Part shown: piece by piece, positions 1 to 64,000 of the stretch
How positions within the stretch are numbered: position 1 is the first letter of the stretch
How the letters are laid out: each line of letters opens with the position of its first letter
Assembly (NCBI GenBank): GCA_017458335.1
Contig: JAFTFT010000040.1
Location: 45,405-109,404, forward strand
Source: Oscillospiraceae bacterium
GTDB lineage: Bacteria; Bacillota; Clostridia; Oscillospirales; Oscillospiraceae
Length of the DNA stretch: 64,000 nucleotides
Reading direction: 5' to 3'
Notes under the pieces: model-generated
Database searches by the model: none
Told to the model about the DNA's origin: nothing
Seen by the model: only the letters and a program-made list of their open reading frames with translations
Made by a program: the position numbers and the translations under genes

Positions 1-3000
1 GCGCGTTGGCAGAGCCCGGGCTGCGCTCATAGGGGCGGACCCGGTACAGACAGCGCAGGAAGAGATCACCGAAGACGATGGCCCTGCCGAGGGCAAGAAT
101 CAGGGGCGCGGAAAGCCGGAAGCCCTCGTTCTTTTCCATGCCGTTGGCGTTGAGGGAGATGACGGGAATGTGCGAGAGGCCGGCCTTGTCAAGGGCACGG
201 CGGATAAAACTGACATAGTTGCTGGCCCGGCAGCAGCCCCCGGTCTGCGACATGATGATCGCAAGGCGGCCGGTGTCATAGTCGCCGGAGAGCACGGCCT
301 GCATGATCTGGCCCACCACCGTGATGGCGGGGAAGCAGGCGTCGTTGTTGACGTAGCGCAGCCCGGTGTCGATGGCGCTGCGGTTGTCGTTGGAGAGCAC
401 GACCATGTTGTAGCCGTGGCTGCGGAAGACCGGTTCGAGCAGGTCAAAGTGGATCGGGCTCATCTGCGGGGCGAGAATGGTATAGCCGTCCTGCCGCATT
501 CCCTCGGTAAACTCCGCCCGCTGATAGGCCACCTTCTGCGGATGGGAGACGATATGGCGCTCCTTCCGCATGTTCATGGCGGCGAGCAGGCTGCGGATGC
601 GGATCCGGGCGGCGCCGAGGTTATTGACCTCGTCGATCTTCAGAACGGTGTAGAGCTTGCCGCTGTTTTCAAGGATTTCGCTGACCTGGTCGGTGGTCAC
701 GGCGTCCAGGCCGCAGCCGAAGGAGTTGAGCTGGATGAGCTCAAGGTCCTCATGGCGGGCGACGAATTCCGCGGCGGTATAGAGACGGGAGTGATAGACC
801 CACTGGTCTGTGACACGGATGGGCCGCTCGGGGTTGAAGTCGATGGGGAGGCTGTCCTCGGTGAGCACCGTGAGCCCGAAGCCCGCGATCATCTCCGGGA
901 TGCCGTGGTTGATCTCCGGGTCGATGTGATAGGGGCGGCCGGCGAGGACGATGCCGCGGCCGTGAGCGGCTTCCATCTCCTGCAGGACCCGCGCGCCTTC
1001 CCGGCGGATGTCCTCCTTGGCGCGAAGCTGCTCGGCCCAGGCGCGATGCGCCGCTTCCCGGACGTCGGACTCCGGAATCTGCCAGTGCTCGGCAAAGAAG
1101 GGAACGAGGCGGTCGGCGGCGGTCTTCTCATCGGTCATGGCGATGAAGGGCCGGAGGTAGCGGATCTCCTTGTCGGCAACGTCCTCGACGTTGTTCTTGA
1201 GGTTCTCGGCATAGGAGACGACGATGGGGCAGTTGAAGTGGTTCTGGGCGTCGCGGGTCTCCTGGTGCTCATAGAACACGCAGGGGTGGAAGATGGTGCG
1301 GATGCCGCGGTCGATGAGCCACTGGATGTGCCCGTGGGAGAGCTTGGCGGGGTAGCACTCGGACTCGGACGGAATGGAGTCCATGCCGCGCTCATAAAGC
1401 TTCCGGGAGGAGAAGGGGGAGAGCTCCAGACGGAAGCCCAGCTCCCGGAAGAGCACCGCCCAGAAGGGATAGTCCTCATAGATCCCGAGCACGCGGGGGA
1501 TGCCGACCGTCCCGCGGGGCGCATCGTCCGGCTTCAGCGGCGCATAGGCGAAGAGCCGCTTGCGCTTGTAATCCACCAGGTTGGGGGCCTTTTTCGCCGC
1601 AGCCTCGTCGCCGAGGCCCCGCTCACAGCGGTTCCCGGTGATGTGCTTCCGGCCGCCGGGGAAGGTGTTGACGGTGAGAAGGCAGTTGTTCTGGCAGCGG
1701 CCGCAGTGGCGGGTCTCGGTGCTGTACCGAAGGTTCAGCAGGTCCTCTTTTGACAAAAGGCTGCCGGCCTGACCGGTATAATGGGCACGGGCGATCAGCG
1801 CGGCGCCGAAGGCACCCATGATCCCGGCGATGTCCGGGCAGACGACCTGAACCCCGGCGATCTCTTCAAACGCGCGGAGCACGGCTTTGTTATAGAAGGT
1901 GCCGCCCTGCACGACGATGCGGGAGCCGAGCTCCGAGGGATCGGTGAGCTTGATGACCTTGTAGAGGGCGTTCTTGATGACCGAATACGCCAGCCCCGCC
2001 GAGATGTCCCGGACGGAGGCGCCTTCCTTCTGGGCCTGCTTGACGTTGGAGTTCATGAAAACGGTGCAGCGCGTGCCGAGATCCACGGGATTTTCGGCAA
2101 AGAGCGCCTCCCGGGCGAAGCCCTCGGCGGTATAGCCGAGGGAGTTGGCAAAGTTTTCCAGGAAGGAACCACAGCCGGAGCTGCAGGCCTCGTTGAGCAG
2201 GACGCTCTCCACCGAGCCGTGACGCAGGCGGATGCACTTCATGTCCTGGCCGCCGATGTCCAGCACGCAGTCGACCTCCGGGTCGAAGAAGGCCGCGGCG
2301 GTGCAGTGGGCGATGGTCTCGACCTCACCCTCGTCGAGGTTGAAAGCGGTTTTGAGAAGCTGCTCCCCGTAGCCGGTGGAGCAGGAGCGCACGATATGCG
2401 CGTCCTCCGGAAGGCCGGCAAAGAGCTCGCTCATGGCGCGCACCGCCGTGCGGACCGGGTCGCCGTGGTTGTTCGAATAGAAGGAGAAGAGAAGCTCCCC
2501 GTCCTTCCCGATGAGGGCGAGCTTGGTGGTGGTGGAGCCGGCGTCGATGCCGAGGAAGCAGTCGCCGCGGGCGCTCCGGAGCTCCCCCTTCGGGACGACG
2601 GCCCGGGCGTGCCGGGCACAGAATTCGTCATAGCGCGCCTGGGAGGAGAAGAGCGGCGGAAGCCGCTTGAGTTCAAACGCGGTCTGAACGCCGCTGCGCA
2701 GCCGGTCGATCAGGACGCCGATCTCCACCGGTTCGGCCGAGGCCGCGCCGGGAACCGTCCCCGCCCGGAGCTCCAGCGCGGCGCCCTGGGCGGCGAAGAG
2801 ATGCGAATCCGGCGGGTCGACGACCTGCTCCGGCGTCAGGCGCAGCGTGCGTATAAACGCCTTTTTGAGCTCCGGAAGGAAATGCAGCGGGCCGCCGAGA
2901 AAGGCGACGTTGCCGCGGATCGGACGGCCGCAGGCGAGCCCGGAGATGGTCTGGTTGACCACGGCCTGAAAGATGGAGGCGGCAAGATCGGCGGTCGCCG

Positions 3001-3535
3001 CGCCCTCGTTGATGAGCGGCTGAATATCGGTCTTGGCGAAGACGCCGCAGCGGGCCGCGATGGGATAGATCTGGGTCGCCTGTCCGGCGGCGCGGTTGAG
3101 GCCCTCGGCGTCGGTCTGGAGCAGGGAGGCCATCTGGTCGATGAAGGAGCCGGTGCCGCCGGCGCAGACGCCGTTCATGCGCTCCTCCGGTGAGCCGGAG
3201 AAGTAGATGATCTTGGCGTCCTCGCCGCCGAGCTCGATGGCGACGTCCGTCCCGGGAAAGCGCGTGCGCAGCGCCGTGGCGACGGCGACGACCTCCTGCA
3301 CGAAGGGGATCTCCAGCGCGCGGGAGAGACCCAGCGCGCCGGAGCCGGTAATCCCGGCGAGAAGCGCGCAGTCGCCGACCCGCTCCCGCGCATCGGAGAG
3401 CAGATCGGCCAGCGTCTCGCGGGTATGCGCGCAGTGACGCCTGTATTCTTCATAGATGCGGCTTCCGGTTTCGTCCAGAAGCACGAGCTTGACGGTGGTG
3501 GAGCCGATGTCGATGCCGGCATGGCAGAGCTGCAT
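1..3535 (-). CDS. 2-hydroxyacyl-CoA dehydratase activase, large tandem form (3' end outside window)
   Basis: This is an ATP-dependent activator of the BcrAD/BadFG family. Such proteins pass an electron from a [4Fe-4S] cluster to 2-hydroxyacyl-CoA dehydratases in amino-acid fermentation. The frame is open from ATG 3535 to the window edge, giving 1178 codons. There are two ASKHA ATPase modules: one starts GIDIGSTTVK at residue 7, and the second has FLGIDAGSTTTK near residue 320. Each carries the cluster-type cysteines (CAGGTGSF and RCGVF; CSSGCGSF and RCTVF). A DUF2229/dehydratase-like region follows. Family members of this type are about 1400 residues, so the C-terminus is missing here. The ribosome binding site AGGTG lies about 8 nt before ATG. 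No dehydratase subunit genes are visible. The long plus-strand open frames over this gene are GC-rich shadows. Confidence 0.9.
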   Translation of the reverse strand, partial: MQLCHAGIDIGSTTVKLVLLDETGSRIYEEYRRHCAHTRETLADLLSDARERVGDCALLAGITGSGALGLSRALEIPFVQEVVAVATALRTRFPGTDVAIELGGEDAKIIYFSGSPEERMNGVCAGGTGSFIDQMASLLQTDAEGLNRAAGQATQIYPIAARCGVFAKTDIQPLINEGAATADLAASIFQAVVNQTISGLACGRPIRGNVAFLGGPLHFLPELKKAFIRTLRLTPEQVVDPPDSHLFAAQGAALELRAGTVPGAASAEPVEIGVLIDRLRSGVQTAFELKRLPPLFSSQARYDEFCARHARAVVPKGELRSARGDCFLGIDAGSTTTKLALIGKDGELLFSFYSNNHGDPVRTAVRAMSELFAGLPEDAHIVRSCSTGYGEQLLKTAFNLDEGEVETIAHCTAAAFFDPEVDCVLDIGGQDMKCIRLRHGSVESVLLNEACSSGCGSFLENFANSLGYTAEGFAREALFAENPVDLGTRCTVFMNSNVKQAQKEGASVRDISAGLAYSVIKNALYKVIKLTDPSELGSRIVVQGGTFYNKAVLRAFEEIAGVQVVCPDIAGIMGAFGAALIARAHYTGQAGSLLSKEDLLNLRYSTETRHCGRCQNNCLLTVNTFPGGRKHITGNRCERGLGDEAAAKKAPNLVDYKRKRLFAYAPLKPDDAPRGTVGIPRVLGIYEDYPFWAVLFRELGFRLELSPFSSRKLYERGMDSIPSESECYPAKLSHGHIQWLIDRGIRTIFHPCVFYEHQETRDAQNHFNCPIVVSYAENLKNNVEDVADKEIRYLRPFIAMTDEKTAADRLVPFFAEHWQIPESDVREAAHRAWAEQLRAKEDIRREGARVLQEMEAAHGRGIVLAGRPYHIDPEINHGIPEMIAGFGLTVLTEDSLPIDFNPERPIRVTDQWVYHSRLYTAAEFVARHEDLELIQLNSFGCGLDAVTTDQVSEILENSGKLYTVLKIDEVNNLGAARIRIRSLLAAMNMRKERHIVSHPQKVAYQRAEFTEGMRQDGYTILAPQMSPIHFDLLEPVFRSHGYNMVVLSNDNRSAIDTGLRYVNNDACFPAITVVGQIMQAVLSGDYDTGRLAIIMSQTGGCCRASNYVSFIRRALDKAGLSHIPVISLNANGMEKNEGFRLSAPLILALGRAIVFGDLFLRCLYRVRPYERSPGSANA

Positions 3536-3597
3536 GAGTGATCACCTGCTGAATAGAATCTTGCAAAAGGGTCAGAAAAAAGGGAAAAGAAAAAAAG

Positions 3598-3631
3598 AAA
3601 AGCTGAGCATATCCGGATATACCCAGCTTTT
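3598..3631. terminator. Bidirectional hairpin between the M24 peptidase gene and the activase gene
   Basis: Seventeen-base arms (AAAAGCTG...CAGCTTTT) with two imperfect pairs fold into a tight hairpin. On the minus strand it is followed by a T-rich tract. It most likely ends the operon of the minus-strand peptidase. It also lies between a possible promoter (3672-3702) and the activase start, so it could act in that leader. Confidence 0.7.
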
Positions 3632-3671
3632 GTATCATGACTGTGAAAAATCGTATGGCTGCTCAAAAGAT

Positions 3672-3702
3672 ATTATAGTGTTTTTCCTTAAAAGAATGTG
3701 AA
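3672..3702 (-). promoter_or_regulatory. Possible promoter for the activase gene
   Basis: TTCACA (3697-3702) and a perfect TATAAT (3672-3677) on the minus strand are separated by 19 bp, longer than ideal. The predicted transcript would cross the hairpin at 3598-3631 before the gene. Confidence 0.4.
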
Positions 3703-3768
3703 AAACCTATGAACTTCAAAAAGTTTAACGATTTCTTTGCGCCCCTCCGGGAGAGCGGACCGGCGGTC

Positions 3769-4848
3769 TCAGCGGCCGACGATCAGAAGCTCGGTCTTCG
3801 GGGCGCGGGTGATCACCTCGCTGCCGCCGGCGCGCAGGATCATGACATCCTCGATCCGGACGCCGAAGCGGCCGGGAATGTAGATGCCGGGCTCGGCGCT
3901 GCAGACGCTGTTTTCGGGCATGAGGGCCTGGCCGCGGGGATTGGCAAAGGGCGGTTCGTGAATGTCCAGGCCGAGGCAGTGGCCGAAGCCGTGGCCGAAG
4001 TATTCACCGAAGCCCGCTTCCGTGATGACCGCGCGGGCAGCGCCGTCAATCTCACTGCCGGGGATTCCGGCTCTGCCGGCGGCGATGCCGGCCAGCTGCG
4101 CCTTCAGGACGGTGTCATAGACCTGCTTCATCTCGTCCGTCGCCTCACAGAGCGCGACGGTGCGCGTCATGTCGCTGCAGTATCCGTTCTGCAGGCTGCC
4201 GAAGTCCATGGTGATGAAGTCCCCCGGCTGAAGCACGGTGTCGCCCGGGACACCGTGGGGCTTGCTGGTGTTCTTGCCGGTGACGACGATGGGGTCAAAG
4301 GAATTGCCCTCACTGCCAAAGCGGAGCATGCGGTAGACCAGCTCGGCGGCGACTTCCTTCTCGGTCATGCCGGGGCGGATGACCTGCAGGGTCTCTTCCA
4401 GGGCCTTCTCGCTGATCCGCTGGGCGGCGACCATGCTGCGCAGCTCTTCTTCGTCCTTCGAGGCGCGAAGCTCTTCCATGAGCGCCCCGGCGGGCTGAAG
4501 GCTCAGGCCGAGCAGGTGCTCGAGATTCGTATACTCGGCGTGGCTGAGCTTCCGGTCCTCGGCGGCGAGAGAAGAGAGCTTCTGCTCCGTAAGGATCCGG
4601 CGGAGCAGACGCATCTTGGGGTGCGCGTTGTCATAGAGCAGCACCTCGGCGCAGCCGCCGGCCGCCGCTTCGGCCGCTTCGATGTAGCGGGAGTCGGTGA
4701 TCAGCCAGGCCTTTTCCCGGGAGACCAGGACAAAGCCGTCCGTGAAGGGAAAGCCCGCGGCATAGCGCTGGTTCTTCTCGTCGGTCAGCAGAAGGGCGTC
4801 GAGCCCCTGGGAGTTGAGTTTTTTCTGAATTTGCAGAATGTGGTTCAT
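3769..4848 (-). CDS. M24 family metallopeptidase (Xaa-Pro aminopeptidase type)
   Basis: A 359-residue cytosolic pita-bread metallopeptidase that should release N-terminal residues preceding proline or cleave Xaa-Pro dipeptides. The five family metal ligands are visible: D215 and D226 (TMDFGSLQNGYCSDMTR), H290 (GHGFGHCLG), E319 (AEPGIYIP) and E333 (RIEDV). The creatinase-like N-terminal domain spans about residues 1-130. The start codon overlaps the stop of the upstream histidine kinase by 4 bp (ATGA), so the two are translationally coupled. It is the last gene of a comEA/regulator/kinase operon, followed by the hairpin at 3598-3631. The family is clear, but aminopeptidase P versus prolidase cannot be decided from sequence alone. 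Confidence 0.9.
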   Translation of the reverse strand: MNHILQIQKKLNSQGLDALLLTDEKNQRYAAGFPFTDGFVLVSREKAWLITDSRYIEAAEAAAGGCAEVLLYDNAHPKMRLLRRILTEQKLSSLAAEDRKLSHAEYTNLEHLLGLSLQPAGALMEELRASKDEEELRSMVAAQRISEKALEETLQVIRPGMTEKEVAAELVYRMLRFGSEGNSFDPIVVTGKNTSKPHGVPGDTVLQPGDFITMDFGSLQNGYCSDMTRTVALCEATDEMKQVYDTVLKAQLAGIAAGRAGIPGSEIDGAARAVITEAGFGEYFGHGFGHCLGLDIHEPPFANPRGQALMPENSVCSAEPGIYIPGRFGVRIEDVMILRAGGSEVITRAPKTELLIVGR

Positions 4849-6236
4849 ATACCGGTTTCCTCCGATGTGGGCCGGGGAAAGCTCACGATGAAAACGGAGC
4901 CCTGCGGCCTGTTATTTCCAACGCGGATGCTGCCGCCGTAGGCGGTCACCGCGTCGTGTACGATGCTCAGTCCCAGGCCGCTGCCGCCGCTCTGGCGGGA
5001 GCGGGCCTTGTCCACCCGATAGAAGCGGGTGAAGATGTTGAGGCGGTCCTCTTCCGGAATGCCGATGCCGGTGTCCTCGACGCTCAGGTGGACCGCACTT
5101 TCGTCCTGGGACAGGCGGACGGTGACGCTCCCGTTCGGGACGTTGTACTTGACGGCGTTTTCCACAAGATTGAAGACGATGCGCTCCATGTCCTCCCGGC
5201 TTGCCATTACGACACAGCCGTCGTCCAGATGAGAGGCGAGGCTGACCCGGCGGTCACGGGCCAGCGGCGCGAGGGCGGAGAGCGTGTCCAGAGCGACCTG
5301 CTTGAGATCGACCGGCTCCGGAACCGCCTGGATATCATCGTCCATTCGGGAGAGCACCAGGAGCTTTTCCGTCGTGCGCTCCAGGCGGTCGCTCTCGGTG
5401 CGGATGTCCGTGACAAACTCCCGGACCGTTCCAGGATCCATATCTTCGGTCTGCAGGATGCTGTCGGAGAGCAGGCGAATGGAGGCGAGCGGCGTCTTGA
5501 GCTCGTGCGAGGCGTCGGAGACGAAGCGCCGGCGCTGGGCCTCGTTGGCCTCCAGCTTCTCGGTCAGGGTGTTGAATTCCTGTGCAAGCTCGCTGATCTC
5601 GTCACTGCCGGTCACCTCGTGGCGGTAGGCGTAGTCCCCGCCGGCGACGATGCTCATGCTGCGTGTGAGGTCGTTCAGGCGGCGCAGAACCAACCAGGAG
5701 AAGGTCATCGCCAGCAGCAGAACCAGAGCGCCGATCATCAGAGAGAGAATTGCAATCCGCTCCCGGACGGTGAGAAGCAGGCGCGCCAGATCCCGGTCAT
5801 TTTCATACAGCGCCACGGCGCCGCGAAGCCCCTCCCGGGCGGCGATGGGGACAGCGACGCTGCTGATGAAGTCCGTTCCGGTCAGAGCGGTCTGAAAGGC
5901 CGTCTCACCCCGGAGCGCGGTCTGCAGATCCTCCGGGGCAAAGCGGCCTTCGCCGTCGTCATAGATCGTACTGCCGTCCGCGTCCAGCACGGTGATCCGG
6001 TCAAAGTTGTCCAGATCCAGCGCGCCGATGATCCGGGAGACTTCCTCCTCCGTCAGCCGCTCAGGCCCGGCCAGCGCCGAGGAAACGGCCGAGGCCTGGC
6101 TGGTGAGGGAACTGCGCTTCTCCTGGAACATGGTCCCGCGGGAAGAGGCGACGGGATAGAGATTCAGCAGGAGGATCAGCACCAGCAGGATCGCCAGAAT
6201 GAAGAGAATGAATTTGAAACGGATGGAATGTGTCAT
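4845..6236 (-). CDS. Sensor histidine kinase (HAMP, HisKA, HATPase)
   Basis: A 463-residue membrane histidine kinase partnered with the response regulator encoded just upstream. Order of parts: TM1 (about 8-28), an extracytoplasmic sensor region (about 30-158), TM2 (about 161-184), a HAMP linker, the HisKA box SHELKTPL with phosphoacceptor H244, N box with N360, G1 box DTGIGI (388-393) and G2 box GSGLGL (418-423). All catalytic motifs look intact. Organisation and length are those of PhoR/ResE-like kinases, but the signal is not apparent. The gene starts 4 bp after the regulator stop and overlaps the peptidase gene by 4 bp. Confidence 0.93.
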   Translation of the reverse strand: MTHSIRFKFILFILAILLVLILLLNLYPVASSRGTMFQEKRSSLTSQASAVSSALAGPERLTEEEVSRIIGALDLDNFDRITVLDADGSTIYDDGEGRFAPEDLQTALRGETAFQTALTGTDFISSVAVPIAAREGLRGAVALYENDRDLARLLLTVRERIAILSLMIGALVLLLAMTFSWLVLRRLNDLTRSMSIVAGGDYAYRHEVTGSDEISELAQEFNTLTEKLEANEAQRRRFVSDASHELKTPLASIRLLSDSILQTEDMDPGTVREFVTDIRTESDRLERTTEKLLVLSRMDDDIQAVPEPVDLKQVALDTLSALAPLARDRRVSLASHLDDGCVVMASREDMERIVFNLVENAVKYNVPNGSVTVRLSQDESAVHLSVEDTGIGIPEEDRLNIFTRFYRVDKARSRQSGGSGLGLSIVHDAVTAYGGSIRVGNNRPQGSVFIVSFPRPTSEETGI

Positions 6237-6240
6237 GGCA

Positions 6241-6945
6241 TCAGGCGGACGGCGGGGCGGGACGGAGATAATACCCGACGCCCCACTTGGTCAGGAGCAG
6301 TTCCGGCCGGGCCGGATGGAGCTCCAGCTTCTCGCGCAGGCGGCGGATATGGACATCCACCGTACGCGAATCCCCGAGATAGTCATAGCCCCAGACGAGA
6401 TCCAGAAGCTTTTCCCGGCTGTAGACCTTGCCGGGGTTCTGCATCAGAAAGAGCATGAGGTCGAATTCCTTCATGGTCAGGACCACCTCGGCGCCGTCCT
6501 TAAAGGCGGCCCGGCGGGAGACGGATAGCGCGACATGCCCGCAGCGGAGCAGATCCGGCGCCTCTTCGGCAACCACGGCGGCGCTCAGGCCGGAGCGGCG
6601 CAGCAGCGCGCGGACCCTGGCCTTCAGCTCGAGAATGTCGAAGGGCTTGGTGACGTAGTCATCCGCCCCGGACTCGAAGCCCAACAGAAGGTCGCTGCGC
6701 TCACTGCGGGCGGTCAGCATGATGATGGGCACGGAGGAGAAGCTTCGGATCTCCTGACAGGCCTGCAGGCCGTCCTTCTCCGGCATCATGAGGTCGAGGA
6801 TAATCAGCCCGTAGGCGGTGCGCCGGGCCATCTCCACGGCCGTAGCCCCGTCATAGCAGCAGTCGACTTCATAGCCCTCGTTTTCGAGATTGAACTTGAT
6901 GCCCTTGACCAGAGGGCGCTCGTCGTCAACGACCAGGATCTTCAT
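6241..6945 (-). CDS. OmpR/PhoB-family response regulator
   Basis: A 234-residue DNA-binding response regulator. The receiver domain has the acidic pair D7-D8 in VVDDE, phosphoacceptor D51 (IILDLMMP) and the conserved lysine in DYVTKPF. A winged-helix domain follows (about 130-228) with the typical recognition-helix region (VDVHIRRLREKL). It is the cognate partner of the kinase at 4845-6236. Its start lies inside the 3' end of the comEA-like gene (20-bp overlap), so it is probably expressed from the promoter at 7329-7358. Confidence 0.95.
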   Translation of the reverse strand: MKILVVDDERPLVKGIKFNLENEGYEVDCCYDGATAVEMARRTAYGLIILDLMMPEKDGLQACQEIRSFSSVPIIMLTARSERSDLLLGFESGADDYVTKPFDILELKARVRALLRRSGLSAAVVAEEAPDLLRCGHVALSVSRRAAFKDGAEVVLTMKEFDLMLFLMQNPGKVYSREKLLDLVWGYDYLGDSRTVDVHIRRLREKLELHPARPELLLTKWGVGYYLRPAPPSA

Positions 6946-7285
6946 CGGTGCTCAACCCTCCCACATAGACATAGTCCCGAAGCCCGGCGAGCGTCTTTTC
7001 GCCGATGCCGGGCACGTTCTGCAGTTCTTCGACCGTACGGAAGCCGCCGTGCTCCTCCCGCCAGGAGACGATCGCCTCGCTCAGCACCGGGCCGATGCCG
7101 GGAAGCTGGCGAAGCTCCGCGCTGTCGGCACGGTTCAGATCGACACGCTGTTCCTCCGCGGCGGTGCGCCGGTCCGGATGGACGGAAACGCCCGCCGGCG
7201 CAAAGCACAGGGTCCGGAAAAACACAAAGAGAAAGAAACCTGCCGATGCCAGCAGAGCCAGAAACAGGGCGGTGCGTTTTTTCAT
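6926..7285 (-). CDS. comEA: ComEA-like helix-hairpin-helix DNA-binding protein
   Basis: A 119-residue protein with an N-terminal membrane anchor (LFLALLASAGFFLFVFF) and two C-terminal helix-hairpin-helix motifs (LPGIGPVLSEAI and VPGIGEKTLAGL). This is the ComEA layout, in which the outward-facing domain binds incoming double-stranded DNA during transformation. I chose ATG 7285 because GGAG lies 9 nt upstream; an upstream TTG at 7300 would overlap that site. No comEB or comEC is seen here, so involvement in competence is inferred. Being first in an operon with a two-component system is unusual for comEA. Confidence 0.8.
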   Translation of the reverse strand: MKKRTALFLALLASAGFFLFVFFRTLCFAPAGVSVHPDRRTAAEEQRVDLNRADSAELRQLPGIGPVLSEAIVSWREEHGGFRTVEELQNVPGIGEKTLAGLRDYVYVGGLSTDEDPGR

Positions 7286-7328
7286 GGACGGCGTCTCCAA
7301 AAAACCGTTGCAATTCCAACAGCTAAAC

Positions 7329-7358
7329 TTTATAATATAAACTTGATACTGCTTTCAA
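7329..7358 (-). promoter_or_regulatory. Promoter for the comEA-regulator-kinase-peptidase operon
   Basis: TTGAAA (7353-7358), 18-bp spacer and TATAAA (7329-7334) on the minus strand, 44 bp upstream of the comEA-like start. Confidence 0.55.
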
Positions 7359-7441
7359 GCGGATCCGTATTCAGATCCGTGCTGCGTTCGTGTCATCCTG
7401 CTGATATCATACCACATTCTTGGAACAAACGGGAGTATAAA

Positions 7442-8839
7442 ATGAAAAAAATCAAGCTTCTGCCCCTGATCCTGCTCTTCGGTCTTACGCTGTCGGTTTT
7501 CGCACCGGCCGCGGGGGCGAGCCAGGCGCCGTCCCTGAACGGCAGGAACATCGTTCTGGTGGACCTCAATACCGGCAGGGTGATCTATTCCAAAGATCAG
7601 GACAGCGTCGTGACCCCGGCGAGTCTGACCAAGATCGTCACCGTGCTGCTGGCGGTGGAGTCGGTGGAGCGGGGCGAACACACCCTTGACGAGATGGTGA
7701 CCGCGGGAGAGGACTGCCGCGCGGGCCTGGATGAGGAGAGCAGCAGCGCCGAAATCGTACCGGGAGAGCAGATGACCTTCCGCGACCTGCTGTACTGCTC
7801 GATGATCCAGTCGGCGAGCGACGCCTGCAACGTGCTGGCCTCGCTGATCGGCGGAAGCATCGACAACTTCGTCGCGATGATGAACGACCGCGTCCGGGAG
7901 ATCGGCTGCGAGGTGTCGCACTTTGACGACCCGAACGGCCTGTCCAACAACAACCAGACCACGGCCTATGAAATGGCGCTCATCACCCAGGAGGCCATCA
8001 AGCATGACTATTTCCTCGTGGTGTGCAACATCGCCGACGTCAACATCCCCGCGACCAACGTCCATGCCGAGCGCGAGTACCACAATTCCAATGCCCTGAT
8101 CAGCAGCCAGTCGGTCTACGGCGGCAACCGGTATCTCTACACCGGCGCGGCCGGCGTCAAGACGGGCTATACCCGGGCGGCGGGCTACTGCCTGATCTCC
8201 ACGGCCGAGCGCGAAGGCCTGCACTTCCTTGCGGTGGTGATGGGCTGCGACGGGTGGCTGAACGCGCACATCGAGGACTATCTGAACTTTGAAGACACGA
8301 TCAAGCTCTATGACTGGGGTTTTTCCGACTTCTCGTACCGCAACGTGGTCGACACCCAGGAGGCGGTCTATGAACTGGACGTGCAGCTGGCCCAGGATCA
8401 CGCCAAGGCGGTGCTCTATCCGCAGCAGCGTCTGAGACTGCTTCTGCCGAGGGATACCTCGGACGACGACATCAGCCTGGATTTCAATATCTTCCGGAGC
8501 AACCTGGTCGCGCCGGTCAAGGCGGGAGAGATCCTCGGCGAAGCCATCGTGAGCGTCAACGGCGAAATCTACGGAACCGTAAACCTCATCACCCGCGAGG
8601 AGGTGGATCTGGCCCGGTCCGAGTACATGAAGAGGCAGCTGAAGGACTTCTTCTCCAACAGCTGGGTCATCGGCGTGACCATGGTGCTGCTGACGATCGC
8701 GGCGCTGTATGCGGCGCTGCAGATCCGCTATCGGAAGGCGAGAGAGAAGTACATGGAAGAGCGGCGTCAGGCGGAAATCCGGCGGCGGAAGCGTCAGAAG
8801 GAGTATGAAGAAAAGCGGCGCTCCGGCTGGGAACTTTGA
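7442..8839 (+). CDS. dacF: D-alanyl-D-alanine carboxypeptidase (PBP5/DacF type)
   Basis: A 465-residue low-molecular-weight penicillin-binding protein that trims the terminal D-Ala from peptidoglycan stem peptides. It has a signal peptide (residues 1-26, ending near AGA-SQA), the catalytic SxxK box S61-L-T-K64, and the KTG box at K240. The middle SxN box reads S124-A-S126, so Asn is replaced by Ser. A C-terminal membrane segment (about 405-425) anchors it, followed by a highly charged cytoplasmic tail. The ribosome binding site GGGAG precedes ATG 7442. PBP5-type proteins usually end in an amphipathic helix, so the true membrane segment plus basic tail is the DacF-like variant. Confidence in the family is high. 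Confidence 0.9.
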   Translation: MKKIKLLPLILLFGLTLSVFAPAAGASQAPSLNGRNIVLVDLNTGRVIYSKDQDSVVTPASLTKIVTVLLAVESVERGEHTLDEMVTAGEDCRAGLDEESSSAEIVPGEQMTFRDLLYCSMIQSASDACNVLASLIGGSIDNFVAMMNDRVREIGCEVSHFDDPNGLSNNNQTTAYEMALITQEAIKHDYFLVVCNIADVNIPATNVHAEREYHNSNALISSQSVYGGNRYLYTGAAGVKTGYTRAAGYCLISTAEREGLHFLAVVMGCDGWLNAHIEDYLNFEDTIKLYDWGFSDFSYRNVVDTQEAVYELDVQLAQDHAKAVLYPQQRLRLLLPRDTSDDDISLDFNIFRSNLVAPVKAGEILGEAIVSVNGEIYGTVNLITREEVDLARSEYMKRQLKDFFSNSWVIGVTMVLLTIAALYAALQIRYRKAREKYMEERRQAEIRRRKRQKEYEEKRRSGWEL

Positions 8840-8921
8840 CGCTTGACAGAAGTGATATGATATGAATTTGGAAAAGAGATACTCCGCGAGGAGTGTCCGA
8901 GTAAATGGAGGCAAGTACAGA

Positions 8922-10115
8922 ATGACAAAAATCGACATTTTTTCCGGATTTCTCGGCGCCGGAAAAACCACATTGATCCGGAAACTGATTCAGGAAGCAT
9001 ACAAGGGCGAAAAGCTGGTCCTGATCGAAAACGAATTCGGCGACATCGCCATCGACGGCGGATTCCTGCAGGACGCGGGGATCGAGATCACGGAGATGAA
9101 CTCCGGCTGTATCTGCTGCACGCTGGTGGGCGATTTCACCAAGGCCCTGAAGAAGGTCATCGCGGACTATGCCCCGGACCGCATCCTGATCGAGCCCTCC
9201 GGCGTGGGGAAGCTCTCGGATGTGGCGGCGGCCGTGGAACGCGTGGAAGAGGCGAAGATCGGCTCGAAGGTCACGGTTGTGGACGCGGGCAAGGCCAAAA
9301 TGTACGCGCGCAACTTCGGAGAGTTCTTTAACGACCAGGTGGCGAGCGCGGACCTTATTGTCATGAGCAGGACGGACACCGCGGGCGAAAAGAAGATCCT
9401 TGAGGCCACGGAGATCCTGAAGGGCATGAACCCTGACGCGGGCCTGATCACGACCCCCTGGGCGGAGCTGGACGGCGCACAGATTCTCGCCGCCATGCAG
9501 GAGAACGGACTGCGGGCAGAGATGGAAGAGCTGAAGCACGAGCATGAACACGAGCATGAACATCACCATCATCACCACCATGAGGACGGCGAGGAGTGCG
9601 ACGATCCGGAGTGCGAGTGCCACCATCACCATCATGACGATGATGAGGATGAAGAGGAGCACGAACACCATCACCACGACGATGATGACGATGACGAACA
9701 TGAGCATCACCACCATCATCACCATGAAGACGGCGAGGAGTGCGACGATCCGGAGTGCGAGTGCCACCACCATCACCACGACGATGACGATGACGACGAC
9801 GGGCATGAGCATCATCACCATCACCATCAACACGCCGACGAGATCTTCGGCAGCTGGGGCATGGAGACCCCGAAGAAGTTCAGCGAGGCGGAGCTGCGTG
9901 AGAAGCTGAGCCGGCTGCAGGACGAAGAGAAGTACGGCGCCGTTCTGCGCGCGAAGGGAATCGTCAGCGCCAGCGACGGAGACTGGATCTACTTTGACTA
10001 TGTCCCGGGCGAGACGGACATCCGCCGCGGCGCACCGGCCGTGACGGGCCGCTTCTGCGTGATCGGCGCGAAGATCAAGGAAGATGCCTTGAAGGAGCTG
10101 TTCAGCCTTGGCTAA
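8922..10115 (+). CDS. CobW/P47K family GTPase with a long His/Asp/Cys-rich metal-binding insert
   Basis: A 397-residue G3E GTPase, a family that includes zinc and cobalt metallochaperones. Walker A is GFLGAGKTT (9-17), and the CxCC metal motif GCICC is at residues 62-66. The guanine-specificity position reads SRTD rather than NKxD. Residues about 206-304 form a His/Asp/Glu tract with two copies of a 48-residue unit containing EDGEECDDPECEC. The CobW C-terminal domain follows. ATG 8922 is preferred over an in-frame ATG at 8862 because GGAGG sits 9 nt upstream. The next gene, a second CobW-like protein, overlaps its 3' end by 8 bp. Delivery or storage of zinc or another divalent metal is inferred. 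Confidence 0.9.
   Translation: MTKIDIFSGFLGAGKTTLIRKLIQEAYKGEKLVLIENEFGDIAIDGGFLQDAGIEITEMNSGCICCTLVGDFTKALKKVIADYAPDRILIEPSGVGKLSDVAAAVERVEEAKIGSKVTVVDAGKAKMYARNFGEFFNDQVASADLIVMSRTDTAGEKKILEATEILKGMNPDAGLITTPWAELDGAQILAAMQENGLRAEMEELKHEHEHEHEHHHHHHHEDGEECDDPECECHHHHHDDDEDEEEHEHHHHDDDDDDEHEHHHHHHHEDGEECDDPECECHHHHHDDDDDDDGHEHHHHHHQHADEIFGSWGMETPKKFSEAELREKLSRLQDEEKYGAVLRAKGIVSASDGDWIYFDYVPGETDIRRGAPAVTGRFCVIGAKIKEDALKELFSLG
9582..9830 (+). repeat. 144-bp tandem duplication inside the His-rich region
   Basis: The stretch encoding EDGEECDDPECECHHHHH begins at 9582 and again at 9726, a 144-bp (48-codon) period that keeps the reading frame. The two copies are nearly identical at the nucleotide level. 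Confidence 0.85.
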
Positions 10116-11061
10116 GAAACAAGATATGCCGGTCTACCTGTTCACGGGCTTTCTGGAGGCAGGTAAGACCCGCTTCATCCAGGAGACCCTGGAGGACAAA
10201 CGCTTCTGCAACGGGGAGAAGACCCTGCTGCTGCTCTGCGAAGAGGGCGAGGAAGAATACGCGCCGGACGAGTTCGCCTCCAGAACGGTACAGATCCGCA
10301 CCCTGGAGGATCAGGCCGAGCTCACGCCGGACCGCCTGATGGCCCTGGCGGAGGAGACCGACGCCGAGCGCGTCGTGATTGAGTATAACGGAATGTGGCT
10401 GCTGGACGCGCTGTACACCGCGCTGCCGGAGGGCTGGATGGTGTATCAGGAGTTCTTTTTTGCGGACGCGAACACGATCCTGCGCTACAACGACAACATG
10501 CGCCAGCTGGTCTATGACAAGCTGAAGAGCTGCGAGCTGGCGGTGTTCAACCGCTTTCGGCCGGACATGGACAAGATGGAGTTCCACAAGCTGGTACGCA
10601 CCGCGTCCCGCCGGGCGGATATCGCCTATGAGTACCCGGACGGGAAGGTGGAATATGACGACATCGTCGATCCGCTGCCGTTTGATCTGGACGCGCCGAT
10701 CGTCGAGATCGGCGACGACGATTACGCCACCTGGTACCGCGATCTGTCGGAGGAGCCGAAGAAGTACGAGGGGAAGACCGTGCGCTTCAAGTGCCGTGCC
10801 CTGGTGCGGCAGAAGCTGCCCTCCGAGACCTTTGTCGCGGGACGGCACGTCATGACCTGCTGCGTGGAGGATATCCAGTTCGCGGGCCTCGTATGCCAGT
10901 GGAAGGACGCGAAGACCATCCGGGACGACACCTGGATGATCCTGACGGCGAAGGTCAACTTCAAGTTCAACCGCGCCTACGGAAAGCGCGGCCCGGTGCT
11001 GACGTATCTGTCCGCGGAACCCTGTGAAGCGCCAGAGCAGCCGGTCGCGACCTTCTACTGA
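10108..11061 (+). CDS. CobW-like GTPase domain fused to a TIGR03943/DUF1980-type domain
   Basis: A 317-residue protein. The N-terminal part is CobW-like, with FTGFLEAGKTR (about 12-22) as a modified Walker A, but I see no CxCC motif. The C-terminal 110 residues (YEGKTVRFKCRAL ... AGRHVMTCCVEDIQFAGLVC) resemble the C-terminal domain of YcgQ-like (TIGR03943/DUF1980) proteins, which are usually paired with DUF318 permeases. The start is a TTG at 10108 with AAGGAG about 10 nt upstream, overlapping the previous gene by 8 bp; ATG 10126 is the alternative. The overlap with the His-rich CobW gene suggests a shared role in metal handling, which is inference. A search with the C-terminal half would settle the domain call. 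Confidence 0.75.
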   Translation: MAKKQDMPVYLFTGFLEAGKTRFIQETLEDKRFCNGEKTLLLLCEEGEEEYAPDEFASRTVQIRTLEDQAELTPDRLMALAEETDAERVVIEYNGMWLLDALYTALPEGWMVYQEFFFADANTILRYNDNMRQLVYDKLKSCELAVFNRFRPDMDKMEFHKLVRTASRRADIAYEYPDGKVEYDDIVDPLPFDLDAPIVEIGDDDYATWYRDLSEEPKKYEGKTVRFKCRALVRQKLPSETFVAGRHVMTCCVEDIQFAGLVCQWKDAKTIRDDTWMILTAKVNFKFNRAYGKRGPVLTYLSAEPCEAPEQPVATFY

Positions 11062-11062
11062 G

Positions 11063-11743
11063 ATGAAATACCGCTGCCTCGTGTTTGACCACGACGATAC
11101 AACGGTAAACAGCACCGCGACCATCCACCACCCCTGCTTTGAACGCTTCCTGGAGGACTATTATCCGGGGAGGCACTGCAGTCTGGAGGAATACTTCATC
11201 AAGAACTTCTCGCCGGGCTTTCTGCCGATGTGCCGGGATGAATACGGGATGGACGAGAGCATGCTGGAGATCGAGACCCGATACTGGCAGGATTACGTCC
11301 GGACCCGCATTCCGGACGCCTATCCGGGTATCCGGGAGATCATGCGGAGGCAGAAGGAGCAGGGCGGGTACACGGCGGTGATCTCTCACTCGTTCCGGGA
11401 GAACATTCTGCGGGATTACGCGAAGAACGACCTGCCGGAGCCGGATCTGATCTTCGGCTGGGAGATGCCGCCGGAGCAGAGAAAGCCCTCGCCCTGGCCG
11501 CTGCGGGAGGTCCTGAATCGGCTCTCGCTGCGGCCGGAGGAAGCCCTGGTGATCGACGATCTGAAGCCGGGCTATGACATGGCTCGCTCATGCGGGGTGC
11601 CTTTCGCGGCCGCCGGCTGGGCCAATGACATCCCGGAGATCGAAGGCTTCATGAGAGACAACTGCAGTCTCTATTTTAAGAACGTATCCGAGCTGAAAGA
11701 CTATCTTTTCGGTCCGGAAGACAAAGGAGGCGTGTGCACATGA
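11063..11743 (+). CDS. HAD-superfamily hydrolase (phosphatase-like)
   Basis: A 226-residue cytosolic HAD phosphatase. Motif I is FDHDDTTVNS (residues 7-16) with the catalytic Asp pair, motif II is in TAVISHS, motif III is the lysine in EQRKPSPWPL, and motif IV is ALVIDDLKPG. A helical cap lies between motifs I and II. Translation from ATG 11063 begins 1 bp after the TGA of the preceding gene, so coupling is likely; there is no separate ribosome binding site. An in-frame GTG at 11024 lies within the upstream gene and would only add residues before the HAD core. It overlaps the glycosyltransferase gene by 4 bp. The substrate is unknown. Confidence 0.85.
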   Translation: MKYRCLVFDHDDTTVNSTATIHHPCFERFLEDYYPGRHCSLEEYFIKNFSPGFLPMCRDEYGMDESMLEIETRYWQDYVRTRIPDAYPGIREIMRRQKEQGGYTAVISHSFRENILRDYAKNDLPEPDLIFGWEMPPEQRKPSPWPLREVLNRLSLRPEEALVIDDLKPGYDMARSCGVPFAAAGWANDIPEIEGFMRDNCSLYFKNVSELKDYLFGPEDKGGVCT

Positions 11744-12702
11744 CCCCCGTTCTCTACATCGTGATCCCATGCTACAACGAAGAGGCGGTACTCCCGGTAA
11801 CAGCTCCGCAGTTCCTGGACAAGGTCAAAAGCCTGGCCGCCGCGGGGAAGATCAGCGACGAGAGCCGGGTGCTGTTTGTCAACGACGGCAGCCGGGACGA
11901 TACCTGGAAGATCATCAAAGACCTGGCGAAACAGGATCCGCACTACCTCGGCATCTCGCAGAGCCGCAACCGCGGCCACCAGAATGCCGTGCTGGCGGGC
12001 CTCATGGAGGCCAGGGACCGCTGCGACATCACCATCTCGATCGACTGTGACGGTCAGGACGACATCAACGCCATGGACGAGATGGTGGATGCATATCTGC
12101 AGGGTTTTGACGTCGTCTACGGCGTGCGCTCGAGCCGGGAGACGGACAGCTTTTTCAAGCGCTTCACCGCACAGAGCTTCTATAAGCTCCTTTCGGCGAT
12201 GGGGGCGGAGGTCGTGTACAACCATGCCGACTACCGCCTGATGAGCGCGAGGGTCCTGAAGGAGTTTGCCAACTTCAGGGAAGTGAATCTCTATCTGCGC
12301 GGCCTTGTGCCGCTGGTGGGCTTCCGGAGCACGACGGTGAGCTATTCCCGGGCCGAGCGCATCGCCGGGGAGAGCCATTACCCGCTCAAAAAAATGCTGG
12401 GGCTTGCCATCGACGGGATTACCAGTCTCTCGGTAAAGCCGCTGCAGATGATCACGGGCTTCGGCGTTTTCGTGGCGGTCGTCAGCTTTATCGGCTGCCT
12501 GTGGGCGCTGATCACCGCGATCTGCGGCAAGGCCGTGGCGGGCTGGGCCAGCATGACGTGCATCGTCTGCTTCGTCAGCGGGGTACAGCTGGTGTGCCTC
12601 GGCATCATCGGCGAATACATCGGGAAAATCTATCTGGAAACGAAGGAACGGCCCCGGTATATCATCAGCGAACGGACCGACAATTGGGGAGAGAAAGATT
12701 AA
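11740..12702 (+). CDS. Family 2 glycosyltransferase, GtrB/polyprenyl-phosphate glycosyltransferase type
   Basis: A 320-residue membrane-bound glycosyltransferase. The GT-A fold starts VIPCYNEE (about 8-15), with VNDGSRDDT and the DxD-like motif DCDGQDD near residue 105. Two C-terminal transmembrane helices (about 243-270 and 280-300) match enzymes such as GtrB or YkcC that load a sugar onto undecaprenyl or dolichyl phosphate. ATG 11740 has AGGAGG 9 nt upstream, and a GTG two codons earlier is too close to that site. The start overlaps the HAD gene by 4 bp. The sugar donor and final acceptor cannot be told from sequence; cell-envelope decoration is the usual role. Confidence 0.9.
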   Translation: MTPVLYIVIPCYNEEAVLPVTAPQFLDKVKSLAAAGKISDESRVLFVNDGSRDDTWKIIKDLAKQDPHYLGISQSRNRGHQNAVLAGLMEARDRCDITISIDCDGQDDINAMDEMVDAYLQGFDVVYGVRSSRETDSFFKRFTAQSFYKLLSAMGAEVVYNHADYRLMSARVLKEFANFREVNLYLRGLVPLVGFRSTTVSYSRAERIAGESHYPLKKMLGLAIDGITSLSVKPLQMITGFGVFVAVVSFIGCLWALITAICGKAVAGWASMTCIVCFVSGVQLVCLGIIGEYIGKIYLETKERPRYIISERTDNWGEKD

Positions 12703-12763
12703 AACACGGTCTCGCGGCATGACATTTTACGGAAAATGGGACAAAAGTGGGGGGAAAACCCTA

Positions 12764-12791
12764 AAAAATGCTTAAAATATTGGGCATTTTT
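12764..12791 (+). terminator. Weak AT-rich hairpin after the glycosyltransferase operon
   Basis: Perfect 8-bp arms AAAAATGC / GCATTTTT, with the T-run inside the right arm. It lies 60 bp past the glycosyltransferase stop and just before the next promoter. Confidence 0.4.
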
Positions 12792-12802
12792 GGGCCAAAC
12801 TC

Positions 12803-12831
12803 TTGACGAAAAGGACAAATCGTTGTATTAT
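12803..12831 (+). promoter_or_regulatory. Promoter for the zinc-ribbon membrane protein
   Basis: TTGACG (12803-12808), 17-bp spacer, TATTAT (12826-12831), followed by a leader of about 48 nt with GGAGG before ATG 12886. Confidence 0.75.
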
Positions 12832-12885
12832 TATGCTGTTTTACAGCGCCTTTTCCATCTTCTCTTTGAATGGAGGAACTTTTGA

Positions 12886-13563
12886 ATGAGCGTTATTCCA
12901 CAAGTGAAATGCCGCAGATGCGGGGAAAGTTTTTCCGCTCTGCGCAGCCGCTGCCCCAACTGCGGCACACGCCGTGTGTCACAGAGCGGCCGGACGCCGG
13001 CACCGACGCCCAGTACGGTCAAGGGGACCGCGGCTTATGAGAGGGCCGAGACGAACACCAGATGGCAGATGATCTTCGGTCTGATCCTGGTCGTCGCGGT
13101 GATTCTCGCCGTGATCGTGATGGTATCGACAAGCCTGAGCGGGCTGGATAATCAGAGCGGAAGAGGAAGCAACAACAACATCGTCGCCACCCCGACCCCG
13201 ACCGTAAACCTTGCTCCCACGGTTGAACCGCCTCCCACCCCGACCCCGACCCCGACCCCGACGGTGGAAGGGATCAACATCCAGTGCTTCGGTACGGATG
13301 TCAAGGAGGAATTCACCCTGAGCCTGAGCCGCGACGCGGCCGGCATTGAGCTGCAGGCGACGGTCCTCCCGATGGAGGTCTTCACCACCGAGAATACGCG
13401 CATCACCTGGAAGAGCAGCGACGAATCCCTCTTCATAGTGACGCCAAGCGAGGATACCAGAAAGTGCAAGGTCGAGATTCTTCAGACCTCTGCGACACCC
13501 GGCGCCCTAACGGTTACCTGCAACGACTATTCTGTCGTTCTGCTGGTCCGTCTGGTCAGCTGA
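12886..13563 (+). CDS. Zinc-ribbon, single-pass membrane protein with an extracytoplasmic Ig-like domain
   Basis: A 225-residue protein of unknown function with a readable architecture. An N-terminal zinc ribbon has two CxxC knuckles (CRRCGESF and CPNCGTRR, residues 9-30). A transmembrane helix covers about 62-84 (MIFGLILVVAVILAVIVMV), followed by a Thr/Pro linker with a PTPTP repeat (about 103-122). The C-terminal domain (about 125-225) resembles a bacterial Ig-like (Big_2) fold, with an ITWKSSDES stretch. The ribbon should face the cytoplasm and the Ig domain the outside. It has its own promoter (12803-12831) and terminator (13576-13608), so it is monocistronic. I recognise the layout but no named family. 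Confidence 0.8.
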   Translation: MSVIPQVKCRRCGESFSALRSRCPNCGTRRVSQSGRTPAPTPSTVKGTAAYERAETNTRWQMIFGLILVVAVILAVIVMVSTSLSGLDNQSGRGSNNNIVATPTPTVNLAPTVEPPPTPTPTPTPTVEGINIQCFGTDVKEEFTLSLSRDAAGIELQATVLPMEVFTTENTRITWKSSDESLFIVTPSEDTRKCKVEILQTSATPGALTVTCNDYSVVLLVRLVS

Positions 13564-13575
13564 GAAACGATCTGC

Positions 13576-13608
13576 AAAACAGGGAGCCCGTTCCGGACTC
13601 CCTGTTTT
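13576..13608 (+). terminator. Terminator after the zinc-ribbon protein gene
   Basis: Perfect 11-bp arms (AAAACAGGGAG / CTCCCTGTTTT) around an 11-nt loop, 13 bp after the stop. Confidence 0.75.
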
Positions 13609-13630
13609 CAACAGTAAGGATGCGAGAAAT

Positions 13631-14581
13631 GTGAAAAAAATCATTGTTTTCGGCGGCGGAACCGGACTCTCGGTTCTGCTTTCGGGGCTGAAGCAGTTCC
13701 CGATCGACGTGACGACCGTGATCACCGTCAGCGACAACGGGAGCAGCACCGGCGTTCTGAAAGAGGAACTGGACATTCCGGCGGTCGGCGACGTGGGAAA
13801 AGTGCTGATCTCCATGGCCAATGTGGATGAGGACTTCGTCCGGCTGCTGCGCTACCGCTTCTCCAAGGACGGCAGTCTCCACAACCATCCCGTGCGCAAC
13901 ATCATGCTGGCGGCGCTCATCGACCTCAAGGGCAGCCTTTCGGAGGCGACAGGCTATATGTGCAGGCTGCTGAACGTCAAGGGGACGGTGCTGCCGCTGA
14001 CCGAGGAAAAGGTGGAGCTGGTCGGCAAGAACGGGAAGCGGGAATACTTCGGCCAGGTTGCCGTCAGCAGAAACGTAAAGAACATCCGCAAGCTCGATTA
14101 TGATCACAGTATCCATATCAGCGAGAAAGTGATTGAGAAAATCGGAGAGGCGGACCTGATCGTCTTTTCTCCCGGCAGCCTGTATACCAGCATTCTTCCG
14201 CATCTTCTCTCCAAAGAGGTCCTGAAGGCCCTGGACCGGGCGAAGGCGCCGATCCTCTATGTCTGCAACATCGTCACGCAGCCCGGCGAGACCGACGGCT
14301 ATACGGTGGGGGACCATCTGCATGTGTTGAACCGGTATCTGAAGAACCGGAAGGTGGACATCGTGCTGGCCAACAACCGCATGCCGGATCCGGAAACCGC
14401 GGAGCACTATCTGAAGACCGAGGGGAAGGAGCCGGTCCCGCTGGTACGGGAAGAGCTGAACGGCCTGGATGTGGAACTGATCGAGGATTCGCTGCTGACC
14501 GTCGAGAACGGCGCCATCCGCCACAACGCGCTGAAGACCGCGTTTCAGATCTTCGCGTTCCTGATGCGGCAGGAGACCTGA
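13631..14581 (+). CDS. yvcK: YvcK/CofD-like UDP-sugar-binding regulator
   Basis: A 316-residue YvcK (gluconeogenesis factor) protein. In Firmicutes this family binds UDP-GlcNAc or related UDP-sugars and influences carbon flux into cell-wall precursors and cell shape. The signature GGGTGLSVLLSGLK is at residues 8-21, with VSDNGSSTG near 33 and GSLHNHPVRN near 81. The length matches the family. The start is GTG 13631 with AAGGAT 9 nt upstream. It lacks the usual rapZ and whiA neighbours and sits alone between terminators, which is a departure from the common gene order. Confidence 0.93.
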   Translation: MKKIIVFGGGTGLSVLLSGLKQFPIDVTTVITVSDNGSSTGVLKEELDIPAVGDVGKVLISMANVDEDFVRLLRYRFSKDGSLHNHPVRNIMLAALIDLKGSLSEATGYMCRLLNVKGTVLPLTEEKVELVGKNGKREYFGQVAVSRNVKNIRKLDYDHSIHISEKVIEKIGEADLIVFSPGSLYTSILPHLLSKEVLKALDRAKAPILYVCNIVTQPGETDGYTVGDHLHVLNRYLKNRKVDIVLANNRMPDPETAEHYLKTEGKEPVPLVREELNGLDVELIEDSLLTVENGAIRHNALKTAFQIFAFLMRQET

Positions 14582-14616
14582 AAAAAGAAAGGGAATACTC
14601 CTTAACAAGCGACACC

Positions 14617-14656
14617 GTGAATAACGCCCCGCCGCCGCAGGCGGGGCGTTATTCAC
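14617..14656. repeat. GC-rich intergenic palindrome, copy 1
   Basis: A perfect 17-bp inverted repeat with a CCCCGCC/GGCGGGG core and a 6-nt loop, downstream of yvcK. No U-run follows on the plus strand. It belongs to a group of similar palindromes at 50102, 50172, 55288 and 59721. Confidence 0.8.
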
Positions 14657-14697
14657 GATGCGGCAGACGATATCCCTTAAATGAGATAAGACATAAG

Positions 14698-14731
14698 AAA
14701 GCTCACCGGCAGATCCAAACCGGTGAGCTTT
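14698..14731. terminator. Bidirectional terminator between yvcK and the secreted-protein gene
   Basis: Perfect 12-bp arms (AAAGCTCACCGG / CCGGTGAGCTTT) with a 10-nt loop, followed by T-rich sequence on the plus strand. It serves two converging genes. Confidence 0.8.
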
Positions 14732-14789
14732 TCCTTGTTTTCAGTTGATATGGGGCCGATGCGCGGAAATCCTTGACAGCCGCGCAGTT

Positions 14790-16109
14790 TCAGCGGCGGC
14801 GCCTTCTCCGCCTGCGCTGCCTGGCCGGACCGCAGAGGTGGACAATGACAAGAACCAGATCCACCGGGAGCAGCGCCATCAGCAGGGCCATCAGGACACT
14901 GGGCGGTTTCAGAGCGGAGAGACGGAAACCCCCGGAACCTTCGGCATCCGAAGCACTGCCGCCGGCCGAACCGGAGGCGGAAGAGGACTCCACCAGGACC
15001 GGAACACTCACGGTGCCGGAGGAAGCGGCCGGGGCGGCTTCCGTCCCTGCCGCGGAACCCGAGGCGGCGCCGCCGAGACGCCGTGTAGCCGTGTAGCCGC
15101 AGATCTCACAGACGCCCCTTTCCACCTCCGCGCCGGAAGCATCCTGTGCGGAAGTCCAGTTGAAACTGTGCAGCGCTTCATCCGTCGCGGGGCTGCCGTC
15201 GAGAGACTCACGCCAGTGCCCGCGGGCGTCATAGCTCCAGGCCTCGGAATAGCGGTGCTCCTGCGCATCCGCAGGCGTCGTGACGGCGGAAGTGACCGGA
15301 GCGGTGGCACTCACCGGCTCAGGAGAGGGAGCGGGAGAGACCTCCGTACTCGGCTGCGGTGCGGCGACAATCCTGGAGATCGTGGGATTTACGGTCAGGA
15401 CGGCGGGATTGGTCCGGGTGACGTTCCCTTCCCCGGCGCCGATCATGTCGCAGACGACCTTCCAGCCGTTGAGCGCATAGGGGATGTGATAGAGGTTGAG
15501 CTTCGGACTGTTGTTTCCCTTATATTCGATGGAGGGGTAGCTGTCCTTCAGACGGTCAACGGGGATGACCCCTCTGCCCTCCGGCTCCACCAGAGACCAT
15601 TCATAATCCCGGACATAGGCGCCCGAGACGACGAAGGAAGCCCAGCCGCCTTCGTCCACGGTCTCGTTTCCGGGATGCTTGTACACCGTGGGGGCCCAGA
15701 CCGAGGCGGTATAATCCCGGGTCAGCGCGGCGGAGGTGCCGGAAGGATCCACCGAGCAGGAAATGGCGCTGTTATTCAGGTAGCAGGCCACGTCCGGACT
15801 TATGGTATAACCGTCCGTGACACCGATGACCAGAACCAGGGTATAGGTTTCGGGGCCGAAATCCCCGGACACGAGCATCCCGCCGGCATCGTACCAGCCC
15901 GCGCTGATCACCCGGCAGCCCGGCGTACTGGTGGCCGCGGTGATCTGGGACGGGGAGGTCAGAGCCACGGGCGTGGCGGAGATCGTGGTCAGGATCTTCC
16001 CGACCGCCGCATTCTCGGCGGAAGCCGGCACAGGCAGCGCGGCGCCGAAAGACAGCACGAGGGAAAGAACCGTGATCAGCGTAAGCAGACGCAGTTTTTT
16101 TGCTTGCAT
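14790..16109 (-). CDS. Secreted, membrane-anchored protein with an arginine tail
   Basis: A 439-residue protein of unknown function. A signal peptide covers residues 1-32 (LTLITVLSLVLSFGAALPVPASA). The ectodomain has Ig-like stretches (residues about 120-250). A segment with HRYSEAW...HWRES followed by two Cys in CEICGYTATR resembles small repeat modules seen in secreted clostridial proteins. Then come a Ser/Ala/Gly-rich linker and one C-terminal hydrophobic helix (VLMALLMALLPVDLVLVIVHL). The protein ends in eight consecutive arginines, an extreme positive-inside stop-transfer signal. ATG 16109 is chosen because GGAGGGG lies upstream; longer starts lack this. Expressed from its own promoter at 16223-16251. 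Confidence 0.8.
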   Translation of the reverse strand: MQAKKLRLLTLITVLSLVLSFGAALPVPASAENAAVGKILTTISATPVALTSPSQITAATSTPGCRVISAGWYDAGGMLVSGDFGPETYTLVLVIGVTDGYTISPDVACYLNNSAISCSVDPSGTSAALTRDYTASVWAPTVYKHPGNETVDEGGWASFVVSGAYVRDYEWSLVEPEGRGVIPVDRLKDSYPSIEYKGNNSPKLNLYHIPYALNGWKVVCDMIGAGEGNVTRTNPAVLTVNPTISRIVAAPQPSTEVSPAPSPEPVSATAPVTSAVTTPADAQEHRYSEAWSYDARGHWRESLDGSPATDEALHSFNWTSAQDASGAEVERGVCEICGYTATRRLGGAASGSAAGTEAAPAASSGTVSVPVLVESSSASGSAGGSASDAEGSGGFRLSALKPPSVLMALLMALLPVDLVLVIVHLCGPARQRRRRRRRR

Positions 16110-16222
16110 AACGTTCCCCTCCGGAAAGCACGGCGGCAGCGGAAACCGAAGCGCCGGCTGTGTCATTAAAGTACGGATCGACGGTATGAACATCGAAATC
16201 CGTCAACATAATTCTCTTTTAT

Positions 16223-16251
16223 ATTATAGTAGTCCGACGGCGAATGGTCAA
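16223..16251 (-). promoter_or_regulatory. Promoter for the secreted protein gene
   Basis: TTGACC (16246-16251), 17 bp, TATAAT (16223-16228) on the minus strand, with a leader of about 105 nt. Confidence 0.8.
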
Positions 16252-16302
16252 GCAAAAAAACAAGGTATTGTTGGTAATGACAGAAAAAACACATAATAGG
16301 AG

Positions 16303-16326
16303 ATTTGTCAGAAACTTATCTTGTTA
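16303..16326 (+). promoter_or_regulatory. Conserved 24-bp motif upstream of the rnf promoter
   Basis: It matches 18 of 24 positions with 45907-45930 upstream of the hydrogenase operon. The shared core is GTCAGAAA followed by a C or T and TT, ending in GTTA. Candidate operator for coordinated control of Rnf and hydrogenase. Confidence 0.4.
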
Positions 16327-16343
16327 AAATCGACAAATGGCTA

Positions 16344-16373
16344 TGGACAGAAGTCACGTTGTTATGTTAAAAT
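16344..16373 (+). promoter_or_regulatory. Candidate rnf operon promoter
   Basis: TGGACA (16344-16349), 18-bp spacer, TAAAAT (16368-16373), 43 bp upstream of the rnfC start. Confidence 0.55.
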
Positions 16374-16416
16374 ACTCTTCGTACTTTTTTGGAATTCATT
16401 TGACGAGGTGAAGCTT

Positions 16417-17769
16417 ATGACCCATACGTTTAAGGGCGGTGTTCATCCCAACTACATGAAGGCTCCGCAGGTGCCGATTTCTGTAGTGACGCCGCCTCCG
16501 GAGGTGGTGATCCCGATGGTTCAGCACATCGGCGCACCCTGCAAGCCGCTGGTGGCGAAGGGCGACTATGTGAAAATGGGCCAGAAGATCGGGGAGAATC
16601 CGGCTCCCGTTTCTGCGCCGGTTCACGCTTCGGTCTCCGGAAAAGTCGTCGCGGTGGAACCGAGACCCCATCCTCTGGGTGATATGATCATGTCGGTCGT
16701 CATCGAGAACGACTACCAGGACACGCCGTGTGAGGATCTGGCTCCTCTGACGGAGGAGGAACTGAAAAGCCCGGAAGCCATCCTGACCAGGATGCGCGAA
16801 GCGGGAGTCGTCGGAATGGGCGGCGCGATGTTTCCGACTGCCTTCAAGGTCCGCAGCGGCATCGGCAAGGTTGACAAGCTGGTCATCAACGGCGCCGAGT
16901 GCGAACCGTACCTCAACGGCGACCATCTGACCATGCTGAACTACCCCGAAAAGCTCCTGAAGGGCATCGAGCTGGTCCGGATCGCGGGCGGCGTGAAAAA
17001 GGCCTTCTACGGCATCGAGGTCAACAAACAGGATGCCATCGACCTGCTCAATTCCTTCCATCCCGAGCAGTACGGGATCGAGATCGTCCCCGAAGCGGTG
17101 AAATACCCGCAGGGCGGCGAGAAGATGCAGGTCAAGGCCGTGACGGGACGCGAGGTCAAGCCGGGCGGACTGCCCGCCGGAGTCGGCTGCACGGTTGTGA
17201 GCACCCGCACCTGCTATGCGATCTATCAGGCCTGCTATGAAGGAAAACCCGTGATCGAGCGCATCGTGACCGTGGGCGGCAGCGCCGTGGACGGCCCGCA
17301 CAACGCCCTGACGAGAGTCGGGACCCCGCTTGGCTATCTCGCCGAGCAGTGCGGCGGATTTGTCAAAACCCCGCGCAAGATCGTTCTGGGCGGACCGATG
17401 ATGGGCATCTGCGCCACAAGCTTCGAGGCGCCGACCATCAAGGGCACCGCGGGCGTGCTGTATTTCACGGAAGAGGAAGACCGCATGGTGGAAAATCCCC
17501 AGTGCATCCGCTGCGGAAAGTGCATCACGGTCTGCCCCATGAATCTCGAACCGGTCTTTATGTACATGTATTACAACAAGGGCGATTACGAGAATATGGA
17601 AAAATACCATGTGATGGACTGCTTTGAATGCGGCAGCTGCGCGTTCAACTGTCCGGCAAGAATGCCTCTGACCCATGCGTTCAAGACGGCCAAGCTCATG
17701 TTCCAGGACAAGGCGGCCAGGGAAAAAGCCGCGGCGGAAGCCAAGGCAGCAAAGGAGGCCCAGAAATGA
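16417..17769 (+). CDS. rnfC: Rnf complex subunit RnfC
   Basis: A 450-residue peripheral subunit of the ferredoxin:NAD+ oxidoreductase (Rnf) complex, the part that docks NAD(H) and FMN. The N-terminal barrel-sandwich/NQRA-like domain is followed by the NuoF-like Rossmann segment (GVVGMGGAMFPTAFK, NGAECEPYLNGDH). Two C-terminal [4Fe-4S] motifs are CIRCGKCITVCP and CFECGSCAFNCP. ATG 16417 has GAGGTG 6 nt upstream; in-frame starts further up lie in the promoter region. First gene of the operon in the order C-D-G-E-A-B typical of clostridia. Its stop overlaps rnfD by 4 bp. Confidence 0.96.
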   Translation: MTHTFKGGVHPNYMKAPQVPISVVTPPPEVVIPMVQHIGAPCKPLVAKGDYVKMGQKIGENPAPVSAPVHASVSGKVVAVEPRPHPLGDMIMSVVIENDYQDTPCEDLAPLTEEELKSPEAILTRMREAGVVGMGGAMFPTAFKVRSGIGKVDKLVINGAECEPYLNGDHLTMLNYPEKLLKGIELVRIAGGVKKAFYGIEVNKQDAIDLLNSFHPEQYGIEIVPEAVKYPQGGEKMQVKAVTGREVKPGGLPAGVGCTVVSTRTCYAIYQACYEGKPVIERIVTVGGSAVDGPHNALTRVGTPLGYLAEQCGGFVKTPRKIVLGGPMMGICATSFEAPTIKGTAGVLYFTEEEDRMVENPQCIRCGKCITVCPMNLEPVFMYMYYNKGDYENMEKYHVMDCFECGSCAFNCPARMPLTHAFKTAKLMFQDKAAREKAAAEAKAAKEAQK

Positions 17770-18800
17770 GCGAAAAGAAAGAAAGAATCATTCTGGACGT
17801 AGCCTATCAGCCGCAGGTCCGGACAACGCAGGATACCAAACGGCTGATGCTGGACGTCATGATTGCGCTTCTTCCGGCGATTATTGTGGGCGTGCTCCAG
17901 TTCGGCCTCTATCCTCTGGTGCTGCTGCTGACGGGCGTCTGCTCGGCGGTCTTCTGGGAGTGGGGCTACCGCAGGCTCTTCAAGAAGGACGCGAGCATCG
18001 GTGACCTCTCCGCGGCCCTGACCGGTCTGCTCCTTGGCCTCACGATGCCGCCCACGGCGCCCTGGTGGCTTCCGGTGATCGGCACCTTCTTCGGCATCGT
18101 CGTGGTGAAGCAGCTCTACGGCGGCATCGGCAAGAACTTCCTCAATCCCGCTCTGGCCGGCCGTGCGTTCCTTTTCTCCAGCTACGCGACGATCATGGCG
18201 ACCTGGTCCATCCCCAACGCCCTGAGCGGAACCGTCGACGGCACCACCATGGCGACACCGCTTGCCGGCATGTACGGCGACGGTCTGCCGGCTTATTTCA
18301 CGGCGAAGTCCATGTTCATGGGCTATCTTCCCGGCTGCATCGGCGAGATCAGCGCGTTCGCGCTGCTGCTGGGCGGGGCGTACCTGATCTGGCGCAAGGT
18401 GATCTCCTGGCGCATCCCGGTCTCCTTCATCGGAACGGTTGGGCTGCTGACGCTGATCTTCGGCAAGTCCGGTTACTCAAACGGCCAGTGGATGCTCTAT
18501 AACCTCTTCTCCGGCAGTCTGATGCTGGGCGCGATCTTCATGGCGACGGACTATGCCACCAGCCCGGTTACACTCAACGGCCAGCTGGTCTATGGTGCGG
18601 GCTGCGGCCTGCTCACGGTGCTGATCCGCTATTTCGGCGGCTTCCCCGAGGGCACGACCTATGCCATCCTGATTATGAACCTCTGCACCTGGGCGCTCGA
18701 CAAGGCGTTCCATCGTCATCAGTTCGGCGTCAGCAAGGCCGACATCGCTTTCAAGAAAGCGGAAAAGCTGGCGGCAAAGGAGGCGGCGAAGTATGAATAA
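17766..18800 (+). CDS. rnfD: Rnf complex subunit RnfD
   Basis: A 344-residue integral membrane subunit of Rnf with many hydrophobic helices, homologous to NqrB. In the family an FMN is attached covalently to a threonine; here the likely site is T164 in DGTTMATPL. The helices span from about residue 30 to 325. RnfD, E and A form the ion-translocating membrane core. ATG 17766 overlaps the rnfC stop (ATGA), and AAGGAGG lies just upstream. The predicted C-terminus (AAKEAAKYE) overlaps the rnfG start by 8 bp, showing tight coupling. Confidence 0.95.
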   Translation: MSEKKERIILDVAYQPQVRTTQDTKRLMLDVMIALLPAIIVGVLQFGLYPLVLLLTGVCSAVFWEWGYRRLFKKDASIGDLSAALTGLLLGLTMPPTAPWWLPVIGTFFGIVVVKQLYGGIGKNFLNPALAGRAFLFSSYATIMATWSIPNALSGTVDGTTMATPLAGMYGDGLPAYFTAKSMFMGYLPGCIGEISAFALLLGGAYLIWRKVISWRIPVSFIGTVGLLTLIFGKSGYSNGQWMLYNLFSGSLMLGAIFMATDYATSPVTLNGQLVYGAGCGLLTVLIRYFGGFPEGTTYAILIMNLCTWALDKAFHRHQFGVSKADIAFKKAEKLAAKEAAKYE

Positions 18801-19341
18801 CAAGATTGTCAAGCTCTCTCTGGTCCTGTTTGTGATCTGCGCCATCACCGCCGGCATCCTGGGCATCGTGAATGCCCTGACCTGGGAGCGGATCGACCAG
18901 ATCACCCACCAGAAGGAATACGAAGCCTATGCGGCGGTGCTCGGGTCCGAATCCGGATACACCGAGGTCGAATTCGACAAGGCCGCTTTCCCGACCGTTG
19001 ACAGCGTGAATCAGTCCAACGACGGAAACGGCTATGTCGTGACCTCGACCTTCTCCGGCGCGCAGGGCAGCATCACAATGGCCTGCGGTGTGGGAACCGA
19101 CCTGAGGTGCACCGGCATCTCCATCATCGAGCATTCCGAGACCTCCGGCCTCGGCGCCGTGGCGGCCTCGACATCTTCCGCGGGCGAAGCCTTCCGCGCA
19201 CAGTTTGTCGGACAGGACGAGGGCATCGCGCTTTCCAAGGCGGGCGGCTCGATTGACGCGCTGGCCGGCGCGACCATCACATCCACCGCCGTCACCAACG
19301 CGACGGCAACCTCGATTAAATGCGTTGCATCTTTGGGTTGA
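18793..19341 (+). CDS. rnfG: Rnf complex subunit RnfG
   Basis: A 182-residue membrane-anchored flavoprotein subunit. One N-terminal transmembrane helix (about 6-28) is followed by an extracytoplasmic FMN-binding domain. The covalent flavinylation motif is AGATIT (158-163), a variant of S/T-G-A-T-x-T with Ala in the first position. In Rnf, RnfG relays electrons between RnfD and the rest of the complex. AAAGGAGG precedes ATG 18793, inside the rnfD 3' end. Confidence 0.94.
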   Translation: MNNKIVKLSLVLFVICAITAGILGIVNALTWERIDQITHQKEYEAYAAVLGSESGYTEVEFDKAAFPTVDSVNQSNDGNGYVVTSTFSGAQGSITMACGVGTDLRCTGISIIEHSETSGLGAVAASTSSAGEAFRAQFVGQDEGIALSKAGGSIDALAGATITSTAVTNATATSIKCVASLG

Positions 19342-19356
19342 GGAGGGTAGGCAGCT

Positions 19357-20064
19357 ATGAATCGTAAACAACAGTTCAAGGAAGGCCTGATCACCAACAA
19401 CCCGGTTCTGGTTCAGCAGATCGGCATGTGCGCGACCATGGCCATCACCACGACGCTCTTCAACGGCGTCGGCATGGGCCTCTCGGTCCTGATCATCCTG
19501 ACCTGCTGCAACGTGGTTGTTGCGGCACTCCGCAAGATCATTCCGGACGAGATCCGGCTTGCGATCTTCGTGGTCGTCATCGCCGGCTTCGTCACCATCG
19601 TGGACCTGCTGCTGCAGGCCTTTATCCCCGCGCTGAGCGCGGCGCTCGGCGTGTTCATCCCCCTGATCGTCGTCAACTGCATCATCATCGGCCGCGCGGA
19701 AGCCTTCTGCCAGAAGAACACCGTGAAGGACAGCTTCTTCGACGGCATCTTCCAGGGCCTCGGCTATACCTGTGTGCTGATCATCATGTGCGTCTTCCGT
19801 GAGTTTGTCGGTTCCGGACGCTTCGGCGGCGGTCTCATCGACATCGCAAACGGCTTCCGCTTCACCCTGGACGGCACCGGCGGCGGCATCCAGATCTTCC
19901 CCGAAGAGTTCGGCGCTTCCATCATGAACCTTCCCTTCGGCGGCTTCCTGACCCTTGGCCTGCTGATCGGCCTGATGCAGTACGCGCTGAAGAAGAGCGA
20001 GAAGAAGAAAAAGGCAGCGGAGCACGCGGCGAAGGAAGCTGCCTTGAAGGAGGTTGAAGAGTAA
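19357..20064 (+). CDS. rnfE: Rnf complex subunit RnfE
   Basis: A 235-residue integral membrane subunit homologous to NqrD. It has six hydrophobic segments and the family's paired inverted topology with RnfA, with which it binds a [2Fe-2S] cluster in the membrane. A conserved-looking cysteine occurs in ILTCCNVV, in the region that contributes to the cluster. The charged C-terminal tail (KKSEKKKKAAEHAAKEAAL) is lysine-rich. GAGGAGGG lies upstream of ATG 19357. The stop overlaps rnfA by one base. Confidence 0.94.
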   Translation: MNRKQQFKEGLITNNPVLVQQIGMCATMAITTTLFNGVGMGLSVLIILTCCNVVVAALRKIIPDEIRLAIFVVVIAGFVTIVDLLLQAFIPALSAALGVFIPLIVVNCIIIGRAEAFCQKNTVKDSFFDGIFQGLGYTCVLIIMCVFREFVGSGRFGGGLIDIANGFRFTLDGTGGGIQIFPEEFGASIMNLPFGGFLTLGLLIGLMQYALKKSEKKKKAAEHAAKEAALKEVEE

Positions 20065-20648
20065 TGCTTGCAAATATTCTTTCCATTTCCCTCGGGGCGA
20101 TCCTGATCAACAACTTTATCTTCTCTCAGTTCCTCGGCTGCTGCCCGTTCCTGGGCTGCTCCAACAAGGTCGATACGGCGGCGGGCATGGGCTTGGCGGT
20201 TGTGTTCGTCATGGGGCTGGCCTCGGCCATCTGCTGGGTGATCGACAACTACATCCTCATCCCGCTGAATCTGGCCTTCCTGGAGACACTGGCCTTCATC
20301 CTGGTCATCGCGGCGCTGGTACAGTTTGTCGAGATGTTCCTGAAGAAGTCCGTCCCCTCGCTGTACTCCGCCCTCGGCATCTACCTGCCGCTCATCACCA
20401 CCAACTGCGCCGTGCTCGGCGTCGTGCTGCTGAACGTGCAGAACAACTACAACTTCATCGAGTCCGTGGTCTACGGCATCACCGGCGGTCTCGGCTTCAT
20501 GCTGGCGATCGTGCTGTTCGCGAGCGTGCGTGAGAGAACGCAGTTTTCCGATTATCCTGAGTGCTTTGAAGGCTTCCCGATCTGCCTCGTCTCCGCGGCG
20601 CTGGTGGCCATGGCCTTCATGGGCTTCAGCGGTATGAAGATCTTTTGA
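20064..20648 (+). CDS. rnfA: Rnf complex subunit RnfA
   Basis: A 194-residue, six-helix membrane subunit homologous to NqrE and pseudosymmetric to RnfE. The N-terminal helix carries FSQFLGCCPFLGCSNK, and a second conserved cysteine occurs in LITTNCAVLG, matching the residues that hold the intramembrane [2Fe-2S] cluster in related complexes. ATG 20064 shares its A with the rnfE stop codon (TAATG), so translation is coupled. The length matches the family. Confidence 0.95.
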   Translation: MLANILSISLGAILINNFIFSQFLGCCPFLGCSNKVDTAAGMGLAVVFVMGLASAICWVIDNYILIPLNLAFLETLAFILVIAALVQFVEMFLKKSVPSLYSALGIYLPLITTNCAVLGVVLLNVQNNYNFIESVVYGITGGLGFMLAIVLFASVRERTQFSDYPECFEGFPICLVSAALVAMAFMGFSGMKIF

Positions 20649-20666
20649 TGAGAGGGAGGATGCAGT

Positions 20667-21482
20667 ATGATTAAATCAATCTTCCTTGCAATCATCGTAC
20701 TGGGCGTGCTGGGCGCCATCTTCGGAGCGCTGCTGGCATATGCTTCCAAGATCTTCCATGTGGAAGTCGACCCGAAACAGGCCCAGATCCGTGAATGTCT
20801 GGCCGGCGCCAACTGCGGCGGCTGCGGCTTCCCCGGCTGCGACGGCTACGCCGCCGCGGTTGCGAGAGGGGAGGCCCCGACCAACCGCTGCGTCGCGGGC
20901 GGCGAGGCCACGGCGGCCAGGGTCGCCGAGATCATGGGCGTCAGCAACGACGCCGCGGACAAGATGGTGGCCTTCGTCCCCTGCAGCGGCTCTACGGAGG
21001 CCGCCGAGCTCCGCTTCAACTACAACGGACCGGAGGACTGCCGCGCGGCCATGCTCTTCGGCGGAAGAAGCAGCAAGATGTGCACCTTCGCCTGCATCGG
21101 CCTCGGCAACTGCGCCAAGGCCTGCCAGTTTGACGCGATGCATATCGTCGACGGCGTGGCCCGGGTCGACCGGATCAACTGTGTCGGCTGCGGCGCCTGC
21201 GTGGATGCCTGCCCGAAGAACATCGTCAAGCTGATTCCCGAGAAGCAGAAGATCATGCCGGCCTGCTCCAACACCGAGAAGGGCGCGCAGGTCATGAAGG
21301 TCTGCAAAGTCGGCTGCATCGGCTGCATGAAGTGCCAGCGTGAGTGCCCGGCGGACGCCATCGTCGTGAAGGACAATCTGGCGCAGGTTGATCCCGCCAA
21401 GTGCGTCCAGTGCGGCCACTGCGCGGATATCTGCCCGCGGCATATCATCTCGTACTTCGGACCGGAGTATCAGAACTGCTGA
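20667..21482 (+). CDS. rnfB: Rnf complex subunit RnfB (ferredoxin-accepting)
   Basis: A 271-residue iron-sulfur subunit, the entry point for electrons from reduced ferredoxin. An N-terminal membrane anchor (about 4-26) is followed by the four-Cys motif CLAGANCGGCGFPGC (about 44-58). Downstream are a CIGLGNCAKACQF half motif and ferredoxin-like [4Fe-4S] motifs CVGCGACVDACP, CIGCMKCQRECP and CVQCGHCADICP. GGGAGGA precedes ATG 20667. It is the last Rnf subunit; a small HMA protein follows 38 bp later. Confidence 0.95.
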   Translation: MIKSIFLAIIVLGVLGAIFGALLAYASKIFHVEVDPKQAQIRECLAGANCGGCGFPGCDGYAAAVARGEAPTNRCVAGGEATAARVAEIMGVSNDAADKMVAFVPCSGSTEAAELRFNYNGPEDCRAAMLFGGRSSKMCTFACIGLGNCAKACQFDAMHIVDGVARVDRINCVGCGACVDACPKNIVKLIPEKQKIMPACSNTEKGAQVMKVCKVGCIGCMKCQRECPADAIVVKDNLAQVDPAKCVQCGHCADICPRHIISYFGPEYQNC

Positions 21483-21520
21483 ACGGTGAAGAAAGCGTTA
21501 ATCGGAAAGGAAACAGAAGC

Positions 21521-21721
21521 ATGGAATACACCATGAAGGTCGAGGGCATGATGTGCCCCAAGTGCGAAGCCCGCACGAAAAAAGCGCTCGAAGCGGTTGC
21601 CGGCGTGGAATCCGCGGTGGTCAGCCATACCGCCGGCACGGCGGTCGTCACCGGCGTGGCGCTGGATCCGGCGGCCCTCAAGGCCGCGGTGGAAGGCGCA
21701 GGCTACCACGTTGTCGACTGA
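21521..21721 (+). CDS. Small HMA-domain metal-binding protein (CopZ-like)
   Basis: A 66-residue heavy-metal-associated domain protein. The metal-binding loop is GMMCPKCEARTKKAL (residues 9-23), and the ferredoxin-like fold ends AGYHVVD. Proteins of this size commonly bind Cu(I) or Zn(II) and pass it to partner proteins. ATG 21521 has AAAGGA about 9 nt upstream. It follows rnfB by 38 bp with no terminator between, so it probably rides on the rnf transcript. A copper ATPase with two HMA domains lies at 27962, a possible partner. A link to Rnf iron-sulfur chemistry is speculative. Confidence 0.85.
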   Translation: MEYTMKVEGMMCPKCEARTKKALEAVAGVESAVVSHTAGTAVVTGVALDPAALKAAVEGAGYHVVD

Positions 21722-21754
21722 GTGCGATTGAAAACCTGAGCAAAGAAAAACAGA

Positions 21755-21796
21755 GGAAGCGGGGTTCCCGTCCGTCGTGGAGGGAGCCCCGCTTCC
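21755..21796 (+). terminator. Hairpin terminator at the end of the rnf operon
   Basis: Fifteen-base arms (GGAAGCGGGG... / ...CCCCGCTTCC) with one G-T pair, 34 bp after the HMA gene. There is no strong U-run, but it lies between converging genes. Confidence 0.65.
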
Positions 21797-21857
21797 GGCT
21801 TGCCCGTCTGATGCCGTTTTTCGCCTGACAGATGGGGAGCGGTGCGTGTCCGGAATC

Positions 21858-23213
21858 TTAGTTTTCCGCGGGAGCTGACGGCCGGGATTCCTCCTTCGCC
21901 GGGGGAAAACAGACCGAGAAGCTCAGCAGGCCGGAGGCGAGATCGTGTCCGGCGGTCAGCTCCGCCCGGTGCAGACGCGCGATGGTCTGGGCGGCGGACA
22001 GACCGATCCCGAAGCCGCCCGACTTCTGGTTCCGGGAGCTGTCCGCACGGTAGAAGCGGTCAAAGATCCGGTCCAGATCCGGCACTTCGGTGACCGTGTT
22101 GGAGACGCGCAGACAGATCCGGCGGTTTTCCGAGCGGAGGGAAACCGTGATCTCCCCGCCCTCCGGGCAGTACTTCACGGCGTTATCCGCCAGAATCGAA
22201 CAGAGCTGGGCAAGCAGCGTCCGGTCGCCCGTCAGCTCCAGCGCGTCGGCGAGGTCCATGCCGTAGCGGATGTGCTTCAGCTCGGCAGCTTCCCGGAAGG
22301 GGAGGAAGACCTCCCGGCAGAGGGAAGAGAAATCCAGGCGCTGAGGCTGCTCCAGCACGCTGTATTCGTCTACCCGCGCCAGCGTCAGCAGGTTCTTCAT
22401 CAGCTCGCCGAGGCGGACGGCCTGGGAGCGGATGTTCCGGCTGTATTTGCTCTCGCCGCCGCGCAGTTCCATAGCGTCCACATTGGCGAGAATGATGGCG
22501 ACGGGGGTTTTCAGCTCATGCCCGGCGTCGGTCACAAACTGCCGCTGCCGCTCCATGTTCTCCGCAATGGGGCGGATGGCCCGGCGGGAGAGCGCCATGA
22601 CCAGCGCGAGCATCAGAAGCCAGCTGACGGAACCCAGCAGAAGAGACAGCAGCGCGACGCGCATCACGGCGTTCCGGCGGACGCCGCTGTCGAGAAAGAC
22701 GACGCGGTATCCGCCCTCCGGCCTGGGAAAAATTTTATACCGGTAAGACCCGGCAGATCCGCCGGTCTGATCGACATCGAGCCCGAGCGCCAGTTCGGCG
22801 GCTTCTTCCTCCGTGACGGAGGCGATATGGCTCACATCCGTACGGACCACCCGGCACTGATCATCCAGGTCCGCAATAAAGTACAGCGCGGACATGCGCA
22901 TGTTGTCATCCATCGGCTCATCCAGAAAACCGCGCCGGCGGACGCGCGCAAAGGGTTCCGGCTGCACCTCGGCCGGCATGGCGGCAGCGTCGGAGACGGG
23001 ATCGCTCTCTCCGGAAGCCGGAGGCGGCAGCGCATGGTCTTCCGTGCGGGGGAAAAGGGCGTTCTGCCGCCCCAGATCGTCCAGGAGAAACTCGGTCTGG
23101 CGGGCGTTGGAGACGGCGTTGAACACGTTCAGCGCCCCCAGCACGACCAGCAGCAGGACCGTCACCGCGATCATCGCCGTGACGACAAATTTCTTCTGCA
23201 GCGCGCGGATCAC
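21858..23213 (-). CDS. Sensor histidine kinase of the second two-component system
   Basis: A 451-residue membrane kinase. TM1 is at about 9-33, an extracytoplasmic region at 35-180 is rich in Pro and acidic residues, and TM2 is at about 184-208. The HisKA box DAGHELKTPVAI has phosphoacceptor H232, the N box reads LADNAVKYCPEGG, and G2 reads GGFGIGLSAAQ. The usual DxGxG G1 box is replaced by SNTVTEV, so nucleotide binding may be atypical. The start is GTG 23213, overlapping the regulator stop by 4 bp (GTGA). Longer versions beginning inside the regulator gene are not credible. Confidence 0.9.
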   Translation of the reverse strand: MIRALQKKFVVTAMIAVTVLLLVVLGALNVFNAVSNARQTEFLLDDLGRQNALFPRTEDHALPPPASGESDPVSDAAAMPAEVQPEPFARVRRRGFLDEPMDDNMRMSALYFIADLDDQCRVVRTDVSHIASVTEEEAAELALGLDVDQTGGSAGSYRYKIFPRPEGGYRVVFLDSGVRRNAVMRVALLSLLLGSVSWLLMLALVMALSRRAIRPIAENMERQRQFVTDAGHELKTPVAIILANVDAMELRGGESKYSRNIRSQAVRLGELMKNLLTLARVDEYSVLEQPQRLDFSSLCREVFLPFREAAELKHIRYGMDLADALELTGDRTLLAQLCSILADNAVKYCPEGGEITVSLRSENRRICLRVSNTVTEVPDLDRIFDRFYRADSSRNQKSGGFGIGLSAAQTIARLHRAELTAGHDLASGLLSFSVCFPPAKEESRPSAPAEN

Positions 23214-23884
23214 GTCGGAACCTCCAGGGTATAGCCCACGCCGCGGCGGGCCCGGATCTCGACGGCGGAACCCAGCGCGGCCAGACGCTTGCGGAGGTAG
23301 GAGAGATAAACCCATACCACGCCGATGTCCGCGTCGGTCTCGTAGCCCCAGACCCTGGTCAGAATATCCTCCGTGGAGAGGCAGATCCCCTGATTGTTCA
23401 TCAGCAGCTCCATCAGTTTGAATTCCAGCTTCGGCAGAACGACGGACGCTCCGCCGCACTGCAGCTCGGCATTCGAGGTGTTGAGGGACAGATCGCCGCA
23501 GCGCAGAACATCCGGGGTATAGTCCTCCCGCCGCCGGAGCATCGCGCGCACCCGGGCCAGCAGCTCGCCGGTGGCAAAGGGCTTGGGGAGATAATCGTCG
23601 GCGCCCAGGTCCAGCCCGGCAATCCGGTCTTCCACCTCGGCCTTCGCCGTGAGAAGAAGCACCGGGGTCCGGTCGCCGGCCTCCCGCAGCGCGCGCAGGA
23701 CCGAGAAACCGTCCATCTTCGGCATCATGACATCGAGAATGATTCCGTCATAGCGCTCTTCCCGGGCGTAGGCAAGCGCCTCGGCCCCGTCGTATACCGT
23801 GTCCACGGTAAAATTGTGATATTCCAGAATGTCCGTGACGGCCTCGGCCATGGCGGGCTCGTCCTCGGCATAGAGAAGCTTCAT
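23210..23884 (-). CDS. OmpR-family response regulator of the second two-component system
   Basis: A 224-residue response regulator. The receiver domain has E7-D8-E9, phosphoacceptor D51 (IILDVMMP) and DYLPKPF with the conserved Lys. The winged-helix DNA-binding domain spans about 125-222. AAAGGAGGG lies just before ATG 23884. It starts 48 bp downstream of the DUF1858 terminator, and no strong promoter is visible in that gap. The pair's target genes are unknown, though the kinase gene converges on the rnf operon. Confidence 0.94.
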   Translation of the reverse strand: MKLLYAEDEPAMAEAVTDILEYHNFTVDTVYDGAEALAYAREERYDGIILDVMMPKMDGFSVLRALREAGDRTPVLLLTAKAEVEDRIAGLDLGADDYLPKPFATGELLARVRAMLRRREDYTPDVLRCGDLSLNTSNAELQCGGASVVLPKLEFKLMELLMNNQGICLSTEDILTRVWGYETDADIGVVWVYLSYLRKRLAALGSAVEIRARRGVGYTLEVPT

Positions 23885-23931
23885 GCAGACCCTCCTTTAT
23901 ATTCCCGGAGCGACCGATTTACGGAGAAGAA

Positions 23932-23957
23932 AAAAGACGCGCATCAGCGCGTCTTTT
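23932..23957 (-). terminator. Terminator after the DUF1858 gene
   Basis: Perfect 11-bp arms (AAAAGACGCGC / GCGCGTCTTTT) with a 4-nt loop, followed by a T6 run when read on the minus strand. Confidence 0.85.
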
Positions 23958-23969
23958 CAACGTCAACTC

Positions 23970-24179
23970 TCAGACGGTCTCACGGGTTTCAAGATACGCG
24001 TTGATCTCTGCGAGCACATCATCCGGATTCAGACCGTGAACGGCACAGGCCTCTTCCAGACTCTCACCGATGGAGGAGGGGCAGCCGACACAATGCATCC
24101 CGCACTGCATCAGAACATAGGCGATCCCCATGTCATACTCGAGCATCTCACCCATGGTGGTATTGACGGTGATTTCCAA
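23970..24179 (-). CDS. DUF1858 redox-disulfide protein
   Basis: A 69-residue protein of the DUF1858 (hybrid-cluster-associated redox disulfide) family. The hallmark CGMHCVGCPSSIGESLEEA has three cysteines, including a CxxC pair. Members are found beside redox and iron-sulfur enzymes and are thought to be disulfide or metal-binding proteins. The likely start is TTG 24179, 8 nt after AGGGAGG. The gene has one of the strongest promoters in the window (24210-24238) and a strong terminator, so it is a separate and probably well-expressed transcript. Confidence 0.85.
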   Translation of the reverse strand: MEITVNTTMGEMLEYDMGIAYVLMQCGMHCVGCPSSIGESLEEACAVHGLNPDDVLAEINAYLETRETV

Positions 24180-24209
24180 TTGAATCACCTCCCTGTCAAA
24201 TTTCAACTC

Positions 24210-24238
24210 ATTATAATCAAGGAGAGGCTCAATGTCAA
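24210..24238 (-). promoter_or_regulatory. Consensus promoter for the DUF1858 gene
   Basis: TTGACA (24233-24238), 17 bp, TATAAT (24210-24215) on the minus strand: a full consensus match, 31 bp before the start codon. Confidence 0.9.
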
Positions 24239-24302
24239 TCAAAAAAAGCCGTTTCAGTGGCGTTTCAGGCCGGAGCAGACGCATGGACGGAAAGAAGTTC
24301 TG

Positions 24303-24331
24303 TTGCCAAACGGCAAAAAAACGTGTACAAT
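24303..24331 (+). promoter_or_regulatory. Promoter for the MBL-fold nuclease
   Basis: TTGCCA (24303-24308), 17 bp, TACAAT (24326-24331), divergent from the DUF1858 promoter. Confidence 0.75.
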
Positions 24332-24385
24332 GCTCTTAACGGAAACAATCCATTCAGAGCCATGAACGGAAGGAGGCCGGAGCGG

Positions 24386-25996
24386 ATGAAGATTGGGTTT
24401 TACGGCGCGGCGCACGAGGTCACGGGCTCCTGTACCCTGATTACGGCCGGGGAGAGAAAGGGCATCGTCGACTTCGGCATGGAACAGGGGAAGGACCTGT
24501 TCGTGAATGAGCCGCTGCCGCTTGCGTATTCGGAACTGGATTTCGTTCTGCTTACCCATGCGCACATCGATCATTCCGGGATGCTGCCGCTGCTGTATCA
24601 AGAAGGGTACCGGGGACCGGTCTACGCCAGCGCGGCGACCTGCTCTCTGTGCGAGATCATGCTTCGCGACTGTGCGAACATCCAGGAGACAGAGGCCGAG
24701 TGGAAGAACCGGAAGGCCAAGCGCAGCGGCGCCTCGACTTCCGAGCCGGTCTATACCATGGAAGACGCGGAGGGAATTCTGAAACAGTTCCGCCCCTGCG
24801 CCTATGGCGAGACGATCCAGGTCAACGAAGCGGTCAGCATCCGCATGACGGATGTGGGGCACCTGCTGGGTTCGGCCGCCATCGAGGTCTGGCTCCGGGA
24901 AGCGGGAGAGACCCGGAAGCTCTGCTTCAGCGGGGATATCGGCAACTCCGGCCAGCCGATCCTGAAGGACCCGCAGCATGTGGAAGAGACGGACTATCTC
25001 GTGATCGAATCCACCTACGGAGACCGTCTCCACAGCACGGAGCGCGTGGACTATGTAGCGGAGCTGGCCGCACGCATCCAGAAGACGCTGGACCGCGGCG
25101 GGAACATGATCATCCCGTCCTTCGCGGTGGGCAGAACCCAGGAGATCCTCTACTTCATCCGGGAGATCAAGGAGCGTCAGCTGGTCCGGGGACACGGCGA
25201 CTTCCCGGTGTATATGGACAGCCCTCTCGCCATTGAGGCCACGGGGATCTTCCTGCAGTGCGATACGGATTATCTGGATGAGGACATGCAGCGGACGATC
25301 CGTGCGGGGATCAACCCGCTGGTCTTCCCGGGACTGGAGCTGGCGGTCACCCAGGAGGACTCCGTCGCCATCAACGAGAACCAGACCCCGAAGGTGATCA
25401 TCTCGGCAAGCGGGATGTGCGACGCGGGACGCGTGCGCCATCATCTGAAGCACAACCTCTGGAGACCGGAGTGCACGGTGCTGTTTGTGGGGTATCAGGC
25501 GGCGGGGACCCTGGGCAGAATCCTGGTGGACGGCGCAAAGAGCGTCAAGCTCTTCAACGAGACCGTTCAGGTGGAGGCGGAGATCGACACCCTTCCCGGG
25601 GTCAGCGGCCACGCGGACAAAAACGGCCTGATTTCCTGGCTGCAGGGCTTCTGGGAGAAGCCGAAAATCGTCTTCGTCAATCACGGAGACCCGGATGCGA
25701 TGGAGTCCTTCACCAACTGCCTGAACCGCGAGCTGGGCTACAGGGCTTTCGCCCCCTACAGCGGAGCGGTTTTTGACCTGCTGGAGGAGCGCTGGATCAG
25801 CTTCCCGGAGGGCGTGGCCATCCAGAGGGATACGCCGGCCGGCCCGCGGCGCAAAGCCAATCCGGTACTGGACGAGCTGATCGCCGCGGCGGAAGCGCTG
25901 CTGAATATCTGCCGCGGACTGGACGGCAGGGCGAACAGGGATCTGAGAAACTATACCGAGGCGATCCGCAAGCTGATCGCGAAAATCGAGAAATAA
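24386..25996 (+). CDS. Metallo-beta-lactamase/beta-CASP RNA-processing nuclease
   Basis: A 536-residue protein of the beta-CASP branch of MBL nucleases. The zinc motif LLTHAHIDHSG (about 53-63) and VIESTYGDR fit the MBL core. The beta-CASP region (about 225-340) and the RMM-like end (PGVSGHADKNGL with a conserved His) match CPSF73-type RNA exo/endonucleases found widely in bacteria. The C-terminal 80 residues are helical and less conserved. ATG 24386 follows AGGAGG by 9 nt; an ATG at 24363 would overlap that site. It should act on cytoplasmic RNA, with substrates unknown. Confidence 0.9.
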   Translation: MKIGFYGAAHEVTGSCTLITAGERKGIVDFGMEQGKDLFVNEPLPLAYSELDFVLLTHAHIDHSGMLPLLYQEGYRGPVYASAATCSLCEIMLRDCANIQETEAEWKNRKAKRSGASTSEPVYTMEDAEGILKQFRPCAYGETIQVNEAVSIRMTDVGHLLGSAAIEVWLREAGETRKLCFSGDIGNSGQPILKDPQHVEETDYLVIESTYGDRLHSTERVDYVAELAARIQKTLDRGGNMIIPSFAVGRTQEILYFIREIKERQLVRGHGDFPVYMDSPLAIEATGIFLQCDTDYLDEDMQRTIRAGINPLVFPGLELAVTQEDSVAINENQTPKVIISASGMCDAGRVRHHLKHNLWRPECTVLFVGYQAAGTLGRILVDGAKSVKLFNETVQVEAEIDTLPGVSGHADKNGLISWLQGFWEKPKIVFVNHGDPDAMESFTNCLNRELGYRAFAPYSGAVFDLLEERWISFPEGVAIQRDTPAGPRRKANPVLDELIAAAEALLNICRGLDGRANRDLRNYTEAIRKLIAKIEK

Positions 25997-26019
25997 GAGA
26001 TGAATTCACGATTGCACTC

Positions 26020-26049
26020 TTGACGAAGGAACGCAGGGTGTGATACGAT
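26020..26049 (+). promoter_or_regulatory. Promoter abutting the pseudokinase start codon
   Basis: TTGACG (26020-26025), 18 bp, TACGAT (26044-26049). The expected transcription start, about 26056, falls at the ATG (26057), suggesting a leaderless mRNA. Confidence 0.6.
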
Positions 26050-26056
26050 ACATTGA

Positions 26057-27805
26057 ATGAGAAAAAAGGGGGGACGGGAGATCGAACGTTCCATTTTTGA
26101 ACCGGAATATGCCCTGAGCAAAAACCTGGTGGAACTGAGCCGAAAGGACCTCTGTGCTCTTGTGGCGGAGATCTGCCGTCAGATCAAGGCGGAGTCGGGC
26201 AGCAAGGCCTATCACGGCGGAATCTATCCGGAGAATATCAGCTGCAACCCCGACGGGAAGATCGGGATCGGCCCGGCCAGGAAAAGCGACTGGGGGGAGC
26301 AGGAACTCAAGTATATCGCTCCGGAGATCTACTGGAACAACAAGCCCTGCCCGCAGTCGGACGTATACTCCCTCGGCCTTCTGCTCTATTACGGCGCCAG
26401 TGAAGGCAAGCTCCCCTTTGAGGGCGAGAGCAGCAACGCCCAGCTGATGCGTATGAGCGGGAAAACCGTATACGCGCCCGCGGCAGCCGGCACCCATCTC
26501 GGGGACATCATCGAGAAAGCGCTTCGCTTTAAAGAGAATGAGCGTTACAGGACCCCGGAGGAACTGGCGGTGATGCTGGACTACTGCGAGGACAACCGCC
26601 TGCTGAAGGCGAAATCCGGCGCGGAGGCGATCTTCCGGAAGGACGAAGAGCAGCTCAGCGATCTGGAGCAAATGATGCTGCAGATTATCGAAGGAAATGA
26701 GGAAGCGGATCCGACAGAGACGGAACAGGACGGCCGGGATCCGGATTCGGCCGCGGAACCTGTCCGGAAGGATACGGCGGAGAGCGAACAGACCGAAGAC
26801 GAACTGTTCGCGGAGGCCGGGCTGACCAGGCCCGAAAAGAAAAACCACAGCGAGGAGGATAAAGTCAGCTTGGCGGACATATTCGGATTGGATGAGCCGG
26901 ATCCGCGCGATCCGACGGAACTGGACGAAGAGGAGGAGATTCGTGTGTATGAACCGAAAGGAAAACAGGGGATCCCGATTCTGACCGAAGAAAAAGAACC
27001 GGAACTCGCTCCGATCACCGTGAAAAAGAAAAAAGCCGGAAGCGGCAGAGAGAAAGCCGAAGAGAGCGAACAGAAGCGCCGGCCGCTGCTGGTGGTCCTG
27101 ATGCTGCTGGCTGTGCTGGTGATTGCCGCGGTGGTTGCCAACATCCTGATCAACGCCTTCTCCGACCGAAACGGCGGACGGATTCCTTCCGGCGTCTCGG
27201 TGGTGACGCCGTCTTCGGAGCCCACCCAGGATCCGACGGTCTCCGCCATCCTCTCCGAGGAGCAGATCCGCCGCCAGCAGGAGCTGGCCGAGCAGCAGGC
27301 CCGGGAGCAGGAACTTGCCGAGCAGCAGGCGTTGGCCGAACAGCAGCAGGCTGAGATTCAGGCACAGCAGCAGGAAGTGCAGCCCACGGTGGATCCCGCG
27401 ACACTGCCCCACACCTATGAGGCGATCCGCGCGGATGTGGGCTGGCTGGAGGCGCAGCAGGCCGCCATCGAACGCGGCGGTCAGCTGGTGACCATCAACA
27501 GCGCCGAAGAGCTGCAGCAGGTGATCGATCTGGCTACCCAGGCGGGCTTTGACCGGATCTGGATCGGCGCGCACCGGGTGAACGGAGACATCGTCTGGGA
27601 GAGCGGCGAGAGCGTCGACTTCTACCAGTGGGATACGGGTGAGCCCTCCTACACCGACTCCGGCGACGGCGCGGTGGAAGACTATGTAATGCTCTGGAAT
27701 CTGAACGGCAAGTGGGTCTACAACGACAGCCGTGAAAACCCGCTGACAAATTTCTACGGCATGTACGGCGGACGGACCGGCTATGTCGTCGAGTACGTCG
27801 GCTGA
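26057..27805 (+). CDS. Pseudokinase - transmembrane - C-type-lectin-like fusion protein
   Basis: A 582-residue predicted single-pass membrane protein. Residues 1-185 look like the C-lobe of a Ser/Thr protein kinase: YHGGIYPENIS (52-62) sits where HRDLKPxNI should be, IAPEIYW (87-93) matches the APE motif, and SDVYSLG (101-107) is conserved. The HRD aspartate, the DFG motif (IGIGPA) and a glycine-rich N-lobe are missing, so it should not phosphorylate. A long acidic, probably disordered region follows, then a TM helix (about 342-366), a Gln/Glu/Ala coiled stretch, and a CTLD-like domain (about 452-582) with WLEAQQAAIERGGQLVTI and VYNDSRENP. No ribosome binding site precedes ATG 26057. Confidence 0.75.
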   Translation: MRKKGGREIERSIFEPEYALSKNLVELSRKDLCALVAEICRQIKAESGSKAYHGGIYPENISCNPDGKIGIGPARKSDWGEQELKYIAPEIYWNNKPCPQSDVYSLGLLLYYGASEGKLPFEGESSNAQLMRMSGKTVYAPAAAGTHLGDIIEKALRFKENERYRTPEELAVMLDYCEDNRLLKAKSGAEAIFRKDEEQLSDLEQMMLQIIEGNEEADPTETEQDGRDPDSAAEPVRKDTAESEQTEDELFAEAGLTRPEKKNHSEEDKVSLADIFGLDEPDPRDPTELDEEEEIRVYEPKGKQGIPILTEEKEPELAPITVKKKKAGSGREKAEESEQKRRPLLVVLMLLAVLVIAAVVANILINAFSDRNGGRIPSGVSVVTPSSEPTQDPTVSAILSEEQIRRQQELAEQQAREQELAEQQALAEQQQAEIQAQQQEVQPTVDPATLPHTYEAIRADVGWLEAQQAAIERGGQLVTINSAEELQQVIDLATQAGFDRIWIGAHRVNGDIVWESGESVDFYQWDTGEPSYTDSGDGAVEDYVMLWNLNGKWVYNDSRENPLTNFYGMYGGRTGYVVEYVG

Positions 27806-27830
27806 GGCGGAAACAACATAAAGAACCGAA

Positions 27831-27858
27831 GGCAGGGGACGCTTATGCGTCCCCTGCC
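27831..27858 (+). terminator. Terminator after the pseudokinase gene
   Basis: Perfect 12-bp arms (GGCAGGGGACGC / GCGTCCCCTGCC) with a TTAT loop, 25 bp past the stop. No U-run follows. Confidence 0.65.
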
Positions 27859-27961
27859 GAGCCACAGAAGGTTAGCAAAATAAAACAGAAACGGAGCTGC
27901 CGGAAAACAAATCCTCAGCAGGAGAACGGCAGTTTCCCGATCCGCAAATTGAGGAAAAACA

Positions 27962-30583
27962 ATGGAACAGTATATCGTAACGGGAATGAGCTGCGCCGCC
28001 TGCCAGGCCAGGGTGGAGAAAGCGGTCTCCAAAGTGCCGGGCGTGACGGCCTGCAGCGTGAGCCTCCTGACCAACTCCATGGGCGTGGAGGGAACGGCAG
28101 GCAGGGATGAGATCATCCGGGCCGTGGAGAACGCGGGCTACGGCGCGGCGCCGAAGGAAAATGCACAGGAGAAGGAACACCGCGCGGGGGGAAGCTTTGC
28201 CGCAGAGGAAGAGGCCCTGAAGGACCGGGAGACGCCGAAACTGAAACGCCGCCTGATTCTGTCGGTGGGCTTCCTGATCGTGCTGATGTACATCACCATG
28301 GGGCATAACATGTGGGGATGGCCGCTGCCGGAGTATTTCGAGCATAACCACCTGGCGCTGACGCTGAGCCAGATGCTGATCGCCCTGATCGTCATGGTCA
28401 TCAACGGCAAGTTTTTTACCAGCGGCTTCGGCTCGCTGCTCCACGGCGCGCCGAACATGGATACGCTGGTGGCGCTGGGCTCCTCGGTCAGTTTCGGCTG
28501 GAGCCTCTTCGTGTTCTATGAGATGTGCGGGATGATCACCCGCGGCGCGGCGAACATGGAACTGATGGAACTCTATCACGGGCAGCTCTATTTTGAGTCC
28601 GCGGCCATGATCCCGGCGCTGATCACCGTGGGGAAGATGCTGGAGGCGATGTCCAAGGGGCGCACGACGGATGCGCTGAAGAGCCTCATGAAGCTCGCCC
28701 CGAAGACTGCGGTGCTGATCCGTGACGGGAAAGAAGTCGAAGTCGGAATCGAAGAGGTGCGTCAGGACGACGTGTTTGTTGTGCGGCCGGGGGAGAGCAT
28801 TCCGGTGGACGGCGTCGTCCTTGAGGGCAGCAGCGCCGTGAACGAATCCGCCCTGACCGGGGAGAGCATCCCCGTGGACAAGCAGGCCGGAGACCCGGTC
28901 AGCGCCGCCACGATCAACCAGTCGGGCTTCCTCCGCTGCCGGGCGACACGCGTCGGAGAGGACACCACCCTCAGCCAGATCGTGCGTATGGTCTCGGACG
29001 CCGCGGCGACCAAGGCCCCCATCGCCCGCATCGCGGACAAGGTCTCCGGAGTGTTTGTGCCGGCGGTAATCGGAATATCGGTTGTGGTCCTGGCCGGCTG
29101 GCTGATTGCCGGAGAGAGTCTGAGCTTTTCCCTGGCGCGCGCGATCTCGGTGCTGGTGATCTCCTGCCCCTGTGCGCTGGGGCTTGCGACGCCGGTGGCC
29201 ATCATGGTCGGAAACGGCCTCGGCGCCAAAAACGGGATCCTGTTCAAAACGAGTGAAGCCCTGGAGCGCGCCGGCAAGGTTCAGATCATCGCCCTGGACA
29301 AGACAGGCACCATTACTTCCGGAAAGCCGAAGGTGACGGACATCCTCCCGGGAAGCGGATATACGGAGGAAAAGCTGCTGGAGCTGGCCTTCGCACTGGA
29401 GAGCAAGAGCGAGCATCCTCTGGCCCGGGCGGTGGTGGAGGCAGCAAACGAACGCGGCCTGCAGGCGCGGGAGGTTTCGGACTTCCGGGCTCTGCCGGGC
29501 AACGGCCTTACGGCAAGGCTGGACGGAAAACTTCTGCAGGGCGGAAGCGAGACCTATATTCTGGGTACCCTGAATCCGGCGGCTCTCGACGGTACGCTGC
29601 GTGAGCAGAGCGAGCGCCTTGCCATGCGGGGGAAAACACCGCTGTTCTTCGCGGAAGACGGAAAGCCGGCCGGGATGATCGCGGTTGCGGATGTGATCAA
29701 GGAAGACTCCGCCGAGGCCGTGCGTCAACTGCGGAACATGGGAATCGAGGTCGTCATGCTGACCGGCGACAACGAGCGCACCGCCAGAGCCATCGGGGAC
29801 GAGGCCGGGGTCGACAGGGTGATCGCCGGGGTCCTTCCCGACGGGAAGGAGAGCGTGATCCGCAGCCTCCAGAAACGCGGGAAGGTCGCCATGGTGGGCG
29901 ACGGCATCAACGACGCACCGGCGCTGACCCGGGCGGACATCGGTATCGCCATCGGAGCCGGGACGGACGTCGCCATCGACAGCGCCGATGTGGTCCTGAT
30001 GAACAGCAGGCTGACGGATGTGGCGGCCGCGATCCGGCTCAGCAGGGCAACCCTCCGCAATATTTATGAAAACCTCTTCTGGGCCTTCTTCTACAATGCG
30101 ATCTGCATCCCGCTGGCGGCGGGGCTGTTTCCATGGAAAATGAACCCGATGATCGGGGCGGCGGCCATGAGCCTGTCCAGTTTTACGGTCTGCATGAACG
30201 CGCTGCGGTTGAACCTTTTCCGTATGCAGGATCCCTCGCATGACCGCCCGATGAAGAGGCGCGCATTGTCTGAGGCGGATGCCGACAGTTCGGCAGCGGA
30301 TGAAGATGCGGCAACCGGAAAGGAATCGGCCGGGAAACCGGAGAAACCGGCAGCGAAAGCCCCGGAGGAAGGGATTCAGAAGACACTGCGCATTGACGGC
30401 ATGATGTGCCATCACTGCGAAAACGCGGTGAAGAACGCGCTGGAGAAGCTGGACTTCATCGAGGAAGCGAATGCCGATTTCGAGGCGGGGACCGCCGTGA
30501 TCACCCTCTGCGGAGAGGCGGATGAGGACGCCATCCGGAAAGCGGTTGCCGAAGAGGATTATGAATACCTCGGCATGAGCTGA
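27962..30583 (+). CDS. copA: Copper-translocating P-type ATPase with HMA domains at both ends
   Basis: An 873-residue P1B-type ATPase that exports Cu(I) from the cytoplasm. The N-terminal HMA domain has [11 protein letters not shown] (8-18). The membrane metal site is [11 protein letters not shown], the phosphorylation motif is DKTGTIT, and the hinge is [10 protein letters not shown]. After the last helices a poorly conserved linker leads to a second HMA domain (about 805-873) with [15 protein letters not shown], resembling a fused CopZ chaperone. GAGG lies a few nt before ATG 27962. No CsoR or CopY regulator gene is adjacent. The specificity call rests on the CPC motif and is firm at family level. 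Confidence 0.93.
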
Positions 30584-30662
30584 GGCGGATTCAGATGATG
30601 AAAAAGGCTTGAGTTCTCTTCGGATCGGAAAGCTCGGAGACGGACAAAAGACAAGAAAACGA

Positions 30663-30702
30663 AAATGCGAAGCAGACGGAAAAGACCGCCTGCTTCGCAT
30701 TT
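30663..30702. terminator. Bidirectional terminator between copA and the secreted repeat protein
   Basis: Seventeen-base arms (AAATGCGAAGCAG... / ...CTGCTTCGCATTT) with one mismatch and a 6-nt loop, serving converging genes. Confidence 0.85.
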
Positions 30703-30741
30703 AAGTTAATTGTGAATTGCGGAAGGGGAGAACGGAGAAAA

Positions 30742-32643
30742 TCAGCCGTTTTCTCCCTCTGTGAAGTCATCGTAGCCGCTGTCGGCGAAGACTTCGTCGA
30801 GCGCGAGCGCAAAATCATCCAGGGTGCTGTCGACCCATCCGTCGCCGGGATCGGAACCGTCGTCGTAGTTGCTTCCGGCCCAGCCGCCGTCGTCGTAAGT
30901 GTAATCCTCCATCTCGTCATAGGGATAGTTGCTTCCGGCCCAGCCGCCGCCGTCGTAATCCTCCATCTCATCATAGGGATAGTTGCTGCCGGCCCAGCCG
31001 CCCTGGTCGTCGGCTGTGGGCGTGGGGGTGCTCGGAACGACAGGATCGGTGCCATAGATGTCGACAGAATAGATGCTGCCTTCATTCAGAGGCTCGGTAT
31101 AATAGGCCACGCAGCTGCATCCGTCCGTCAGAACGCCGGATACCAGATCGCAGAGATAGCCGTTGACATGATAGGAAGAGCCGTTGGCCAGCACAATGTA
31201 AACGGTGAAGGCAGTGTCATGGTAGGCGGTGCCGCTCATGGAGCCGTAGCGGATCTCGGGTTCGGGATCTTCGCCCTGAATGGCGACATAGTAAAAGCCG
31301 GGGCCGTGAGCGCCGATGCCGTCATAATAGAGCGTGCAAGGAGCGCCGATGCAGAGGTCGCCGGTAATGTCACAGATGCTGCGGGATACCTGGGAGACAT
31401 AGCCGGGACCGTCCATCACGTAGATCGAGACGCTGCTGTAGGTATAGTCGGTCACGTAACCGGAGAAGCTTCCGCTCTGATCCTCCGCGGGCACGGGCTT
31501 CGGCGTGACAGTGGGCGTCGGTTTCGGGGTCCCTTCTACATACATATACGCCGTGCTGGTGCGGGCGGTCTGACCGGCATAGTAGAAGGTGCAGAAGGCG
31601 CCCCAGCCGTTCATATCCCGCGTGACATTGGCGATGCTGAGCGTCGTGCTGTACTCGCCGGACACGGAGGCATTGAACATGCGGGCAAAGTTCTGCACGG
31701 TGTACTGACCGCCGTCCGGACCGACAAAGGTCCAGGTGAGCGAGTCATAGATGTTGGAGCAGGCGACAAAGTACGCGGTTCCGCCCTGCTTCTTGTTCTC
31801 ATTGGTCGGGTTCTTGGTGATGGTGAGGTAAGCGGGCTTGGTGTTCTGCGGAGCGGGCGCAATGGTGGGAACCGGCGTGGGGGTGGGATTGTCCTGCAGC
31901 GCCGCCGGCTTTGGTACCGGGAACACGTCCGTCAGCTTTTTCTCACCCTTGAAAACGGCATAGCTGTCCGCCAGACGGGAAATGGAAGCCTTGTCAAAAA
32001 CAAACCAGTCGAAGCTGGTGTTGCTCTTCTCGGCCGAGGCGAAAGCGTTGACGCCGGAGGCGTTGTACTGCTCGGGGGAGATGGCAAAACCGTTGGCGTC
32101 CGTGTGGGAGACGTTCCGGACACCGTTGTTGATCTGGGTGTGCTCCACGGCATAGGGCACATAGCCGATGATGCCGTCGCTCATGCTGACCGAGCACTTG
32201 ACCGTGTAGACGTCGTAGTCGGAGAGCACGACATTGTCATAGAACATATAGGACCAGGTATTCGTGTCCTTGTTGTAATACGTATCGGCACTCTCCGTGA
32301 GAATGTCGGGGAAGGACTCGTCCGCATCGATATTCAGGCGGCCTTCCGTCAGAGAATCCATGGTGTCGCTGACTTCCCAGACCTTCAGATTGGTGGAGCG
32401 GTCTGCCGGGTGCTGCGCCGCGGCGACCAGTTCCAGATGACCGTCATGATCGAGATCGGTCACGGAGTAATACCACTGCATCTGGCCGGCCTGCTTCTGT
32501 TCCGCAATCTTGGTAAAGAGCAGACCGATCTGCTGGTCAATTGTTTCAGCTGCGTTTTCGGCGCCGGCGGCCGGGGCGAGCACGGTCATGGTGATTACCA
32601 TCACGAGTGCGAGCAGAACGCCCATGAAAGTTTTTGCTTTCAT
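30742..32643 (-). CDS. Large secreted protein with C-terminal WAGSNYPYDEMEDY repeats
   Basis: A 633-residue exported protein of unknown function. A signal peptide covers residues 1-28 (VLLALVMVITMTVLAPAAGA). Residues 30-230 include DLDHDGHLELVAAAQ, an FG-GAP-like acidic loop. Two Pro/Thr linkers separate an Ig-like domain (about 290-380) and further beta-rich modules with paired cysteines. The C-terminal 100 residues are strongly acidic and contain three imperfect copies of GGWAGSNYPYDEMEDY. No sortase motif or anchor is visible, so it is probably released or held non-covalently. ATG 32643 follows GGAGG by 8 nt. Adhesion or carbohydrate binding is possible but unproven. Confidence 0.8.
   Translation of the reverse strand: MKAKTFMGVLLALVMVITMTVLAPAAGAENAAETIDQQIGLLFTKIAEQKQAGQMQWYYSVTDLDHDGHLELVAAAQHPADRSTNLKVWEVSDTMDSLTEGRLNIDADESFPDILTESADTYYNKDTNTWSYMFYDNVVLSDYDVYTVKCSVSMSDGIIGYVPYAVEHTQINNGVRNVSHTDANGFAISPEQYNASGVNAFASAEKSNTSFDWFVFDKASISRLADSYAVFKGEKKLTDVFPVPKPAALQDNPTPTPVPTIAPAPQNTKPAYLTITKNPTNENKKQGGTAYFVACSNIYDSLTWTFVGPDGGQYTVQNFARMFNASVSGEYSTTLSIANVTRDMNGWGAFCTFYYAGQTARTSTAYMYVEGTPKPTPTVTPKPVPAEDQSGSFSGYVTDYTYSSVSIYVMDGPGYVSQVSRSICDITGDLCIGAPCTLYYDGIGAHGPGFYYVAIQGEDPEPEIRYGSMSGTAYHDTAFTVYIVLANGSSYHVNGYLCDLVSGVLTDGCSCVAYYTEPLNEGSIYSVDIYGTDPVVPSTPTPTADDQGGWAGSNYPYDEMEDYDGGGWAGSNYPYDEMEDYTYDDGGWAGSNYDDGSDPGDGWVDSTLDDFALALDEVFADSGYDDFTEGENG
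30855..31003 (-). repeat. In-frame tandem repeats coding WAGSNY units
   Basis: Three copies of a roughly 48-60 bp unit coding (GG)WAGSNY(PYDEMEDY), the last shortened, near the 3' end of the secreted protein gene. The copies are nearly identical at DNA level. Confidence 0.8.
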
Positions 32644-32686
32644 TCCATATACCTCCATTGAATACAATTACCTGAAAGGTATTGAA

Positions 32687-32715
32687 ATTTTAATACAGAT
32701 GAGTGAAAAATGCAA
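32687..32715 (-). promoter_or_regulatory. Promoter for the secreted repeat protein
   Basis: TTGCAT (32710-32715), 17 bp, TAAAAT (32687-32692) on the minus strand, 43 bp from the start codon. Confidence 0.7.
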
Positions 32716-32788
32716 CGATCCTAAGAAATAATTCATATTTTCAGCTGTGGAGCGAAAACCGTCCCCGAAAACTTGCTGAAAAAAAGTC

Positions 32789-32817
32789 TTGCATTTTCCT
32801 GCCGAGTGTGCTATTAT
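32789..32817 (+). promoter_or_regulatory. Promoter for tRNA-Arg
   Basis: TTGCAT (32789-32794), 17 bp, TATTAT (32812-32817), 18 bp upstream of the tRNA 5' end. Confidence 0.75.
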
Positions 32818-32835
32818 CTTTGAGCTGTCAGAAAT

Positions 32836-32912
32836 GCGCGATTAGCTCAGCTGGATAGAGCGTCTGGCTACGGACCAGAAGGTCAGGGGTTCGAATCCCT
32901 TATCGCGTGCCA
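32836..32912 (+). tRNA. tRNA-Arg (anticodon ACG)
   Basis: A 77-nt cloverleaf with encoded CCA. Acceptor arms are GCGCGAT / ATCGCGT (one G-U pair), D arm GCTC...GAGC, anticodon loop CTACGGA giving ACG, and T arm AGGGG-TTCGAAT-CCCTT. The 3' half, from the anticodon loop onward, is duplicated at 40040-40088, so this gene is the integration target, rebuilt by the element. Confidence 0.95.
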
Positions 32913-32915
32913 GCA
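32867..32915 (+). repeat. Left attachment repeat (tRNA side)
   Basis: 49 bp identical to 40040-40088, beginning at the tRNA anticodon loop (GCTACGG) and ending three bases past the CCA. Sequence identity stops at both edges. Confidence 0.95.
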
Positions 32916-32917
32916 AA

Positions 32918-32948
32918 AACCCCCGAAATCATTGAGGTTTCGGGGGTT
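32918..32948 (+). terminator. Terminator after tRNA-Arg, inside the element
   Basis: Perfect 11-bp arms (AACCCCCGAAA / TTTCGGGGGTT). The element thus brings its own terminator for the rebuilt tRNA gene; the original one appears at 40090-40122. Confidence 0.85.
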
Positions 32949-33043
32949 CGTCTTTTTCTGCAGAATGCCGGAAAAACAAAAATGTCGGAAAAATGTCGGA
33001 GTACTGTGAAGAAATCGGAAAATGTCGGCTGCAGATGAAAATT

Positions 33044-33069
33044 GCCGGACGGAGGAAGCCCCGCCCGGC
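33044..33069 (-). terminator. Terminator after the 105-codon element gene
   Basis: Nine-bp arms (GCCGGGCGG / CCGTCCGGC on the minus strand, one G-T pair) followed by AATTTTC. Confidence 0.65.
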
Positions 33070-33077
33070 TTTTCGTA

Positions 33078-33395
33078 TTACTCCGTGATAAGAGGCTGAG
33101 AGGATTGCTCAGCGTCTTCAATGTCCTCCTTGATTCGTTCACAGTACACGTTGTAAATATCCTGGATAGCGTCAATCTCTCTCCAGAATCCATAGTTTTC
33201 TGAGGAGTCAGACGGCCTCAGTTTTGGCAGCTCAATTTCAAAGAGCCTGTCAAGAACAGTTTCCAGCACTTTCATGCTGCATTCTGCCTGAGTGATGGCG
33301 GCAAAGGTGCTGTCCCGCTCTTTGAGCAAGTTCATAATTTGCTCTGAGGTCATTTTCTCAGCGTGGGCAAGAATGATTTTGTCGAGTTCGTTCAT
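33078..33395 (-). CDS. Small hypothetical element protein
   Basis: A 105-residue, largely helical, acidic protein with no recognised domain. It starts MNELDKIILAHAEKMTSEQI and has no signal peptide or membrane segment. AAAGGAG sits 9 nt before ATG 33395, and a terminator follows the stop directly, so it is a credible gene. It is the last minus-strand gene of the element, between the integrase and the attachment site, where excision or copy-control accessory genes are often found. That role is only positional. Confidence 0.65.
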   Translation of the reverse strand: MNELDKIILAHAEKMTSEQIMNLLKERDSTFAAITQAECSMKVLETVLDRLFEIELPKLRPSDSSENYGFWREIDAIQDIYNVYCERIKEDIEDAEQSSQPLITE

Positions 33396-33549
33396 TGTGT
33401 TTCGCTCCTTTCTTGAATGCGGGAGCGGGATGTGATATAGTATTTCCCGCCCCCGGCCGGGGGTGTTTATAGAGCTGCTGCTGATCTGTGAGAGGTGAAA
33501 GCTGCAGCTCTTTCTTTATGCCGTCTCCGGCATGAAAGACACTGTTTCA

Positions 33550-34983
33550 TCACTGAGCCTGAGCCTGTTTCTGTTCCGGCTTCTTGAAGAGTACATCTGC
33601 AATACAATCAGATGCAGCCTCATCTGCAGCCTTGATTGCTGTGGCATATATGTCAACCGTTGTGCTTGTTCTGGAGTGGCCAAGGCGTTTGGAAACGGCA
33701 AGAATGTCAATGTGATTCGCAATCAGAAGAGAAGCCATAGCATGCCGGAAAAGATGCGGGTGAAGGTGCACCAGTTCATGACGTGCTGCAAAATCGTTAA
33801 GCCAAGCTGTGATTGAATCCGGGTGCATGCGGTCTCCGTTGTCCTGGGTAAACACATAAGGCGTATCAATCCAAGCATCGCCGAGGCGTTTCTTTGCGAA
33901 TCCCTGTTCAAGTTGCCACTGTTCAAGGAGCTGCTTTGCATCCTCCGGGATTTTGATATATCTGTTCGACTGCTTTGTTTTCGGAGTGGTTTCATAAACC
34001 CCGCGAGACTTGCTATAGAGGAGATTGTGAGCAATCCGGATTTGGTAGTTGTCTAAATCCACATCCTCCCAATGAAGGCCCAAAATCTCACCGCGCCGCG
34101 CGCCTGTGGCAATCATGAGATACACAATTGTTTTCTGCTTCAGAGGCTCCAGCGCGAGTGCATCAATCACCTGTTTCAACTCCTCCGGCTGGAGGGTTTC
34201 AATCTCCGGCCTCTCCAGCTTTGGAGGAGTGGCCTTTGCTGCAGCGTTGTAAGGAACAAGCATTTCTTTTTCTGCCTGAGAAAGGATTGTGCTTATCAGT
34301 CTGTGATGCTCAAGACAGGTCTTTGAGGAGAGCGGCTTTGCGTTCTGACTGACAGTGAACAGAGATTCGACCGTGAGGCCAAGAGGAGCGGCCACCTTTT
34401 CGGCCGTTGCCCGGTTTACCTGATTGCCCTTTAGAATTACATCAAGGGAGGCCGGAGCAATGCCGCAATGCCTTGAGAAAGATTCCTTTGATGTGAATCC
34501 GTTGCCTTTCATGAAAGATATGATTTTGTCCGGAGTTTTCTTCCTGGGCTTGGCTTTCTCACCGCTGATCCGGATTCCACCTTCAGCGAGATTCCGGTAA
34601 AACAGGTTCAAATGCTGAGGCCGTATTTCTGAGAGTTTCAAATGCCCGATTGCCGGATTGATCCTTTTGAGCAAGGCAGCATAAGCGTCAAGTGTTTTGG
34701 TTTCGCAACCTTGCTGCTTTTTGAGGTCCATCACATAAGATGCATACTGTTCAAAAGTCTGCTTGTCTCCGGAGACCATATCAAACCCCTGAGCGAGGCC
34801 CCTTTCGAAATCGTCTGCAGCTTGCTTCACATATTTCTCAATCTGCCTTGCTGTTTTCCCTTGAAGCTCCGCTGGACTGATGGTTTTGTATTCGCGTTTC
34901 ACTTTCCCGGCCAGCGTCCCGGTAACAACCTCAATCCGGTATGAGGTCCCTTTCTTGCCCTCCAATTTCTTGATAGATGCCAT
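33550..34983 (-). CDS. int: Tyrosine recombinase (integrase) with an internal HTH-like insert
   Basis: A 477-residue phage-type integrase. The N-terminal Arm-binding domain (about 1-60) is followed by the core-binding domain. Between its helices, residues about 125-205 carry an extra XRE-like segment (SKESFSRHCGIAPASLDVIL ... NRATAEKVAAPLGLTVESLF). The catalytic domain has TGARRGEILGL (Arg I), HLFRHAMASLL (H-x-x-R), LGHSRTSTT and the nucleophile region VDIYAT. All catalytic residues look present. AGGAGG precedes ATG 34983, 3 bp after the repressor stop, so int is co-transcribed with the repressor. It should recombine the 49-bp tRNA-Arg repeat. Confidence 0.93.
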   Translation of the reverse strand: MASIKKLEGKKGTSYRIEVVTGTLAGKVKREYKTISPAELQGKTARQIEKYVKQAADDFERGLAQGFDMVSGDKQTFEQYASYVMDLKKQQGCETKTLDAYAALLKRINPAIGHLKLSEIRPQHLNLFYRNLAEGGIRISGEKAKPRKKTPDKIISFMKGNGFTSKESFSRHCGIAPASLDVILKGNQVNRATAEKVAAPLGLTVESLFTVSQNAKPLSSKTCLEHHRLISTILSQAEKEMLVPYNAAAKATPPKLERPEIETLQPEELKQVIDALALEPLKQKTIVYLMIATGARRGEILGLHWEDVDLDNYQIRIAHNLLYSKSRGVYETTPKTKQSNRYIKIPEDAKQLLEQWQLEQGFAKKRLGDAWIDTPYVFTQDNGDRMHPDSITAWLNDFAARHELVHLHPHLFRHAMASLLIANHIDILAVSKRLGHSRTSTTVDIYATAIKAADEAASDCIADVLFKKPEQKQAQAQ

Positions 34984-34986
34984 TTT

Positions 34987-35700
34987 TCACGCCTCCTCAG
35001 AATTCATCATTATTTCCGTCAATTCCCGCTCTGAATCTTGAATATTGATTATTTTCAGAGAATTTCTTACAAGTTCGTTGAAATCCTCATAGAGCTCATA
35101 CAGATTAAATTTCAAGTCGCGCAATTCAAGATACACGGTTCCTACATCTGTTTGAGAACGCTTGTTTCTCACCGCTGATATACCCTCTTGAACTACTTCA
35201 TTGTGAGTCTCTAAGGTCCGGAGAAGAAGAGAAAGCATCAGGATATTATCATCTTCCAAAATCTTATTGAGTGTGGAGGCATGCAAGAAAGCAGCTTTCC
35301 TTAGATTCTCAACTGCTTTCTCAGAGAGGCCTGTGAAAGATGCGGCCCCGGCAAGGCTGGAATCAGTTGTTTTCACTTCTGATTTCCCGGTAATGTAATC
35401 TGCAGATACCCCGAAAAAATCACTCAGATAATAGATAACCTGTGCACTCATTCCAAGGTTTTTCCCAAACTTAGGATTATACTCATAATCATCAATCTCA
35501 TAGTTCAGGATGGATGATTTTGAGAGCTTAAAACCGTCTGCAGCATACTTTGTTTCGATCATCTCTGACATTCGATCCATTGAGAGAGGCTTGTTATCCG
35601 GAGTCTGGTATGAAAGCCTCAATTGCCTCAGTCTATGTGCTATCTCCTCAGAAAGAATTATTTCTTTCGGGGATAGCACTTTTTCATCTTTTGTCTTCAT
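34987..35700 (-). CDS. XRE-family repressor-like regulator of the element
   Basis: A 237-residue DNA-binding protein. The N-terminal HTH region (about 20-100) includes LRQLRLSYQTPDNKPLSMDRMSE and ADYITGKSE, the usual end of a Cro/CI helix bundle. A helical C-terminal domain (about 115-237) probably mediates dimerisation or signal sensing. It is transcribed divergently from the structural genes at 35865 onward, across a 164-bp gap with dyad-like AT-rich sequence, so it probably controls the lysogeny-type switch. AAAGGAG precedes ATG 35700. No peptidase-type cleavage domain is seen, so induction may be by protein interaction, as for satellite repressors. Confidence 0.88.
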   Translation of the reverse strand: MKTKDEKVLSPKEIILSEEIAHRLRQLRLSYQTPDNKPLSMDRMSEMIETKYAADGFKLSKSSILNYEIDDYEYNPKFGKNLGMSAQVIYYLSDFFGVSADYITGKSEVKTTDSSLAGAASFTGLSEKAVENLRKAAFLHASTLNKILEDDNILMLSLLLRTLETHNEVVQEGISAVRNKRSQTDVGTVYLELRDLKFNLYELYEDFNELVRNSLKIINIQDSERELTEIMMNSEEA

Positions 35701-35770
35701 ATTGTCTCCTTTGCTGAATTTATTACACTTTAATGTGCTTTATGCTGATAAAATTGCACTTCCTTCTTCT

Positions 35771-35799
35771 TGCTTCTTGTGCTCTTGTCTGGTAGAATT
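35771..35799 (+). promoter_or_regulatory. Promoter for the element's plus-strand operon
   Basis: TTGCTT (35771-35776), 17 bp, TAGAAT (35794-35799) with a TG extension just upstream of the -10. About 65 nt of leader precede ATG 35865. Confidence 0.7.
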
Positions 35800-35864
35800 C
35801 AGTCATCGTCGGCGATACTATAGCAGAAAAAAATCACCATGTCAAGAATAGGAGGTTTTTATTT

Positions 35865-36065
35865 ATGGCAAATGAGGCAATCCGCAAGGCGGCAAGGTGT
35901 GCCGGGGTTCCGTTTTGGGCAATCGCTCATGCGCTGGAAATCAGTGAGGCGACTATGACCCGGCGAATGAGAACTGAGCTTTCTCCGGAGGAGACAGAAC
36001 GTGTCCTTAGAGCTATCGAAAATCTGAGGCATGGCCAGCGTGCAGAACAGCTCATTTTGAAATGA
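35865..36065 (+). CDS. Small HTH protein (Cro-like)
   Basis: A 66-residue basic helix-turn-helix protein: AIAHALEISEATMTRRMR forms a classic HTH (residues about 18-36), and the rest is helical. AGGAGG lies about 9 nt before ATG 35865. As the first gene opposite the repressor, it sits where phages encode Cro or an activator. The small size and position suggest an early regulator; the function is inferred. Confidence 0.75.
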   Translation: MANEAIRKAARCAGVPFWAIAHALEISEATMTRRMRTELSPEETERVLRAIENLRHGQRAEQLILK

Positions 36066-36082
36066 GCAAGGAGGTTTGAAGG

Positions 36083-36349
36083 ATGGAAAAACTCAAAACC
36101 AGAATGAGAACACTTGAACAGGCCTTCAATGCTGTCAAAGAATCCGATCCGGAAACCTGTCTCACAAAATACGGCCTCCGGCAAGCTGTTCTCACTGGGA
36201 AAGTTCCCTCTGTGAAATGCGGGAAAAAGTATCTCGTCGACCTGGATGCCCTTCAAGAGTGGCTTCAAGGCAGCACCGCGCCGGAGTTCCCTGAGGTCTC
36301 CTCCGGAGGAATTCGCCGGATTGATGCTTCCCGGCCGCGCGTGATTTGA
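36083..36349 (+). CDS. Excisionase/MerR-type HTH protein
   Basis: An 88-residue protein with a winged-helix excisionase-like segment: LTKYGLRQAVLTGKVPSVKCGKKYLVDLDALQEWLQ (residues about 27-62, quoted in parts below 20 here: LRQAVLTGKVPSVKCGKKY). This is the pattern of HTH_17/Xis-like proteins that bend DNA at attachment sites or act as AlpA-type activators. An AGGAGG-like site (AAGGAGG) precedes ATG 36083. It is probably the excision or activation factor of the element. Confidence 0.75.
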   Translation: MEKLKTRMRTLEQAFNAVKESDPETCLTKYGLRQAVLTGKVPSVKCGKKYLVDLDALQEWLQGSTAPEFPEVSSGGIRRIDASRPRVI

Positions 36350-36367
36350 TCTCCGGGAGGTGAGAAC

Positions 36368-36880
36368 ATGCCGAAAGGCGTTGTGATTCTCCCAAGCTAT
36401 TACGAGGCCCTGAAAGTCCTGGATGAGATAGACCGTCTCCACGTCCTGGAAGCTGTCATTGAGTACGGCCTTTACGATTGTGAGCCTCAGCTTTCTCCCG
36501 CTCTGAATGGTTATTTTCTTCTCATCAAGCCTAACATCGATGCATCACAGCGGCGGCATGCTGCAGCTGTGAATAATGGAAACCTTGGAGGAAGGCCGCC
36601 AAAGAACCAGAGCAAAAACCAGTCTGAAAACCAGAGCCAAAACCAGAACCGGAAGCAGATGAATAACCAAGATTTAGATTTAGAGAGAGATTTCGATTCT
36701 GATTTGGAGAGGGGAGACGGAGATAGAGGAGGAGAGGGGATTCCCAAGGGGGACGGAGGGGAAAGGACCGTTGCTTACGGCAATCCGTATAAGCCGCCGT
36801 CAGAGGAAGCTATGATCCGGAAGCGGGATGAGGCAGTGTCCAGCTTTGAGGAGTATCTGAGAAAGCAATCTCAACAGTGA
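36368..36880 (+). CDS. DUF6291-like phage protein
   Basis: A 170-residue protein. The N-terminal 75 residues (VVILPSYYEALKVLDEIDRL ... NGYFLLIKPNIDASQRRH) match the DUF6291-type domain seen in phage and mobile-element replication regions. A low-complexity stretch of Asn/Gln/Lys repeats (NQSKNQSENQSQNQN, about 90-105) and an acidic Asp/Arg tract follow. GGGAGGTG lies before ATG 36368. Related phage proteins are often fused to, or next to, primosome or DnaD-type replication functions; here no replication domain is visible. The family call is from memory of the N-terminal pattern. Confidence 0.6.
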   Translation: MPKGVVILPSYYEALKVLDEIDRLHVLEAVIEYGLYDCEPQLSPALNGYFLLIKPNIDASQRRHAAAVNNGNLGGRPPKNQSKNQSENQSQNQNRKQMNNQDLDLERDFDSDLERGDGDRGGEGIPKGDGGERTVAYGNPYKPPSEEAMIRKRDEAVSSFEEYLRKQSQQ

Positions 36881-37213
36881 ATGAGAATGTGTCTGTCCAG
36901 CTGGAGGAGAGAGGCAGCTGCTACACATACAGAAAGCAATCTGTTCTCTTTCCTCAAGCTGTGATGAATAGAATCACTGTTCAAAGCTGGAGTATTCGCG
37001 ACAGCAAAGAAGGCTTCCGTCATTCTCCGGAGCAACTGCAGCATCGAATGAATCTTCTCAGCATCACATGAACAGCTGCAGCCGCCTCAGGAAGAGCATA
37101 CCCCCCAAGGGGTGAGGATGCGAAACCCCATTTTGACGGCCGTGCGCCCTCCTCTGTTCGCATCGAAACCGATTTTTGAAGGGGGTGTACCCCATCGAAA
37201 GGAAGTGATGACA
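36881..37213. other. Gap with inverted repeats upstream of the terminase-like gene
   Basis: 333 bp without a convincing gene. The right half (37100-37195) has two GC-rich hairpins (CCCCCCAAGGGG and GGGGGTGTACCCC) around an 8-bp inverted repeat GATGCGAA (37117-37124) / TTCGCATC (37157-37164). A short GTG-started frame (36877-37071) overlaps the previous stop but lacks a ribosome binding site. The site is a candidate packaging or regulatory element. Confidence 0.45.
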
Positions 37214-37654
37214 ATGGCAAAGAAAACGGTTCAGAGAGCGACAGATGACCCGGAAGTTGCTCAAGAACTTGCACGCTTGAAAGGCCTTTTTGCGGCTGAT
37301 CCGGCCGCGCTGGAGCTTCATGAACAACTGCTTGAAAGATGCGCGTTCTTAGCTGTTTCTCTCCGGCGGCTGGAGGTCCTGATGATCCGGGACGGATTTT
37401 GTGAGGAATACAAAAACGGCAATGCTCAAAACGGCCGAAAAAGGACCCCGGAGGCAGCTTTGTACACTGATTTTTCGAAACTGTATCTGAGCAGCTTGAA
37501 GGCCCTGAGGGATGCTTTCGGGGACCGTCTGTCACAAAATGAAGATGAATTACTTGAATTCTTCAAAAGGCAGTGGCAGCAAGACCAAAATGCAGAAATG
37601 CCGCAATACGTCCGGGACCGAATCGAGCAAATGGATGAATTTGAGCTGTTCTGA
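37214..37654 (+). CDS. P27-like phage terminase small subunit (candidate)
   Basis: A 146-residue mostly helical protein. The central region (LLERCAFLAVSLRRLEVLMI ... GRKRTPEAALYTDFSKLYL ... LKALRDAF) resembles P27-family small terminases, which carry the same 'Gly...Arg-x-Pro...helix' pattern. Small terminases recognise the packaging site and, in satellites, divert helper-phage packaging. ATG 37214 is preferred because AAAGGAAG lies 8 nt upstream; an ATG at 37208 is too close. The C-terminus is acidic and aromatic (MDEFELF). The assignment is moderate; a profile search against P27/Terminase_4 would decide it. Confidence 0.5.
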   Translation: MAKKTVQRATDDPEVAQELARLKGLFAADPAALELHEQLLERCAFLAVSLRRLEVLMIRDGFCEEYKNGNAQNGRKRTPEAALYTDFSKLYLSSLKALRDAFGDRLSQNEDELLEFFKRQWQQDQNAEMPQYVRDRIEQMDEFELF

Positions 37655-37666
37655 GGAGGTATAAAA

Positions 37667-37807
37667 ATGAGATGGGCAAGGTGTGATGCCTGTGGAAATT
37701 ATAGCCGGGTGAAAATTCCGTGTGACCGTGTTCGTCTATATAAAGAGCGGGGAGACTCACTGTTTTCACGAAAGGCAAGGCCCCGCAAAGCAAAGAAGCG
37801 CAAATGA
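37667..37807 (+). CDS. Small basic Cys protein (46 aa)
   Basis: A 46-residue protein beginning MRWARCDACGNYSRVKIPCD, with CxxC plus a third Cys suggesting a small zinc finger, and a very basic tail (RKARPRKAKKRK). GAGGAGGT lies 6 nt before ATG 37667. It starts 12 bp after the terminase-like gene. The size and basic tail fit nucleic-acid binding; no family was recognised. Confidence 0.6.
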   Translation: MRWARCDACGNYSRVKIPCDRVRLYKERGDSLFSRKARPRKAKKRK

Positions 37808-37818
37808 GGTGAAATGCA

Positions 37819-38013
37819 ATGGCCACAAGAGCTATTCAGACGCGCAAGAAACCGCGCCTCCCACCTCAGAGCCAGCTGAGCGAGAGAAACCGAAAACGTT
37901 ATTGTCTCCCGGAAGGGTTCAATACATTCTGTGGAGCGTGCTGCATGGCCGCGCCTGGATGTGATAAAAAATGCCCTCTGAGGCTGCTCAAGCACTCAGA
38001 GAGTAAAAAATAG
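37819..38013 (+). CDS. Small Cys-rich element protein (64 aa)
   Basis: A 64-residue basic protein whose C-terminal half has five cysteines (FCGACCMAAPGCDKKCPL), a possible metal-binding knuckle. GAGGTG sits about 7 nt before ATG 37819, and the capsid gene begins 19 bp after its stop. It is in the late-gene block, so a role in assembly or DNA handling is possible but not shown. Confidence 0.55.
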   Translation: MATRAIQTRKKPRLPPQSQLSERNRKRYCLPEGFNTFCGACCMAAPGCDKKCPLRLLKHSESKK

Positions 38014-38032
38014 AAACGGAGGAAAAAGAAAC

Positions 38033-39514
38033 ATGTTCAAAGATTATGAGAACTATGAGCACTTCAAAGATTATGCCAATGACCGAAATGCCGCAATGCA
38101 TGACGCGCTGCACGATCCGGAAGCAATCATATTTGCTCTTGGCACTGAGGGAGCTGTCAACCTGATAAAGAGTTTCGCTGCAGCTGAGCCGGGTTTTGCC
38201 GAGAAGCTGAGCGGGAGCCGGTTTGAAAAGCTGATCTCAGACGGTCCATATTTCGTGCGGAAAACGATGGGACTGTCCGGAGCGGTTTCAAAGGCTGGTT
38301 ACCTGGGCGGAACTATCCGGAGCAATCAAGAATTGGAGAAGGCCCGGAAAGAGGCTAAGGATGCGAAATCCCGCCTTCAGCTGATCCATGAGGCAAACAA
38401 AATTCAAGAGAAATTTGGAGGAGAAGAAAAAATGATGAATTCCAGCATTTCAGAATCAAAACGTTATGAGGCAGTCGGAGAGTTTTTCAAGGCAGTTCGT
38501 GAGAAAGACAGTTTCAAAGCGTGGACTGTTGCAAAGTCCTCTAATGCTCTTGGAGCTATCCCTGAGGAGTCTTTGGGTAAGGGTGACAAGCTCCTTCCCC
38601 GGCATTTTGCCCGGAAGATTATCACCGCCGCTGTTGGCCGCAATGCATTGCGTGAACTGGAGCACGCAACTTATGTGAATGGCCTTGATGAGGGAATTCT
38701 GGTTCCCTTCACTTTCGACAATTTCGGAGATAAGGTCTTTCTCACTGACTCTGAGACCGCTCAAGAGCTGGAGCTGCAAGGCGATATGGCAAAGTTCACC
38801 GCCCATAAAGTCAAGATTTGCACTGTCGTTTCTGATACGGTATTCTATCTTTCCTCCAGCGATATTGGAGAAGCGATTGAGCGAGTCCTTGCAACTGGAC
38901 TTGAAGCAAAAGAGAATCTGTGTGTATTTGCTGAGGTAGCGGATGCCGAAAGCAGCCACATGAGTTTTTATCTGAATGACCTCAAGGTTGTCGAAGGCGA
39001 AAACCTCATTGCAGCGATTCATGCAGCCGCCGCCGATCTTGGCGAGACGTTCTCCAACAATGCCTCAGTTGTCATGAGGAGAGAGGATTATTACAATTGC
39101 GTGCGTGCTATCGCTCAAAATGGCGGCCTGTGGGGTGCATCACCGGAGGATATTTTGGGAATGCCTGTTGTGTTCTCAGAGTTTGCCACCACTCCCATTG
39201 TTGGTGATTTCCGGTATGCTCATTTCAACTACAGCAACATTCTCTTTGACCTTGATAAGGATCCCCGGAGCGGCAATATTCACTTCGTTCTGACAGCTTG
39301 GCTTGACCACCGGATTCTTATCAAGAATGCCTTCCGCTTGGCCAAGGTATCAAGTGAGACCCCGGGTGAGTCCGGGACTGATCCGGAAAACGGAAACTCT
39401 GGAAGTGAAACCGGGACCGATCCGGAGACCGGAAACACCGGAAGCGATTCGGTGATTGATCCTGAGGCCGATCCTGGGACCGGGAATGAAACAGGAAGCG
39501 AAAACAACGGATAA
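38033..39514 (+). CDS. HK97-fold phage major capsid protein
   Basis: A 493-residue capsid protein. Residues about 1-105 are an N-terminal extension of unknown fold, and about 105-140 are a charged coiled segment typical of the delta/scaffold region. The HK97-like body follows: HKVKICTVVSDTVFYLSS (P-domain strand), FAEVADAESS, then LWGASPEDILGMPVVFSEFA and IVGDFRYAHFNYSNILFD before a terminal AWLDHRILIKNAFRLAKV. The last 55 residues are an acidic Gly/Ser/Thr tail with imperfect GTDPENGN repeats. GGAGG precedes ATG 38033. No protease or portal gene accompanies it, which is rare for this family. Confidence 0.88.
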   Translation: MFKDYENYEHFKDYANDRNAAMHDALHDPEAIIFALGTEGAVNLIKSFAAAEPGFAEKLSGSRFEKLISDGPYFVRKTMGLSGAVSKAGYLGGTIRSNQELEKARKEAKDAKSRLQLIHEANKIQEKFGGEEKMMNSSISESKRYEAVGEFFKAVREKDSFKAWTVAKSSNALGAIPEESLGKGDKLLPRHFARKIITAAVGRNALRELEHATYVNGLDEGILVPFTFDNFGDKVFLTDSETAQELELQGDMAKFTAHKVKICTVVSDTVFYLSSSDIGEAIERVLATGLEAKENLCVFAEVADAESSHMSFYLNDLKVVEGENLIAAIHAAAADLGETFSNNASVVMRREDYYNCVRAIAQNGGLWGASPEDILGMPVVFSEFATTPIVGDFRYAHFNYSNILFDLDKDPRSGNIHFVLTAWLDHRILIKNAFRLAKVSSETPGESGTDPENGNSGSETGTDPETGNTGSDSVIDPEADPGTGNETGSENNG

Positions 39515-39532
39515 ATCAGAATAGCGATAAAA

Positions 39533-39565
39533 AAGGCCGTCTCCGGGTAATGAAGAGACGGCCTT
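39533..39565. terminator. Terminator after the capsid gene
   Basis: Perfect 11-bp arms (AAGGCCGTCTC / GAGACGGCCTT), flanked by A-runs on the left, so strongest as a minus-strand terminator; it lies 18 bp after the capsid stop. Confidence 0.75.
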
Positions 39566-40039
39566 AATCGTGCACATAGACACGCTTACCCACTGTTTGA
39601 TTGTGTTTCCCTCCTCCGGTCTGCGGACCCGGAGGAGAGAAACGTTCTCTTCATCAAAGGAGAAATGAAGAGGATAACACATAATAGCGGACTGAGTGGA
39701 GATTGTCAAGCCTCCCTGAGCCTCAGAAACGGCCTTTGTTGCGTTTTGCTGTGAATATGGTATTCTTCACGTCTGAGACTGCCAAATGCGCCCTGAGTCA
39801 TCACAGCGGCCAGAGCGTGAAAATGAATTGCGTTCCTGAGTTCACTGTGATATACTTCATCCGGAAACGATGCTTTGACGGTCCTGTTTTCGACCTGTTT
39901 TTTGTCGGAAAAATGTCGGAATGAATCGTCAATAATCACCAAAAATGACAAATGATTACAAAGTGTCAAGTCGGCAAAAGCATAGTAATTACTGATGGTT
40001 TCGCGAAATCACCAACAATGGCCGGAAGTCAAAAAATCA

Positions 40040-40088
40040 GCTACGGACCAGAAGGTCAGGGGTTCGAATCCCTTATCGCGTGCCAGCA
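40040..40088 (+). repeat. Right attachment repeat
   Basis: 49 bp identical to 32867-32915: the displaced 3' part of the original tRNA-Arg gene. Confidence 0.95.
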
Positions 40089-40089
40089 G

Positions 40090-40122
40090 AAAACCGCTTG
40101 ATTGAAGAAATCAAGCGGTTTT
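40090..40122 (+). terminator. Original tRNA-Arg terminator, displaced by the element
   Basis: Fourteen-bp arms (AAAACCGCTTGATT / AATCAAGCGGTTTT) followed by T-rich sequence, immediately after the right attachment repeat. Confidence 0.85.
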
Positions 40123-40222
40123 TGGTTTTCCGGAAGTTTTTATTCTCCTCTAAAGTTCGATGGATGCGGACAGGCTTTACTTGACCGACACATACCAATG
40201 ATGTGCGATCAGGAATTTTCGA

Positions 40223-40251
40223 TTGACAAAATCTCCTATAGCCCCTATAAT
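40223..40251 (+). promoter_or_regulatory. Full-consensus promoter with no gene behind it
   Basis: TTGACA (40223-40228), 17 bp, TATAAT (40246-40251). Confidence 0.85.
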
Positions 40252-40257
40252 GAAAAC

Positions 40258-40345
40258 ATAAAAGGCGTTGCCGAAAGCGGCTCCGTCCAATTAGGAAATC
40301 AAAAAGAAACCGTCACTGGGCAAGAGTGGCGGTTTCACCTTTTAA
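40258..40345 (+). ncRNA. Candidate small RNA of about 88 nt
   Basis: A consensus promoter is followed about 50 nt later by a terminator-like hairpin (40306-40336; 12-bp arms GAAACCGTCACT / AGTGGCGGTTTC, one G-T pair) and CCTTTT. The transcript would have an internal GCCG-AAAG-CGGC hairpin and no credible open frame. It matches no RNA family that I recognise. Confidence 0.45.
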
Positions 40346-40606
40346 CACGTATCGTTATAGTATATCCGAAGATATGAAACGTCAATGTTATTGGCATATT
40401 CAACACCCCCCTTCGGGTGGTGTGACAGAACCGCCTTTTTTCACTTGGCAACGCCTGCTCCGGAGAGCATCTGTATCTTACAGGATCTGGCTACATCTGT
40501 CAATTGGGTTTTCAAAGCAGTTCCGCGTGCCCTTCAACCGCCTTTTCAATCCTCTGTGGCTCAATACCGATATAGCACTGTGTGACGGCAGAAAGGAGAG
40601 TGCTAT

Positions 40607-40663
40607 ATGCTGTTGCCTGATTTGCAGAGACTGAAACAGATCTATGATTTTGGCGGGGAATAA
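40607..40663 (+). CDS. 18-codon frame before the zeta-like gene (leader or truncated antitoxin)
   Basis: The frame codes MLLPDLQRLKQIYDFGGE and has AAGGAG 8 nt upstream of ATG 40607, a better ribosome binding site than the next gene has. It ends 21 bp before the zeta-like start. It may be a leader peptide that couples translation, or the remnant of an epsilon-type antitoxin gene. Confidence 0.4.
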   Translation: MLLPDLQRLKQIYDFGGE

Positions 40664-40684
40664 CGATAAAACAGGTGCGATAGA

Positions 40685-41245
40685 ATGAAGACTTTTACAA
40701 TCATCGGCGGCGTGAATGGCACCGGAAAGAGCAGTCTCACCGGGGTCCTGAAGGCGCAGACAACCAATCTTGGGCAGATTATCGATTTGGATATAATTAC
40801 CGCCGAGAACGGCGGCAGCGCCATTCAGGGCGGTAAGATCGCTTTGGAGCGGATAAGGGCATGTCTGAACAAGGGAATCAGCTTCGCACAGGAAACGACA
40901 CTCTCAAACAGCAAGACGGAACTGACGGCGAAGGAAGCGCAGGAGCGAGGATACTCCGTCCGGCTTTTCTATGTTGGCCTTGACAGCGTCGAGGAGTGCT
41001 TGCAGCGTATTGAGAACCGTGTTGCCCATGGTGGGCATGATACATGCAGGGAAGATGTGCTGCGGTGTTTTGCCGGCCGCTGGGAGGATGTGGCGAATGT
41101 TTTGCCTTATTGTGACGAGGCGCACTTCTTCGACAACTATAACGGCTTTGTTGAAGTAGCTGAATATAAAAACGGAGAATTGCTCCTGAAAGGGGACAAC
41201 CGTCCGGATTGGGTTCTGGAGCTGAAAGAAGCGCTGAACCGATGA
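40685..41245 (+). CDS. Zeta-toxin-like P-loop kinase
   Basis: A 186-residue P-loop protein of the zeta toxin / AAA_33 group. Walker A is GGVNGTGKSS (8-17), an aspartate follows in IIDLDIITAE, and ETTLSN aligns with the substrate-binding region of zeta enzymes, which phosphorylate UDP-sugars. The length is at the short end for the family. There is no clear antitoxin gene: only an 18-codon frame precedes it. It sits just outside the element's right end. Many solitary proteins of this group are housekeeping or of unknown role, so toxicity should not be assumed. Confidence 0.75.
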   Translation: MKTFTIIGGVNGTGKSSLTGVLKAQTTNLGQIIDLDIITAENGGSAIQGGKIALERIRACLNKGISFAQETTLSNSKTELTAKEAQERGYSVRLFYVGLDSVEECLQRIENRVAHGGHDTCREDVLRCFAGRWEDVANVLPYCDEAHFFDNYNGFVEVAEYKNGELLLKGDNRPDWVLELKEALNR

Positions 41246-41294
41246 GCGCTTATCGCTGATATGATCCCCTGATGACCTTCTTGATCTTCTGGAG

Positions 41295-41348
41295 AAAACA
41301 AAGAAACGGAGGACTGCACTAATGTGCTACCCTTCGTTTCTTTGTTTT
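41295..41348. terminator. Terminator after the zeta-like gene
   Basis: Perfect 14-bp arms (AAAACAAAGAAACG / CGTTTCTTTGTTTT) with a long 26-nt loop, 50 bp past the stop. Confidence 0.7.
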
Positions 41349-41468
41349 CAACCTGTGGGATGATTCCCTGCAATAGGCACAGCGGCCGCCGAGATAGATC
41401 GCGAGGGAGAAAATGATGGAGTTCCCGAGTGTCGGTTTCAAAGAGAGCCAGGCCGAGAACCACAAAAG

Positions 41469-41594
41469 CTACTGCTCGTCGTCCTCATCGTCGCTGCTGT
41501 CATCCTCGTCGAAGGGGTTGCGCTCCCGCTCCGCCTGCTGCTGTTTTTCCATCTTGTCCATGTAGAGAAAGTAACCGAGCGTATCCAGATCCAT
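41469..41594 (-). CDS. 41-residue acidic protein downstream of the CARF nuclease
   Basis: A 41-residue protein starting MDLDTLGYFLYMDKMEKQQQ and ending in a highly acidic tail (FDEDDSSDDEDDEQ). AAAGGAG lies 10 nt before ATG 41594. It starts 42 bp after the CARF nuclease stop on the same strand with no terminator between, so it is probably co-transcribed. An acidic small partner could act as an inhibitor or DNA mimic, but this is only a suggestion from composition. Confidence 0.65.
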   Translation of the reverse strand: MDLDTLGYFLYMDKMEKQQQAERERNPFDEDDSSDDEDDEQ

Positions 41595-41636
41595 GCTGTG
41601 AACTCCTTTCATGTCGGTATTTCCGGTACTGCTTTT

Positions 41637-42827
41637 TTAATCTGCGACCCGGATCAGGTTGCGCAGACGTTTGTCAAAGTGCTTGTTGAGCATGTTGTTC
41701 AGATCATCCAGGTCAAAGACGTCGATCCCCAGTTCGGAAGCACGGTTGCGCATGGCGGCGCCGCCTTTTTCGGCCGTGACGATGGCGGCTCTGGCGATCT
41801 TGCCGCCGAAGCGGTCCCGGAGAATCGCAAGCTCATTCAGTGCCTCGGTCTTCACGTCACAGGTCTTGCAGCTGATGAAGACCGGCGTGATTCCACGGGT
41901 GCACATGACGTCAAGCTCATTGGTGACGGCGTTCTGACGGCCGCTGCCGTCCCAGTCTACGACTGCGCTGGTGATGACATCCTGGAAGAGTCCGGTGTCA
42001 AGACAGGCTTTGTAGATGAAGAGCTCCAGAACGCTGCCGACATCCCGGAGCCAGGTTCGGATCTGGGCGTCCCGGAAGCGGAAGGATACCGATTCCTCCG
42101 GGGTGATCTTCAGCTCCGAGAGAAAGCCGATCGCTTCGAGATCGCGCAGGGCTGCCTCGGGCGCCGAGATACGGGCGGCCCGCTCACCCTTCACGGTGTA
42201 TCCGCCGGAGATCGAGAGAGAGAAGTGTCCTTCGGAATCCGCCGGAGAGAGACGTTGAATAAAGGTCACGATCTTGGTCCACTGACGGCGATGCTTCAGA
42301 TAGACCCGGAAGAAAGGTTCAATGTCATCCATGTACCCGGAGAGAATGGAATTATCCACACGGCCGGGGCGCATGGAGCCGCCCGCCATCAGGAAGCAGT
42401 CTTCCACGGTGTAGTTGACATCGCAGGGAAGACCGTCACCAAAGGCGGCATTGCGGATGTTGTAGAACTTGTTCTCCTTCCGGCTGTAGGTGATGACCGG
42501 AATGGCCGCCTCCGCGCTGAGCAGGCCGGCGGCAAACAGCACCGCGTCGGTGCCTCCGGTAATGTCCAGCACGCTGTCCGGATAGAGCGAGAGAACCTTC
42601 CGGAAGACCCGCAGCATTTCCTCCGCGTCATACATGCCGGCACGGTAGAAGATCAGCTCCACATGCAGCCCGCGATGCTTAAAATAGAGACGGAGCTTGT
42701 TCTGCAGGTTGAGATCGGAGGCGATGCTTCCGGTACAGATGTAGACAACCCGTTTCGGGTGAAACATGTCCACGCCGAGAACGTTTTCCAATGGCCGTTC
42801 GTCATAGAGTTCGATCAGAGTTTCCAT
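41637..42827 (-). CDS. Card1/DUF1887-type CARF-domain nuclease
   Basis: A 396-residue protein of the DUF1887 (VC1899/Card1/Can2) type. The N-terminal CARF-like Rossmann domain has VVYICTGS (27-34) and VLDITGGTDA (87-96), the loops that bind cyclic oligoadenylate in characterised members. A winged-helix linker covers about 180-255. The PD-(D/E)xK nuclease domain has E268, NELDVM (E304, D306) and ISCKT (K321). Characterised relatives cut DNA or RNA when a type III CRISPR complex makes cyclic oligoadenylate. No CRISPR array or cas gene is in this window. Promoter at 42863-42891; AAAGGG precedes ATG 42827. Confidence 0.85.
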   Translation of the reverse strand: METLIELYDERPLENVLGVDMFHPKRVVYICTGSIASDLNLQNKLRLYFKHRGLHVELIFYRAGMYDAEEMLRVFRKVLSLYPDSVLDITGGTDAVLFAAGLLSAEAAIPVITYSRKENKFYNIRNAAFGDGLPCDVNYTVEDCFLMAGGSMRPGRVDNSILSGYMDDIEPFFRVYLKHRRQWTKIVTFIQRLSPADSEGHFSLSISGGYTVKGERAARISAPEAALRDLEAIGFLSELKITPEESVSFRFRDAQIRTWLRDVGSVLELFIYKACLDTGLFQDVITSAVVDWDGSGRQNAVTNELDVMCTRGITPVFISCKTCDVKTEALNELAILRDRFGGKIARAAIVTAEKGGAAMRNRASELGIDVFDLDDLNNMLNKHFDKRLRNLIRVAD

Positions 42828-42862
42828 CGAAGTGTCCCTTTCCTGTGACAGGGTATATGGAT

Positions 42863-42891
42863 ATTATACCCGCAAACAGGCGTTGGCGCAA
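42863..42891 (-). promoter_or_regulatory. Promoter for the CARF nuclease
   Basis: TTGCGC (42886-42891), 17 bp, TATAAT (42863-42868) on the minus strand. Confidence 0.7.
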
Positions 42892-42916
42892 GATCTCTGA
42901 AGCCGCATCCCAATAG

Positions 42917-42964
42917 AAAATACGCCTTGCGGGAACGGAGAAATCGTCCCGCAGGGCGTATTTT
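42917..42964 (-). terminator. Terminator after the ABC transporter operon
   Basis: Eighteen-base arms (AAAATACGCC... / ...GGCGTATTTT) with one mismatch. It sits between the ATPase gene and the CARF nuclease promoter. Confidence 0.85.
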
Positions 42965-43008
42965 TCAGGTCTGCCTTTACGCAGAAGGCGGTTGACACAG
43001 GTATGCGT

Positions 43009-43596
43009 TTACACAAAGCGCCCGTCCTGATAGCGCAGAACGCGGCAGCCGAGGGTTTTGGCTTCTTCTTCACTGTGGGTGACCAGAAGCAGGGAGGCCG
43101 ACTGCAAGGAAGTGTTCAGCAGCGAGACTATGCGGCCGCGCAGCTCGTCATCGAGTCCGCGGAAGGGTTCGTCCAGTACCAGCAGGTCCGGCCGAAAGGC
43201 AAGCGCACGGGCGATGGAGACCCGCTGCTGCATGCCGCCGGAGAGCTCCGCGGGGTATTTCTCCACGGCGTCGGAGAGTTCCACCCGTTCCAGCATGGAG
43301 AGTGCCTCCGGCATGGTATCCGGGGTGTCGGAGAGAACGACGTTCACGTTCTCGGCGGCCGTGCGCCAGGGAAGCAGGCGGGGCTCCTGAAAGACCGCGG
43401 CGGTTCGACCCGGGTCACCGGAGACCGAACCCGTATCCGGAGGCTGCAGAGAGAGCGCGACACGCAGGAGCGTCGTCTTGCCGCAGCCGGAGGGCCCCAT
43501 CAGGGCGAGCCGTTCACCGTCACCGAGAGAGAGGCCGCAGCCGGAGAGAACGGATTTTCCGTCGTAGCGGACAGAGATGTTGTTCAGTTCAAGCAT
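43009..43596 (-). CDS. ABC transporter ATP-binding protein (SsuB/TauB/ThiZ-like)
   Basis: A 195-residue ATPase, slightly short for the family (about 230-260). Walker A GPSGCGKTT (34-42), Q-loop FQEPRLLPW, signature LSGGMQQR, Walker B LLVLDEP and the H-loop THSEEE are all present. The FQEPRLLPW sequence is characteristic of importers in the nitrate/taurine/aliphatic-sulfonate/thiamine-precursor group. It overlaps the permease gene by 8 bp and is last in the operon regulator - binding protein - permease - ATPase. Confidence 0.92.
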   Translation of the reverse strand: MLELNNISVRYDGKSVLSGCGLSLGDGERLALMGPSGCGKTTLLRVALSLQPPDTGSVSGDPGRTAAVFQEPRLLPWRTAAENVNVVLSDTPDTMPEALSMLERVELSDAVEKYPAELSGGMQQRVSIARALAFRPDLLVLDEPFRGLDDELRGRIVSLLNTSLQSASLLLVTHSEEEAKTLGCRVLRYQDGRFV

Positions 43597-44353
43597 GGAC
43601 GGCGCCGCCCTTTCTGCCGGCCCGGAGGACCAGCTTCAGAAGTATTTTTTCAATCAGCAGACTGAGAAGAATGACCGTCAGCGTCCAGGCAAAGAGATCT
43701 GTGGTCTCCAGATAGAGCTTGGATTCAAAGATCATCTTTCCGATGGAAGGCTGCGGAACGGTGAGAACCTCCGCGGCGATCCCGGCCTTCCAGCCGAGAC
43801 CGAGAGCGGAGCTCAGGGCCGAGCGGAAGAAAGGCAGCAGCGTCGGCAGCGTAATGCGGCGGAGAACTCTGCTGCGCGGGAAGCGGTAGATCCTGGCCAT
43901 CTCCAGCAGGAGCGGGTCCCTCGCGGCGATGCCGGCGGAGACATTGGCCCAGACGACGGGAAGCACCATGAGCGCGGAGATAAACGCAGGGAGAATCCCC
44001 CGGCCGAGCCAGATCAGGGCGAGAATGATGAAGGAGGCGACGGGCGTGCTCTTCACCAGCATCATGACCGGGGAAAAGAGTGCCTTGCAGAGCGCGCTGT
44101 ATTCCGTGAGAAACGCGAGCAGCGTCCCGAGCAGCACGGCGCAGACGATCCCGGTCAGCACGCGCAGAATGCTCGTCCCGACGGTGAGCCAGAAAGCTGC
44201 GGTTCCGGCGAGGGCGAGAAAGCGCCTCAGAACCTGCAGGGGGGAGGGGAGCAGAAGCTCCTGCCCGACCAGCGCGGAAGCCAGCACCCAGACGCCGAGC
44301 CAGAAAAGAAGAACGGCGAGGGAGAGAAGAGCCTTGCGCAGCGAGGGCTTCAT
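43589..44353 (-). CDS. ABC transporter permease (SsuC/TauC-like)
   Basis: A 254-residue membrane permease with about six helices. The EAA loop region reads ARIYRFPRSRVLRRITLP, where it contacts the ATPase. First helix at about 10-32 (LLSLAVLLFWLGVWVLASALV). The start codon overlaps the stop of the binding-protein gene by 4 bp. The substrate is unknown; the family imports sulfonates, nitrate, bicarbonate or pyrimidine precursors of thiamine. Confidence 0.92.
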   Translation of the reverse strand: MKPSLRKALLSLAVLLFWLGVWVLASALVGQELLLPSPLQVLRRFLALAGTAAFWLTVGTSILRVLTGIVCAVLLGTLLAFLTEYSALCKALFSPVMMLVKSTPVASFIILALIWLGRGILPAFISALMVLPVVWANVSAGIAARDPLLLEMARIYRFPRSRVLRRITLPTLLPFFRSALSSALGLGWKAGIAAEVLTVPQPSIGKMIFESKLYLETTDLFAWTLTVILLSLLIEKILLKLVLRAGRKGGAVHA

Positions 44354-45333
44354 TTCAGAATGCAGTAGAAGTCGTCGCCGGGCAGCGCACCGCCGATGGA
44401 CTGAGGCGCTTTCTCGAACATGATCTCAAGAAACGCGCCGAGCTCCGCCTGCATCTCTTCGCCGGTGACGAAGCAGACGTTGCACTTCGGGATGGCCTTC
44501 TCGGCGACCGCGGCCTTGGCGAAGATGCCGGCTTCTTCAATCGCCTTTGCCGCGGCGGGAATATCCTCGGTCAGAAGTGCGACGGACCTGCCGTAGTCCT
44601 CCAGAAACGCGGCGACCTCGGCAGGATGCTCCTCGACAAACTTCGTCCGGACCACCACACAGCCCTGCACCAGGCTGCCAGGCTTAAAGACCTTGTCCCA
44701 CTCGGCGGTGAGGTCCAGCGCGGTGACGAGATCCGGGTTCTGGCTGCGGGCCACGGTGACCATGGGTTCGGGGAGGACGGCAAGGCTGACTTCCCCGGCG
44801 GCGACGGCCGTGTTCAGCTCTGCCGGCTGTGCATAGCTGGTGTCAATGTTGAGCTCGATGCCGCTCTTGCTGCAGAGTGCGGCGAAGATGAAGCTGGGGT
44901 TCTGGGCCGGGGCGTAAACGGTCTGACCGTCGAGATCGGCGATGCTGCCGACTTCGACAGAGCCGTCGGTCACCAGATAGAGAACGCCGCGGGTGTTCAG
45001 CGCCAGAACCTGGACCTTGCCGCCGGTCTTATTGTAGAGGGCGGAGGCGGCGTTGGTCGGAAGGGCGGCGATGTCGCAGTCGCCGCTCACCAGCGCGGCG
45101 GTGACGTTCGAAGCGTCCGTGTCGACGGTGAAGCTGTAGTTGAGGGCGGTCTCTCCGGCGTTGTGCGCGGCGATGAGCCCGGCCATGCCGAAGCCGGTGG
45201 TGCCGTTGAGCGTGACGACGCGGACGGGAAGCGCCGTGTCAGGGGCGTCGGCAAATGCCGGGACGCCGCACAGAAGCGTCATGCAGCAGATCAGAAGAAG
45301 CGCGAGGAGAGCGGTTTTGAATGTCGTTTTCAT
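44350..45333 (-). CDS. ABC transporter substrate-binding protein (NMT1/THI5-like)
   Basis: A 327-residue exported binding protein. The signal peptide ends near AFA-DAP (residues 1-28), with LLLICCMTLLCG suggesting possible lipidation but no clean lipobox. The body shows the NMT1/SsuA pattern: VRVVTLNGTTGFGMAGLI, ALVSGDCDIAALPTNAAS, LDGQTVYAPAQNPSFIF and VLPEPMVTVA. Members bind sulfonates, riboflavin or HMP-type precursors. GGAAAGGA precedes ATG 45333. It follows a TM1266-type hydrogenase regulator by 21 bp, so the cargo may serve [FeFe]-hydrogenase metabolism; that is inference. Confidence 0.88.
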   Translation of the reverse strand: MKTTFKTALLALLLICCMTLLCGVPAFADAPDTALPVRVVTLNGTTGFGMAGLIAAHNAGETALNYSFTVDTDASNVTAALVSGDCDIAALPTNAASALYNKTGGKVQVLALNTRGVLYLVTDGSVEVGSIADLDGQTVYAPAQNPSFIFAALCSKSGIELNIDTSYAQPAELNTAVAAGEVSLAVLPEPMVTVARSQNPDLVTALDLTAEWDKVFKPGSLVQGCVVVRTKFVEEHPAEVAAFLEDYGRSVALLTEDIPAAAKAIEEAGIFAKAAVAEKAIPKCNVCFVTGEEMQAELGAFLEIMFEKAPQSIGGALPGDDFYCILK

Positions 45334-45354
45334 GGTAAATTCCTTTCCTGATGA

Positions 45355-45630
45355 TCAGTTGGTTTCGGAGACGGCTTTGGAACCGCCGCCGCGGGAATAG
45401 ATGGCCTTGGCGCTGACGCCCGGCAGGCGGCCGATCTTGCCGGTCATGGCGTTGATGACATCGGTCGGGGCGTCGACGGCCACACAAATGATGTTGACGC
45501 TCTTTTCCCGGTAGGGGATGCCCATGCGCCCGAGAATACAGGAGGCGTACTCGTGCAGGACGGCGTTCAGGGCTTCCGCGGATTCCGGATCCTCAACAAG
45601 GATCGAAATTGCGCCGATTCGGGTTTCCAA
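45355..45630 (-). CDS. TM1266-type iron-only hydrogenase system putative regulator
   Basis: A 91-residue ferredoxin-fold (ACT/NikR-C-like) protein: METRIGAISILVEDPESAEA ... MGIPYREKSVNIICVAVDAP ... NAMTGKIGRLPGVSAKAIYS. This matches the family named for TM1266, repeatedly found beside [FeFe]-hydrogenase and maturation genes. It has no DNA-binding domain of its own. I take TTG 45630 as the start because AAAGGAAG lies upstream; longer frames run into the terminator hairpin at 45656-45684. It is first in the ABC transporter operon and is divergent from hydCBA. Confidence 0.8.
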   Translation of the reverse strand: METRIGAISILVEDPESAEALNAVLHEYASCILGRMGIPYREKSVNIICVAVDAPTDVINAMTGKIGRLPGVSAKAIYSRGGGSKAVSETN

Positions 45631-45655
45631 TTTTGCTTCCTTTCCCGCCGAAACG

Positions 45656-45684
45656 AAAAACAGCCATACCGGAAGGCATGGCTG
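45656..45684 (-). terminator. Intrinsic terminator inside the TM1266-operon leader
   Basis: On the minus strand, 10-bp arms CAGCCATGCC / GGTATGGCTG with a TTCC loop are followed by TTTTT. It lies 26 bp before the first start codon, within the leader, as in attenuators. Confidence 0.85.
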
Positions 45685-45805
45685 CCGTATCACACATCAG
45701 AACAGGTGAAAACGCGGTCCGTATACTGCCTTCCGCCTCAAGAATCGTTTCGGCGTCAGTGAATTTTGTCATCCTCGCCGAAAGCACCGCTCGCGGCTTG
45801 GACTG
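45656..45805 (-). promoter_or_regulatory. Candidate riboswitch or attenuator leader of the TM1266-ABC operon
   Basis: The leader, about 175 nt from the predicted start, contains an 8-bp stem TTTCGGCG / CGCCGAAA near its 5' side and the intrinsic terminator at 45656-45684. The segment GGAAGGCA (RNA sense, 45734-45727) is fully complementary to TGCCTTCC (45678-45671), which is the upper left arm and loop of the terminator, giving a mutually exclusive anti-terminator. No known riboswitch consensus was recognised. An ACCGCG (45718-45713) recalls the T-box but other T-box elements are missing. Confidence 0.6.
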
Positions 45806-45811
45806 AGAAAG

Positions 45812-45840
45812 AGTATAGGACAAAGAGTGGTAATTGTCAA
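45812..45840 (-). promoter_or_regulatory. Promoter for the TM1266-ABC operon
   Basis: TTGACA (45835-45840), 17 bp, TATACT (45812-45817) on the minus strand. Confidence 0.85.
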
Positions 45841-45906
45841 CAGTTAGAAAAGCCTAAATGCGCCTGAAATAACAGCTGTTTTGGGAAAAGCAGAAAAAAT
45901 CGGGAA

Positions 45907-45930
45907 ATTCGTCAGAAATTTGGCAAGTTA
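45907..45930 (+). promoter_or_regulatory. Conserved 24-bp motif upstream of the hydCBA promoter
   Basis: 18 of 24 positions agree with 16303-16326 upstream of rnf. It ends 3 bp before the hydCBA -35 box. Confidence 0.4.
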
Positions 45931-45933
45931 GTC

Positions 45934-45962
45934 TTGTCTTTTTATATTTTTCATAGTAATAT
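45934..45962 (+). promoter_or_regulatory. Candidate hydCBA promoter
   Basis: TTGTCT (45934-45939), 17 bp, TAATAT (45957-45962). Both hexamers match 4 of 6 consensus positions. Confidence 0.5.
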
Positions 45963-46020
45963 GTGGACAGATACCCGATGTTGTCAAAACATCAGAATAA
46001 TGAGAAAGGGTGAAAATGCT

Positions 46021-46494
46021 TTGGAACACGCTGAGCTGAAATTCATAGACTCCGTACTGGAGAAATATGACAGCGACAAGTCAAAGATCATTGCCATCAT
46101 GCAGGATGTTCAGGAGAAGTACCGGTATCTTCCGCAGGAGGCGCTGGAATACATTGCCGGTAAGGTCGGCATGAGCGAGTCGAAGCTCTACGGGGTGGCG
46201 ACCTTCTACGGGAATTTCTCCCTGGACGCGAAGGGGAAGTACGTGATGAAGGTCTGCCGCGGTACGGCCTGCCACGTGCGCAAGAGCAGCACCATTCTGC
46301 AGGCGCTGTACGATGCGACCGGTACCGACGAGCATAAGCCCACTTCCGACGACGGCCTGTTCACGCTGGAGATCGTCTCCTGTCTGGGCGCCTGCGGTCT
46401 GAGCCCTGTCGTCATGGTGAACGATACCGTCCACGCGGCGATGACGCCGGAGAAGGCGAGAGCGCTGGTCAATCAGCTGAGAGAGGAGGCCTGA
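46021..46494 (+). CDS. hydC: NuoE-like [2Fe-2S] subunit of the NADH-linked [FeFe] hydrogenase
   Basis: A 157-residue thioredoxin-fold subunit (NuoE/HydC/HndA). The four cluster cysteines are in VCRGTACHV and VSCLGACGLSP. The helical N-terminal part (FIDSVLEKYDSDKSKIIAIM) is typical. I choose TTG 46021, 8 nt after AAAGGGTG; an in-frame ATG at 46000 lacks a site. It is the first gene of hydCBA. In electron-bifurcating hydrogenases this subunit sits beside the flavin subunit. Confidence 0.93.
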   Translation: MEHAELKFIDSVLEKYDSDKSKIIAIMQDVQEKYRYLPQEALEYIAGKVGMSESKLYGVATFYGNFSLDAKGKYVMKVCRGTACHVRKSSTILQALYDATGTDEHKPTSDDGLFTLEIVSCLGACGLSPVVMVNDTVHAAMTPEKARALVNQLREEA

Positions 46495-46498
46495 GGAG

Positions 46499-48385
46499 AT
46501 GCGTGAAAGACTGAACAGCCTGGAGGAGTTCAAGGCTTTACAGGAAAAGTGTATCAGAGCGCGCGAATGTGAAAAGCGCAAGGTCCTGGTCTGCTGCGGC
46601 ACCGGCTGCGCGGCCGGCGGCAACCTGAAGGTCTACGAGGAACTGAAAAACCAGATGGCGCTGCACGGGGCGGCCTTTGAGGTCGCGCTGAACCTCTCGG
46701 AATGTCCCGGTGAGGCGACCGGAATCAAAAAGTCCGGCTGCCACGGCTTCTGCGAGATGGGACCGCTGGTCCGCATTGAGCCGGAAGGATGGCTCTATAC
46801 CAAGGTCCGGACCGACGATGTGAAAGAGATTGTGGAGACGACCCTGATCGGCGGAGAGTTCATCGAGCGCCTGGGCTATCACCAGAACGGAGAACTCTAC
46901 AAGCGGCAGGAGGACATTCCCTTCTATAAAAAACAGACCCGCCGCGTGCTGGAGCACTGCGGACACATCGATGCCGAGAGCATTGAGGAGTACCTCTCCA
47001 TCGGCGGCTACAGCGCGCTGAACAAGTGCCTTTTTGAGCTGACCGGCGACGAGGTCATCCAGGAAGTCACCGACTCCGGCCTCCGCGGCCGCGGCGGCGC
47101 CGGCTTCCCCACAGGAAAGAAGTGGGCCCAGGTGGCCGCGCACAAGGAAGAGCCCGTGAAGTACATCGTCTGCAACGGCGACGAGGGCGACCCGGGCGCG
47201 TTCATGGACCGCTCCTGCATGGAAGGCGACCCGCACAAGATCCTCGAAGGCATGATCATCGCGGGCGTCGCGACCGACTCCACCGAGGGCTATATCTATG
47301 TCCGCGCGGAGTACCCACTGGCGGTCTCCCGTCTGAGCATCGCGATCGCGCAGGCGGAGGAACTGGGCATTCTCGGCGACAACATTCTCGGCAGCGGCAA
47401 GAGCTTCCACATGCACATCAATAAGGGCGCCGGCGCGTTCGTCTGCGGAGAGGGTTCGGCGATGACGGCCTCCATCGAGGGCAACCGCGGCATGCCGCGC
47501 ACCAAGCCTCCGCGCAGTGTCGACAAGGGCCTGTTTGGAAAGCCGACCTGCCTGAACAACGTCGAGACCTTTGCCAACGTCCCCGACATCATCAAGAAGG
47601 GCGCCGCCTGGTTCCGCTCCGTCGGCACCGAGGGCAGCCCCGGTACGAAGGCCTTCGCCCTGACAGGCAACGTCGTGAACACCGGCCTCATCGAAGTCCC
47701 GATGGGCACCACGCTCCGCGAAGTCGTCTATGACATCGGCGGCGGCATCAAGAACGGCAAGAAGTTCAAGGCCGTACAGATCGGCGGCCCCTCCGGCGGC
47801 TGCCTGACGGAAGAGCATCTGGATCTGCCCATGGACTTCGACTCGCTCAAGAAGGTGGGCGCGATCATCGGCTCCGGCGGCCTGGTCGTCATGGACGAGG
47901 ACAGCTGCATGGTCAACATCGCGCAGTTCTTCATGAACTTCATCTGTGAAGAGTCCTGCGGCAAGTGCACGCCCTGCCGCGAAGGCACCACCCGCATGAA
48001 CGAGATCCTGACCCGGATCACCCACGGCAACGGGCGCATGAGCGACATCGATGAGCTCAAGAGCCTGGGCAGGATGATCCAGACCTCCTCCCTCTGCGGC
48101 CTGGGCAAGACGGCGCCGAACCCGGTGCTCTCCACCCTGCAGAACTTTGAAGAGGAATACATCGAGCATATCCGTGACAAGCGCTGCCACTGCGGCACCT
48201 GCAAGGAGCTGGCGCAGTACGTCATCACCGACAAGTGCATCGGCTGTACCAAGTGCGCCCGCAACTGCCCGGTCAACGCCATCACCGGCACGGTACGCCA
48301 CAAGCACGTGATCGACACCACCAAGTGCATCAAGTGCGGCACCTGCAAGGCCAACTGCCCGGTCGGCGCCATCAAGGAGGGATAA
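46499..48385 (+). CDS. hydB: NuoF-like flavin/NADH subunit of the [FeFe] hydrogenase
   Basis: A 628-residue subunit. The N-terminal thioredoxin-like [2Fe-2S] domain (CCGTGCAAGG; CPG; CHGFCEMGP) covers about 1-120. The NuoF core has GLRGRGGAGFPTGKKW (NADH/FMN site), CNGDEGDPGAFMDR and the N3-type cluster motif ESCGKCTPCREGT. Two C-terminal ferredoxin motifs are CIGCTKCARNCP and CIKCGTCKANCP. This is HydB of bifurcating HydABC hydrogenases, where the single FMN splits electrons between NAD+ and ferredoxin. It begins 4 bp after hydC. Confidence 0.95.
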   Translation: MRERLNSLEEFKALQEKCIRARECEKRKVLVCCGTGCAAGGNLKVYEELKNQMALHGAAFEVALNLSECPGEATGIKKSGCHGFCEMGPLVRIEPEGWLYTKVRTDDVKEIVETTLIGGEFIERLGYHQNGELYKRQEDIPFYKKQTRRVLEHCGHIDAESIEEYLSIGGYSALNKCLFELTGDEVIQEVTDSGLRGRGGAGFPTGKKWAQVAAHKEEPVKYIVCNGDEGDPGAFMDRSCMEGDPHKILEGMIIAGVATDSTEGYIYVRAEYPLAVSRLSIAIAQAEELGILGDNILGSGKSFHMHINKGAGAFVCGEGSAMTASIEGNRGMPRTKPPRSVDKGLFGKPTCLNNVETFANVPDIIKKGAAWFRSVGTEGSPGTKAFALTGNVVNTGLIEVPMGTTLREVVYDIGGGIKNGKKFKAVQIGGPSGGCLTEEHLDLPMDFDSLKKVGAIIGSGGLVVMDEDSCMVNIAQFFMNFICEESCGKCTPCREGTTRMNEILTRITHGNGRMSDIDELKSLGRMIQTSSLCGLGKTAPNPVLSTLQNFEEEYIEHIRDKRCHCGTCKELAQYVITDKCIGCTKCARNCPVNAITGTVRHKHVIDTTKCIKCGTCKANCPVGAIKEG

Positions 48386-48388
48386 GCC

Positions 48389-50083
48389 ATGGCTGAAAAG
48401 AAAATGATCATCGACGGCATCGAATGTCCGTTCACCAACGAGCGCAACGTGCTCGAGGTCGCCAGAAACAACGGGATCGACATCCCGTCCCTGTGCTACT
48501 GTGAGAACCTGTCCATCTACGGCGGATGCCGCCTCTGCCTGGTCGAAAATGACCGCGGCACGATGGATGCGGCCTGCTCCATGCAGCCGCGCAACGGCAT
48601 GATCGTCAACACCCATACAAAGAAGGTCCTGGAGAGCCGCCATACCACGCTGCAGCTGCTCATGAGCAGTCATCGGGCCGACTGCCTTACCTGTGAACAG
48701 AGCGGCCGCTGCAAGCTGCAGGAATATGCCCACCGCTACAACGTCGTGGAGCCGCGTTTCACCGAGAACACCTATCCCAGGCTACCGCTCGACGTCTCGT
48801 CCCCCTGCATCACGAGAGACCCGACCAAGTGCATCCTCTGCGGTCTCTGCGTCCGCATGTGCTCCGAGATCCAGAACGTCGGCGCCATCGACTTCACCAA
48901 GCGCGGCAAGAAGGCCGTCGTGGCCCCGGGCTTCGGCAAGATGCTGATCGAGACCGGCTGTGTCGGCTGCGGCCAGTGTGCGGCGGTCTGCCCCACCGGC
49001 GCCATCACCATCAACCGTCAGATCCCCGAGATGTGGGCGATGCTGAACGATCCGAACAAGCGCGTCGTGGTACAGTACGCGCCCAGCGTGCGCGTCGGCA
49101 TGGCGGAAGAGTTCGGCATGCCGGCCAATGAGCCCGTCACCGGAAAACTCGTCACCGCCTTGCGCAGACTCGGCGTGGATGTGGTCTATGACACGAACCT
49201 CTCCGCCGACCTCACCATCATGGAAGAGAGCGCGGAGTTCCTCGAGAAGGTCAAATCCGGCGCGAAGCTTCCGATGTTCACCTCCTGCTGCCCCGGCTGG
49301 ATCCAGCATGTGGAGAAGGCGCATCCGAATCTGATGCCGCAGGTATCCACCGCCGGCAGCCCCATGGAGATGCTCGGCGCGCTGATCCGCCAGCAGTTCA
49401 AGGACGAGGACGTCTACTCCGTCGCCATCATGCCCTGCACGGCGAAGAAGTTTGAAGCCCAGCGCCCCGAACTGGTGAAGGACGGCAAGCGCCTGATCGA
49501 CCTGGTCCTGACGACGGACGAGCTCATCCGCCTGATCAAGGCCGCCGGCATCGACTTTAAGAACCTGCCCGATTCCGAGCCGGACGATCCTCTGGGCGAC
49601 TACACCGGCGCCGGCGTCATCTTCGGCGTCACGGGCGGCGTGACCGAAGCCGTTATCCGCAGAGTGCTGGACGACGCCTCGCCCGACACCCTGAAGACCA
49701 TCGCCGAATGCGGTGTCCGCGGCCTCGAGGGGATCAAGGCCTTCACGGTCACGGCGGGCGATCTGACGCTGAAGATCGCCGTGGCAAACGGCCTGGCCAA
49801 TGCCGACCGCCTGATCGAGAAGGTGGAGAGCGGGGAAGAGTACTTCGACTTCATCGAGGTCATGGCCTGCCCGAACGGCTGCATCGGCGGCGGCGGACAG
49901 CCCCCGGCCTCCAACGCCCGCAAGAGAGAGCGTGTCGAAGCGATCTTCAAGGCCGACGAGGCCTGCGAGCTCAAGATCCCGCAGCAGAACCCGGCACTTG
50001 AGTATGTCTATGACGAACTGCTCAAGGGCCGCGCCCACGAGCTGCTGCATATTCACTACCCGCTGCACGGGCACCACGGTTAA
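48389..50083 (+). CDS. hydA: [FeFe] hydrogenase catalytic subunit with atypical active-site shell
   Basis: A 564-residue HydA (group A3-like). Clusters in order: [2Fe-2S] (CYCENLSIYGGCRLC), His/Cys [4Fe-4S] (HRADCLTCEQSGRC), and two ferredoxin clusters (CILCGLCVRMC, CVGCGQCAAVC). H-cluster motifs: L1 TSCCPGW (298-304), L2 MPCTAKKFEA (348-357), L3 ACPNGCIGGGGQ (493-504). The cluster cysteines are C300, C350, C494 and C498. The segment aligning with AKSP in C. pasteurianus CpI reads AGSP (322-325), so the lysine that contacts the active-site cyanide is Gly. AAGGAGGG precedes ATG 48389. No maturases hydEFG are in the window. Confidence 0.94.
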   Translation: MAEKKMIIDGIECPFTNERNVLEVARNNGIDIPSLCYCENLSIYGGCRLCLVENDRGTMDAACSMQPRNGMIVNTHTKKVLESRHTTLQLLMSSHRADCLTCEQSGRCKLQEYAHRYNVVEPRFTENTYPRLPLDVSSPCITRDPTKCILCGLCVRMCSEIQNVGAIDFTKRGKKAVVAPGFGKMLIETGCVGCGQCAAVCPTGAITINRQIPEMWAMLNDPNKRVVVQYAPSVRVGMAEEFGMPANEPVTGKLVTALRRLGVDVVYDTNLSADLTIMEESAEFLEKVKSGAKLPMFTSCCPGWIQHVEKAHPNLMPQVSTAGSPMEMLGALIRQQFKDEDVYSVAIMPCTAKKFEAQRPELVKDGKRLIDLVLTTDELIRLIKAAGIDFKNLPDSEPDDPLGDYTGAGVIFGVTGGVTEAVIRRVLDDASPDTLKTIAECGVRGLEGIKAFTVTAGDLTLKIAVANGLANADRLIEKVESGEEYFDFIEVMACPNGCIGGGGQPPASNARKRERVEAIFKADEACELKIPQQNPALEYVYDELLKGRAHELLHIHYPLHGHHG

Positions 50084-50101
50084 CCGAATAAGAAACAGTT
50101 C

Positions 50102-50124
50102 CTCCCCCGCCTCCGGCGGGGGAG
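50102..50124. repeat. GC-rich intergenic palindrome, copy 2
   Basis: Perfect 10-bp arms CTCCCCCGCC / GGCGGGGGAG with a TCC loop, 18 bp after hydA. Confidence 0.8.
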
Positions 50125-50171
50125 CAGTACAAATAGCTACACGGACACCGCCAATCGTAGAAGAGCCGGTT

Positions 50172-50200
50172 ACTCCCCCGCCAACGGCGGGGGAGTAATT
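50172..50200. repeat. GC-rich intergenic palindrome, copy 3 (probable hydCBA terminator)
   Basis: Perfect 13-bp arms TTACTCCCCCGCC / GGCGGGGGAGTAA, AAC loop, followed by TTGTTTCTTC. It shares the core with copy 2, 48 bp upstream. Confidence 0.8.
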
Positions 50201-50218
50201 GTTTCTTCGATTTTCGGC

Positions 50219-50247
50219 TTGCTTTTCCACCCGATAGCCATTATAAT
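50219..50247 (+). promoter_or_regulatory. Promoter for glycogen synthase
   Basis: TTGCTT (50219-50224), 17 bp, TATAAT (50242-50247). Confidence 0.75.
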
Positions 50248-50289
50248 TCAAAACAGAAGGAATCAGATCAACGTTTAGGAGGATGCTTT

Positions 50290-52269
50290 ATGGCAACAAG
50301 GAAATCCGCGCCCGTCAAGGACGAAAAACAGGCCGCCGCCGCGGCGGAACCGGCGGAAGAAAAGAAGCCGGCTGCGAAGAAGCCCGCAACGAAAAAGGCC
50401 GCGACGAAAAAGCCCGCGCCGAAAAAGCCCGCGGAGAAGAAGACAGCCGCCGCAACGGCGAAGACGGCTGACACCGTGACCGAGAAAGCCGCAGAGGAAA
50501 AAACCGCTGGAAAGAAGCCGGCAGTGAAAAAAGCGGCTGCCAGGAAGCCGGCGGCAAAGAAACCTACGGCGAAGAAGCCGGTCGTGAAGAAACCCGCCGC
50601 TGAAGAGAGCGCGAAGGCGCCCGAGGCTGTTGCCGCGGAAGCACCCGCCGCTGAAGCCGTTCCGGTCCCGGCTGCGGCGCCGGTTGAAGAAGCGGCGCCC
50701 GCGGTCGCGGAAGCGGTCGAGGAAGTACCCGCGGTTGAAGCCGCTCCGGCGGAGAATGTGGAAGTACAGCCGGCGGAAGTCCCGGCGCCGGATACTCAGA
50801 CCGAGTCTCTCCCGGAACCGCGGCGCAGCGTCGCGTTCATCGGCTCCGAATGCTATCCCTTCGTGAAAACGGGCGGCCTCGGCGACGTGATGTATGCCCT
50901 CCCGAGAGCTCTTATCAAGCAGAACTGTGACGTCCGGGTGATTCTGCCGCGCTATAAGTGCATCCCCTGGAAATATCAGGAGAAGATGGTCTACCGCGGA
51001 GAGTTCATGATGGACCTCTTTGCCGACGGCAGAAGCTTCTACGTGGGGATCATGGAATATATCATGGACGGCGTGGTCTATGACTTTATCGACAACGAGG
51101 AGTTCTTCAGCGCCGGAAATCCCTATACCAATCTGGTGGACGACATCCCCAAATACTGCTTCTTCTCGAAGGCGGCGCTGGCGGCCCTGAACTACCTTGA
51201 CTGGATCCCGGACATCATCCACTGCCATGACTGGCAGGCGGCGCTGGTCCCGGTGTATCTCAAGACCCTGTTCGCGGGTACCCGTGTGGGCGGCGCGAAG
51301 ACCATGCTCACCATCCATAACCTTCGCTTCCAGGGCATCTACAGCATCCCCGCCGTGAAGTACTGGTCCGGCCTGCCGGATCACCTCTTCAACATCGATG
51401 TGCTGAAGCAGGGCTACAACGACGCAAACCTCATGAAGGCGGGCCTGGCCTATGCCGACATGATCACCACCGTGAGCAACACCTATGCCGGTGAGATCCA
51501 GACCGCTTTCTACGGAGAAAATCTGGACGCGCATCTGCGGCATCACAGCGGAAAGCTGCGCGGCATCGTTAACGGCATCGACGTGGAGCTGTGGGACAGC
51601 TCGACGGACAAGCTGCTGCCGGTGGGCTATGACGCCGCCGACGCGGTGGAAAAGAAAAAGCAGATCAAGCGCGATCTGCAGGAAAAGCTCGGCCTCGAGC
51701 GGGATGAGAACAAGTTTGTGATCGGCCTGATCTCGCGCCTGACGAACCAGAAGGGCCTGGATCTTGTCAACGCGATCCTGCCCGAGCTCATCGACGGCAA
51801 CACCCAGGTGGTGGTGCTCGGCACCGGTGAGCCCTGGTATGAGGATGCCTTCCGCTATTATGAAAACAGCTATAAGGGCAGCGTCTGCGCCAACATCATG
51901 TACGACGAGGGCAGAGCCCACCAGATCTACGGCGGCGCCGACGCGCTGCTGGTGCCCTCCCTGTTTGAGCCCTGCGGCCTGACCCAGCTGATCGCCATGC
52001 GCTACGGCACGGTGCCCATCGTGCGCGAGACCGGCGGCCTGAAAGACACGGTCGAACCCTACAACCAGTACACCGACAGCGGAAACGGCTTCACCTTTGA
52101 CCGCTACGAATCCGGTCTGCTGCTGGATGCCGTCAACCGGGCCAAGACCCTCTACTTCACCGAGCGGGAGCGCTGGGACGAAATGGTGGTCCGGGATATG
52201 AAGAAGGACGTCTCCTGGGATCAGTCGGCCCTGCAGTACAGAGCCCTGTACGTTGAACTGAGACCGTAA
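50290..52269 (+). CDS. glgA: Glycogen synthase with a long Lys/Ala/Pro N-terminal extension
   Basis: A 659-residue protein. Residues 178-659 are a GT5 ADP-glucose glycogen synthase: VAFIGSECYPFVKTGGLGDV contains the KTGGL sugar-nucleotide loop, HDWQAALVPVYL is conserved, and the C-terminal domain has GLISRLTNQKGLDL and SLFEPCGLTQL. Residues 1-177 are a low-complexity tail of AKKPAAKK-type repeats turning into an acidic Glu/Ala/Pro stretch, like histone H1 or AlgP tails. The tail is absent from ordinary GlgA proteins (about 480 residues). AGGAGG precedes ATG 50290. It has its own promoter and terminator; no other glg gene is nearby. Confidence 0.93.
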   Translation: MATRKSAPVKDEKQAAAAAEPAEEKKPAAKKPATKKAATKKPAPKKPAEKKTAAATAKTADTVTEKAAEEKTAGKKPAVKKAAARKPAAKKPTAKKPVVKKPAAEESAKAPEAVAAEAPAAEAVPVPAAAPVEEAAPAVAEAVEEVPAVEAAPAENVEVQPAEVPAPDTQTESLPEPRRSVAFIGSECYPFVKTGGLGDVMYALPRALIKQNCDVRVILPRYKCIPWKYQEKMVYRGEFMMDLFADGRSFYVGIMEYIMDGVVYDFIDNEEFFSAGNPYTNLVDDIPKYCFFSKAALAALNYLDWIPDIIHCHDWQAALVPVYLKTLFAGTRVGGAKTMLTIHNLRFQGIYSIPAVKYWSGLPDHLFNIDVLKQGYNDANLMKAGLAYADMITTVSNTYAGEIQTAFYGENLDAHLRHHSGKLRGIVNGIDVELWDSSTDKLLPVGYDAADAVEKKKQIKRDLQEKLGLERDENKFVIGLISRLTNQKGLDLVNAILPELIDGNTQVVVLGTGEPWYEDAFRYYENSYKGSVCANIMYDEGRAHQIYGGADALLVPSLFEPCGLTQLIAMRYGTVPIVRETGGLKDTVEPYNQYTDSGNGFTFDRYESGLLLDAVNRAKTLYFTERERWDEMVVRDMKKDVSWDQSALQYRALYVELRP

Positions 52270-52312
52270 ACGCGTCCAAGCGGCTCCGCCGCAGAATAAT
52301 GATACGAAAAAG

Positions 52313-52346
52313 ATCGCCTGAACCGGCTTGATTCGGTTCAGGCGAT
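52313..52346. terminator. Terminator between glgA and queT
   Basis: Perfect 13-bp arms (ATCGCCTGAACCG / CGGTTCAGGCGAT) with an 8-nt loop, then TTTTC on the plus strand. Serves both converging genes. Confidence 0.85.
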
Positions 52347-52367
52347 TTTCACTTATTTCAGCTGTTT

Positions 52368-52877
52368 TCAGACCGACTCTCCGACCGTTTCGGGAGTTCC
52401 GAAGATGCGCTCCCTGTGGGGGCGCAGGGCATAGTAGAGGATGAGCCCCAGAACACCGCAGGAGAGAATCTCACCGATGCAGACCGTCAGCATCATGAGA
52501 AGAATCGGCAGATCCACCATGTAGGCATATTTGAGGACGAAGGGCACGACCAGGGTGTTGGCCAGAATCGGCGGAACAGGGGCCAGGAAAGGATGCGCGC
52601 TGCGCAGCTTCCAGGTGAAGAAGGCACCGATCAGGGTGGCGAGGCTTCCGCAGATGATATCCGGGAGCAGGGCGCCGCCCACGGTGTTGCCGATGAGGCA
52701 GCCGATGAAGAGACCCGGAACCGCCGCCGGTGTAAACACCGGAAGAATCGTCAGCGCCTCCGCGATGCGGACCTGAATTTCACTGAACGAAATGGGAGCG
52801 AAAACGTAGGTCAGCGCGACATAGATCGCGGCGATCATGGCGGCCTGCGTCATGAACAGCGTAGTCTTGTTTTTCAT
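52368..52877 (-). CDS. queT: QueT-family queuosine precursor transporter
   Basis: A 169-residue membrane protein with about five helices, of the QueT (ECF S-component) family that imports preQ1. Family features visible: a start of short polar residues then TQAAMIAAIYVALTYVFAPI, the conserved SEIQVRIAEALTILP, and GLFIGCLIGNTVGG. ATG 52877 follows AAGGAG; frames extending further upstream only cross the riboswitch. The leader carries a preQ1-I riboswitch overlapping the ribosome binding site, which strongly supports the substrate. Confidence 0.92.
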   Translation of the reverse strand: MKNKTTLFMTQAAMIAAIYVALTYVFAPISFSEIQVRIAEALTILPVFTPAAVPGLFIGCLIGNTVGGALLPDIICGSLATLIGAFFTWKLRSAHPFLAPVPPILANTLVVPFVLKYAYMVDLPILLMMLTVCIGEILSCGVLGLILYYALRPHRERIFGTPETVGESV

Positions 52878-52887
52878 ATACAGTTTT

Positions 52888-52930
52888 CTCCTTAGTTTTG
52901 TTTTACGTGAGGATGGTTTCGAACTCACGG
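52888..52930 (-). promoter_or_regulatory. preQ1-I riboswitch in the queT leader
   Basis: On the minus strand, stem CGTGAG / CTCACG (52924-52929 with 52906-52911) encloses a 12-nt loop starting TTCGAAACC. An A-rich tail TAAAACAAAACTAAGGAG then includes the AAGGAG ribosome binding site (52888-52893). Hairpin, loop and tail match preQ1-I. The overlap with the binding site implies translational control. Confidence 0.8.
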
Positions 52931-52974
52931 ATTTTGCCGCACTTCCGAGTGGAAGCGAGAAGCACAGCCGCGAT

Positions 52975-53003
52975 ATGATAGCACTACCGGAGTGAAAAAG
53001 CAA
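52975..53003 (-). promoter_or_regulatory. Promoter for queT
   Basis: TTGCTT (52998-53003), 17 bp, TATCAT (52975-52980) on the minus strand, about 40 nt upstream of the riboswitch. Confidence 0.7.
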
Positions 53004-53046
53004 GCGCTTTCTTCTAGTTTTCCGGAAAACACCTGCCAGGATTGTA

Positions 53047-55206
53047 TCAGTAGAGAAGCGGACGATGCTCGCGGGACTGCTCCTGCGGACCCTTCCCGCA
53101 TTCCTTCTGCAGGCGCTCACTGAGCTTCGTGTTGCGTCGGGTGACCGTGACGGTGCGCACCGCGTGGGCGATGGCCTTTTTTGTCCCGACGAGGACGAGG
53201 CCTTTCTTGGCCCGGGTGATGCCGGTATAGATAAGATTGCGCTGCAGCATCACATAGTGGGTCATCAGGACGGGCATCACCACGACGGGGTACTCGCTGC
53301 CCTGCGCTTTGTGGATGGTGGTCGCGTAGGCCAGCACCAGTTCATCCAGCTCCGTCGCGTCGTATTCCACAAGACGGTCGTCGAAGCGGACCGTCAGCGT
53401 GCGGTCCTCCAGATCCACCCGGTCGACGGTGCCGATGTCGCCGTTGAAGACTTCCTTTTCATAGTTGTTGCGGATCTGCATGACCTTGTCGCGGGCACGG
53501 AAAACGTAGCCGCCCCGGCGGAGCCCGTCCTGCCCGGGATTGACCGATTCCTGAAGAAGCTGGTTGAGGTTGGAGGCGCCGACCACTCCGCGCTGCATGG
53601 GCGTCAGCACCTGAATCTCGGCAGGCGGCATCCGGTAATACTTCGGAAGCTTTGTCCGCACCAGCTCGACGATGGCGGAGGCCGCTTCCTCGGGAGCTTC
53701 CCGCTCCATGAAGAAGAAATCCGTATGCTTCCCGTTGGAGAGGTCCGGCATCTGACCGTGGTTGATGCGGTGGGCGTTCATGATGATGCGGCTGGTCTGG
53801 GCCTGACGGAAGATCCGGGTGAGCCGGACGACCGGGAAGCAGCCGGAGTCGATCATATCCCGCAGAACGTTCCCGGCACCCACGCTGGGGAGCTGGTCCA
53901 CGTCTCCGACGAGGATCAGGCGCATGCTGTCCGGAACGGCCCGCAGCAGGCTGTACATCAGCATGATGTCGATCATGGAGCACTCGTCCACGATCAGTAC
54001 GTCGCCTTCCAGCGGGTTTTCTTCGTTACGCTGATAACCCTCGGGCGGCTTGACCTCCAGCAGACGGTGGATGGTTTTGGCCTCCATGCCTGTGGCTTCG
54101 GACAGGCGCTTCGCGGCCCTTCCGGTGGGCGCGGCGAGGAGAATCCTGGTGCCCGAGGCGCGAAAGGCCCTGAGAATGCCGAGCGTGGTGGTGGTCTTGC
54201 CGGTGCCGGGGCCGCCGGTGAGGATGAAGACCTTGCTCCCGACCGCCGTCAGGATCGCCTGCATCTGAACCTCGTCATAGTTCATGCCCGTGGAGGCCTG
54301 AATCTTCTGCTGCAGGCCCTCCGTGCGCACGGTCACGGCGCTCTGTCCGTGGAGAACTTCCCGGAGCCGCCGGGCGGCGCCGACTTCGGAATGGTAGAAG
54401 GGGGGAAGGTAGACGGCCTCTCCGTCGAGAAAGACGTCGTTGTTTCGGAGCATCTCATCCAGCGCGCCGGAGATCAGGGACTGATCGACCTCCAGCAGCT
54501 CCGCGCCGGTTTTGCAGAGCTGTTCCCGGGTGGCGAAGCAGTGCCCCTCGTTTCCCAGCGCGTTCAGGGTGTACATGATGCCGCTGCGGAGCCGGGGATA
54601 GCGGTCATGGCCAAAGCCCATCTTTTCGGCAATGGTGTCGGCGGTGCGAAAGCCGATCCCCCAGATATCGTCGGCGAGGCGGTAGGGGTTTTCCTTTACC
54701 ACCCGGATGCTGTCGCTTCCGTAGGTCTTGTAGACTTTCGTCGCGTGGGCGGTGCTCACGTCATGCCCCTGGAGAAAGAGCATGATGTTCTTGATCTCCT
54801 TCTGCTCGACCCAGCTCTTCTTGATGCGCTCGACCCGGACCCGGCCGATCCCGGGAACATCCAGCAGGCGGTCGGGCTCCTCCTCAATGACGTTCAGCGT
54901 GTCCGCGCCAAATGTCCGGACAATCCGGGACGCAAACTTGGGCCCGATCCCCTTGACCAGTCCGCTGCCGAGATACTTTTCGATCCCGTAGACGGTGGCG
55001 GGAAGCGTCTCTTCAAAGCTTTCGACGGAGAACTGCCGGCCGTATTTGCTGTCGACGCGCCAGCTTCCGCCGAGCGTGAGCACGCTGCCCACATGGACCT
55101 CCGGCATGTTTCCGACGACGGTGACGAGATCCTGCCAGCCGCGGGCGCGGCACTTGAGGACGGAGTAACCGTTCTGCTCATTCTGATAGGTGATGTGTTC
55201 GACCAC
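53047..55206 (-). CDS. recD2: RecD2-type helicase
   Basis: A 719-residue superfamily 1 5'-3' DNA helicase of the RecD2 (RecD without RecBC) type. The N-terminal OB and helix-hairpin-helix part (about 1-320) has GIGPKFASRIV and DVPGIGRVRVERI. Motor motifs: Walker A GGPGTGKTTTTLG, Walker B LIVDECSMID, motif III VGDVDQLPSVG, and motif VI region YATTIHKAQGSE...YTGITRAKK. The first standard start is GTG 55206 with no ribosome binding site. Family members begin a few residues earlier, and an in-frame CTG at 55224 lies 7 nt after AGGTG, so the true start may be that CTG, six codons upstream. Confidence 0.93.
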   Translation of the reverse strand: MVEHITYQNEQNGYSVLKCRARGWQDLVTVVGNMPEVHVGSVLTLGGSWRVDSKYGRQFSVESFEETLPATVYGIEKYLGSGLVKGIGPKFASRIVRTFGADTLNVIEEEPDRLLDVPGIGRVRVERIKKSWVEQKEIKNIMLFLQGHDVSTAHATKVYKTYGSDSIRVVKENPYRLADDIWGIGFRTADTIAEKMGFGHDRYPRLRSGIMYTLNALGNEGHCFATREQLCKTGAELLEVDQSLISGALDEMLRNNDVFLDGEAVYLPPFYHSEVGAARRLREVLHGQSAVTVRTEGLQQKIQASTGMNYDEVQMQAILTAVGSKVFILTGGPGTGKTTTTLGILRAFRASGTRILLAAPTGRAAKRLSEATGMEAKTIHRLLEVKPPEGYQRNEENPLEGDVLIVDECSMIDIMLMYSLLRAVPDSMRLILVGDVDQLPSVGAGNVLRDMIDSGCFPVVRLTRIFRQAQTSRIIMNAHRINHGQMPDLSNGKHTDFFFMEREAPEEAASAIVELVRTKLPKYYRMPPAEIQVLTPMQRGVVGASNLNQLLQESVNPGQDGLRRGGYVFRARDKVMQIRNNYEKEVFNGDIGTVDRVDLEDRTLTVRFDDRLVEYDATELDELVLAYATTIHKAQGSEYPVVVMPVLMTHYVMLQRNLIYTGITRAKKGLVLVGTKKAIAHAVRTVTVTRRNTKLSERLQKECGKGPQEQSREHRPLLY

Positions 55207-55270
55207 ACAACGAAGCTGTTCCAGGATTCTTCACCTGCCTTTCTGATGGGAAGCGATGTCCGGGGGTGTT

Positions 55271-55308
55271 ATCCGTATGTACGGATTCTCCCCACCGGAG
55301 GTGGGGAG
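55271..55308. repeat. Adjacent palindromes, including GC-rich copy 4
   Basis: ATCCGTA / TACGGAT (55271-55286) is followed at once by CTCCCCACC / GGTGGGGAG with a GGA loop (55288-55308). They lie between the FtsX-type permease and recD2, where they may terminate the permease transcript. Confidence 0.75.
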
Positions 55309-55347
55309 ATGATGAAAAACGGTTTTGTAGATGGGCTCCTGGCCCTG

Positions 55348-58300
55348 TCATGAGAGGTCGGTGAGCTTCAGTTTTCGTATGCGGCGAAGCGCATATCCGT
55401 TGGTCACCAGGGAGAAAACAAAGGTGAACAGCGCGGCAAAGAGGAAAGACTCAGGCCTCGGTTCGCGGATCATCTGGATGTACGGTGTCTCGGTAACGCG
55501 CAGAATGCGCTGGCCCATCACGCCGCCGACGCCCAGGCCCAGCAGGGTACCGAGCACCGTGGTGAGGACGAGATCCACCGCCACATAGCGGATGCATTCT
55601 CCGGCGGTAAAGCCGTTGATGCGCATGATGGTGAGCTCCGCGGTCTTCCGCTGGATGAAGGTCATGGTGAAGTTTGCCACGATGAAGCAGGACATCATGG
55701 CCGCGATAAACAGCATGAGATAGACGACAAAATTCAGTCCGGAAGTGAACTGTTCGATCATGGTGCGTTCGGCCGCGGCATCATTCACGCTGACGACGCC
55801 TTCCACCCCGTCCAGCTTTTTCTGCAGCTCGTTCAGGGAGAGACCGTCGGTCTTGACAAAGAAGCAGTTGTTTTCCGGAGCGGTGCCGAAGACCTCCTCA
55901 TAGCTCTGCGGCGTCAGGAAGAAGATCTGGCCGTAGTAGTTTTCAAAGACACCGGCAATCTTGAGATCGCGGCGGTTCATCGCGGCATCAAAGACCGTGA
56001 AGCTGTCGCCGGAGCCGACCCGGTAGTGCTCCGAGAAGCGCCTGGGAACCAGCGCACCGCTCTCCGGCAGCGGGACAGGTGCTCCGCCGTCTATGCTGCG
56101 CAGCGTATAATAACCGTCCAGCACGCTTTCCTCCGCGACGATCAGGGTCGTGGCGCTGAGAGCCCCGTCCATTTCATAGACCGTGGCCATCCGGCGGAGA
56201 TTGACGTGCGGCAGAGCATTTGCGTCCAGGACGGCCTCAATGTCCGAGACGACGGCTTCGTTCGCATCGGTATCGTAGATGACCTCGGCATCGTATGTCA
56301 TGATCCCGCCGAACTGCCGGGCGGGAACTCCGCTGATGCCGTAGCGCAGCGTGAATCCGACCACCATCAGCACACAGCCGCCGGCGATGCTGACGATGGT
56401 GACCAGGACACGGTTCCAGTCCGTTCTCATGTTGCGGAGAATCAGACGGGCGTAAAGACTTCTCCTGGCGGACGTACGGGCTTTTTTCTTCCGGCGCGAA
56501 GCGGAACCGGCCCCCTGCATCAGCGCAAGCGCAGTCTGCCGAAGCAGCTGAGAGCAGCCCAGATACACTGCGAGAACAGAGAGCCCGAGAGCGCCGGCGA
56601 CAACGATGCCGGTCTCATAGGGAAGAAAGCTGCGGGGCCCGGTACCGTAGTTGAGATGTGCTTCATAGCTGTTCAGAACGGCGCGCTGCATCGGAAGCCA
56701 TGCAAGCAATACCCCAAGCCCGATCCCCAGCAGAACCGCGGAGCAGGCAAAGAGCAGGTATTTCCCGAAGATTTCATGGTTGAACAGCCCCATGGCCTTG
56801 TTCACGCCGATCAGCTTGCGCTGCTGCTCGACCATGCGGGAGATGGTGGCATAAATCACCAGTGCCCCGACGACAAGAAAGATCGTGGAAAAAGACATGC
56901 TCAGGGAAGCCAGCTTATCGGAATTGGCCGCGGCATAGATGAAGCCGGGGTTGCCGTTGTTGTTGAGCGTGATCCAGCGGCAGGTTCCGATGTCGTTGAG
57001 ACGTTCCTTTGCCGTGGCCAGCTCCTGCTCGGCATCCTGAAGCTTCTGCTCGCCTTCGTGAAATTCCTTCTCGCCCTCGAGGAGTTTCTTGCGGCCGTTG
57101 TCGACCGTGGTAAGCGCGTCAAGATACTGCTCCCCGGAGTAGTAGTAATCCAGACGGCCGCGCTCATATTCCTCGATGCCGTCCTGCAGCGCCTTCACTT
57201 TCCCCTTGACACGGCTGAGATCCAGCGTTCCGCCGCTCAGCCGTTCGATCTCTGTCAGCGCCTGCGGCACCGTCAGGTGCTTGAATTTCTCAACGTTCTC
57301 GATGTAGATGTCGAGTGCTTTCTGCGGAATGAAGTCGCTGGACAGGACATCGTCGATCATATCCTGTGAGATGCCTTTGCCGTCCAGGTACCGCTGAAAG
57401 AAACTGACGGAGTTGTTCAGCAGATTCTGCACCTCATCCAGCCTGTCAAGCAGACCGGCGTGGTCTGCAAGCTGAATGCCCCACTTGTCCAGGAGCTCCA
57501 GAGCGGTTTCCAGCTTTTCTTCACCCTGGTTCAGTTTTGCCGCGCCCGCTTCGAGCATGCCGGGAACCGGCGCCAGCTGTTCTTCAACGCTCGCAAGCTC
57601 CCGCCAGCCGTCCTCGATCTTCTGCTGGGCCTGACCGAGCTCGACCTTCGCGGCTTCGATTTTTTCCTCGCCCTGTCGGATGTTGTCTTCAAAGACCTTC
57701 CGGATCCCGTCGACGCGGGCGACGGTTCTTGTTCCGGCCAGTTCCTCCAGCGCGGCGATCACGGGATTGACGACGTCCCAGTATTCGTCGCTGTAGCGGT
57801 TTTCCGGCGTGCCCGCCACACGGATCCGCGCCTTCATGAAGGCGCCTTCAAAGCCCTCGCGGTTGAATGCACCCTCTTGGACAAAGAGATACGGCGTCAC
57901 CGGAACCATATAACTGAAATGGTCCGGGGTATGAAAGATTCCCGTGATTTCAAAATCGCTTTCCGTGAGCGGATCCACTTCCATAATCGGATCACAGTGG
58001 ACCGTGATGTGCTGGCCCACGGAGAGTCCGCATTCCTCCGCCAGATTCCGCTCGACGGCACACTCGTTGCTGCTCTCCGGCAGACGGCCTTCCAGCACCG
58101 TCGGGATTGACATCTTTTCCGGCAGGGAGACAAGCGAGACGGAGACCTTTTGGTCGCCGAGGTGAAGGCGGGTGTCGATCTGCCAGACGCGCTCGGCCTC
58201 CCTCACGCCCGGCACCGCCCGGATCGCATCCAGATCCTCATCCGTCATGAGCATGGTGGAAGTAACCTCCACATCCCACAGCTCACGCTCATTGAAATAC

Positions 58301-58449
58301 AGCAGGGCATCCTGCTTCAGTGCCGCCGCCGAGTAGGCGATTCCCAGATAGGCTAGCGCCGCCAGCAAACCGATCATCACGATCGAGATAAAGGCGACCA
58401 GCTCTTTCCGGATGTTGCGGCGTGCGTCCAGTAATTCCGATCGGGTCAT
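55348..58449 (-). CDS. FtsX/MacB-type ABC transporter permease with a long extracytoplasmic coiled region
   Basis: A 1033-residue membrane protein. TM1 is at about 20-42, a periplasmic-type domain (about 45-230) follows, then a long helical stretch with coiled-coil character (about 240-500; KLELGQAQQKIEDGW-like heptads and ELATAKERLNDIG). FtsX-like three-helix bundles occur at about 515-660 and 915-1030, with a further helix near 690. This is the double-FtsX permease layout common in Gram-positive lipoprotein or antimicrobial-peptide export systems. Its start lies 1 bp after the stop of the GAF-ABC gene, so the two form one transporter. The substrate is unknown. Confidence 0.88.
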   Translation of the reverse strand: MTRSELLDARRNIRKELVAFISIVMIGLLAALAYLGIAYSAAALKQDALLYFNERELWDVEVTSTMLMTDEDLDAIRAVPGVREAERVWQIDTRLHLGDQKVSVSLVSLPEKMSIPTVLEGRLPESSNECAVERNLAEECGLSVGQHITVHCDPIMEVDPLTESDFEITGIFHTPDHFSYMVPVTPYLFVQEGAFNREGFEGAFMKARIRVAGTPENRYSDEYWDVVNPVIAALEELAGTRTVARVDGIRKVFEDNIRQGEEKIEAAKVELGQAQQKIEDGWRELASVEEQLAPVPGMLEAGAAKLNQGEEKLETALELLDKWGIQLADHAGLLDRLDEVQNLLNNSVSFFQRYLDGKGISQDMIDDVLSSDFIPQKALDIYIENVEKFKHLTVPQALTEIERLSGGTLDLSRVKGKVKALQDGIEEYERGRLDYYYSGEQYLDALTTVDNGRKKLLEGEKEFHEGEQKLQDAEQELATAKERLNDIGTCRWITLNNNGNPGFIYAAANSDKLASLSMSFSTIFLVVGALVIYATISRMVEQQRKLIGVNKAMGLFNHEIFGKYLLFACSAVLLGIGLGVLLAWLPMQRAVLNSYEAHLNYGTGPRSFLPYETGIVVAGALGLSVLAVYLGCSQLLRQTALALMQGAGSASRRKKKARTSARRSLYARLILRNMRTDWNRVLVTIVSIAGGCVLMVVGFTLRYGISGVPARQFGGIMTYDAEVIYDTDANEAVVSDIEAVLDANALPHVNLRRMATVYEMDGALSATTLIVAEESVLDGYYTLRSIDGGAPVPLPESGALVPRRFSEHYRVGSGDSFTVFDAAMNRRDLKIAGVFENYYGQIFFLTPQSYEEVFGTAPENNCFFVKTDGLSLNELQKKLDGVEGVVSVNDAAAERTMIEQFTSGLNFVVYLMLFIAAMMSCFIVANFTMTFIQRKTAELTIMRINGFTAGECIRYVAVDLVLTTVLGTLLGLGVGGVMGQRILRVTETPYIQMIREPRPESFLFAALFTFVFSLVTNGYALRRIRKLKLTDLS

Positions 58450-58450
58450 C

Positions 58451-59665
58451 TTACCAGACGAGTTCCGCCGCCATCGCCGGGTGGAGGTTGACCCGGATGC
58501 TGGAGATCACGCCGTTTCGCAGCTTGACGACCCGGTTCGCCATGCGGGCGATTTCAGGGTTGTGCGTGATCATGACGACGGTAGAGCCCCTGCTCTGAAC
58601 GATCTGCTCAAAGACCTGCAGCACTTCGATGCTGGTCTGATAATCCAGGGCCGCGGTGGGCTCATCGGCAAAGATAATCTTCGGGTTCTTGACAATGGCA
58701 CGGGCAATGGAGACGCGCTGCTGCTGGCCGCCGGAGAGCATGGAAGGGAAGTTACCCGCCCGCTCGGTCAGGCCCACCTTCGCGATGGCCTCTTCCGCGG
58801 TCATCGGGTCCCGCACCAGATCCGCGATAAACTGGACGTTTTCCTGCGCGGTCAGGTTCGGCATGAGGTTATACTGCTGAAACACGAACCCCAGATATTC
58901 CCGCCGGAAGCGGGTCAGCTCCCGGTCTGTCGGGTGAGAAAAATCCTTTCCGTCGATGATCAGGCTTCCGTCTGTCAGATGGTCCATGCCGGCGATGATG
59001 TTGACCAGGGTGGACTTGCCGCAGCCGGACTCGCCGAGGATCACGACGAATTCGTTCTGATAGATGTCCAGGTCGATCCCTTTCAGGACGCGAAGAACGC
59101 CGTCGCCGGAAGGGAACTCCTTGATGATGCCGCGCAGCGAAATAAGCACCTGCTTCCTCTCCCCGGCGGAGACGCGGAAGCCTTTTTCCTCGATGGTGAG
59201 CGCCCCGAGGGCCGCCAGCCGTTCACAGAGCTGCTGCTCCTCCTCATCAAAGCCCTGGCTGTCTTTCCTGTTGACGAGCTGAAGACAGCCGACCACTTCC
59301 GTGAGGTTCCTCAGCGGGACACACAGCATGCTGCGCACCAGGGGACCGCAGTCATCGAACACACTGCCCGGATACTCCCCGGTCATGGTGTCCTGAATCA
59401 CGATGCTCTTTCCGTCCCGGGTGACGAGACCTTCCACGCCGAGGCCGTTTTCGGCGCTGATATTCGTAAAGTTGACCGGCCCGGTCTGAGCGATCGGGAC
59501 CAGCCGGTCCGCGTCCTTATCCAAAAGCCACACGGCGCCCGCTTCACAGTTGAGGATCCTCGTGAGCATCTCCAGCATTCCGGAGAACGCCGCGGAGACT
59601 TCTTCCGTATCCAGCAGCTGTTCCAGCAGCTCAAACATGACACCGACAAACCGTTTGTTCTTCAC
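58451..59665 (-). CDS. GAF domain fused to a MacB/LolD-type ABC ATPase
   Basis: A 404-residue protein. Residues about 1-160 form a GAF domain (LLDTEEVSAAFSGMLEMLTR ... LVRSMLCVPLRN ... VGCLQLVNRKDSQGF), a small-molecule or redox sensor fold. Residues about 175-400 are an ABC ATPase: Walker A LGESGCGKST, Q-loop FVFQQYNL, signature LSGGQQQR, Walker B IIFADEP and H-loop MITHNPE. ATPases of this family are normally about 230 residues with no sensor domain. The start is GTG 59665 with GGAG 11 nt upstream. It directly precedes the FtsX-type permease. GAF control of transport is an inference. Confidence 0.9.
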   Translation of the reverse strand: MKNKRFVGVMFELLEQLLDTEEVSAAFSGMLEMLTRILNCEAGAVWLLDKDADRLVPIAQTGPVNFTNISAENGLGVEGLVTRDGKSIVIQDTMTGEYPGSVFDDCGPLVRSMLCVPLRNLTEVVGCLQLVNRKDSQGFDEEEQQLCERLAALGALTIEEKGFRVSAGERKQVLISLRGIIKEFPSGDGVLRVLKGIDLDIYQNEFVVILGESGCGKSTLVNIIAGMDHLTDGSLIIDGKDFSHPTDRELTRFRREYLGFVFQQYNLMPNLTAQENVQFIADLVRDPMTAEEAIAKVGLTERAGNFPSMLSGGQQQRVSIARAIVKNPKIIFADEPTAALDYQTSIEVLQVFEQIVQSRGSTVVMITHNPEIARMANRVVKLRNGVISSIRVNLHPAMAAELVW

Positions 59666-59720
59666 AGCAAGTTACGCTCCGTTCCGATCTGCTTATACCC
59701 CTTAACGAAAAGCACAGCCT

Positions 59721-59753
59721 GTATATCTCCCAGCCTCCGGCGGGGAGATATAC
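59721..59753. repeat. GC-rich intergenic palindrome, copy 5
   Basis: Fifteen-base arms GTATATCTCCCAGCC / GGCGGGGAGATATAC, one mismatch, TCC loop. It lies between the VanX-like gene and the GAF-ABC gene and may terminate the former or sit in the leader of the latter. Confidence 0.75.
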
Positions 59754-59794
59754 AGCATGGGGCAGAGAATGCAGTTAAGCAGTATAACTATATA

Positions 59795-59823
59795 ATTATA
59801 GCATTATTCCTGCATAAATGAAA
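59795..59823 (-). promoter_or_regulatory. Weak candidate promoter for the GAF-ABC operon
   Basis: TTTCAT (59818-59823), 17 bp, perfect TATAAT (59795-59800) on the minus strand. The -35 is poor. Confidence 0.35.
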
Positions 59824-59836
59824 GTCCGGATTCCCG

Positions 59837-60496
59837 TTATCTTCTCAAATACTCGGACGAAACAGGGAAGTTAAAATAGGTGTCCGGATAGGGCTCGTTT
59901 CTCAGGGAGAAGTGCCACCACTCACAGTCAATGGGCTGAAAGCCGTTTCGAACCATCGCACGCTGCAGAAACATGCGGTTTTCATACTGTTCGTCCGTAA
60001 TCTCCCGGCAGTCCGGATGGGAGATCGGACTGAACAGGTCGAAGGGACTGCCCATGTCCACTTCCTTCCCGGTCTTCATATCCAGCAGCGTCAGATCCAC
60101 CGCGCTGCCCCGGCTGTGACTGGACTGCTTGGCGATGTACCCTTTGGCAAAGAGAGACTCTTTCTCCAGATCGGGGTAGAAATAAGGCTTCATACGGACG
60201 TCCCGATCCTCAAGACCCCAGAAAACAAAGTGCTTTACGGCGCAGGCCGGGCGATAGGCGTCGAAGATCTTCAGCCGGTATCCCTGAATGAAGAGCTCGC
60301 CCGCGGCGGCCTTCAGTGCGCGCGCCGCTTCGATGGCCAGCAGGGCGCAGGGCTCCTCATAGCCGTCGATCCGCTCGCCGATGAAGTTGTAGGTGGAATA
60401 ATATCGGATTTCCTGTATGATATGCGGCACATAATCCGCCAGCACCACAAAGCCGGACGGATCCATCGCCGGATCGTTTCGATATTCCGTTCTCAT
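59837..60496 (-). CDS. vanX: VanX-type D-Ala-D-Ala dipeptidase
   Basis: A 219-residue zinc dipeptidase of the M15D (VanX/DdpX) family. The zinc ligands are H127 and D134 in SSHSRGSAVDLTLLD, and H195 in CEWWHFS with the catalytic E192. FDAYRPACAV carries the conserved Arg. It hydrolyses D-Ala-D-Ala. Without vanHA-type genes nearby it more likely serves peptidoglycan turnover than glycopeptide resistance. No signal peptide, so cytoplasmic. It starts 21 bp after the pepO stop, on the same strand. Confidence 0.9.
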   Translation of the reverse strand: MRTEYRNDPAMDPSGFVVLADYVPHIIQEIRYYSTYNFIGERIDGYEEPCALLAIEAARALKAAAGELFIQGYRLKIFDAYRPACAVKHFVFWGLEDRDVRMKPYFYPDLEKESLFAKGYIAKQSSHSRGSAVDLTLLDMKTGKEVDMGSPFDLFSPISHPDCREITDEQYENRMFLQRAMVRNGFQPIDCEWWHFSLRNEPYPDTYFNFPVSSEYLRR

Positions 60497-60517
60497 TGCG
60501 CCCCTCCTGCCGAGCGG

Positions 60518-62578
60518 TTACCAGATGGCAACCCGATTTTCCGGCGCAAGGTACATGCCGTCACCCTCCGTGATGCCATAGAAGTCCAGAAATTCGTCAT
60601 ACTGCTGCAGCGTCGTGTTGATACGCAGATACCCCATCGGGTGATTGTCGTTGATGCGGATGTAAGCCATCTGCAGCGGTTCTTTGGTCAGCCAGACTTC
60701 GGCATAGGAACGGAAGAACGTGTCATAGTCAAAGTCTTCCTTCTCCGCGGCGAGTTTCAACATGACCTTCATGCCGGCCATGTCCGCACAGGCTTCACCG
60801 GTCATGATGCTGCCGTAAAAGTCCTGGCCCTCCCAGGGATGCATGGCGTTATAATAGTCCGCCAGTCTGTCATTGCGTTCCTGGAACTCTGCGTAATCCT
60901 CTTCTGTCCACCACATACTCATGTTGCCGTCCTTGTCAAACTGCGCCCCGCTGCGGTCAAAGGCGTGGGAGATTTCATGACCGATCACGATCCCAAGCTT
61001 GCCGTAGAGCTCTTCGTCGCTCATGTCGCTGCGATAGAGATCTCCCTGCGCAAAGGCGCCCATAATGCTGATGCTGTTATCCTGCGGGTTGTAGAAGCAG
61101 TTGACGATCTGCGGTGTCATAATCCATTTTTCCTTGTCCACCGGTTCGATGTAGTCCCTGACGTCCTCTGCGAGATAGTAACGCGCTATGGCCTTTGAGG
61201 CCTCCGTGAGCGTGCCTCCCGCTTCCGGACCGTCGAAGTTCAGCTCTGCGCAGTCATACTTTTCCCAGCTGTCCGGGAAGAGGACTCTCGGTTCAATGGC
61301 ATCCAGTTTCTCGACGGCCCTGGCTTTTGTCTCTTCGGAAAGGAAGTCCGCTTCGGTAAGAATTCCATGATAGGCGTCCAGAACTTGTTCAATCATCTCC
61401 GCGATTCTGTCCTTATCTTCCTGCTTCAGATAGGTCTCGGTGTAAAGCCGCGCCACCGGCCAGGCCAGCATGCCGGCCACCGAGGAGGAAAAGGCCGTCT
61501 CATCGTCCAGGATTCCGCTGGAGCCGGAAATTGCGTTGCCGCAGTCATTGCTCCATTCATAGCACTCCCTGTCAAGACTTCCCGCTGCGCCGATCACACC
61601 GTGCACGATCATATAGTCGCGGATCAGCGGAAGGTTTTCTTCCGTATAGGCCTCGTTGAGGCGCACAAGAAAGTCCGGATTCATGACCAGATAGTCATCG
61701 GCCGCGGGGTAGCCGAGCTTTGCCAGCTCTTCCAGGATCGGAACCCCGCCTTCCGCTTCCGCCAGCTCCTCATGGGACATGTGATTGTTGATGCGGGCGA
61801 GATAATCCGCACCGCCCTGCTCCTCCGTTGTATAAATGACCGGGGCAAGCATGCTTTCCCAGGCAAAACAGTTGTCAATTTTCTGCAGCGCTTGATCCTT
61901 GCTGTAGCCGAGCTTGACCAGCATTTTCTCCGCAAGCTCCGAAAACGCCTCTTTTTTGATGGTACCGTACGCGGTGAGAGCTTCATATTCCGCGGAATCC
62001 CCCAGCAGCAGCCCGCATTCGCCCGTCATCAGAGTCATTTTGGATGCGTCGTCCAGACTGACCTCGGATCCGCTGCTCCAGAGGCCGGCAAGCTGATCCT
62101 CAGCGGGCACCTCAAGAAAATAGGCGTTCAGCGCGTCCAGACTGTCGATGGATTCCACCGCGTCCGTCTGTTCCTTCAGCGGCGCGACACCCAGCGCATC
62201 GCGGCTGTCCCAGTCCATCATCAGCCTGAACAGATTGTAGGCCAGTCTTGCGTCGTGCTCCTCCGGCGCGTCACCGAGGAACATGTTCCGAATGTCCTCT
62301 GCGTTCTGAAGCGAAAGATCCATAATCGTTCCGGCAAAGGAATAACCCTCCGGAATCTCAAGCTTCAGAATTCTGTCTTTATTGACATAGAGCGCGAAGT
62401 TGTCCTTCAGCTCGGCCGCGGTGTCCTCTGTTACCACGCCCTCAAGGTCGATATCCGGCCAGGGCGTGCCGGTTGTGTAATCCGGAGCCGGCGCTTCCTC
62501 GGCCAGGGCGCTCACGGAGAGCGAGAGCAGCATCAGAACCGCGAGCAGAACGGCGCTCAGTCTTTTTGCGTGTTTCAT
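60518..62578 (-). CDS. pepO: M13-family metallopeptidase (PepO/neprilysin type), exported
   Basis: A 686-residue zinc endopeptidase. The signal peptide (about 1-27) ends near LSVSALA-EEA. The catalytic motif is VIGHEISHAFD, with zinc ligands H534 and H538, and the third ligand is E595 in GEACADMAG. The N-terminal helical half (about 35-480) is the usual M13 lid region, and VNCFYNPQDNSISI matches the substrate-binding stretch. The protein should act outside the membrane on peptides. AAAGGAGA precedes ATG 62578, and a promoter lies at 62616-62644. It is co-transcribed with the VanX-like gene. Confidence 0.93.
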   Translation of the reverse strand: MKHAKRLSAVLLAVLMLLSLSVSALAEEAPAPDYTTGTPWPDIDLEGVVTEDTAAELKDNFALYVNKDRILKLEIPEGYSFAGTIMDLSLQNAEDIRNMFLGDAPEEHDARLAYNLFRLMMDWDSRDALGVAPLKEQTDAVESIDSLDALNAYFLEVPAEDQLAGLWSSGSEVSLDDASKMTLMTGECGLLLGDSAEYEALTAYGTIKKEAFSELAEKMLVKLGYSKDQALQKIDNCFAWESMLAPVIYTTEEQGGADYLARINNHMSHEELAEAEGGVPILEELAKLGYPAADDYLVMNPDFLVRLNEAYTEENLPLIRDYMIVHGVIGAAGSLDRECYEWSNDCGNAISGSSGILDDETAFSSSVAGMLAWPVARLYTETYLKQEDKDRIAEMIEQVLDAYHGILTEADFLSEETKARAVEKLDAIEPRVLFPDSWEKYDCAELNFDGPEAGGTLTEASKAIARYYLAEDVRDYIEPVDKEKWIMTPQIVNCFYNPQDNSISIMGAFAQGDLYRSDMSDEELYGKLGIVIGHEISHAFDRSGAQFDKDGNMSMWWTEEDYAEFQERNDRLADYYNAMHPWEGQDFYGSIMTGEACADMAGMKVMLKLAAEKEDFDYDTFFRSYAEVWLTKEPLQMAYIRINDNHPMGYLRINTTLQQYDEFLDFYGITEGDGMYLAPENRVAIW

Positions 62579-62615
62579 GGGGGTTCTCCTTTCAGTCTTT
62601 CATTTTTTCTTCCTG

Positions 62616-62644
62616 ATTATACCAAAAACGGCAGTCATCTACAA
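62616..62644 (-). promoter_or_regulatory. Promoter for the pepO-vanX operon
   Basis: TTGTAG (62639-62644), 17 bp, TATAAT (62616-62621) on the minus strand. Confidence 0.75.
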
Positions 62645-62737
62645 GATACTATGGAGACGAGGAAGAAACAGAAAAGGCGAGGTGAAACTCAGTGGGACTT
62701 CACAGCCCCCCTTAAAATATCCGGAGGCTTAAAGAAA

Positions 62738-62771
62738 GCACGCTGCTGGCGAGATGATTCCAGCAACGTGC
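62738..62771 (-). terminator. Hairpin after the hypothetical gene at 62787
   Basis: Arms GCACG-TGCTGG / CCAGCA-CGTGC with one internal mismatch and a 10-nt loop. Confidence 0.55.
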
Positions 62772-62786
62772 GATTCAGAACTATTT

Positions 62787-63593
62787 TCAGGCGCTCGGCA
62801 AACTGAGCAAAAAGGCCTGCTCCCCATCAAAGATCAGACGGTTACGGAAGTGACCGTATGGAGTTGAGCAGATCAGGTTCCCCTCTGCGTCCGGTGCATA
62901 GCCTTCGGCGTAGTTGATCAGATAAGCGAAGACGGCGCCATTCTGCTCGCTGAGAATGATGCGGACCTCGCTGCCGCCGTCACTTGCGGCAACACAACAT
63001 TCCAGCTTGCCGTCCCCGTTGAGATCCGCCGGGGTGACGGAGAGAATGCTGAGATCGCCCTGCATCCAGTTGGCAAGAACGTTCTGGCGCAAAAGCTCCT
63101 GAAAGCCTATCCAGCCGGGGCTGTTTGTGTAGCCGTCCGCTGTCACGGCAAATACTTCACCGTTGCCGCTGATCAGGTTTTCAAAAAAGGCCTCATCCTG
63201 ATTCGGATACTGTTCCTCCGCCGGTGCAGGCAGCACACCCGCGAGGCAGCGGCTGATTTCCTCATAGTGCGACATGGCCAGCGTCAGGTCCCCGGGACAC
63301 ATTGTCAGATAGACCGAGCCGGGGATCACATCGCCCGGGTAGATATAGTCCGCGTCCGGATCCTCTTCCAGCCGCTCGTTCAGGTTGTCCTCATAGAGCG
63401 GTTCCTCCCTGTACCCGCCTGTAAGAGAAATCCGTACCGCAGAGGCATAGCCCATATGCCCCCACATCATGATGATCCCGTCTTTTCCGGGGTCGCTGTA
63501 GAACGAGCTGTGCCCGAGGCCGAGTTCCTCACAGGCCTGGACTGCCTGTTTCTCTGAAATGAGCATATTGCAAAGCAATGCCTTATCAATCAT
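62787..63593 (-). CDS. Hypothetical protein with an FG-GAP-like acidic loop
   Basis: A 268-residue protein of unknown function. Near residue 190 is DLNGDGKLECCVAASDGG, the EF-hand-like calcium loop seen in FG-GAP/VCBS and dockerin-type proteins. The rest is mixed alpha/beta. Unlike most proteins with such loops it has no signal peptide: it opens MIDKALLCNMLISEKQAVQA. The only upstream Shine-Dalgarno-like AAAGGA is about 19 nt before ATG 63593, so the start is uncertain and the gene could be 5'-truncated. It is followed by the hairpin at 62738-62771. Confidence 0.6.
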   Translation of the reverse strand: MIDKALLCNMLISEKQAVQACEELGLGHSSFYSDPGKDGIIMMWGHMGYASAVRISLTGGYREEPLYEDNLNERLEEDPDADYIYPGDVIPGSVYLTMCPGDLTLAMSHYEEISRCLAGVLPAPAEEQYPNQDEAFFENLISGNGEVFAVTADGYTNSPGWIGFQELLRQNVLANWMQGDLSILSVTPADLNGDGKLECCVAASDGGSEVRIILSEQNGAVFAYLINYAEGYAPDAEGNLICSTPYGHFRNRLIFDGEQAFLLSLPSA

Positions 63594-63658
63594 TCATATG
63601 TGAGGATGTGATTCCTTTGGCAGCCCGTCGGTTTACCATCAAGACAGGCTGAAACGGA

Positions 63659-63856
63659 TCAGTCAGAATTCCTTCTGATAAACAAAAGATACCCGGAAAC
63701 GATTGCGATTACAACAGGGAGAGCCCCATCAGCACCGACTGTAAAACGATATGCTCCACTCTGAATTAAAGTCGTATACAGATAATCTGCCAGATTCCAG
63801 AATGCCAAAAATACGATAACGAACAGGACAAATGCAACATACTTGTTCTTAACCAT
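63659..63856 (-). CDS. Small two-helix membrane protein
   Basis: A 65-residue protein with two hydrophobic helices (YVAFVLFVIVFLAFWNLADY, about 6-25, and ALPVVIAIVSGYLLFI, about 45-60), lysine-rich at the N-terminus and ending RRNSD. The composition and short-loop layout are those of a real small membrane protein, but the ribosome binding site (AGGA, very close to the ATG) is poor. It lies 65 bp upstream of the hypothetical gene on the same strand. Function unknown. Confidence 0.6.
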   Translation of the reverse strand: MVKNKYVAFVLFVIVFLAFWNLADYLYTTLIQSGAYRFTVGADGALPVVIAIVSGYLLFIRRNSD

Positions 63857-64000
63857 TATCCTGAATTATTCACGAGGGTAGGTCCTGCATAGGATCCCCA
63901 CCCTCAGACATGTAAACTGGCATTTCAATGGCACGATTTTTCAGGGACAGCCCTAAAAATGGGCATAATATCCCTGTGGTTTCAGGAAGGTGCCTTTGAA

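Follow-up and report, generated by a model that had tools for sequence, protein, structure and literature searches.

A probable PICI-like satellite with a Ccm-like capsid gene and its own terminase small subunit in a tRNA-Arg gene of an Oscillospiraceae bacterium

Limits of the element and its integration and control genes

The window analyzed here, a stretch of 64,000 nt from contig JAFTFT010000040.1 (GCA_017458335.1; positions 45,405 to 109,404, forward strand), contains an element that is inserted cleanly in a tRNA-Arg(acg) gene (32836..32912, forward strand; ARAGORN, Rfam RF00005). The 3' end of this integration target forms the attL core (32867..32915) and recurs as the attR core (40040..40088), giving an exact forward-strand direct repeat of 49 nt that encloses 7.17 kb and confirms the limits proposed in an earlier, sequence-only reading, which had described a 49-bp direct repeat, taken from the 3' end of tRNA-Arg, around 7.2 kb. 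The flanking repeat is 96% identical over 56 nt in a longer alignment, and a 34-nt part of it had no match in 100 shuffles. A sibling species (G110) has an empty site, where the tRNA-Arg gene is uninterrupted and the flanking regions adjoin it in the expected order. GC content is 0.48 within the element and 0.60 elsewhere in the window. All listed ORFs of the element are open.

The left part of the element encodes leftward integration and repressor-like genes that diverge from the remaining genes. A reverse-strand ORF of 105 aa (33078..33395), preceded by a Shine-Dalgarno-like sequence, matches no family above cut-off. The tyrosine integrase (33550..34983, reverse strand; PF00589 2.2e-25, phrog_1 6.4e-61) has a frame without stops, as expected from its earlier description as intact, and includes an internal Cro/C1-type HTH match (PF13443 7.8e-4, slightly under its cut-off). 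It is adjoined by an XRE-type repressor-like protein of 237 aa (34987..35700, reverse strand; phrog_8 1.2e-4), for which the Pfam profile scan gave no match. A promoter-like site for these two genes (TTGACA-17-TATAGT, 35817..35845, reverse strand) agrees with the consensus at 11/12 positions in a consensus scan, a match that by itself says nothing on function. The rightward genes begin with a 66-aa Xre-like HTH protein (35865..36065, forward strand; PF20432 3.5e-6) and an 88-aa HTH_17/excisionase-like protein (36083..36349, forward strand; PF12728 0.0028 and TIGR01764 9.8e-4, both below cut-off), the gene for which is found again next to related integrases. The XRE repressor and two HTH regulators of the sequence-only reading are thus present, the repressor with weak profile support. 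The divergence of the integrase and putative master repressor from the other genes is as in Gram-positive PICIs, with the repressor called from its weak profile match and its position. Islands of the genus that carry other TerS-like genes contain relatives of the integrase and of the HTH genes.

The next forward-strand gene encodes a DUF6291 protein of 170 aa (36368..36880; PF19808 1.9e-12), possibly a replication factor, and contains three repeat copies at 12-nt spacing (36605..36652, forward strand), which may be an origin. This gene and these repeats are the only candidates for a replication module in the element; no known replication protein was found there. The DUF6291 gene, the cos-like site, and two small ORFs between terS and the capsid gene did not figure in the earlier reading.

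The cos-like site, terS, and the capsid gene

The gene at 37214..37654 (forward strand, 146 aa) had been described as terminase-small-subunit-like, and it matches phrog_1066 at 9.5e-16. Its identification as TerS comes from synteny: in two named phages the gene for such a protein immediately precedes that for TerL, and TerL adjoins TerS of this type in 15/15 other places in the genus and order genomes searched. No TerL gene lies beside the TerS gene of the element.

Upstream of terS, phage-derived models and pairwise matches point to a cos-like site at about 37101..37189 (forward strand). A second-round model built from 47 phage regions places its best match in the window at 37139-37190 (E 0.0014); the site ranked only second with the first-round model (E 0.76) and was not among the matches up to E 0.05 in a model search of collected loci. 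A 50-nt match is shared with three phage loci (L078/L079/L082) and was reached by 0/200 shuffles for the two tested, L078 and L082. For the pairwise matches to L169, a resident prophage (C35), and L151, respectively 77/200, 3/200, and 11/200 shuffles did at least as well. In its strict form, the motif CCCCCC...GGGG(G/T)GTGT occurs in 9/88 TerL-upstream regions versus 6/1622 control windows, so its exact form is absent from most of these phages. L078/L079/L082, which belong to one phage lineage, combine the nearest TerS (39%) with MCPs that rank high among the matches (44%). Modest evidence suggests that the cos-like site resembles that of the phages with the nearest TerS, which is a new observation.

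Two small forward-strand ORFs follow terS, the first with 46 codons including Cys (37667..37807; no family above cut-off) and the second encoding a Cys-rich product of 64 aa (37819..38013; no PADLOC match). The spacings from terS through the two ORFs to the capsid gene are 12, 11, and 19 nt. The capsid gene (38033..39514, forward strand) encodes an HK97-fold major capsid protein (MCP) homolog of 493 aa, in agreement with the HK97-type assignment made earlier (PF05065 4.5e-8, TIGR01554 5.1e-12, phrog_10 1.6e-27, and PDB 7rwz chains B and A), and is followed by a hairpin with 11-bp perfect arms (39533..39565). The protein has a long N-terminal (delta-like) region and an acidic C-terminal tail. 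Profile matches to the phi12 capsid protein (CP; E 2.5e-149) and to Ccm (E 3.6e-20) place it, by sequence, in the phi12 CP / Ccm capsid family. It is strongly diverged: its end branch (2.42 versus a median of 0.16) is the longest among the 41 sequences compared, its best segments share no more than 45% identity with any phage copy found, and it retains 55/70 otherwise conserved sites, the lowest retention among the 41, a loss that would also fit relaxed selection. Neither this frame nor that of the integrase contains a stop, and an open frame of 493 codons has a chance of 5e-11 under evenly random codons. An in-frame ATG after GGAGGAG at codon 134 (38432) could in principle give a mature capsid protein by internal translation with no need for a protease; we set this aside as unproved because the cleavage site of phi12 aligns some 35 residues downstream of that codon.

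Missing phage genes and loci of relatives

Searches with tblastn and profile queries found no TerL, portal, protease, or any of several tail proteins between the repeats, and family scans of the listed ORFs recognized no lysis genes. The complete or near-complete gene set of a prophage is thus not recognized in the element, which is what the sequence-only reading had reported for portal, large terminase, protease, tail, and lysis genes. One explanation is that the element derives by deletion from an L078-like prophage that lost these genes, leaving terS and the MCP gene by chance beside a working integrase. The cos-like site, terS, and the MCP gene follow each other as they do in the phages, the MCP lacks 15/70 conserved sites, and part of its long branch could be due to a parent phage that was not sampled. 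This history would nonetheless require clean deletion ends on both sides of terS and of the MCP gene, tblastn detected no remnants of TerL, portal, or protease between these two genes, and the gap is filled by the two tightly spaced ORFs. A simple recent deletion is made unlikely by the adjacency of TerL to this type of TerS in all 15 other places found, by the presence of TerL and portal genes upstream in 119/134 loci of MCP relatives (the other 15 loci are cut off there), and by an MCP gene that is still open on the longest branch of the tree. We consider the deletion-derived remnant unlikely.

No second TerS-MCP module was found with the element DNA in 102 genomes of the genus (two candidates scored per genome) or in protein searches, a result that counts in favor of the remnant explanation and against a satellite. 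Element DNA matched 12/102 of these genomes, its own included; elsewhere the matches are short, lie in the integrase and left-end genes, and have at most 80% identity over stretches >60 nt. As single queries, the MCP, TerS, and DUF6291 proteins had no match in viral contigs, nor did the MCP as sole query in genome contigs. The DUF6291 protein matches 9/102 genus genomes, its own included, and the fetched DUF6291 loci of those genomes lack the TerS and MCP of the element. Among 18 tRNA-Arg stretches from 16 genus genomes (some, including the large intervals of G034 and G015, read partway), no complete prophage carrying this TerS and MCP was seen at the site; such a prophage in close relatives, or frameshifts in the capsid or integrase genes, had been named in the sequence-only reading as refuting it. 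The occupants seen are islands without a recognized head gene set, one of which carries TerS and TerL.

Comparison with known satellites and a proposed mode of spread

SaPIbov5 encodes an integrase and a repressor, as does the element, and a protease is identified in neither. The element further resembles SaPIbov5 and other cos SaPIs with Ccm in its cos-type packaging site, here recognized by sequence similarity, and in a phage capsid homolog of the same family (PDB 7rwz). In the cos SaPIs with Ccm, the 3' region of terS is described as all that remains of operon I, the rest having been replaced (PMC5052747), whereas the element has a full TerS gene; its 7.2 kb also differ from the size of about 15 kb stated for PICIs of Gram-positive hosts (PMC6092414), for which a later account gives an average of 9.5 kb (PMC10803314). 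Gram-positive PICIs are expected to lack phage structural and lytic genes and to be of larger size; the element has one capsid homolog, an exception shared with Ccm-bearing SaPIs, and measures 7.17 kb. Such PICIs are further characterized by a recognizable replication module, by an att site that prophages are not known to occupy, and by phage-dependent induction with high-frequency transfer. Its capsid protein is nearer to a true CP than Ccm is, and the two genes were therefore probably captured independently.

cf-PICIs carry TerS and an integrase and borrow their tails. The element shares with them its own capsid gene, TerS, and integrase and, as we propose, the borrowing of tails. However, cf-PICIs are reported to encode every protein for their own small capsids and for packaging (PMC12409344), and no TerL, portal, or protease is recognized in the element, which we do not read as a cf-PICI. 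They are also larger, as the sequence-only reading had noted, with an average size of 14 kb (PMC10803314). EcCICFT073 is likewise a satellite with a capsid homolog and cosN sequences and is packaged by a helper, as we propose for the element, but as described it lacks TerS and has a decoration protein (PMC6092414). The PICMI of Vibrionaceae is likewise a satellite of very small size and reduced gene content, differing, in the account given, by the lack of a capsid-remodeling gene and of an identified terS homolog (PMC10803314).

Given the clean insertion, the open integration and control genes with relatives in other islands of the genus, TerS accompanied by a cos-like site, and an MCP gene that has diverged but remains open, a satellite reading is well supported. 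We posit that the element is probably a PICI-like satellite of the cos type, integrated and apparently intact, which combines its own TerS with a Ccm-like MCP. The integrase would have placed it in tRNA-Arg, where the XRE repressor would hold it silent until growth of a helper phage induces its excision and replication. TerS and the cos-like site would then recruit the TerL of the helper to element DNA, and portal, protease, TerL, and tail would all come from the helper, so that the element would probably spread by having the helper build and fill particles. The capsid homolog would join head assembly like the Ccm of SaPIbov5, which switches head size (PMC8569155) and co-assembles with the helper capsid protein, and would favor heads that fit the small genome. 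Weighing against this proposal are the single copy of the TerS-MCP module, the lack of a known replication protein, the lost conserved sites of the MCP, the modest cos evidence, and the capsid homolog of EcCICFT073, for which no phenotype was detected (PMC6092414).

The sequence-only reading had proposed a minimal satellite that supplies only shell protein and packaging specificity and takes portal, protease, and motor from a helper. The satellite itself is well supported, genes for those three components are not recognized, and packaging and helper dependence are here predicted. A satellite contributing no more than an MCP homolog has a published precedent in SaPIbov5; because its Ccm co-assembles with the helper protein and does not form the whole shell, supplying the shell is one of two options. 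If the MCP alone formed all capsomers of a small head, the helper would give only portal, protease, TerL, and tail. The MCP scores much higher against phi12 CP (195 bits) than against Ccm (37 bits), its N-arm region aligns without a large gap, and it has its own long N-terminal region, while Ccm, described as unable to form shells alone, lacks a long N-arm (PMC8569155). Against this stand the poor retention of conserved sites and the lack of a recognized protease gene, and we judge a full shell somewhat unlikely. It overlaps with the co-assembling satellite that we prefer, so the likelihoods attached to the two do not sum to one.

The MCP homolog might instead act against the phage by poisoning head assembly of the helper, with the element either traveling as multimers spaced by cos sites inside heads of normal size or being immobile. 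PICMI concatemers are packaged in helper-size heads (PMC10803314), EcCICFT073 blocks lambda and its packaged DNA is of phage size (PMC6092414), and the MCP is diverged, all of which would agree with such a role. However, Ccm, the capsid homolog of demonstrated role, redirects size (PMC8569155), and the capsid homolog of EcCICFT073 has no detected phenotype, its deletion not relieving interference (PMC6092414). We regard an anti-phage MCP as quite unlikely.

If the proposed satellite is correct, the Ccm strategy, shown only in staphylococci in the literature that we found, evolved a second time in a gut lineage resembling Oscillospiraceae and fits, together with an own TerS, into only 7.2 kb. 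Judged from its genes, the combination of a Ccm-like MCP, TerS, and a cos-like site would be new on a known satellite plan; such a compact system would bear on which genes a satellite needs in order to own its particle and on why captured capsid genes diverge fast. Some "prophage remnants" in which a capsid gene stands alone may also be functional satellites. A broader and tentative idea, which we would not expect to hold but think conceivable, is that small integrative elements of this bacterial group repeatedly captured phage capsid genes and kept them as fast-diverging assembly parts. The element would then stand midway between Ccm islands and cf-PICIs and use a cos, a TerS, and a shell protein of its own to make a dedicated small head around the portal, protease, and motor of the helper.

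The resident C35 prophage, with portal, capsid, TerL, and tail genes, was considered as a helper. Its capsid protein is 37.5% identical to the MCP in one comparison and 41% in another, and a cos-model match lies between its HNH and TerS genes; its TerS, which we recognized only from its location and resemblance, belongs to another type, which leaves C35 as a candidate helper. Separately, the genus contains an unrelated 8.4-kb element. Of the trees made for it, one omits the L253 and L255 capsids owing to a filter and the other L255 and L206, and we draw no clade claims from them. In this 8.4-kb element an MCP is the sole recognized head gene, and the element is near-identical in assemblies of two species.

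Boundaries of the element and occupants of tRNA-Arg

The sequence-only reading described 7.2 kb bounded by a 49-bp direct repeat of the tRNA-Arg 3' end, and our analysis bears this out: exact 49-nt copies lie at 32867-32915 and 40040-40088, the tRNA-Arg(acg) gene occupies 32836-32912, and the insertion is therefore 7,173 bp. The GC content is 0.48 within the element versus 0.60 outside, and the listed ORFs account for 79% of its length. A 105-aa ORF, a tyrosine integrase, and an XRE-like protein are encoded leftward; two small HTH proteins, a DUF6291 protein, a terminase small subunit (TerS, 37214-37654), two small ORFs, and an HK97-fold capsid protein (MCP, 38033-39514) are encoded rightward. 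The integrase (33550-34983) has a Cro/C1-type HTH match, just under the cut-off, N-terminal to its catalytic domain.

The proposed comparison of boundaries with a related genome was also favorable, as a locus of a sibling species (G110 L336) is an empty integration site in which window segments 28000-30561, 32801-32913 (the tRNA region), 40040-40141, 41701-42827, and 43014-45684 align in order on a single contig. Window 30562-32800 and 40142-41700 have no alignment in this locus. The latter segment, which is lower in GC, includes a zeta-toxin-like gene (40685-41245) next to attR. We consider it very probable that the element is a satellite.

The same reading had suggested searching the tRNA-Arg sites of relatives, and 18 stretches from 16 genomes contained no capsid, portal, or large terminase subunit (TerL) gene by the profiles used, which represent one phage type; Pfam identified a TerL of another type in one stretch (L334). 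Several of these stretches hold two or more att cores and four (L329, L330, L331, and L345) carry islands of 5.4-6.3 kb; the tRNA-Arg site is therefore a hotspot of small islands. The window element is the only occupant of this site seen with a recognized capsid gene. The L334 occupant (5088-11742; G015:C46) encodes a related integrase, a DUF3987 protein, a TerS-like protein, and the TerL; over the portion covered, the profiles used returned no head gene.

Elsewhere in the genus, a related integrase and the 88-aa HTH protein are encoded together at L307, L308, L309, L310, and L312. L308 includes a TerS-like gene (phrog_2538, 1.1e-6; Pfam Sf6_terminase under the cut-off) and a gene for a protein of 231 aa that matches no family. 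L312 encodes a replisome organizer (phrog_5968, 2.8e-31) and also has a TerS match, though a weak one (3.8e-4). L329, L330, and L345, as well as L308 elsewhere, encode a protein of 222-308 aa with no Pfam or PHROGs match, which is perhaps another capsid factor.

Packaging genes and the cos-like site

The family matched by TerS, phrog_1066, has no named function, and the TerS assignment therefore rests on gene position. TerL adjoins TerS at 15 of 15 places identified in genus and order searches (window copy excluded), with a gap of at most about 350 nt, and in two named phages, Butyrivibrio phage Arawn and Clostridioides phage JD033, a phrog_1066 gene immediately precedes TerL. This family occurs in 5 of 102 genomes of the genus, and a TerS protein search matched 10 of 394 genomes of the order, own genome included in both counts; three of the order-level matches have weak E values, from 5e-5 to 2e-4.

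Window 37140-37189, located upstream of terS, matches equally placed regions of two phages of a single lineage, L078 and L082, with scores of 47 and 51, respectively; for each, none of 200 shuffles scored as high, the best L078 shuffle reaching 45. The match is weak for L169, the resident C35 prophage, and L151, being equalled in 77, 3, and 11 of 200 shuffles. A first cos model, built from eight distinct phage regions, matches 50 of 88 TerL-upstream regions at E<1e-3 and places 37141-37187 second in the window (E 0.76), the top place lying elsewhere (E 0.61). A second model, built from 47 distinct matches with the window excluded, ranks 37139-37190 best in the 64-kb window (E 0.0014; next 0.24), a test that is not blind because both models were built after the motif was noticed in the window. 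When the extracted loci were searched at a limit of 0.05, the matches included the site of the C35 prophage (L004 944-867, E 5e-4) but not the window site.

Divergence of the capsid protein and its possible role

A search with MCP identified a second, related copy in the own genome, within the C35 prophage. Matching genomes numbered 2 of 60 relatives (own and G015), 2 of 394 in the order (own and one weak match), and 2 of 391 in the class (own and G632), with only the first few candidates per genome scored. An alignment search of 134 loci (the best 80 of 204 viral_contigs relatives and 54 genome_contigs loci) places both TerL and portal upstream of MCP in 119; the other 15 (L072, L076, L081, L087, L110, L116, L119, L124, L130, L150, L154, L163, L183, L190, and L193) start directly at the first head gene or no more than about 310 nt ahead of it and are uninformative on this point.

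Of 41 chosen sequences in a tree, the window MCP, whose placement there is unsure, stands on the longest end branch (2.42; next 1.09; median 0.16), part of which an unsampled phage lineage could account for. At sites conserved to 95% or more among the other sequences, it retains 55 of 70; the next lowest sequence retains 57 of 66, and about 94% or more is retained by 37 of the other 40. Given the open frame and the retained core, we infer long-standing selection with altered demands. The N-terminus is some 50-70 residues longer than others in a six-sequence alignment, and the C-terminus has an acidic tail of about 50 residues. An in-frame ATG at codon 134 is preceded by GGAGGAG at 8-nt spacing (window 38417-38434), and a second, shorter product from this start is possible.

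PDB searches with MCP (limits of E 0.01 and 0.001), as a single sequence or a 41-sequence profile, matched only entry 7rwz, both to the phage phi12 capsid protein (E 1.8e-56 and 2.5e-149, respectively) and to Ccm, the capsid-size switcher of satellite SaPIbov5 (E 2.6e-8 and 3.6e-20). By analogy, the missing protease gene would be no obstacle. In the accessible text of the sources, satellites with a capsid homolog are represented by Ccm (PMC8569155, PMC5052747) and EcCICFT073 c1499 (PMC6092414), capsid-forming cf-PICIs carry a full capsid gene set (PMC12409344, PMC10803314), and Streptomyces satellites encode encapsidation genes (PMC10690885); within this satellite literature, mostly outside subscription journals and including PMC12324425, none is described that combines cos and TerS with just a single capsid gene. 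We posit that the capsid gene likely works in particle building with a helper.

Candidate helpers and other capsid-bearing elements

The own assembly (2.95 Mb, 84% complete), in which the window is part of contig 27, contains the C35 prophage, with capsid, protease-like, portal, TerL, tape-measure, and further tail genes. Capsid fragments lie at the ends of G000:C14 and G000:C31, one adjoining a TerL and the other on a short contig that also has a tape-measure match, which suggests that these ends may be halves of a second prophage and hence a second possible helper. PF04860 identifies the C35 portal and, below threshold, a match in C14.

PF05065 matches 71 places in the genus, distributed over 41 of 102 genomes (own included); 65 of these places were examined (all except G122:C13, G090:C68, G035:C274, G013:C47, G117:C59, and G085:C3), and the elements described here leave aside L240, L241, L242, L244, L245, L247, and L248, among others. 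At L028:390-4763 (G415:C99), a capsid gene adjoins serine recombinases on a contig that starts 390 nt before the capsid match. L253:1-8355 (G095:C22) and L254:5575-13929 (G006:C25) come from assemblies of two species and have 8,355 bp in common at 99.98% identity, which could reflect either a recent transfer or contamination common to both assemblies. This element encodes a serine recombinase, a D5-type primase, and a capsid protein of 312 aa whose branch in a tree is very long; among the ORFs scanned, which include part of the small ones, no second head gene was recognized. At L255:3919-12283 (G084:C2), portal and TerL were not found by the profiles used; its capsid gene adjoins a serine recombinase, and with a D5/NrS-1-type primase its gene set resembles that of L253 and L254.
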